From positions 1 through 26,212 of the IMG/VR virus record IMGVR_UViG_3300047548_001127: DNA of 26,212 nt. One strand, 5' to 3'. Origin of the DNA: a virus. The position numbers were made by a program, and so were the translations under genes. Below are positions 1 through 26,212 of the stretch, one piece after another (positions within the stretch are counted from its first letter, which is position 1; every line of letters begins with the position of its first letter). Under the pieces are notes generated by a model. The model saw only the letters and a program-made list of their open reading frames with translations. It did no database searches and was not told the DNA's origin.

Positions 1-656
1 GCATGATGTCGCTTCATGTGTACAATCTGCGGATATGTTGTAAAGGGCATGGTGACTTGTTCTGGGCCTAAGATCTGCGCTGCCACAGCGTACACAAGAT
101 CAGTGCTGGGTGTTTCTTCGGGATAACTCAACAGTTTCTTTACATCGTCCCAGTTGGCAAATATGTCGCGCACCAGTTCAAAGAATTGTTGTGCCAAAGC
201 ACTGCGGCGCCAGTATGTGATAGCATTGTAAACATCGGGCAATGAGTTCTCATCAAATGCCCGGCGATAGTGTCTGGCTGTGCTGACTTGTCCTTGCCAG
301 TTGCGGCATCCAGTGCTGATCACAACATCGCGATGTCTAAACAAGTCCCACCAATGATCAATGGGAGTGGCAATCAGCATGTCAGCTTCAAGCTTGATGG
401 TTTCCCTAAACGGTGTTTGATTTACCACAATCCAGTCATTGGTCCAAGGGTTTTCCGTGTTGATATTTTCTACTACATGTGTGTAGGCAAACAGCGCAGG
501 ATCAGCTGCATAAGGCTCATTGGTCAGCAAACATATACGTGCTGCGGGGTCGTGCAACAACAGTGTCTTGGCCAAAGCGCGGGCGCAGTCCACATAGTCT
601 GTTCGACCCGTGTTCCACGCAGGAATGATGTAGCCTTGTTCTTCAACGGGCCGCAA
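1..656 (-). CDS. Glycosyltransferase-like protein, TTG start, partial (cut by left window edge)
   Basis: This open frame runs off the left edge; 218 codons are visible and the C-terminus is missing. The start is inferred as TTG at 656-654, because a stop codon (TAA) lies directly before it in frame, a GGAG Shine-Dalgarno sits 7 bases upstream, and the conserved core begins only eight codons later (QGYIIPAWNTGRTDYV). Residues about 8-50 look like the first beta-alpha unit of a GT-A fold. E90-A91-D92 sits where GT-A enzymes carry the metal-binding DxD, followed by IATPIDHWW. It aligns with the 267-aa protein upstream (shared G-x-x-I, A-x-N, TDYV and the acidic triad at a similar position), so the two are probably paralogs. 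It overlaps that gene by 14 bases. A sugar transferase acting on a fiber or a host surface glycan is inferred; donor and acceptor are unknown. Confidence 0.72.
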   Translation of the reverse strand, partial: MRPVEEQGYIIPAWNTGRTDYVDCARALAKTLLLHDPAARICLLTNEPYAADPALFAYTHVVENINTENPWTNDWIVVNQTPFRETIKLEADMLIATPIDHWWDLFRHRDVVISTGCRNWQGQVSTARHYRRAFDENSLPDVYNAITYWRRSALAQQFFELVRDIFANWDDVKKLLSYPEETPSTDLVYAVAAQILGPEQVTMPFTTYPQIVHMKRHH

Positions 657-1446
657 TTATGTTCTCCAAATGCTTCTTGCCCATGGCATGAAAGTCTGTA
701 CCACCGATGCCCACAGTGCGCATCACATTGTGAGAGCTCTTGTACTTCATGGAGAAGTAATCCTCATCCAACTGTTCAAGCTCAGTATCGGGTAACACAG
801 AAGCCAGTCCCCAGGGAATCTCATCTACCGAATTGGTGTGCCCCGTTGCAATACCCAAGGCAATACTGAGCGCAAAATCATTTCTATATGTGGGGCGATC
901 AATGTGATACAGGTCTCTGTAGTGCTGCCAGTTTTCTCGCACCATTGTCATTGCATCAAACACATATTGACTGAAATTTGTACGTTTAAAACACATAACC
1001 GTGGCCCACCACATGGGCATACGATGTTGCCCAAATGTGTTTAGGCTGTCTAGGGGTTGGCCAGTTTTTGTGTCCCAAGCTTCTCGATGGCACAAGAAGT
1101 CTACATTGGCATCCCATAGTCGGTTCAAGTGATCGCTGCAAACCACATAGTCAGCATCTAATACTAGAGTGTGATCCCATGGTGTAAGATTAAAAGCGTC
1201 GGTCCGCCCCGCATTGTGCCAAGACACAGTACTCGCATAATCCTCAAACCAACGGGTCCCTCCTGTAGCTGGAGTTGCATAAATGACCTGATCAAATCCC
1301 TGAGTTCTGCTTCGATCTTGGCAGTCTGTGACCACGGCCACTGGAATGTCCAGGTGCCGATGAATTCGTTGAGCACTCCACTGAGCCATAGCAACGTAGT
1401 CGGTTTTTTCATTGTTGAAAGCAAAAATTAGTGCGCCGCGTTTCAT
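643..1446 (-). CDS. Glycosyltransferase-like protein (GT-A fold, DxD)
   Basis: A 267-aa protein with the layout of a small GT-A glycosyltransferase. The N-terminus (GALIFAFNNEKTDYV) and the stretch ending in VAVVTD look like the first two nucleotide-binding strands. D97-A98-D99 in the context LVLDADYV is a good DxD motif for binding a divalent metal and nucleotide-sugar. A Trp-rich middle (PMWWATVMCF) and a His-containing C-terminal part (GTDFHAMGKKH) could complete the active site. No signal peptide or membrane segment is seen, so it should act in the cytoplasm. The ATG overlaps the stop of the 101-aa gene as ATGA, and no Shine-Dalgarno is visible, so coupled translation is likely. It lies downstream of fiber genes, which suggests fiber or host-glycan modification, but this is inference. 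The GT family number and the sugar cannot be told. Confidence 0.75.
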   Translation of the reverse strand: MKRGALIFAFNNEKTDYVAMAQWSAQRIHRHLDIPVAVVTDCQDRSRTQGFDQVIYATPATGGTRWFEDYASTVSWHNAGRTDAFNLTPWDHTLVLDADYVVCSDHLNRLWDANVDFLCHREAWDTKTGQPLDSLNTFGQHRMPMWWATVMCFKRTNFSQYVFDAMTMVRENWQHYRDLYHIDRPTYRNDFALSIALGIATGHTNSVDEIPWGLASVLPDTELEQLDEDYFSMKYKSSHNVMRTVGIGGTDFHAMGKKHLENIIAAR

Positions 1447-1748
1447 CGTTTACGACTGTTGGTTTCATGTTCTACTAGCCAAGCGTTCATTTGCTCTTGC
1501 CAGCGTTGTTGACTCTGTGCGTACAACTCTTTGGTATTGACCCGGACAGGGTTTTCGTACAGGTCCAGCAGCACAGCTTCTGTGCCTGGGCAGGTCAGCA
1601 ATGTGGTCAGCAATTCAGGTCCGGCACGCCACATCCCGCCACCATAAGCGAACAACATTCGAGCTTCGTATTTTTCTTTGAGTATGCGTTTGGCCACAGC
1701 GTGATCAAAACGTGCTCGTGCGTGAGCCACAAGATTATCAGTATCCAT
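1443..1748 (-). CDS. Conserved hypothetical protein, 101 aa
   Basis: A small soluble, charged protein (101 aa) starting MDTDNLVAHARARFDH. The frame is open 49 codons further upstream to 1895, but that longer version would read through the terminator hairpin and overlap the 321-aa gene, so the ATG at 1748 is preferred. Residues 1-30 look helical and rich in Lys, Arg and Glu. A GGGMWRAG motif follows near residue 38, then a LLDLYENPVRVNTKEL segment and a helical C-terminus (RWQEQMNAWLVEHE). I recall similar small proteins near fiber genes of T4-like marine phages, but no function is known to me. No Shine-Dalgarno is visible. A sigma70-like promoter directly upstream would give a nearly leaderless transcript. 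The gene is coupled by ATGA to the glycosyltransferase-like gene that follows. Confidence 0.75.
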   Translation of the reverse strand: MDTDNLVAHARARFDHAVAKRILKEKYEARMLFAYGGGMWRAGPELLTTLLTCPGTEAVLLDLYENPVRVNTKELYAQSQQRWQEQMNAWLVEHETNSRKR

Positions 1749-1754
1749 CTTGAT

Positions 1755-1783
1755 ATTGTACAGGAAAAGCGAGGAAAAGTAAA
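1755..1783 (-). promoter_or_regulatory. Possible sigma70-type promoter for the 101-aa/glycosyltransferase genes
   Basis: On the minus strand a TTTACT (-35-like, 4 of 6 matches; 1783-1778) is followed after exactly 17 bases by TACAAT (-10-like, 5 of 6; 1760-1755). The -10 box ends 6 bases before the ATG of the 101-aa gene, so transcription would begin at or next to the start codon. The -35 box overlaps the left arm of the terminator at 1781-1800. The spacer holds two copies of CTTTTCCT ten bases apart. This is a by-eye match and has not been scored. Confidence 0.4.
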
Positions 1784-1802
1784 GGCTCCGAAGAGCCTTT
1801 TT
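1781..1802 (-). terminator. Hairpin terminator after the fiber genes
   Basis: A perfect 8-bp stem (AAAGGCTC / GAGCCTTT) encloses a four-base loop that reads TTCG on the minus strand, giving the extra-stable cUUCGg tetraloop in the RNA. It begins a few bases after the stop codon of the 321-aa gene, as expected for the end of a transcription unit. The U-rich tract after it on the minus strand is imperfect (TTTACTTTT). On the plus strand the hairpin is followed by a cleaner run of T, so it may work in both directions. Confidence 0.8.
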
Positions 1803-1804
1803 GG

Positions 1805-2770
1805 TTAAGTCTGTGTAGCAGCCACAGTTGGTGTACCCCAACTCTGGGTTGTTAGATATGTTGAACTGGGTGGGAAATAGGTACAGATGCAGCAAGGTGC
1901 TGTGCCTGGTGTTGCACCACTTGGGGCGGTGCCACCCGAAATTGGATCGCTATCAGCAGCAACAAATACTGTGGTAAATGTCAGCACAGTTGAAGCAGCG
2001 TTCAGTGACACACTGTGTTGGATGTAGTTTGATGTGTATGGTGCTGTGTCAGCAAACTGTTTGTAAATGATTACAGCAGCACCACCGGCAGTCAGTGCAT
2101 AGAAGCCAGTTGAAGTGCTCAGTGTGTTGGGTGTGCCAGTACCGCCAATTTTAGTGGTTCCAGTATAGGCAGTTCCAGCAATGGTTTTACTTGTGCCGGC
2201 ACCAGAGAAATAGATATCACCACAAAGTGTGTTGGCCAAATCGTTCCATTCGGGATCACCCAACTGACCGGTTGCTGTTTTGCTTACGTCCAGCTTGATA
2301 AGACCGCCACCGTTGAAAAAATATCGTGCCGCAGCAGCACTGGCAAATGTCACTGTGTTGGTAAATGTAATTGTAAATGGACCGTTTGTAGTAGTTGTTT
2401 TACTGTTTGTTCCAGTCCACCCAGTAAACTGAGTACCCAAGGCAGCAGCATTATTACGGTTTGTTGTGATGTTTGTTAAGTCAGTGTTGATATTACTCAA
2501 CACTTGAATTAAGTTACCGGTTGTGGGTGCTACTCTGGCAGTAATTGTGGTGTTGGTGTGACTACCCATGGAGGCAATGGTGTTAACCAAGCTAGCCCAG
2601 TTAGTAGCAGTTACTGTGCCACTGGCGCTAACAGTGCTCAAAGCAGTCTGTCCCCAGCCTTTATCACCACTGCCGGCACCCCAAAGATCGTTGACGTTGG
2701 CGTTGACAGTGGTGCTCGCAAAACCGTTAAAGTCTGTGGCCTGTATTAAGCCGCCTGTTGAATAGGTCAT
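1805..2770 (-). CDS. Fiber-like virion structural protein, 321 aa
   Basis: A 321-aa Thr/Ser/Asn/Gly-rich, beta-prone protein with no signal peptide. The N-terminus (MTYSTGGLIQATDFNGFA) and the central AARYFFNGGGLIKLDVSKT stretch (around residues 150-167) are, from memory, hallmarks of a structural protein family found beside tail-fiber genes in T4-like marine phages. A helical spacer (about residues 85-110) separates the halves. The C-terminus carries an unusual C293-C294-x-C296 cluster and ends in SWGTPTVAATQT. The start is supported by AGGA 8 bases upstream of ATG. It lies 13 bases after the 600-aa fiber gene and is followed at once by a terminator, so it is the last gene of the tail unit. 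A role as fiber, fiber tip or fiber connector is inferred from composition and position. Confidence 0.72.
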   Translation of the reverse strand: MTYSTGGLIQATDFNGFASTTVNANVNDLWGAGSGDKGWGQTALSTVSASGTVTATNWASLVNTIASMGSHTNTTITARVAPTTGNLIQVLSNINTDLTNITTNRNNAAALGTQFTGWTGTNSKTTTTNGPFTITFTNTVTFASAAAARYFFNGGGLIKLDVSKTATGQLGDPEWNDLANTLCGDIYFSGAGTSKTIAGTAYTGTTKIGGTGTPNTLSTSTGFYALTAGGAAVIIYKQFADTAPYTSNYIQHSVSLNAASTVLTFTTVFVAADSDPISGGTAPSGATPGTAPCCICTYFPPSSTYLTTQSWGTPTVAATQT

Positions 2771-2783
2771 TCTCTAAATCCTG

Positions 2784-4586
2784 TTAGTTCTTGATAGTCA
2801 CAATGGCTTCAATTGTACCTTGTTCTGGGGTATGTTTGTCAACCAAGCTACGACCAATTACGTTGAAAGCTGTGATTTCATCACGGGTAGCTGCACGAGC
2901 TAGACCGTCTCCAGCACTGACAAGGCGATCGCCCTTTTTAATGTAACCCACAACTTTGACCGGGACTCGTCCAGTCATAGCCACTGCTGGGTGTGTATCA
3001 TCTTCACCAGCACCGCCGTTCATTGTATAAGCTGGATTTGTACTTATGACGCCAAACACACTATCGCTGAGTTCAGATTTAGCTCGAGTAATTTCTTTTG
3101 CACCACCTAATTCAACAACAGTTCCGGGCTCAAGTAGTTCGTCAGCAGCAAAGCGTTCTGCAACGTCAGCGTACAGGGCTGTGGTAGCTGTGGCAAACAC
3201 ACGGTTAAAGTAGTTGGCACTAGAACCAATGTTACCCACTGCGTTAGTACCAGTCTTGGCGATACTTTGTACGCTGATAACGTTACCATAAATGGTACTG
3301 GTATCAACTACAACAACGTTGGCTGTACCGCCCACATTGAAGCTGACGTTGCCGCCTGAAGAGCTAACTTCAACGTTGGAAGTTCCGTTAACAATCTTGG
3401 TAACGCTAACGCCCAAACTCAAACCTGTGAGCTGACTGCCGTTACCGTACAAGAAGCCAGTGCCGCCGCCGGCAATAATATTGCCTCCCAGCACGTTACC
3501 TGTGGCGCTGACTTGTCCGCTGGTACGCAAGTTACCTGAGTCAACGTTGCCGCTGGCCACAAGACTTACACCAGAAACGGCTGCAACAGAAACAATGTTC
3601 CCGCCACGAACGTTACCTGTGGCTGACACCAAACCAGCAGTGTTGATGTTGGCACCGGTAACGTTGCCAGTTACGACCAATGTACTACCAACTGTGGCAG
3701 CGTTGGAAATTTCTAAGTTGCCAGTGGCACCAACAGCGCGAGCAACGTTATAAATTGTACCACCAACGTTGGCTTGCATTACCAAGTTACCGCCACTGAT
3801 GTTGGCTCGAACAATACCGTCGTTGCCGCTTTCTAATACGTTGACAGCGTTGGCAGTACCAACAAACAGGCCAGAATCATTGTTGATTCGCAGCGTACCA
3901 GTTGTGGCTGTGTTGGCTGTGGCACGCATGAAGTCTGTGCTGTCTAAGTTGTCCAGTGTTTGTGCGTTTGTGGCGCTGCCAGCAAACACAGCACTGCCGC
4001 CCAAGCCTGAACTGGCCAATGTGATACCAGTAAAAATAGTTGGGAATGTGGTGTTGATTGGTGCAGCAGGAGTAAAGCTTGCGTCTTTGTTGACTACAGC
4101 AACTCTAGCATTGTTGGCGTACAAGAAAGTAACATAGTGTGGTGTGGCGCCCGAATCGTTAACAGTTTCCGGAATAGCGCCAGTTGTACCTTGTGCTGCT
4201 TCATATGCAGGACCAACAACAATAAATCCAGATCCAGTGTAGACTTTGACCTGCTGGTTAACTGTGTCGTACCACAAGTCGCCAGTTACGTTGGAAGTAG
4301 GTTGTGTAGAACTTGCAGTAGCTGCCGAAATAGTCTTAAATGTAGATCCGTTGTAAACCTTCAGCAAGTTGTTGGTTTTGTCCCACCAAAGTTGTCCTGT
4401 TAGTGGGCTGGGAGGTGCTGTAGTGTTTGCACCGTTTTCCAGCAAGTGGATAAAGTTTTCATCTAAAAATTCACCATAACCAGCGTAGTTCTTACCAACC
4501 AAGGTCATGGAACTTGACGTATTAACAGTACCATCAGGGATGGTTGCAAAAACTGCGCCGTCAGTTAGGTTAATTGTATATGCCAT
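2784..4586 (-). CDS. Tail fiber protein with chaperone/peptidase G2-like C-terminus
   Basis: A 600-aa fiber. Residues 1-50 form a conserved-looking N-terminal domain (AYTINLTDGAVFATIPDG) likely used for attachment. Two tandem copies of a short W-[WY]-D...KVY.G..F module follow at about 60-85 and 98-123. Residues 130-300 are beta-rich, and about 304-374 is a repeat array built on GNVxGxNI. A GFLYGNGSQLTGL motif follows. Residues about 467-600 (YADVAERFAADELLEPGTVV ... GVISTNPAY ... GRVPVKVVGYIKKGDRLV) resemble intramolecular chaperone or peptidase G2-type C-terminal domains of phage appendages, which aid trimer folding and may cut themselves off. The ATG is preceded by AGGT at 7 bases and by an exact late promoter motif. 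This is probably the receptor-contacting fiber; the receptor cannot be read from sequence. Confidence 0.85.
   Translation of the reverse strand: MAYTINLTDGAVFATIPDGTVNTSSSMTLVGKNYAGYGEFLDENFIHLLENGANTTAPPSPLTGQLWWDKTNNLLKVYNGSTFKTISAATASSTQPTSNVTGDLWYDTVNQQVKVYTGSGFIVVGPAYEAAQGTTGAIPETVNDSGATPHYVTFLYANNARVAVVNKDASFTPAAPINTTFPTIFTGITLASSGLGGSAVFAGSATNAQTLDNLDSTDFMRATANTATTGTLRINNDSGLFVGTANAVNVLESGNDGIVRANISGGNLVMQANVGGTIYNVARAVGATGNLEISNAATVGSTLVVTGNVTGANINTAGLVSATGNVRGGNIVSVAAVSGVSLVASGNVDSGNLRTSGQVSATGNVLGGNIIAGGGTGFLYGNGSQLTGLSLGVSVTKIVNGTSNVEVSSSGGNVSFNVGGTANVVVVDTSTIYGNVISVQSIAKTGTNAVGNIGSSANYFNRVFATATTALYADVAERFAADELLEPGTVVELGGAKEITRAKSELSDSVFGVISTNPAYTMNGGAGEDDTHPAVAMTGRVPVKVVGYIKKGDRLVSAGDGLARAATRDEITAFNVIGRSLVDKHTPEQGTIEAIVTIKN
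3465..3675 (-). repeat. Fiber shaft repeat array (GNVxGxNI)
   Basis: The shaft of the 600-aa fiber contains GNVTGANI, GNVRGGNI, GNVDSGNL and GNVLGGNI, spaced 17, 22 and 17 residues apart, with a weaker GNL copy 18 residues before the first. At DNA level this shows as repeated ACGTT-containing segments. Such spacing fits a trimeric beta-stranded shaft. Copies this alike are prone to recombination, which could change shaft length. Confidence 0.7.
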
Positions 4587-4611
4587 GTCAGTTACCTGTT
4601 CCTATTTCGAA

Positions 4612-4619
4612 TATTTATA
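4612..4619 (-). promoter_or_regulatory. T4-type late promoter motif TATAAATA
   Basis: An exact TATAAATA on the minus strand lies 25 bases before the ATG of the 600-aa fiber gene and overlaps the last codons and stop of the 201-aa gene. T4-like phages use this octamer as the whole late promoter, read by host polymerase with the gp55 sigma factor and gp33/gp45. It is the only exact copy I noticed on the minus strand, and it gives the fiber genes their own late start. Confidence 0.7.
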
Positions 4620-5220
4620 CAGCATTTATGTTGCTGAGCGTCTGGATACGCAAAGTGTAATCAATTTGAATCTGGCGATTCAAACTCTTTTGTACGGGGT
4701 GGAAAATAACATGGGTAATCAAGCGCAGATTGTCTGCGGCTCCGTTCCATGCTTTGAGCCCTAGTTCGTCAAATACATACTCACCGTTGAAGTTAGTTGA
4801 GTTGTCAAAAGCCTGTTGTTCTGCTGGTTCGCCGTAGTCTAGCAAACAAGTTACCAAAATATCTGTATAAACGTTACCCGAAGTGTGCAGTACTGTCATT
4901 TTGTTGTTGACAGGATCTGTGTCAGCTGCTGAATTGTCGTTGACAACTTTGCTATAAGTTTGGTTGTACAAATCAGCGTTTTGCCCTGTGGTGTTTGGGG
5001 GCAGATACGTAATAACGCCAGTGGGGTCTACACTGGATCCACCATTGCCAAATGCCATTTCATAAATGTAGCCCAATCCACGATCGCTCAGGGTCTGTGC
5101 CATGGCTATGGAAATGTTTTCATAATGAATAGCGTTGTGATCGTTGTAAAAAATTTCACCGCTGTTGGGATCATGAATCTTAACATGCCCGGTAATTTTA
5201 GCTAATCCTGGGGTGATCAT
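4615..5220 (-). CDS. Virion structural protein, 201 aa (baseplate/fiber connector candidate)
   Basis: A 201-aa protein with no signal peptide or membrane segment. Residues about 8-35 (ITGHVKIHDPNSGEIFYNDHNAIHYENIS) carry a short beta motif that is also present in the 49-aa protein just upstream. The middle (EMAFGNGG, then VDPTGVITYLPP) and the C-terminus (HVIFHPVQKSLNRQIQIDYTLRIQ) are beta-rich. From memory it belongs to a structural protein family of T4-like marine phages, but I know no assigned role. ATG overlaps the stop of the 49-aa gene as ATGA and has AGGG 6 bases upstream, so coupled translation is likely. Its place between the giant baseplate-associated protein and the fiber suggests it links fibers to the baseplate. 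This is inferred from position only. Confidence 0.7.
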   Translation of the reverse strand: MITPGLAKITGHVKIHDPNSGEIFYNDHNAIHYENISIAMAQTLSDRGLGYIYEMAFGNGGSSVDPTGVITYLPPNTTGQNADLYNQTYSKVVNDNSAADTDPVNNKMTVLHTSGNVYTDILVTCLLDYGEPAEQQAFDNSTNFNGEYVFDELGLKAWNGAADNLRLITHVIFHPVQKSLNRQIQIDYTLRIQTLSNINAV

Positions 5221-5366
5221 GCTCTGCCCTCTACATAAGTTTTTTGTGTTTTTGGGTCATAAATTCGCATGAATCCCTGAACACTTATTGTTCCCTTTTC
5301 GTTGGGACGACGAGTCCCTTGCTGGGGAGTTTGTTGTTCTTGCTGTTTAGACTGTGTATTTGACAT
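5217..5366 (-). CDS. Small protein, 49 aa, sharing the N-terminal motif of the 201-aa protein
   Basis: A 49-codon gene read directly from the minus strand. Residues 1-22 are a Gln/Lys/Arg-rich, probably disordered tail. Residues 24-49 (GTISVQGFMRIYDPKTQKTY, then VEGRA) match residues 8-30 of the next protein: hydrophobic-x-G-x-[MV]-[RK]-I-x-DP followed by a polar turn and a Tyr or Phe strand. The gene starts 20 bases after the giant gene stops and ends in an ATGA overlap with the 201-aa gene. A weak AAGG lies 13 bases before its ATG. The compact coupling and the shared motif support a real gene. It may be a minor structural peptide binding the same partner as its neighbour; the function is unknown. 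Confidence 0.7.
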   Translation of the reverse strand: MSNTQSKQQEQQTPQQGTRRPNEKGTISVQGFMRIYDPKTQKTYVEGRA

Positions 5367-5373
5367 GGTTGTT

Positions 5374-5391
5374 TATTTACCTTGTTTTATA
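5374..5391 (-). promoter_or_regulatory. Weak late-promoter-like AT-rich element before the 49-aa gene
   Basis: Between the end of the giant gene and the 49-aa gene the minus strand reads TATAAAAC (5391-5384) and then GGTAAATA (5381-5374). Each differs from the late motif TATAAATA at two positions. One may be a weak late promoter for the 49-aa, 201-aa and fiber genes. The evidence is thin because the context is AT-rich. Confidence 0.3.
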
Positions 5392-8300
5392 GGCCCCTCA
5401 AGAACCTTGCGGGAACAGTGTTGGTATCCTGCAATGCTACACCATCGCTAGCAGTACCTACACCCTGTTGATACCATGTAACACCACGGCGTACCAAAAT
5501 TGTTACTTCAACGTTGGCTGCTGGTGCAGTCAATGGTGGGTAAACAGTGTCATCAACAACAAAGTCAATGGCCAATGGATCAAAGTCTGTTACGAACCAA
5601 CGATACTGACTCTCAGCACTGGTGTCGCTGTAAGCATATTGACGGATTCCGCCCACATAAACTTCGATTGCTTTGTTTTCTGTGCTAGAATCTTCAAAAT
5701 CTTCAAATTCAATACTAGGTGCATAGAACACTGATGTAGTGCCATCACCTATGCTTGAATCGCTGACAATGTAATCTTGATATTCTGTTGCCATCAGGTT
5801 GCCGCGGCCCATGTCATAAACAGGGTCACCCGCTGAGTGGTCAGCTGCTGCTGTACCTGCTGTACCACGTCGCAAACCACTCACAGTGTTCAGCGCAGTG
5901 TTACGTTCGCGATACATGATGCGCTCACCATTGATGGTAACGACACCAAAGATGCCAATTGCAAGGTTAGGATCTCCCAAAGTGTGTGCATCCTCAACAT
6001 AGATTATGTCGTCAGTTGCTGACAAATCTTGTGTCAACACTGTAGAAGTTGTGCTGGTGATTCTATAAGTTGCCTGTACACCGCGCATGTCCTGGAAAAT
6101 ACGGAAGCCCATAGACTCAGGAACAATACTGTTGGTGGTTTCAGTTACCACTACAACCTGGTTAGATTTGATAGCGCCAGAGGCTAGAATCAAATAACCG
6201 TTTTCAACAGTGTAATCAATACCTTCAAACAGTCGTTCGCCATCCAATGTTACCCACAATCTGCTGGCAACAATGTCGTCTCTCTGTAGATAAAACTCGT
6301 TTGTGCTTACAGAAGTACCAGCAGTGTAATCATAAGCACCGGGAGTAAAGCTCACAGTGGCCAAGTCATAGGCAGTGCTGTCATACGGTTCTTCAACAGT
6401 GACACCAGTAGTAACTGGACCTTGCCACAAAATTGTCAACAGTTGTTGTTGAGCTGTGTCATTCCAACTAGTAATTCCAATCACATCGTTAATGTTGACT
6501 AGTGCTGTAATTTGCAGTTCGTTTCCAACAATTTCGTAGTCAGACACTGTGCTGACAGATATCAATATTCTTGCTCCAGCAGCCGGTGGAGTTGTGAATA
6601 TAACTTGACGGCCAGGTGTGTTAGAACCAGTCCAAGTGGTTACACTGTAGGATCCAACAACTGGACCAAAGCTTTGTTCTTGTAAAACATTGTCAACCCA
6701 GACTTGAATGTCTGTGGGTGCATTGATAATGTCTTGGTTGAATCCCATGCGTTGTGGTAAGCCAAAGCTTACACTAGAATCGTCGCCGATCCACTCAATA
6801 CATGCTGGTGGACGCAAGCGTAAACCACCCTTTGTAACAATCAAGTTTGCAACGTTGGTGCCACCCATGTTGTTGTCAAGCACAATAGTTCTGTTAGCCG
6901 CCAATGTTGCATCAGCCACAACATATTGAACTTGCGGTGTGCTCCAACTGTACTGCTCAGGTGTAGTGTAGCCCATGGCTACCAAGGCAATACCGTCGCC
7001 ACTGTTGACTGTTTGATTCAAAAATACTTTGGTCAACAATGTTGGTACGAATGGGAACCAATATTCTGTGTCTGTGATTGTGATACCAACTGGAACATCT
7101 TGCACAGCGCGATAATAACCTGCATTATCTACAACCACGTCTAGACGATTGTATGCAGTCAATATATTCCATGTTTGTGCTTCGGCATAGGGTTCCCATG
7201 TAGCGCCAACAACATTTTGTCCGTTAAGGAACGTAGCAACTGTCCAAACTTCGGCATTGTTTACTGGAATAATGACACTGCCGTCATCTTCGATGTCAGC
7301 AACAGTGTAGTTGCCGCGGAATAGCTGGCTACCCCCACCGATTTCGTACACAGCAATGTTCATTACTTGACCTTCAGTAATGTTACCCAACATGCTGACT
7401 GTTTGGTTTTCCCAGTCAATGGTATAGTCAATGCCGGGTGCAAGGTCGATGCCAACTGTCAAGTTACTGACAATTACTTGCACTGGATGGTCAACTACAT
7501 TGGCCCAACTGTAGACATTGATAACCGACGGAATATATGTGTAGCGAATGGTGCCAATTTGACACCCGTGACCGTCGTCGCTCCAGTCCGAACCTGGACG
7601 TGTAAACACACGGAAATCTAGTGTGTCGTATTCGCTACCGTTGACTAATTCTTCAGGTGCGTGACCTTCGTACGGTCCAATAAATTGGCCACCGTCGACG
7701 TTGATATCACTGAAGCGTTCGCCCAGGGCTGTATCAGTAAATGCACTTTGATACACAGCATCTAGATTTGCTGGGTTACCCAAGAAATAATCACCGTAAA
7801 CTTGTACGCCAGGGTAGTCAATACCGTCAATCAACAACGGTAGTTCAACACCAGGTTGATTGACGCCAGCAACATACAAACCTTTGGTACGGTCAATACC
7901 AGTTAGGCCTAGAGCGCCCTGCCCATAGTTAAACGTGCCTGGATTTACCAGTGTCCAATCTTCAAGATTGAATGTTGGGCCAACTACCGCAGTTGAGTCT
8001 GCGCTGCTGGCCTGCCACACACGATTGTCATAACGTACCAAAGTGCCGTCTTGATAGGTACCATTTTCATTCCAGTCAACTACGCTTGACACATATTGAT
8101 ATCTATCATAGCGAATAACTGTACGGAAGCTACGAACAACATCGTTGCTCATGATTGCATAGGCTCTTGCACCAGTACCGTTGCCGCCGTCAAATACAAT
8201 AGTTGGAGTTGAACGATAGCCGCTGCCCGAATCAGTTACTGTGACGTTTGTTATAGCACCGGTGCTGCTGATTGTAGCCACCGCTGTAGCAGGAACTTCA

Positions 8301-11300
8301 GCATCGCCTTGAATAATAACTGTAGGTGGCTCTGTAAATCCTGATCCACCTTCAACTAATTGAATTTCATCTAGATTCAGCAAGAAGTTGTTATACCACT
8401 GGCTGTATGGCCAGCCTTGCCAGACTGTGCTAGATGCCGGTGTGTTGCTCAGTGTATTGCTTGCCGAACCAAACGATGTGCTTTGATTGTATGGCAACAG
8501 CACTGGGCTTGTGTACTGTGGGGTTTCCAACGTAGTGTTGTAATACGATGGAACATCAAAGTCAGTAAGGTCTCCTAAGAAATCGTCAGTTCCCGAATAC
8601 TTGAGGTTAAACTCTCTAATCTGCACGTGATACGGCTTGACTTCCTGGATGTATTGCTCCACAAACTCTTGGTTATCACGAATGTAATTTTGATAGGGCA
8701 ACAGGTCACGAATTCTGTGATCAACGTCAATCAACGAAGTCTTGACCAGCCACTCAGGTGCAGAGAATTCGCTCAACACAAAGTTAAACATCAATACCAA
8801 GCTGCGGTTACGTTCAATTGCCAAGTCATCCACAAACAATTCTTCATTGATGGCTTGAATAATTTTACGGGTCTCAATTACTGGCTCTTGATCATAGTAC
8901 TGAGCGTCGAATACTTCCAAGTCAAAGCCAAATCGACCTGCTGCGTAATCCCAGAGTTCGCTAGAGAATTCAATGGTTCCGTCTTGCAAGCCCACACGCT
9001 GCCAGCCTGTATCAGTGCGAAGGTAAATTTCCCACTTACCTTGGGCGTTGGCAGTGACCTTGACACTAGATCCCACTGTCACAGTTGACAGAGTATCCAA
9101 GGCTGTGTAAGTTGGTACTTCGGCTATGACTTTGGTGCTGGAATTGTATCCAGGCATGTACCAGTTAATATAACTCCAATAATCTGGAGTGTTGTAATTT
9201 TGTACACGAGTCAACACAAGATCGCGCTGGCCCAAAACAGTGTCGCTAGCTTCGACGGTGTAAATGGTCCAAAGTCCTCGATTGCTGCTATCGGTTACAA
9301 CAAGATAACGATACCCCAACGGAACACTATAGATGTTCTGGAATCCCAAGATTTCTAAGTTAGCGACTCGTAAATTCCACAATCCCGAGCTTGCGCTTGG
9401 TTCTGGTTCTGCAGAATTCAACAGATTAAATGTTCGGTTCTCAGCAATTGAATACTGGGCCAGAACAGCGTTTGCTCGCATCAAGTAGTTCTTAAGGGCA
9501 GCAAAACGATCCACAAACATGCTCTGACGTGGGCGGAACTGCACACCATAACGTTCAGCAATGCTTAGGTTAGTGTCAGGCACTAAGTTACCAAATGTGT
9601 CTACACCGCAGAAACTATCTTGCAGTTTACGATACAAGTTACCGCTTAAGAATCCATCCTCACGATCTTGTGGAATCAATTCGTATTCAACGTGAACGTT
9701 GTCGCCAGTTAGCTCTCGGTCAAATTCAATGTTGATAATTGTGTCTTGCGCTTCAATATAGTCAGCAGAGTTGTAAAGTGCAAATGTGCTGGCGTTGATA
9801 GGAGCAATGTACGGGATACCCGATGCACGAGGATTTTCAATGTAACTAGCAATCACACTCACTGGCAAAGTTTTGCCAAGATGTGTGGCTGTTTGTGTTA
9901 TGCCTCTCACCCAGAAGTAGTAATCTGTGGCAATAGTTCCATCTACTCCCAAACGAGAATTAATGGTATAACTCAGCGGATCCTTGACTACACCTTCTCC
10001 GGTATATTGCGAAGGAGGAACTGGACTTACAATCCATTGATAAACATCTACGCTGCTGCCAGCAAATACTTGACTCCAGCGTCGGCTTGCATAGACAATG
10101 TCATCTTGGTTTGGGTCAATAAAGCGCACAGTGCTGGTGTCCCACCAGATTTCGCCAACTCGATCTGCACCCCAAGTTGTGCCGCGAATATTAATCGGAC
10201 CAACATTGTAAGATGCTGGGTCTACTGCGCCAACATAGTTAATATTTTGACGAGCCACACCCAGTATCTTGCCTTGCAGAGGATTGATAAAGTCTAAAAA
10301 CTCTGTTGTTTCGCTGGTGATTTGGTTGTACAAAAACACACTGTTGAGCAAGCGAACATCTACAACTGGTTGTTGCTGTCTTATTACAGACCACGCTGGC
10401 GAACGTGTAGTATTTTCAAACACAAACACACTACCGTAATTGCTGAGTGCTGAGTCATCAGCATCATAACCAATTGCTCCGGCCAACAACACACCACTAG
10501 AGTAGTACACAGATGTACCAAAATAGTCAAAAGAGTTTACACTTTCAGAGCCAACTTGTACACCGAAGATAAATTTGCCCGGGTTTGTTTTGCTTGACGA
10601 GCTGCTGGGCAAATAATCAAATGTATACGCTGCACCACTTTGTACCACACTGGTGAAGAATGTTGTACTGCCAACATCAAAAATTGTTGTTCCATTATCA
10701 AACTCAATTTCAAGGTATAGTGTACCGCGAGGTGCTCCAACTACTAAGTTAACTGCGGTGTCGCTGATACTCAAGCTTGAACCGAATCCAGCCTGTGCTA
10801 CCGGATAAGGACTTGTAATAGTCTGTGTCCAAACAAAAGTTTCAAATCCAATAGTATTGTAAGCTGTGCCCACCGATCCTGGTAGTACAGTTAGTTTGCT
10901 TGTTGGCATCACTGCGTCAGCATTTATAACAGCCAAGGTCATAATACCACCGGTGCTGACTGTGGCACTGACGTTTGGCACAGATGCGTTGATTTGTGCT
11001 GCCAATGCACGAATATAGATGCTGGCCGCAGTTGTGGTTGTGGTCACAGGGACCCAGTAGGAAGTATTGGTAATCAATACGCCAACTCCAACATCTTGCA
11101 GTGCTCGATAAATCGTATAGGTGCTGCCACTTAGATTGTATACTACATCGTTTTTATAGTAAGAGGTTGCACTGGTCCAAGAAGCTGGGACAGGAACATC
11201 AATGTCGTTAACTCTCAGTGTGTGGCCGGCAGTGAGCGCAGGATTTGCGTTTACTGATTCAGTTAAACCAAACACACGGCTTTGGTTTACAAAACGTTCT

Positions 11301-14300
11301 ACCACACCGCCTTTGTAAATTTGAATTGAGCTCTGTGGTTCACCAATATACAAGCTGCAACTATTAACACAAATATCTACAGCACTTCCAAAGTTGCTGG
11401 CGCCAGCAACTTCGTTTTGGGTTGTTTGCTGTACCAATGCAAATTGGTTTGTTTCAATTTCAACAATGTCACCAATTTGTAGATCTGTGTTGACTGTTAC
11501 AGTTGTTGACCCATTCCAAGTAAATGTATTTGCAGCATCAAGAACGCTGTCAGTTTCGTTGATCAAGAACGAACCATTGACTAAAACGCTGAGTGGTCCA
11601 ACAGGTGTGCCCAATAGCGAGAATGAGATCGAACTTGGATCTGTTCCGTAAATGAACTTTTGTACATTGCGGTCAAACACATATACTGCACCGGCTTCAA
11701 CACTACCGTCAACGGTTTGATTTGGTGCGCCAATCATGAGCTGACGACCGTCAACTGTGCAACTTACGCTGTGACCAAATCTAGCACCAGCAGTGAGTCC
11801 AGAAGTGGTTATAGTATTGACAAATTCAAAATACCCTTGAGCATTGACGATGATTACTGCACCTTGAGCAGGTACTGTAGTAAAAGTCAAATCTTTGGTT
11901 GTGTTGTTAAATGTATAGTCGATGTACGGACGATACAACACACCATTCACGGTCACGCTGAATCCATAGATATTGTCAACGGTGAAGAAGTATTCATTCA
12001 GTGAGAACACTGTGGTCAGTGCTGGTGGTGTGTAGGCAATGTTAAACAAGCCCAATGTGCCGCCAGCGCCCACTGTGGTAACAGTTAATGTAATGTTGTT
12101 GGTGCTGCCAAAACTTGCGCCAGCAATGGTAATTGTGTCACCAGGAGCATAACCACTGCCCAAACTTGTTGCACCAACAGTACCAACAGTGGCTCCAGGT
12201 TGGCCCACTTCATTGCGAATACGAACCACAGTAAATTTAGCACCGGCGCCGCCGCCAGAAGTTGCAGATTGTGTTACATCGTAGTAAGTTTGCGCATCAA
12301 GTTGTTGAACATAAATGCGTTGGATATCTACAAGTACATCAACACCCGGGGCGTTGACAAAAGTTACCTTAGTAAATGCTGCGTCAACAGTATAATCAAC
12401 GTTGAGAGTCTGAACGTTGCCGTCAAGGGACACTTTGATTTGAGTGGCTGCATTGATTTGCACTGTTTCTTTGAACGGATATACTTTAGTAACGCCGTCG
12501 CCGCGAGCACGAGCAAACTGATTTTGATAATCGACACGGCCATAAGCATAGACTTTGTTAACGCCCGGTGCACCGATGTACATCCAGCGTTCGTCTTGAC
12601 TCATAGTGACGCTGTAGCCGAATTCCCCAGCAGCAGTGCGGTCAGCAGTTACGTCAGGTACCAGCAATTGCCACTGAACGTAAGGCACAACACCAGGTTG
12701 TCCCAGTGCAGGGTCTCTGTAAATTACAGCAGCATAACCAACATTGGCTTGGCTTCCGGGGCCAAGACTTCCAGGTGCGCCAGCAACAGCCCAAGTTTGA
12801 TTACCAAACTCAACAGATGTACCATAACCAAGAACGCCAGTGCCATCTAAAGTCAAGATTGCATCAGCATCAGCTAGCGGGCTAATAGGTACGTATTCCT
12901 CGGCCGAACTCTTGACATACAGATAAACTGCGCCCTTGGCAGTGCCGGTGCCAAACCCATACCTTGGACTACCAACTAGGGTAGCCAAACGGTTTTGTGC
13001 CTGTGCAACACTAGCCCCGTATTGTTCTGATGCGTCTAGAATCAATGGTGTCAAGATGGCATTGCTGTCAAACACCTGTTGTTTTTCCAGCACTTGCCAT
13101 AGTCCGCTGCCATTGTCATCAACCCAAACTTTTGCACCAGTTGTGATTTGATTGGCATAGGGCAAATTCTCAATATCTGACGGCTGGGCCACACGCATGG
13201 TTTGTAAAGTGAATCCGAGTCCGGCGCCATTGGCCACCGCGCGATCTCCAGTGAATTGGAAAGCGATGTTTACGGTGTTGAGGTTAGGCACAGACAGTAC
13301 TTGATACACGCCATTAATTTCAATGTCAAAGAACTTGATAATCAGTTTATCGCCAACTGATAATCCATGTTGTTCGCTGAAGATTGCGCGACTGGTGCCA
13401 TCAAGGTTATCACAAACGTGCTCAATAACACCAGGAACTGGTTGAGCACGGTAGATACCCCAATCGTAATTGTTGATTTTAGCAACCCAGATGCTGGTAC
13501 CAACGCCAATGCTGTCTAGATTTTGATCAAGACTTTCTGTGTCATTGATATCAAACACAGTGAGATCAGCATCGTTGAGATTTACATAGCCAGCTGTTGG
13601 CAATGCAACGTCTGTCACGCTTATTGTAGTAGTTGGTAAAATATCAGGGCTTGTTAATTTGTAGCTCTGACGCCAAACATCATTCAACAATATAGTTTGA
13701 TCTGCATCACTGACTTGTTGTGGCAGCACCACTTGTACCAAACTTGGGTTAGGATTCAACAATGCACGGTTGAGTCGCAGTTCAAAATAACTGCGGTTAG
13801 CATTGGCACCGTACACTGCTCGCTGAACTGCCCAGTTTTCATAGATGTCGTAGTCTGCGGCTTCTTTACCAAAGTTAGCGCCTTTAAACAGTTCAGCAGA
13901 CTGAATCGTTCCTTTTGTTCCAAGGAACTGTCGATAAATGTTGAGCTGAGTCACGCTGTCAAGATTCAACGATGCCATGTATTGACGTGGACGGAATCCA
14001 ATCAATCCATAACTCAACAAATCGTTGTCACTTTCAATGTTGGCAGCATTGATATTGTAGCTATTGACTAGCTGATCAGCTTTGTTAGAAATGTTAGGTA
14101 ACAGTCCTAATTCAATCTGACTGTAGTCGCTTTGAGCCCAGTCATTGAAGTTAAATGTTGCACTGGGTTGTACAATTTTCAATGCACTCCAGTAGACATT
14201 TTTGTACTTGACAATTTCACCCTTGCTGTAAGTTTTTGTGCCAGTCCACTCTTCAACGTTGTTTTGATTAAGAATAAAGCCTGGAGCATTGACACTACCG

Positions 14301-17300
14301 TTCCAATCAGTAGTGGTAACAGCGTTTAAATTCAATCGACTTTGACGTGCGCCAGTTGTAGGATCGTAAATCAAATCACCAAACACACTGCGATTGTCAA
14401 GCACAATCATGTGTTCGTAAGTGGTAAAGTTTACGTCAATATAACTGATGCTGTCAGGTGTCAGCGGCTGGACCTTGAAGGTGTTGTCTAATCGCACAAT
14501 ATTGAGATTGCGAGTTGCAAATTCTTGATTGTTTTGATTCAATATAGAATTTTCAGCAGTCTGTGTTCTGATAGTATCAACAATGGCTTGTTCTTTAGTT
14601 ACAGACACACCATCAGCCAATGGGTTGAGGTTGATGATTGCATCGGTACCCCAGCCTTGCTGACTCCAGTACAGAAATTCGTTGACCATTCTTGGCCAGT
14701 CTAGTACATAGCCGTTGGCTTGATTTGTAAATGTCAAGCCTTGTGTTTCTAAGAACTGTCCATAACTTAACAAGAAGTCCGCCACGCTGGTTGGCGATTC
14801 AAACACAAAACCGTAGGGAACTCGTACCACTGTATCAGTATAGAATGTAGGTACTCGAACAGTGATGCCAGCAGTGCTGTAGGTCTGCATGCGACCAGCT
14901 GCGCGACTTTCAAGGATGTTGAAATATGGCTGTGCAGTGCTGTACCCAAATACAGCATATCCGCCACCGGCGGTTTTTTGTATTGCAACAGAACTGTAGA
15001 TTACACGATCAAATGGCTGGTTCTTATAAAGAACCAATTGATAACTTTCGTCAGGAATCAACAGTGCAGTATTAGTTGAGTTAGGGCTTGACTTCTCGGT
15101 GTAAAGTTGAATGTATTGCTTGTCGCTGAAGCTGGCCATTCGATAGCACAGACGAACGTCAAGACTCTTCAAGTCTTTGGTTAGATTTTCAGTTGAATCT
15201 AATCCACTAACTCGATTATAGTCGACAATCCAGTTGATATAGCTGGCTTTACTTACACCATTACCGTAAACTTCTACACCGTTGGCATCCAAACGGTAAC
15301 GATTGTTGTAGAGATATTGCTGGTAATCTTCGTTAAACCTGTACAGATCTCGATCAGCAAACAATGCAAAAAACTTGGCAGGGCGAGTCACAGCCAATAC
15401 ATGCATCACAGAGAACGGATATGCACTGCTATTCCACCAGCTGGCTTCCACTGGGCCACCATCCCCAAGTGCCCATGATTTTTGTATTTGTTGCTCACTT
15501 AGGTTGCCAACTACAGTCTGCATTGGGCTTAATAATTCGCCTTCTGTGCCAGTGGGAATGACTCGTGCCAATCCAGGACGTGCATATTCAGGGACATAGT
15601 AAGGCACAACTGGGTCTCGGACATAACCGGCTTCCAAGTCATCCCAAAGAACCAAGTTGTCAGCAGTATATGGCGCGGCGCCATACGTGTCTTGCCACCA
15701 ATCGGGTTCGATAGAAAATCCCAACATTTCCCAAGGGGTCAAACTTGGTTGCTGTGTATCATAGAAGTAACGATAAATGCCGCGCCAGGCGCCTAACAAA
15801 TTCTCGTTGTTGAGTTTGTTCTTAGAAGAGCTGTAGTTCCAAGTAAATTCATTGGTGTTGCTAAATTGTTGCTCTTTGAAGTCTAGCTTGTTCCATCCAC
15901 AATAGCTCAAAAAGTCTTGTGCAAAAATTGTGTTGATTTCACTTAGAGAAAATCCAGTGTCTCGGAATTGACCCGGCAGCACATCAGTAATAGTCAACGG
16001 TACTGGGTTTCCATCAAGCTTGAGGTTGCTGAAAATTCTAGTTTCGAACTCAAGCAACACATCGTCACGAATGTCTCCAAACACTTTTGTAATACTACCG
16101 TCGTGTCCAAGGATGGCTTCAATTTCACCATTGCTGGTGATTTGAGTAATTCTAGCAGGGCGCCAGGCTGGGTACAATCCCAACTTAGTTGGTGTGTTTG
16201 GCACAAAACTACCATAGGTAGTTTGATATTCATTGATGGTAATTTTGTCACCAATGTTTAGTGTTGTGGTGATAGTCAGACGCGGACCGTCTGTGGCCAC
16301 ATCGTAGTCTTTACCACGAGTCAATATTACATCGTTTTTATACACTGCCAAGCCAAGGTAGTTGGCTGAAGTAAAATTATAAATTTGTACAGTGTCAAAT
16401 GTATTCGATGTAATAAAACTTACAGTATAGGTGTTGCTGTAGGTTGTAACACCTTGTGGTATCATGTCACTCCAATAGAAGGGTTGAGAACCGATCTTTC
16501 CAAGAGTAATGTCTTGAATGGCAGTGTCTAATACTTGGCCAATGGTTTGGAATCCAATGTTTTGTGTCAACACAGAATCAAGCATCTGTGCTTTGAACTT
16601 GATATACTCTCGAGAGTTATATTGCATAGATTCAAAGATGTTGTAATCTTTGCTACGCAGGAAATAACCAGCCAAAGTCATTGGAGAACTTTGCTGCAGG
16701 ATAGTTAAACCGTAAGGAACTACGTTGCCAAGGTCTCGCAAGTTGTTGGCGCCAACAATGGGCCCCGACAATCCCAACAAGTTTTCGCAGATACTTTCGT
16801 AGTGAGTACGAATTGTACCAAGTGTAAAACTAGGAGAGTTAGCGTTCAGTGGGTTGCTTTCTAAGTTAATAGGTACTTGATAGAAAGCCACTTGACTGGT
16901 CTGCTCACTCAGCGCCAAAACTTCGATAATATCCCCAACTACAGCGCGATCAGTATTAAGGGTCACTGTTGTTGAATCTGTTCCCACGGTGTAGCTGTAA
17001 GTCACCGGTTCTTGGAACTTAGATCCTACATAAATTTTTAGCACTGGAACTGCAATAGATGTTTGGGGCAGGACTGCAACATCTAGTTTTAAAGCCTCAC
17101 CGGCATAGGTAAATTTAAACTGCTGATAGACTTGGCTGTCAACTACACCAGTTTGCCAGCCCAGTTGCTTCTGGAAGGTAGTACGAGTTTGATATTCTCG
17201 AATAGAACCTGAGCTAATATCAGATGTGATAGACACGTTGTCAACAACGTACAAGAATGTATCTTTGTAAAGATTGTTTTCAAATACAATGTCACCAACG

Positions 17301-20300
17301 TTGTTGATGTTGAGGTACTGCAATGGGAATTGCAGCACTGGATCAATAACTGTTGTGTCGCTGACTGCGTAACTGAACAATTTGCTACCAGAGAATGTAG
17401 TTGACTGGTACTTACTGTCGTCACCAAAACTTACACCCTGTGGGTCATAGATGTTGTACAAAGGAGCCTGTTGCACACTGGTTTTTTGTTGTGCAGGTTG
17501 CCATTCAGTTCCGTTGTACCAGTAAGTTTTTCCAACTTCTGTGCTGCCGGCTAAAACCACAGTGGATTGATCAACCAATACTTCACCGTCTGATGCTAGT
17601 GTAAGTTTGATAATAGGCTGATCAACGTTGGCCACACCGGTTCCGGATCCAGCAATTTGTGCAATGAAAGTGTCTCCAACTGCATAAGTGATACCAGTGG
17701 TGCCTGCTACAGCGTTCCAATCTGTGTTACCAAGTGTGGCAATTTTGTAATGCACGCCAAACAAGAAATTACCGGCTGTTGTAGATGGGCTTACATCAGG
17801 AACCACAAAACTCACAACGTAAATTTTGTTTCTAACATCAGCATCTTCATCAGCAGCAAAAATTACACGACTACCTTCAACAAGACTGTAACCATCTGAG
17901 GTATATCCAGTTGAACCTTGAATGTTACTAAATGCATCAGTTTCAGCAAAGTCAATGATATCTACTGGCTGTTTGCCTTCGGTGCCCATGTTCCATAGTC
18001 GAATTCCTGGACGGAATTGAATAATTGGACGCTTGGCTCGGTTTTCTTTGCTGAGTTCAGCAGCCGTATTATTGTAAGCAGCCGCAGCATTGATGACATC
18101 AATATGGAACCAACGATTACTTCTAGTCCATGGGTTTAAATCTTTGCTGGCTCGATCAATAGTTAGATAATCAATGTCCTGTGGCTCAGTTGTAATTGTT
18201 GATGTGTCATTGTCAACAGCGTAAGTTTCGGGAACTACAAAATTAGTAACAGGCAACAGCTCAATGGATGTGCCTACGCCACTGACATAATATTGTCTGT
18301 CAGCAATGGTCGTTGCTGTGCCCTCGCCAGTACCAGTTAACAAATCTGCAATTACACCACCGGGGGTTTCGCTTATGGTAAATTTGAATCCATCGGCGGA
18401 TATGCTTCGAACATAGTAGTTTATTCCTGGTGTGATTCCGCCTAGAGTTGGTGAAGCAAAAGAAATTTGCTGACCGACATAAAGGCTACCAGTGTCAGTG
18501 CTGCTGATATAATTTGTACTAGCATCGGTGGCATAGTAAGTGATAGAATCTACGCCAGATGCATAGCTCAATGGGGACACATCACCGGTGAATCGAACTT
18601 TCAAACCATTGGTAAATTCTACGCCATTGGGCGAAGTATAGTTTTTCTTGCCAATAATTTCGTCAATGAACAATGTGCTAGTAGTAGTCTGGTCAATTAG
18701 CTTGATACGACCAAAAATTTCCGGGTCTGTTCCGTCCTGGTAGTACAATGTATCTTGCACAGCAGTCAGCAAAGGAATTTGTTCAAAAGTCTCAGTGGCA
18801 TTTTTGTACCAGTTGGTATTGCTGTAAGTTTGACCATAACGGATGGTAAACTTTTCAAGCGAGTCAACTGTTTCAACTTTGCTGAGTTGCATGTAGTTGG
18901 CACCGTTGAGATTGACATAGGTAATTTGCCAAATTTGATAACGGTCTTGAGGTGGAATCTCAGTAGTTTCACCAAAAGTGGTTGAGTCGTAGCTACCAAA
19001 CAAACCATTGTTGGCCGCACCAGCATTTAGGGGATCGTAAAAGCTGGTACGTAACCAACCGCCAGCTTCGGTGTCTTGAACCGGGTTGGTAAAAATCAGT
19101 GTGCGATTGTTGAGGTTAGTGATACCATCAATGCCGCCGCGACTGACAATAAACTCTTCTACTGGTTGGTTGTTGATTTCGTCAAACTTGAGAGACGTTA
19201 CTAAATCAACAAAGTAGGGAGTGGTGCTGCCGTTGACCCATTGCAGATTGTAATAGAATTCTTGAGCAGTTTTTTGTGGTACATTAAATGTAATAGTACC
19301 AAGATCTTCGCCGTTGTTGATGACTCCAAACACATCTCGACTTGAAATGTTAGGTGTGGCTGGCATTGTTCCAGACACGCCAGGTGCAGCCTGAATCCAG
19401 AATCCTGGACCTGTTCCCGGTGTACCATCAACGATGTTTAGAGTACCATGCATGTTGGTTTGATTTTCTGCGGTGTAATACAGAACATCGGGTGCATCTT
19501 GTGGAACAGTAAAAGTCACTAAACCTGTGATAGATCCGTTACGACTTACACCGTTGTTGTAAACTTCACCAAGTCCAGTTACAGGTTGTGTTTTAATCCA
19601 GAAAGGATATGAACCGTTTAAGTTCAAGTTAAACACATAGGTGTTTCCGCGGGCCAGTGTCAGCGTAGGATTGTTTAAATTGTCAATCACATAAGCTGAA
19701 ATTCCACTGTTACGGACACGATAGTTAACGGTTTCTTTATTGTTTTGCGCAACTTGGAAAGTGTAGCTGCCGCCGCGCACTAATTCAACAATGGGGTTGT
19801 CGCCATTGAGGTTAGAGAATGTGTAAACTCCGTTTTCACGATTGACTATAAAATTAGCAGTTGTAGGAACACCAGTGGCTGCAACATCAACAACCAAGGG
19901 GCCTTCGGGAACCCAGAAGTATTGACTGAAGTTAACAAACGCATCAAAGTCAATGAAAGGGTCCCACGAATAGTACTGACTTTCATACAGTCGGTCAGGA
20001 CGATTGCTAATGCCATTTTGGAATCCAATGGCATCATTGATGCCCGGATACGTAATAACATCAATGATGTTGTTGGTATCAGGCTCAAGACTTACAACAC
20101 CAGGTTCAAGTTGATAATTTGCTCGTGTGGTGTTAGGCTCAACGACATAACGATCGTTGGGGTTTACACCGGGTCCCACAGTGCGGCCAATAAAACCTTG
20201 TGTTTTCTTAAAAGCTGGTTCTTGTATCAGCTGGTCCAGAGTTGCTGCAAGGAACTGCTTGTTTGCATCAGTTTGAAAAATTTCTGGAAGAAAATCTACA

Positions 20301-20317
20301 CTACGAATTTTGGCCAT
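5387..20317 (-). CDS. Giant multidomain virion structural protein, 4976 aa (baseplate wedge/fiber-associated)
   Basis: One uninterrupted frame encodes about 540 kDa. ATG overlaps the gp6 stop (TAATG) with GGAG 7 bases upstream. Residues 1-145 (IRSVDFLPEIFQT, AATLDQLIQEPAFKKTQGF, YYSWDPFIDFD) match, from memory, the start of large virion proteins placed after gp6 in T4-like marine phages. Further parts are: a cupredoxin-like domain (about 216-297); a G-x-x-Y-x-I-x-T-x-G-x-TDW module (about 853-893); a non-repetitive core (about 1450-2000, with HVLAVTRPAKFFALFADRDLY); an FG-GAP propeller (2433-3302); W-x5-Y carbohydrate-binding-like modules starting at W2024, W3047, W4082 and W4383; GSGY/GSGF beta repeats (about 2720 and 3990-4050); and a C-terminus with GERIMYRERN and RRGTAGTAAADHSAGD (about 4780-4830), ending TVPARFLRGL. 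Its position is that of T4 gp7, so a wedge role with surface-binding extensions is inferred. It is about five times longer than T4 gp7. Confidence 0.85.
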   Translation of the reverse strand: MAKIRSVDFLPEIFQTDANKQFLAATLDQLIQEPAFKKTQGFIGRTVGPGVNPNDRYVVEPNTTRANYQLEPGVVSLEPDTNNIIDVITYPGINDAIGFQNGISNRPDRLYESQYYSWDPFIDFDAFVNFSQYFWVPEGPLVVDVAATGVPTTANFIVNRENGVYTFSNLNGDNPIVELVRGGSYTFQVAQNNKETVNYRVRNSGISAYVIDNLNNPTLTLARGNTYVFNLNLNGSYPFWIKTQPVTGLGEVYNNGVSRNGSITGLVTFTVPQDAPDVLYYTAENQTNMHGTLNIVDGTPGTGPGFWIQAAPGVSGTMPATPNISSRDVFGVINNGEDLGTITFNVPQKTAQEFYYNLQWVNGSTTPYFVDLVTSLKFDEINNQPVEEFIVSRGGIDGITNLNNRTLIFTNPVQDTEAGGWLRTSFYDPLNAGAANNGLFGSYDSTTFGETTEIPPQDRYQIWQITYVNLNGANYMQLSKVETVDSLEKFTIRYGQTYSNTNWYKNATETFEQIPLLTAVQDTLYYQDGTDPEIFGRIKLIDQTTTSTLFIDEIIGKKNYTSPNGVEFTNGLKVRFTGDVSPLSYASGVDSITYYATDASTNYISSTDTGSLYVGQQISFASPTLGGITPGINYYVRSISADGFKFTISETPGGVIADLLTGTGEGTATTIADRQYYVSGVGTSIELLPVTNFVVPETYAVDNDTSTITTEPQDIDYLTIDRASKDLNPWTRSNRWFHIDVINAAAAYNNTAAELSKENRAKRPIIQFRPGIRLWNMGTEGKQPVDIIDFAETDAFSNIQGSTGYTSDGYSLVEGSRVIFAADEDADVRNKIYVVSFVVPDVSPSTTAGNFLFGVHYKIATLGNTDWNAVAGTTGITYAVGDTFIAQIAGSGTGVANVDQPIIKLTLASDGEVLVDQSTVVLAGSTEVGKTYWYNGTEWQPAQQKTSVQQAPLYNIYDPQGVSFGDDSKYQSTTFSGSKLFSYAVSDTTVIDPVLQFPLQYLNINNVGDIVFENNLYKDTFLYVVDNVSITSDISSGSIREYQTRTTFQKQLGWQTGVVDSQVYQQFKFTYAGEALKLDVAVLPQTSIAVPVLKIYVGSKFQEPVTYSYTVGTDSTTVTLNTDRAVVGDIIEVLALSEQTSQVAFYQVPINLESNPLNANSPSFTLGTIRTHYESICENLLGLSGPIVGANNLRDLGNVVPYGLTILQQSSPMTLAGYFLRSKDYNIFESMQYNSREYIKFKAQMLDSVLTQNIGFQTIGQVLDTAIQDITLGKIGSQPFYWSDMIPQGVTTYSNTYTVSFITSNTFDTVQIYNFTSANYLGLAVYKNDVILTRGKDYDVATDGPRLTITTTLNIGDKITINEYQTTYGSFVPNTPTKLGLYPAWRPARITQITSNGEIEAILGHDGSITKVFGDIRDDVLLEFETRIFSNLKLDGNPVPLTITDVLPGQFRDTGFSLSEINTIFAQDFLSYCGWNKLDFKEQQFSNTNEFTWNYSSSKNKLNNENLLGAWRGIYRYFYDTQQPSLTPWEMLGFSIEPDWWQDTYGAAPYTADNLVLWDDLEAGYVRDPVVPYYVPEYARPGLARVIPTGTEGELLSPMQTVVGNLSEQQIQKSWALGDGGPVEASWWNSSAYPFSVMHVLAVTRPAKFFALFADRDLYRFNEDYQQYLYNNRYRLDANGVEVYGNGVSKASYINWIVDYNRVSGLDSTENLTKDLKSLDVRLCYRMASFSDKQYIQLYTEKSSPNSTNTALLIPDESYQLVLYKNQPFDRVIYSSVAIQKTAGGGYAVFGYSTAQPYFNILESRAAGRMQTYSTAGITVRVPTFYTDTVVRVPYGFVFESPTSVADFLLSYGQFLETQGLTFTNQANGYVLDWPRMVNEFLYWSQQGWGTDAIINLNPLADGVSVTKEQAIVDTIRTQTAENSILNQNNQEFATRNLNIVRLDNTFKVQPLTPDSISYIDVNFTTYEHMIVLDNRSVFGDLIYDPTTGARQSRLNLNAVTTTDWNGSVNAPGFILNQNNVEEWTGTKTYSKGEIVKYKNVYWSALKIVQPSATFNFNDWAQSDYSQIELGLLPNISNKADQLVNSYNINAANIESDNDLLSYGLIGFRPRQYMASLNLDSVTQLNIYRQFLGTKGTIQSAELFKGANFGKEAADYDIYENWAVQRAVYGANANRSYFELRLNRALLNPNPSLVQVVLPQQVSDADQTILLNDVWRQSYKLTSPDILPTTTISVTDVALPTAGYVNLNDADLTVFDINDTESLDQNLDSIGVGTSIWVAKINNYDWGIYRAQPVPGVIEHVCDNLDGTSRAIFSEQHGLSVGDKLIIKFFDIEINGVYQVLSVPNLNTVNIAFQFTGDRAVANGAGLGFTLQTMRVAQPSDIENLPYANQITTGAKVWVDDNGSGLWQVLEKQQVFDSNAILTPLILDASEQYGASVAQAQNRLATLVGSPRYGFGTGTAKGAVYLYVKSSAEEYVPISPLADADAILTLDGTGVLGYGTSVEFGNQTWAVAGAPGSLGPGSQANVGYAAVIYRDPALGQPGVVPYVQWQLLVPDVTADRTAAGEFGYSVTMSQDERWMYIGAPGVNKVYAYGRVDYQNQFARARGDGVTKVYPFKETVQINAATQIKVSLDGNVQTLNVDYTVDAAFTKVTFVNAPGVDVLVDIQRIYVQQLDAQTYYDVTQSATSGGGAGAKFTVVRIRNEVGQPGATVGTVGATSLGSGYAPGDTITIAGASFGSTNNITLTVTTVGAGGTLGLFNIAYTPPALTTVFSLNEYFFTVDNIYGFSVTVNGVLYRPYIDYTFNNTTKDLTFTTVPAQGAVIIVNAQGYFEFVNTITTSGLTAGARFGHSVSCTVDGRQLMIGAPNQTVDGSVEAGAVYVFDRNVQKFIYGTDPSSISFSLLGTPVGPLSVLVNGSFLINETDSVLDAANTFTWNGSTTVTVNTDLQIGDIVEIETNQFALVQQTTQNEVAGASNFGSAVDICVNSCSLYIGEPQSSIQIYKGGVVERFVNQSRVFGLTESVNANPALTAGHTLRVNDIDVPVPASWTSATSYYKNDVVYNLSGSTYTIYRALQDVGVGVLITNTSYWVPVTTTTTAASIYIRALAAQINASVPNVSATVSTGGIMTLAVINADAVMPTSKLTVLPGSVGTAYNTIGFETFVWTQTITSPYPVAQAGFGSSLSISDTAVNLVVGAPRGTLYLEIEFDNGTTIFDVGSTTFFTSVVQSGAAYTFDYLPSSSSSKTNPGKFIFGVQVGSESVNSFDYFGTSVYYSSGVLLAGAIGYDADDSALSNYGSVFVFENTTRSPAWSVIRQQQPVVDVRLLNSVFLYNQITSETTEFLDFINPLQGKILGVARQNINYVGAVDPASYNVGPINIRGTTWGADRVGEIWWDTSTVRFIDPNQDDIVYASRRWSQVFAGSSVDVYQWIVSPVPPSQYTGEGVVKDPLSYTINSRLGVDGTIATDYYFWVRGITQTATHLGKTLPVSVIASYIENPRASGIPYIAPINASTFALYNSADYIEAQDTIINIEFDRELTGDNVHVEYELIPQDREDGFLSGNLYRKLQDSFCGVDTFGNLVPDTNLSIAERYGVQFRPRQSMFVDRFAALKNYLMRANAVLAQYSIAENRTFNLLNSAEPEPSASSGLWNLRVANLEILGFQNIYSVPLGYRYLVVTDSSNRGLWTIYTVEASDTVLGQRDLVLTRVQNYNTPDYWSYINWYMPGYNSSTKVIAEVPTYTALDTLSTVTVGSSVKVTANAQGKWEIYLRTDTGWQRVGLQDGTIEFSSELWDYAAGRFGFDLEVFDAQYYDQEPVIETRKIIQAINEELFVDDLAIERNRSLVLMFNFVLSEFSAPEWLVKTSLIDVDHRIRDLLPYQNYIRDNQEFVEQYIQEVKPYHVQIREFNLKYSGTDDFLGDLTDFDVPSYYNTTLETPQYTSPVLLPYNQSTSFGSASNTLSNTPASSTVWQGWPYSQWYNNFLLNLDEIQLVEGGSGFTEPPTVIIQGDAEVPATAVATISSTGAITNVTVTDSGSGYRSTPTIVFDGGNGTGARAYAIMSNDVVRSFRTVIRYDRYQYVSSVVDWNENGTYQDGTLVRYDNRVWQASSADSTAVVGPTFNLEDWTLVNPGTFNYGQGALGLTGIDRTKGLYVAGVNQPGVELPLLIDGIDYPGVQVYGDYFLGNPANLDAVYQSAFTDTALGERFSDINVDGGQFIGPYEGHAPEELVNGSEYDTLDFRVFTRPGSDWSDDGHGCQIGTIRYTYIPSVINVYSWANVVDHPVQVIVSNLTVGIDLAPGIDYTIDWENQTVSMLGNITEGQVMNIAVYEIGGGSQLFRGNYTVADIEDDGSVIIPVNNAEVWTVATFLNGQNVVGATWEPYAEAQTWNILTAYNRLDVVVDNAGYYRAVQDVPVGITITDTEYWFPFVPTLLTKVFLNQTVNSGDGIALVAMGYTTPEQYSWSTPQVQYVVADATLAANRTIVLDNNMGGTNVANLIVTKGGLRLRPPACIEWIGDDSSVSFGLPQRMGFNQDIINAPTDIQVWVDNVLQEQSFGPVVGSYSVTTWTGSNTPGRQVIFTTPPAAGARILISVSTVSDYEIVGNELQITALVNINDVIGITSWNDTAQQQLLTILWQGPVTTGVTVEEPYDSTAYDLATVSFTPGAYDYTAGTSVSTNEFYLQRDDIVASRLWVTLDGERLFEGIDYTVENGYLILASGAIKSNQVVVVTETTNSIVPESMGFRIFQDMRGVQATYRITSTTSTVLTQDLSATDDIIYVEDAHTLGDPNLAIGIFGVVTINGERIMYRERNTALNTVSGLRRGTAGTAAADHSAGDPVYDMGRGNLMATEYQDYIVSDSSIGDGTTSVFYAPSIEFEDFEDSSTENKAIEVYVGGIRQYAYSDTSAESQYRWFVTDFDPLAIDFVVDDTVYPPLTAPAANVEVTILVRRGVTWYQQGVGTASDGVALQDTNTVPARFLRGL
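10412..13021 (-). repeat. Seven FG-GAP repeats (integrin-alpha-like beta-propeller) within the giant protein
   Basis: Seven copies of the pattern [YF]-G-x-[SA]-[VL] ... [VIA]-G-[AES]-[PI] ... G-x-[VA]-[YF]-x-[YF] occur, starting near residues 2433, 2498, 2566, 2847, 2976, 3178 and 3266. Clear examples are FGHSVSCTVDGRQLMIGAPN with GAVYVFD, and FGYSVTMSQDERWMYIGAP. Seven is the blade number of the integrin-alpha propeller. Long insertions separate blades 3-4, 4-5 and 5-6, and one holds a carbohydrate-binding-like module. I did not see a convincing DxDxDG calcium loop inside the blades. Confidence 0.7.
19427..19672 (-). other. Cupredoxin-like domain of the giant protein, metal site degenerate
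   Basis: Residues about 216-297 follow the plan of a small cupredoxin-like domain common in marine phage structural proteins: NPTLTLARGNTYVFNL, then PFWIKT, then TFTVPQDAP and LYY, ending MHGTLNI. In the copper-type version the ligands are a His before PFWIKT and a C-x2-H-x2-M set after LYY. Here they align with Tyr237, Ala283, Gln286 and Met289, so three of four ligands are lost. The fold assignment is from motif memory. Confidence 0.55.
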
Positions 20318-23300
20318 TAGATAACTCCGCTACCGGGGGCAGTACGCAAATTGGTACTGGTCAACGCTTCGATTACATCAATATTATTGATGGTAGCACC
20401 GTTGACAAAAATTTCATTTGGTGCTGAACGGATTTCGTATAAGTCACCAAAATATTTTTGTGGATCTAGTGGTACTAGAACCACAGAACTAATAATTGTA
20501 CCTAGCTGTCTATGCAAGTAAGCAGCTAGCTCAGAGAAGTAGAATGTGTCTCCAAAGTTCCACTTGTCAATACTGAAATAATCATTCATTGCAGCAACTA
20601 CAGCAGATTTAATCTCGCTAGTACTAGCAGTTGAATTGCTGGCACGAATAACTTTGATTGTAGCCTGCAAGTTGTTGGCGGCTTTCTCACCAAACAGTGG
20701 TTTGAATGTCACTGAGTTAAGAATGATGTTATCACTCAACATCTTGTAATCTTGTAATCCTTGATATGCTGTACTTAACTCATCAATTGTGGGCTGTGCA
20801 GGTTGTTCCACTGTGCCAGTTGTGTCACGAATCCAATTCTGATAGGCAGTGTAATAAGACTGTGTGACCACGTACAAATCAATGATGTTTGTAGTACCAG
20901 GGTCAATTCGGTTTGTCAACGGACTGTTGTGGCGATACTGGTAGTACAAACTTTGACGACCAGTTCTAGCAATCCACTCATTACTGACATCAATCAAGGT
21001 ACGAACGCCAGTGGTGCTAATACTGAGCTGATAGAATGCCCCAGTGTCTGTCTGGCTGGGATTTTGGTTGTAGGCATAAAATATTTGCCCTGGGCTCCAC
21101 TGAGTTTTAGCCAATTCAATATCATCTAATGTGGCATAGTCACTGGTTACTAATCCAGGTTCTACCAATAGGTAACGCTGTAAATTATCAAAGTCCACAG
21201 TTTTCTGTAGATAAACGTACTTTTGTGTTGGATTAGTATCTGGTGCAACAATTTCATCAAAGAAGTCTGGATTGTCTGGTACACCGTCGTTGTCGCTGTC
21301 ACGGAATCCCACAAGCACTTGGAAGTCGTCAACGTAACCATCACTTTCAACAGGTTGGCCAGTGATAGTCATTGGAATATCACCAGACAAAGTTTGTGTA
21401 GAATCGGGTTGTGTATTAACTGCCAGCACGTTAATGAAGTCGCGAATCACTGTGCCGGTCCGGCTGTCATACACTTGTTGCCCGTCATAGTAGAAGAAGC
21501 GTGTTTGTAACACAGAACCAAAGTAATATCCAAGACCACGGAACGTGATTGTGTAGTTTTGATTGCTAGTAACAAACTGAACTAACCAGCTTGCATCGCT
21601 GTTGGTATTGGATGTGGACCCAGCGTTGGCCAAACTAAACGGTGCATTTTCGTCAAGGTTGGTATTGGTAATCAAATACCAAGAATAGCGTGTTCCAGTA
21701 ATACTGCCGTCGTTGTCATAGCCAATGCCAAAATTGCGATACAGTAGAATTTGTTCGGCCATGGCCTGCTCTAATGCCAATGGCAAGTCGGTAACAAACA
21801 AAGGAATAATTGTTTCAACAATAGCACCTGTTGGAACAAAGTTGTTGATAGTAACTGGTCCAGCACCTGAAGATAGATTTCCAAGGCCGCTGTTGCTGCC
21901 GTCACCAACAATGACCTGTGGTGCTGCCCAGATAGATAATTTTTCGTCGGCTCTAGTTGGTGTACCCAATTGAAGTTTATTGTTTTGATCGAAATAGTAA
22001 CCAGTGGGTGCAACAAATTTGATCAGGGCACCAACAGCAACGTATTTGAACACAGTGCTCGAAGTGTCACCAACTGCAATTGGAGTTCCGCTGGCATTGA
22101 CAAAGTAGCCTGTGGTTTCGTTGGCCAGTGTTGTAGACTGGTGCCAAGTGCTCAGTGCAGTTGCACCTGTGTTGACAGTTTGACGTGGATAGTTAGCATA
22201 ATAAAACTGCTGAACTGTACTTTCGGCCAGCTGTGGCTGAACACGGTTTGTTACTACGTCAGCAATTTCGTTACGGCTTGTGTAGGAGAACAAAATTGTA
22301 GGAAGAATATCTTGTTCCCACAGTCCACCATCACTACCAAATGTGTTGGTGCTAGAATACTTGCCGGTGTTGTCAACTAAGTCTAGATAACGGCTGGTAC
22401 CAATACTGGCACGATTGACTGCCTTGCTCTTGACAATGCTGTTGTATTGTGTGTAAGGGAAGAGGTTATAGTCTTCACCATTGACCATACGGTTTTGTGT
22501 ATAAAAACGAGCAGGAGCACGTTGCTTGATTTCAGCAATAGGTTCACGTGCCTGACTGTTGCTTACAGGTTGGGTAATACCACAAGTAAATGTAACAGTC
22601 TCAAGGTTACCTTGACGGCTGATGTAACTGATAGGAATAGTTACAGCCTGCATTTCTTCAGGGTTGATGATGTATTGCAAACCGTTTGAGGCACGTACAT
22701 AGGCACGGAATGTACCCACTGGAATCTCTGAGAACACACCGTCACCAAACACCATGGTAATCTGGTCATTGGTACGACTTGTCACACTGTAGATTGGACG
22801 CAGGTCAGTGCCCAGCTGTTCAGCAGCAGCACTGTAAATGTTTTCAGTATATTCCCACTCTCGAGTAATATTACCAACGTTGTCTAACTGGAATAACCAA
22901 CGATCTTCGTTGTTGATACCTTCAATGTTGATGTTCACTGTGCGATTGCTGATGCGTTCGGCCAAGTTAAAATCTTGGTTTTGCAGCACACCTTGCTTGA
23001 ACATAAAGAAGTATCCAGTGTTGTTACTTGCAAAACCCAATTGATCGTTGCGGAACAAAATATTAAATGGTTGGTTTGGACGTGGGCTAGGCTCATACAG
23101 ATAATCTTCCCCGGTGCTGGTAGAAGTAACTGCTTCAAACGGCATACTGACACCATCAACTGTGGCAGTGTAAGGTACTACTGGCAGATATCCAGGAACC
23201 AAGTTAATGGCGTATTCGTCTGTGCGAACGCCCAGTATGGTCTGGCGGTTGCCAGGACGGCCTACACGTTGAGTGTCAACTAGACTAGCATTTAAGATTG

Positions 23301-23772
23301 CAGTAAATTGTTCTTGCCAGTCCGGATTTGTTGGGTCAGCCCAATTAATTGTAACGTTACTAAGGTTGACGCCCTGGTAATCATAGACGTTTTCAGTTGT
23401 AGTGATGTTGAAAACTTTGAGTAGCCCTTGTGCTGCTGTGTTACGCTTGGCAGTATAGCTAACAAGATTGGCAAGGCGAACCACACTATCACGACGTTCA
23501 GCAGTGTCTATGTAATTTTCTCGAGTGTTGAGGTCAGTACGAAAAGCCAGGGCTTGGCCCATAAAGGCAATGATATCCAGCAAAGCAATGAATTCCGAGC
23601 TTTCGATGTAGTCATTGAATGTTTCAGGATAATACAAACGCAAATAATCAATGAAACTCTTGCGCAGGGTTTCAAAGTCGTAGCTTTGGAAGTCAGCTTC
23701 GCGATAGGTTTGGTAGATTTGTTTCCAATCCTCAACGCCAAATATAGCTGTTTGTCTAGTAGTAGTTGCCAT
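20317..23772 (-). CDS. 6: Baseplate wedge protein, gp6-like, enlarged (1151 aa)
   Basis: The N-terminus (about residues 15-130: FETLRKSFIDYLRLYYPETFNDY, ESSEFIALLDIIAFMGQALAFRTDLNTRENYIDTAERRDSV) is typical of T4 gp6, which dimerises to form the ring of baseplate wedges around the hub. The C-terminus (IKVIRASNSTASTSEIKSAV, NDYFSIDKWNFGDTFYFSELAAYLHR) matches the baseplate J-like end. At 1151 aa it is far longer than T4 gp6 (about 660 aa); the extra length lies in the middle and includes an acidic DSDNDGVPDNPD loop at residues 825-836 and a GYDNDG near 686. The ATG is preceded by AGAGG at 8 bases; the next ATG-free upstream region carries a hairpin and a late-promoter-like motif. It lies between gp25 and the giant protein, as in T4-type gene order 25-6-7. 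Confidence 0.92.
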   Translation of the reverse strand: MATTTRQTAIFGVEDWKQIYQTYREADFQSYDFETLRKSFIDYLRLYYPETFNDYIESSEFIALLDIIAFMGQALAFRTDLNTRENYIDTAERRDSVVRLANLVSYTAKRNTAAQGLLKVFNITTTENVYDYQGVNLSNVTINWADPTNPDWQEQFTAILNASLVDTQRVGRPGNRQTILGVRTDEYAINLVPGYLPVVPYTATVDGVSMPFEAVTSTSTGEDYLYEPSPRPNQPFNILFRNDQLGFASNNTGYFFMFKQGVLQNQDFNLAERISNRTVNINIEGINNEDRWLFQLDNVGNITREWEYTENIYSAAAEQLGTDLRPIYSVTSRTNDQITMVFGDGVFSEIPVGTFRAYVRASNGLQYIINPEEMQAVTIPISYISRQGNLETVTFTCGITQPVSNSQAREPIAEIKQRAPARFYTQNRMVNGEDYNLFPYTQYNSIVKSKAVNRASIGTSRYLDLVDNTGKYSSTNTFGSDGGLWEQDILPTILFSYTSRNEIADVVTNRVQPQLAESTVQQFYYANYPRQTVNTGATALSTWHQSTTLANETTGYFVNASGTPIAVGDTSSTVFKYVAVGALIKFVAPTGYYFDQNNKLQLGTPTRADEKLSIWAAPQVIVGDGSNSGLGNLSSGAGPVTINNFVPTGAIVETIIPLFVTDLPLALEQAMAEQILLYRNFGIGYDNDGSITGTRYSWYLITNTNLDENAPFSLANAGSTSNTNSDASWLVQFVTSNQNYTITFRGLGYYFGSVLQTRFFYYDGQQVYDSRTGTVIRDFINVLAVNTQPDSTQTLSGDIPMTITGQPVESDGYVDDFQVLVGFRDSDNDGVPDNPDFFDEIVAPDTNPTQKYVYLQKTVDFDNLQRYLLVEPGLVTSDYATLDDIELAKTQWSPGQIFYAYNQNPSQTDTGAFYQLSISTTGVRTLIDVSNEWIARTGRQSLYYQYRHNSPLTNRIDPGTTNIIDLYVVTQSYYTAYQNWIRDTTGTVEQPAQPTIDELSTAYQGLQDYKMLSDNIILNSVTFKPLFGEKAANNLQATIKVIRASNSTASTSEIKSAVVAAMNDYFSIDKWNFGDTFYFSELAAYLHRQLGTIISSVVLVPLDPQKYFGDLYEIRSAPNEIFVNGATINNIDVIEALTSTNLRTAPGSGVI

Positions 23773-23780
23773 TCGTTATG

Positions 23781-23804
23781 CCTCTTCGTTTATTTATCGA
23801 GAGG
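23781..23804 (-). promoter_or_regulatory. Hairpin over the gp6 ribosome binding site with late-promoter motif in its loop
   Basis: The minus-strand transcript can pair CCTCT-CG (23804-23798) with CG-A-AGAGG (23788-23781), seven base pairs with one bulged A. The 3' arm is the gp6 Shine-Dalgarno (AGAGG). The nine-base loop is ATAAATAAA, and GATAAATA (23798-23791) differs from the late promoter TATAAATA at one base. Readthrough RNA could therefore hide the gp6 start, while RNA begun at this promoter would lack the 5' arm. Confidence 0.5.
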
Positions 23805-23817
23805 AAAAACGGCGTCT

Positions 23818-24195
23818 TTATACGTAGGAGGCGTTGCGGGTAGTTAAGTCAAAGAAAATAGCAAGACGTTCGGCATCTGTGCTAGGCAACACAGTCAGTT
23901 GAATCTGTATCAAAATGCCGTTTTCTTGTGGGAAAGTTTGAACATCACTGATGTAGATTCTAGGATCGCCACCAGCAACTCGTTGAACTTCGGCTTCGAT
24001 ATCTCGTTGCAGTTGTTCAACTTGATTTTCAAACAAGAAGTCCCACAACAATGTGCCGTATTCTGGACGGCCCGGAAGCTGACCTTGACGAATGTTAAAT
24101 GCATTCAGCAGATCTCTTTTGATCAAGGCATAGTTTGTGAGAGTGAACTTTTTGTACTGCCCCTGTGTGTTGAATCCAATAAAATTCTGTGCCAT
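23818..24195 (-). CDS. 25: Baseplate wedge protein, gp25-like
   Basis: A 125-aa protein, close to the usual length of the gp25 family (T4 gp25 is 132 aa). Visible family features are the N-terminal FTLTNYALIKRDLLNAFN, the strongly conserved PEYGTLLWDFLFE around residues 43-55, a helix (QVEQLQRDIEAEVQRVA), and the C-terminal strand pair around ILIQIQLTVLPSTDAERLAIFFDLTTR. In T4, gp25 joins gp6 and gp53 in the wedge core that surrounds the hub and takes part in starting sheath assembly; related proteins occur in type VI secretion baseplates. No lysozyme activity is expected despite the old family name. It starts 8 bases after the 514-aa gene with only a weak ribosome binding site, and lies 45 bases before gp6. 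Confidence 0.92.
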   Translation of the reverse strand: MAQNFIGFNTQGQYKKFTLTNYALIKRDLLNAFNIRQGQLPGRPEYGTLLWDFLFENQVEQLQRDIEAEVQRVAGGDPRIYISDVQTFPQENGILIQIQLTVLPSTDAERLAIFFDLTTRNASYV

Positions 24196-24203
24196 ACCAT
24201 TAC

Positions 24204-25748
24204 TTATGCTGTTGTAGTGCCCTGAGCAGAGTCAATTTTACTCTTTAACAGATTGATTCTGTCCAGTAGATCACTTGATGCTTTTACAGTATCTTTAAAC
24301 GGGCCTCCTTCGATAGATTTGTAAGCACCAACAAATTCTTTCTTGTCAGCACCTGACAACTGGTTGATTTTTTCTGTAACATCTTCTCTCAGCGGAGTTA
24401 TAATTGCGTTTGCTGCTTGTCCTGCTGATTTGAATTCTTGTCTCACTGTATCCCAATCTTGTTGTGTAATGCTTTGTTGATTTTCTAACACAGATACTTT
24501 GTTGCCCAGAGCTGTAATAGCCCCGAGATACTTGTTGTTTTCAGTCAAGAATTTTTCCAGCAAGGCGGTTATGTCATCAGTAGATGCTGCTGCGGGCGCA
24601 CCGTAATTGGGTTCTGGGACCTTGGGATTACCAACTACCCGAGTACTGGCCGCATTGAGTGTTTCTCGATTGGCAGTGTCGCTAGATGGAACTGGAGTCA
24701 CTATTGCTTTGAACGGTGGTGCTATTTTTGTTTCTGTCAATATTGCAGCAAAAGCGCCATCGCGCACGTTGGTAGTAAAAGCCGCTTTGATTGCCCCGGT
24801 AGCATCCCCAGGAATTGGTAGCCCTTTGACAAACGCTGTGGCATCAGTCAAAGATTTTGAAGCATTTACTGCCATGCCTGCTATGCCCGCTGGACTTAGT
24901 ACCCCCACAGGAATACCTTGTGTAGCAAGGCCTGCAATTCCAGTTGCCATTAATCCTTGTTGAATTGTTGATTGCGCCTGCGGATTGCTTAAAAGGCCCG
25001 ATATGTTGGTTATACCGTCTTTGCCAGTAAACACACTAGGGCTTTTTAAAACCGATGACAGTGTAGAAGCTCCTGCTGTGACCAATGCACTTGTTCCAGG
25101 TTTTACAATACCAGCAGTTTCAAGTTGTCGCACATCTAGTCCATAGCTACCTACACCTTTTCCGTTGCTTATGGCTGTGGGGGCTTGGCCCACTAGATTT
25201 TTTACCTGCGCCATTACCCCAGTTACTGTGCTTTCGGCCATGGAACCAATCTTGGCCAGCGCGGGAACCTCTTTAGCAAAGTTTGCTGTGTTAATTGGAT
25301 TAGTTACTGCAACTGTTGAAATTGTTTTGTTAATTGTTGATATTGCTTGTGTGGCTGTGCTGCTGATAGTACCAATAACATTGCTGACTGCTGGACCAAT
25401 TGCACCAGTTAATCCCGCGGCTGTTCCTGAGAGACTACCACTCAATGCACCGCCGGCTTGCCCCAGGGCTTTTGTTGCCGCACCAATGGCCCCAGCAGCA
25501 CCGGGTATACCAGCGCCCAGGGCGCCAGTTATGCCTGACAGTGCTTGATTTACTTGTGCTTGAGCACTAGCAAGGCCTTTGGCCGCTTGTGTTGTGGCGC
25601 TGAGAACATCGCCAGGTTTAAACCCAACCAAGCTGCCAGTGCTAACTTGCTTGTCAAATATTGCCTTGGCTTGTTCCAAGGTGAGACCATCAGGGCCTTT
25701 TATTTCAAAAGGCTTACCATCTGGGGTGTTGAATGTAAATGTTCCCAT
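24204..25748 (-). CDS. Ala/Gly-rich virion structural protein, 514 aa, hub-associated
   Basis: Residues 1-40 (FTFNTPDGKPFEIKGPDGLT, then LEQAKAIFDKQ) form a small beta-beta-alpha module of a type seen at the ends of several phage virion proteins. Residues about 42-50 read GFKPGDVLS. Residues about 55-300 are a long Ala/Gly/Ser/Thr-rich stretch with hydrophobic helices (for example GALGAGIPGAAGAIGAATKALG). Residues about 395-510 look like an alpha-helical coiled coil (LLEKFLTENNKYLGAITALGNKV ... KSSDLLDRINLLKSKID-like). No catalytic motif is seen. ATG shares a base with the stop of the gp5-like gene (TAATG), so translation is coupled. I recall a similar gene between gp5 and gp25 in T4-like marine phages. 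A structural role at the hub or tail-tube tip is inferred. The hydrophobic part could also enter the host membrane, but this is speculative. Confidence 0.68.
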   Translation of the reverse strand: MGTFTFNTPDGKPFEIKGPDGLTLEQAKAIFDKQVSTGSLVGFKPGDVLSATTQAAKGLASAQAQVNQALSGITGALGAGIPGAAGAIGAATKALGQAGGALSGSLSGTAAGLTGAIGPAVSNVIGTISSTATQAISTINKTISTVAVTNPINTANFAKEVPALAKIGSMAESTVTGVMAQVKNLVGQAPTAISNGKGVGSYGLDVRQLETAGIVKPGTSALVTAGASTLSSVLKSPSVFTGKDGITNISGLLSNPQAQSTIQQGLMATGIAGLATQGIPVGVLSPAGIAGMAVNASKSLTDATAFVKGLPIPGDATGAIKAAFTTNVRDGAFAAILTETKIAPPFKAIVTPVPSSDTANRETLNAASTRVVGNPKVPEPNYGAPAAASTDDITALLEKFLTENNKYLGAITALGNKVSVLENQQSITQQDWDTVRQEFKSAGQAANAIITPLREDVTEKINQLSGADKKEFVGAYKSIEGGPFKDTVKASSDLLDRINLLKSKIDSAQGTTTA

Positions 25749-26212
25749 TATTTTGCCACAATCTCTACGCCTGCTGGAACTGGCTCAGCACCAGGTGGTG
25801 GGCTCGGTGTGCCCTCTTCAAACTCAACTACAACATCCACGCCCTTGTTATGGTATGGATATGGCTCATGCGTTGGAGCGCGACTCACAATACTTTCAAG
25901 TGCTCCACTGTCGACTTCCCAGCCCTTGCTGGTGCTAAACTTTGTGTCATCCATGACAGTTTTAACTATTGGGTTGGGTGCTGCCACTGATCCAGGGGCC
26001 GGACCGTTGAGATCTATTGCGCCGGCTTTTAGAGCAATACTGCCGCCACCATTCCAACCGCCACCACTGCTGTCAAGTATCAATGTGCCATCTGCTTTAA
26101 CTCCCACAGTGGCTTTGCTGTAGAATGTCATTTCGGCTTGGCTTGTTGCTGTAAACGAAGTTGTAGCTTCAAGCTGCATGGCTTCTTTACTTTTTATTTG
26201 CACGTTTCTGCC
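25748..26212 (-). CDS. 5: Baseplate hub/spike protein, gp5-like, C-terminal part (cut by right window edge)
   Basis: The last 154 codons of a gene that continues beyond the right edge; the frame is open at the edge, so the GTG at 26203 is not taken as a start. The first visible 75 residues are short alternating strands (VQIKSKEAMQLEATTSF, MTFYSKATVGVKADGTLIL, GSIALKAGAIDLNG), as in the triple-stranded beta-helix of T4 gp5 and VgrG spikes. A Pro/Ala linker follows, then a conserved-looking tail (TKFSTSKGWEVDSGALESIV, APTHEPYPYHNKGVDV) and a Pro-rich end (TPSPPPGAEPVP), which I recall in gp5 homologs of marine T4-like phages. The spike punctures the outer membrane and caps the tail tube. No lysozyme domain is in the visible part; whether one lies upstream cannot be told. 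Confidence 0.82.
   Translation of the reverse strand, partial: GRNVQIKSKEAMQLEATTSFTATSQAEMTFYSKATVGVKADGTLILDSSGGGWNGGGSIALKAGAIDLNGPAPGSVAAPNPIVKTVMDDTKFSTSKGWEVDSGALESIVSRAPTHEPYPYHNKGVDVVVEFEEGTPSPPPGAEPVPAGVEIVAK

Follow-up and report, generated by a model that had tools for sequence, protein, structure and literature searches.

Does the giant ORF at this locus carry a fold of the integrin type, and if so, what would such a fold do on the tail of a phage? The window, that is, the whole stretch of DNA analysed here, is one complete IMG/VR virus record of 26,212 bases, and a nucleotide-level search of it against phages gave no match. The ORF in question, P0001, matches the profile phrog_10938 ("virion structural protein") in five stretches along its scaffold (E 1.2e-269). 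Its upstream neighbours are the genes for gp6-like and gp25-like baseplate wedge proteins, and its homologue in phage PA5oct, gp355, bears an ESI-MS/MS flag in its database record, which argues that P0001 is very likely a virion component too. The neighbouring genes and the PA5oct flag agree with the preliminary description of this DNA, which had assigned the region to a virion protein of the baseplate. Position 20317 is common to the gp6-like gene and P0001, as with the overlapping genes 6 and 7 of T4, and P0001 resembles T4 gp7 in being encoded directly after a gp6-like gene. Homology of P0001 to T4 gp7 was nevertheless dropped, with hhalign probabilities of 0.2% and 0.1% despite the matching gene position. 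A sequence search of the scaffold against the PDB gave nothing useful.

The only Pfam family above its cut-off in P0001 is FG-GAP_2 (PF14312), which matches the whole protein with E 7.9e-13 and 48.8 bits, twofold over the curated cut-off of 23, and residues 2401-3335 alone with E 1e-16. The preliminary description held that simple domain searches might miss the fold, but an ordinary Pfam search does find it. The seven YG/FG starts that it listed (residues 2433, 2498, 2566, 2847, 2976, 3178 and 3266) are exact to the residue; its span of 10412-13021 is right as to location, and the full domain is wider (residues about 2425-3318, window 10364-13045). It had also proposed a low-threshold Pfam scan, with FG-GAP signal expected in at least four repeats. 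Scanned singly, five of the seven blades gave such a signal (E-values in Table 1), blade 4 over the cut-off, and blades 2 and 5 gave no FG-GAP match. In a leave-one-blade-out analysis, a profile built from six blades was tested on the seventh against 999 shuffles. Every held-out blade was recovered, the number of shuffles that reached its score being 0/999 for blades 1 to 6 and 5/999 for blade 7. The FG...GAP cores of all seven blades can be seen in those relatives of a 32-sequence alignment that were inspected, and FG-GAP_2 was matched in 32/32 close relatives at E up to 1 and in 49/50 compact relatives at E up to 0.01. In 137 homologous ORFs the complete set of seven blade models is matched, and never in a changed order. 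These results confirm that the seven FG-GAP repeats of P0001 are real.

Table 1. Positions of P0001, its propeller and the adjacent wedge genes in the window, with the evidence for each
Feature	P0001 residues	Position	Strand	Evidence
P0001, giant virion structural protein, 4,976 aa		5387..20317	-	PHROG_10938, E 1.2e-269
gp6-like baseplate wedge subunit		20317..23772	-	phrog_10646, E 7e-285
gp25-like baseplate wedge protein		23818..24195	-	PF04965, E 1.9e-7; phrog_43
Conserved scaffold before propeller	904-2180	13778..17608	-	matches PA5oct, Atu_ph07, SCTP-2, PBECO4, Vibrio 2.275.O
Whole propeller with insertions	~2425-3318	10364..13045	-	AlphaFold2, Foldseek, Pfam
Blade 1	2433-2488	12854..13021	-	FG-GAP_2, E 0.0074; four strands
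Blade 2	2498-2552	12662..12826	-	leave-one-out 0/999; four strands; no single Pfam match
Blade 3, strands 1-3	2566-2596	12530..12622	-	FG-GAP_2, E 0.0081
Insertion 1, blade 3 strand 3-4 loop	2597-2827	11837..12529	-	strand map; PF03906, E 4.5e-4
Blade 3, strand 4	2828-2836	11810..11836	-	model
Blade 4, strands 1-3	2847-2889	11651..11779	-	FG-GAP_2, E 2.8e-6, over cut-off
Insertion 2, blade 4 strand 3-4 loop	2890-2950	11468..11650	-	model, alignment
Blade 4, strand 4	2951-2965	11423..11467	-	model
Blade 5, strands 1-3	2976-3011	11285..11392	-	leave-one-out 0/999; no FG-GAP Pfam match alone
Insertion 3, blade 5 strand 3-4 loop	3012-3160	10838..11284	-	model, alignment
CBM5/12-like pattern nested in insertion 3	3047-3089	11051..11179	-	own iterated profile, E 5e-10
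Blade 5, strand 4	3161-3167	10817..10837	-	model
Blade 6	3178-3255	10553..10786	-	FG-GAP_2, E 0.0025
Blade 7	3266-3315	10373..10522	-	FG-GAP_2, E 7.7e-4
Conserved scaffold after propeller	3312-3667	9317..10384	-	matches isolate giant proteins

The structure of residues 2401-3335 was predicted with AlphaFold2 from an alignment with 31 relatives. In the resulting model (pLDDT 86.9, pTM 0.86) the strands group as seven sets of four, and the top Foldseek match in the PDB is integrin alpha-5 (E 2.9e-8), with a TM of 0.56 by target length and of only 0.29 by query length because of the long insertions. As these insertions blur the comparison, a compact and almost insertion-free relative, L197 (580 aa), was modelled as well, from 50 sequences (pLDDT 80.7, pTM 0.82). 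Integrin alpha chains made up 50/50 of its PDB matches among the matches listed, with TM values of 0.61-0.66 by target length to the best isolated integrin propellers. Searched by sequence alone, the profile built from the compact relatives reaches integrin alpha-4 (E 9.1e-9), and it is homologous to the profile of the window propeller over blades 4-7 (hhalign 99.9%, E 1.6e-36). That the ring closes is deduced from the pattern of strands together with the Foldseek match. On this reading, both models and their Foldseek matches favour the seven-bladed integrin-alpha-type fold proposed earlier, and the check suggested for it, a predicted closed seven-blade toroid, gave seven four-stranded blades with integrin alpha as the best PDB match. 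We conclude that the region encodes an integrin-alpha-type FG-GAP propeller with a predicted seven blades.

The likeness to integrin alpha chains (alpha-5, alpha-V, alpha-4 and alpha-IIb) comprises seven FG-GAP repeats, four strands per blade, and the placement of FG before strand 1 and GAP after strand 2; these chains are the best structural matches in the PDB for both the window and the L197 models. However, the calcium-binding DxDxDG motifs of the integrin blade 1-2 loops have no counterpart, none being found in the window propeller or in the compact relatives (0/50). The phage propeller is, moreover, set in a 5,000-aa tail protein with phage-type domains inserted in its loops, and for such a protein one would not expect a beta partner, I domain, thigh and calf domains or membrane anchor. 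The phage propeller is no integrin, and the comparison is valid for the fold and the repeat family only. With PF14312 repeat proteins the phage repeats share FG-GAP_2 matches over the curated cut-off, but here they number exactly seven, are interrupted, and lie within a conserved phage scaffold rather than in a long open array.

As a single domain, the propeller occupies a fixed loop in a giant jumbo-myovirus protein associated with the baseplate wedge. P0001 aligns up to about residue 2180-2340 and again from about residue 3306 to five giant proteins of isolated phages, all of PHROG_10938, and the scaffold on both sides is common to them: PA5oct gp355, PBECO4 gp538, Atu_ph07 gp180, SCTP-2 gp140 and Vibrio 2.275.O NVP2275O_424. 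As in the window, the giant gene of PA5oct and PBECO4 comes immediately after a gp6-type baseplate wedge gene. The propeller itself does not align, and the corresponding site of the five isolate proteins, which is 236-1,552 aa long compared with 1,132 aa in the window, gave no FG-GAP blade matches. By eye, the strand before the propeller, KVWVDDNGSGLWQVLEK, and the strand after it, VVDVRLLNSVFLYN, are nearly adjacent in PA5oct. A LamG/ConA-like lectin suspected by eye at this site in SCTP-2 had no Pfam or PDB support. Cyanophage matches to the N-terminal half of P0001 were likewise rejected as homologues, since they cover only a small module (residues ~134-303). A tblastn search of the propeller region against 50,697 phage records gave no match at E 1e-5; loosened to E 1, it picked up a single weak hit (E 0.03) in a non-scaffold gene of phage Phosso, which was also the only phage match of the compact propeller. 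A host link sought through bacterial genomes was not found.

Scaffold profiles recovered 274 ORFs with both flanks, a non-random set that includes near-duplicates. Blades were detected at the site in 261 of these: at least five blade models matched in 144 and one to four in 117, with none in the remaining 13. The 117 ORFs with one to four matches diverge from the training set of the blade models, and among such divergent ORFs FG-GAP_2 is confirmed for the compact ones (49/50), the count of seven blades not being established for every divergent group. In an unrooted tree of the scaffold alone (75 rows), whose isolate side is long-branched according to a program warning, a single branch (SH-aLRT 99) separates propeller-bearing from propeller-free ORFs; without a root, the tree fits one gain as well as one loss. 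Mean identity to the window falls from 0.69 in the scaffold to 0.61 in the blades and 0.48 in the insertions, an order that holds in 31/31 relatives.

The three long insertions said to interrupt the blades are borne out by both the AlphaFold2 strand map and the alignment. All of them lie in strand 3-4 loops (Table 1), and because the strand 3-4 loops of a propeller are all on one face, the extra domains would be carried on one face. Insertion 1, missing from the compact relatives, gave a match below the cut-off to PF03906, the N-terminal domain of the T7 tail fibre (E 4.5e-4); PF03906 matches occur in 8/32 relatives, the best at 1e-7. Viewed by eye, insertion 1 consists of two domains resembling this T7 domain around a GSGY-type module. 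Flagellin_IN matches fall somewhere in the propeller region of 7/32 relatives, with placement in insertion 3 made by eye. The E-value of the module nested in insertion 3 is not independent, because the window copy was among the seeds of the profile. Pfam gave no match to this module, and the label CBM5/12 was withdrawn for it in favour of "CBM5/12-like pattern". With the iterated profile, such patterns were found after differing blades in the propeller region of 87/274 ORFs, and Pfam backs the CBM5/12 label in only 1/50 compact relatives. Spacing in the 137 seven-blade ORFs is mostly tight between blades 1 and 2, 2 and 3, and 6 and 7, with rare long insertions, and its long or variable stretches coincide with the three insertion loops. 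Across these ORFs the number of blades is constant and the decoration of the loops is variable.

From the modular loop insertions, the faster evolution relative to the scaffold, and the presence or absence of the domain at a fixed site, we infer that the propeller may be a receptor-binding platform, as the preliminary description had supposed. That it is exposed on the baseplate and binds a ligand on the host surface is the best-supported reading and, on balance, a probable one. The propeller would project from the rim of the baseplate; together with the domains in its loops it would bind a ligand on the cell surface, in all probability a glycan or an exopolysaccharide, and so provide a reversible or secondary adhesion while the baseplate nears the cell. 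Tail-fibre-type loop domains and CBM5/12-like patterns at differing blades lend it an adhesin-like modularity. A variable, loop-decorated propeller of this kind suggests, short of proof, contact with the bacterial surface. The claim is kept modest because loop conservation, examined as a pointer to the ligand face, lets no single face stand out. In addition, CBM5/12-like patterns also occur elsewhere in the giant protein, outside the propeller, and so may be generic structural modules. In integrins the strand 3-4 loops form the lower face, opposite the ligand face, and by this convention the insertions would lie on the lower face. Any peripheral domain would also be expected to evolve faster than the scaffold, and the products of the downstream genes P0004, P0006 and P0007 may be the true receptor-binding fibres instead. 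Still more tentative is the idea that in this environmental jumbo-phage lineage the propeller is an interchangeable adhesion chassis, its loop domains swapped to retune surface recognition and the wedge scaffold left untouched; we regard this as possible but doubtful.

The main rival to host binding is an architectural role, in which the propeller would serve at the baseplate rim as a rigid disc for docking and would hold tail proteins or fibres, or space the wedges, without host contact. This deserves to be taken seriously, although we consider it less than probable. Seven-bladed propellers are often docking platforms for proteins, this one lies within a wedge-associated protein with its blades constant in number and order, and the lower-face insertions could serve as docking arms. 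However, the insertions differ in length and identity among relatives, and the scaffold of the five isolate phages does without a propeller, so that baseplate assembly does not in general require one. The constant blade number fits binding and docking alike; it is the variable loop domains that favour binding.

Two other explanations fare worse than either host binding or docking. An enzyme, such as a polysaccharide-degrading domain for getting through capsule or slime, is improbable: some beta-propellers are glycosidases or lyases and the blade 1 piece gave a polysaccharide-lyase-type Pfam match (E 0.08, weak and far below the cut-off), but no enzyme family reaches its Pfam cut-off in P0001 and the nearest solved structures are the non-catalytic propellers of integrins. 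It is very unlikely indeed that the repeats are chance FG-GAP-like hairpins, or an array that does not close into a ring. Such an array would account for the long insertions between blades and for blades 2 and 5, with no single Pfam match, but it is at odds with two independent high-confidence models, with the TM of 0.61-0.66 by target length of the compact model to integrin propellers, and with the seven blades found in order in 137 ORFs.

The FG-GAP fold family, the giant scaffold in annotated jumbo phages, and propellers in phage receptor-binding proteins are all already known. A full-text literature search, in which papers on FG-GAP and phages were judged by title and abstract, brought up no previous account of an FG-GAP propeller within a baseplate protein of a phage. 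The host-recognition device of staphylococcal phage phi11 has a propeller at the tail tip with a proposed role in host recognition, and its receptor-binding protein is in this respect like the window propeller (PMC4901313). The prasinovirus MntV1, a giant virus of algae, encodes FG-GAP domains proposed for attachment, but in genes of their own (PMC11467894). Sinorhizobium phage Phosso gp108 is a giant phage protein with FG-GAP_2 repeats (19 stretches) and a weak sequence match to the propeller region. Unlike the window propeller, it is encoded apart from the Phosso scaffold protein, has many more repeats and carries a laminin-G domain; the Phosso scaffold protein itself gave no match to the propeller. 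By contrast with the window, the phi11 propeller reportedly has five blades, without FG-GAP repeats, in a small trimeric protein.

The present results place a fold used by animal cells for adhesion on the tail of uncultured jumbo phages, a widespread group, and at a defined site that lacks it in the isolate homologues examined, and the propeller is a concrete, testable candidate for host contact by these phages. The compact relatives offer a clean domain of about 500 aa for expression and testing, and they have in common with the window the motif FDxGxTxFD in the strand 2-3 loop of blade 6.

The seven-bladed FG-GAP propeller takes a fixed position in the giant virion structural protein P0001. 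FG-GAP matches are absent from seven scaffold ORFs (in the related loci L221, L223, L224, L228, L234, L235 and L250); the three of these seven whose sequences were viewed (L221, L228 and L234) instead carry GSGY-type repeats ahead of the propeller site. About 340 amino acids occupy the site in gp140 of jumbo phage SCTP-2 (residues ~2030-2372), a stretch that has no match in Pfam or the PDB and looks lectin-like by eye only. The Sinorhizobium jumbo phage Phosso encodes, besides its scaffold protein, gp108 (L079:3901-14979), a protein of 3,692 amino acids with 19 FG-GAP_2 stretches and a laminin-G domain at the C-terminal end.

A pattern resembling CBM5/12, defined by our own iterated profile, occurs in four copies along P0001 (table). 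The module at residues 3981-4066 also occurs in phrog_460 (head closure) and in phrog_1922 (hub/lysozyme), and copies related to it are carried by Atu_ph07 gp180. Near the N-terminus, about 500 amino acids (residues 171-673; window 18299-19807) have no counterpart at the equivalent place in PA5oct gp355. Part of this region is matched by cyanophage tail and baseplate proteins at 30-47% identity, and on visual inspection its sequence resembles beta modules of the cupredoxin type.

Two adjacent ORFs of the window, P0011 and P0008, look like glycosyltransferases by eye; a Pfam search of both gave no match.

Features of the window (P0001 residue numbers include an offset of ~4 for the ORF start)
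Feature	Position	Assignment
P0001, four copies	residues ~2023-2061, 3047-3089, 4081-4123, 4382-4421	CBM5/12-like pattern
P0011	window 3-656	glycosyltransferase-like, by eye
P0008	window 643-1446	glycosyltransferase-like, by eye

In the related loci L031 and L041, the matched stretch contains 58 and 40 stops, respectively, when read in the frame of its start; these stops probably reflect a frameshift or an assembly error.
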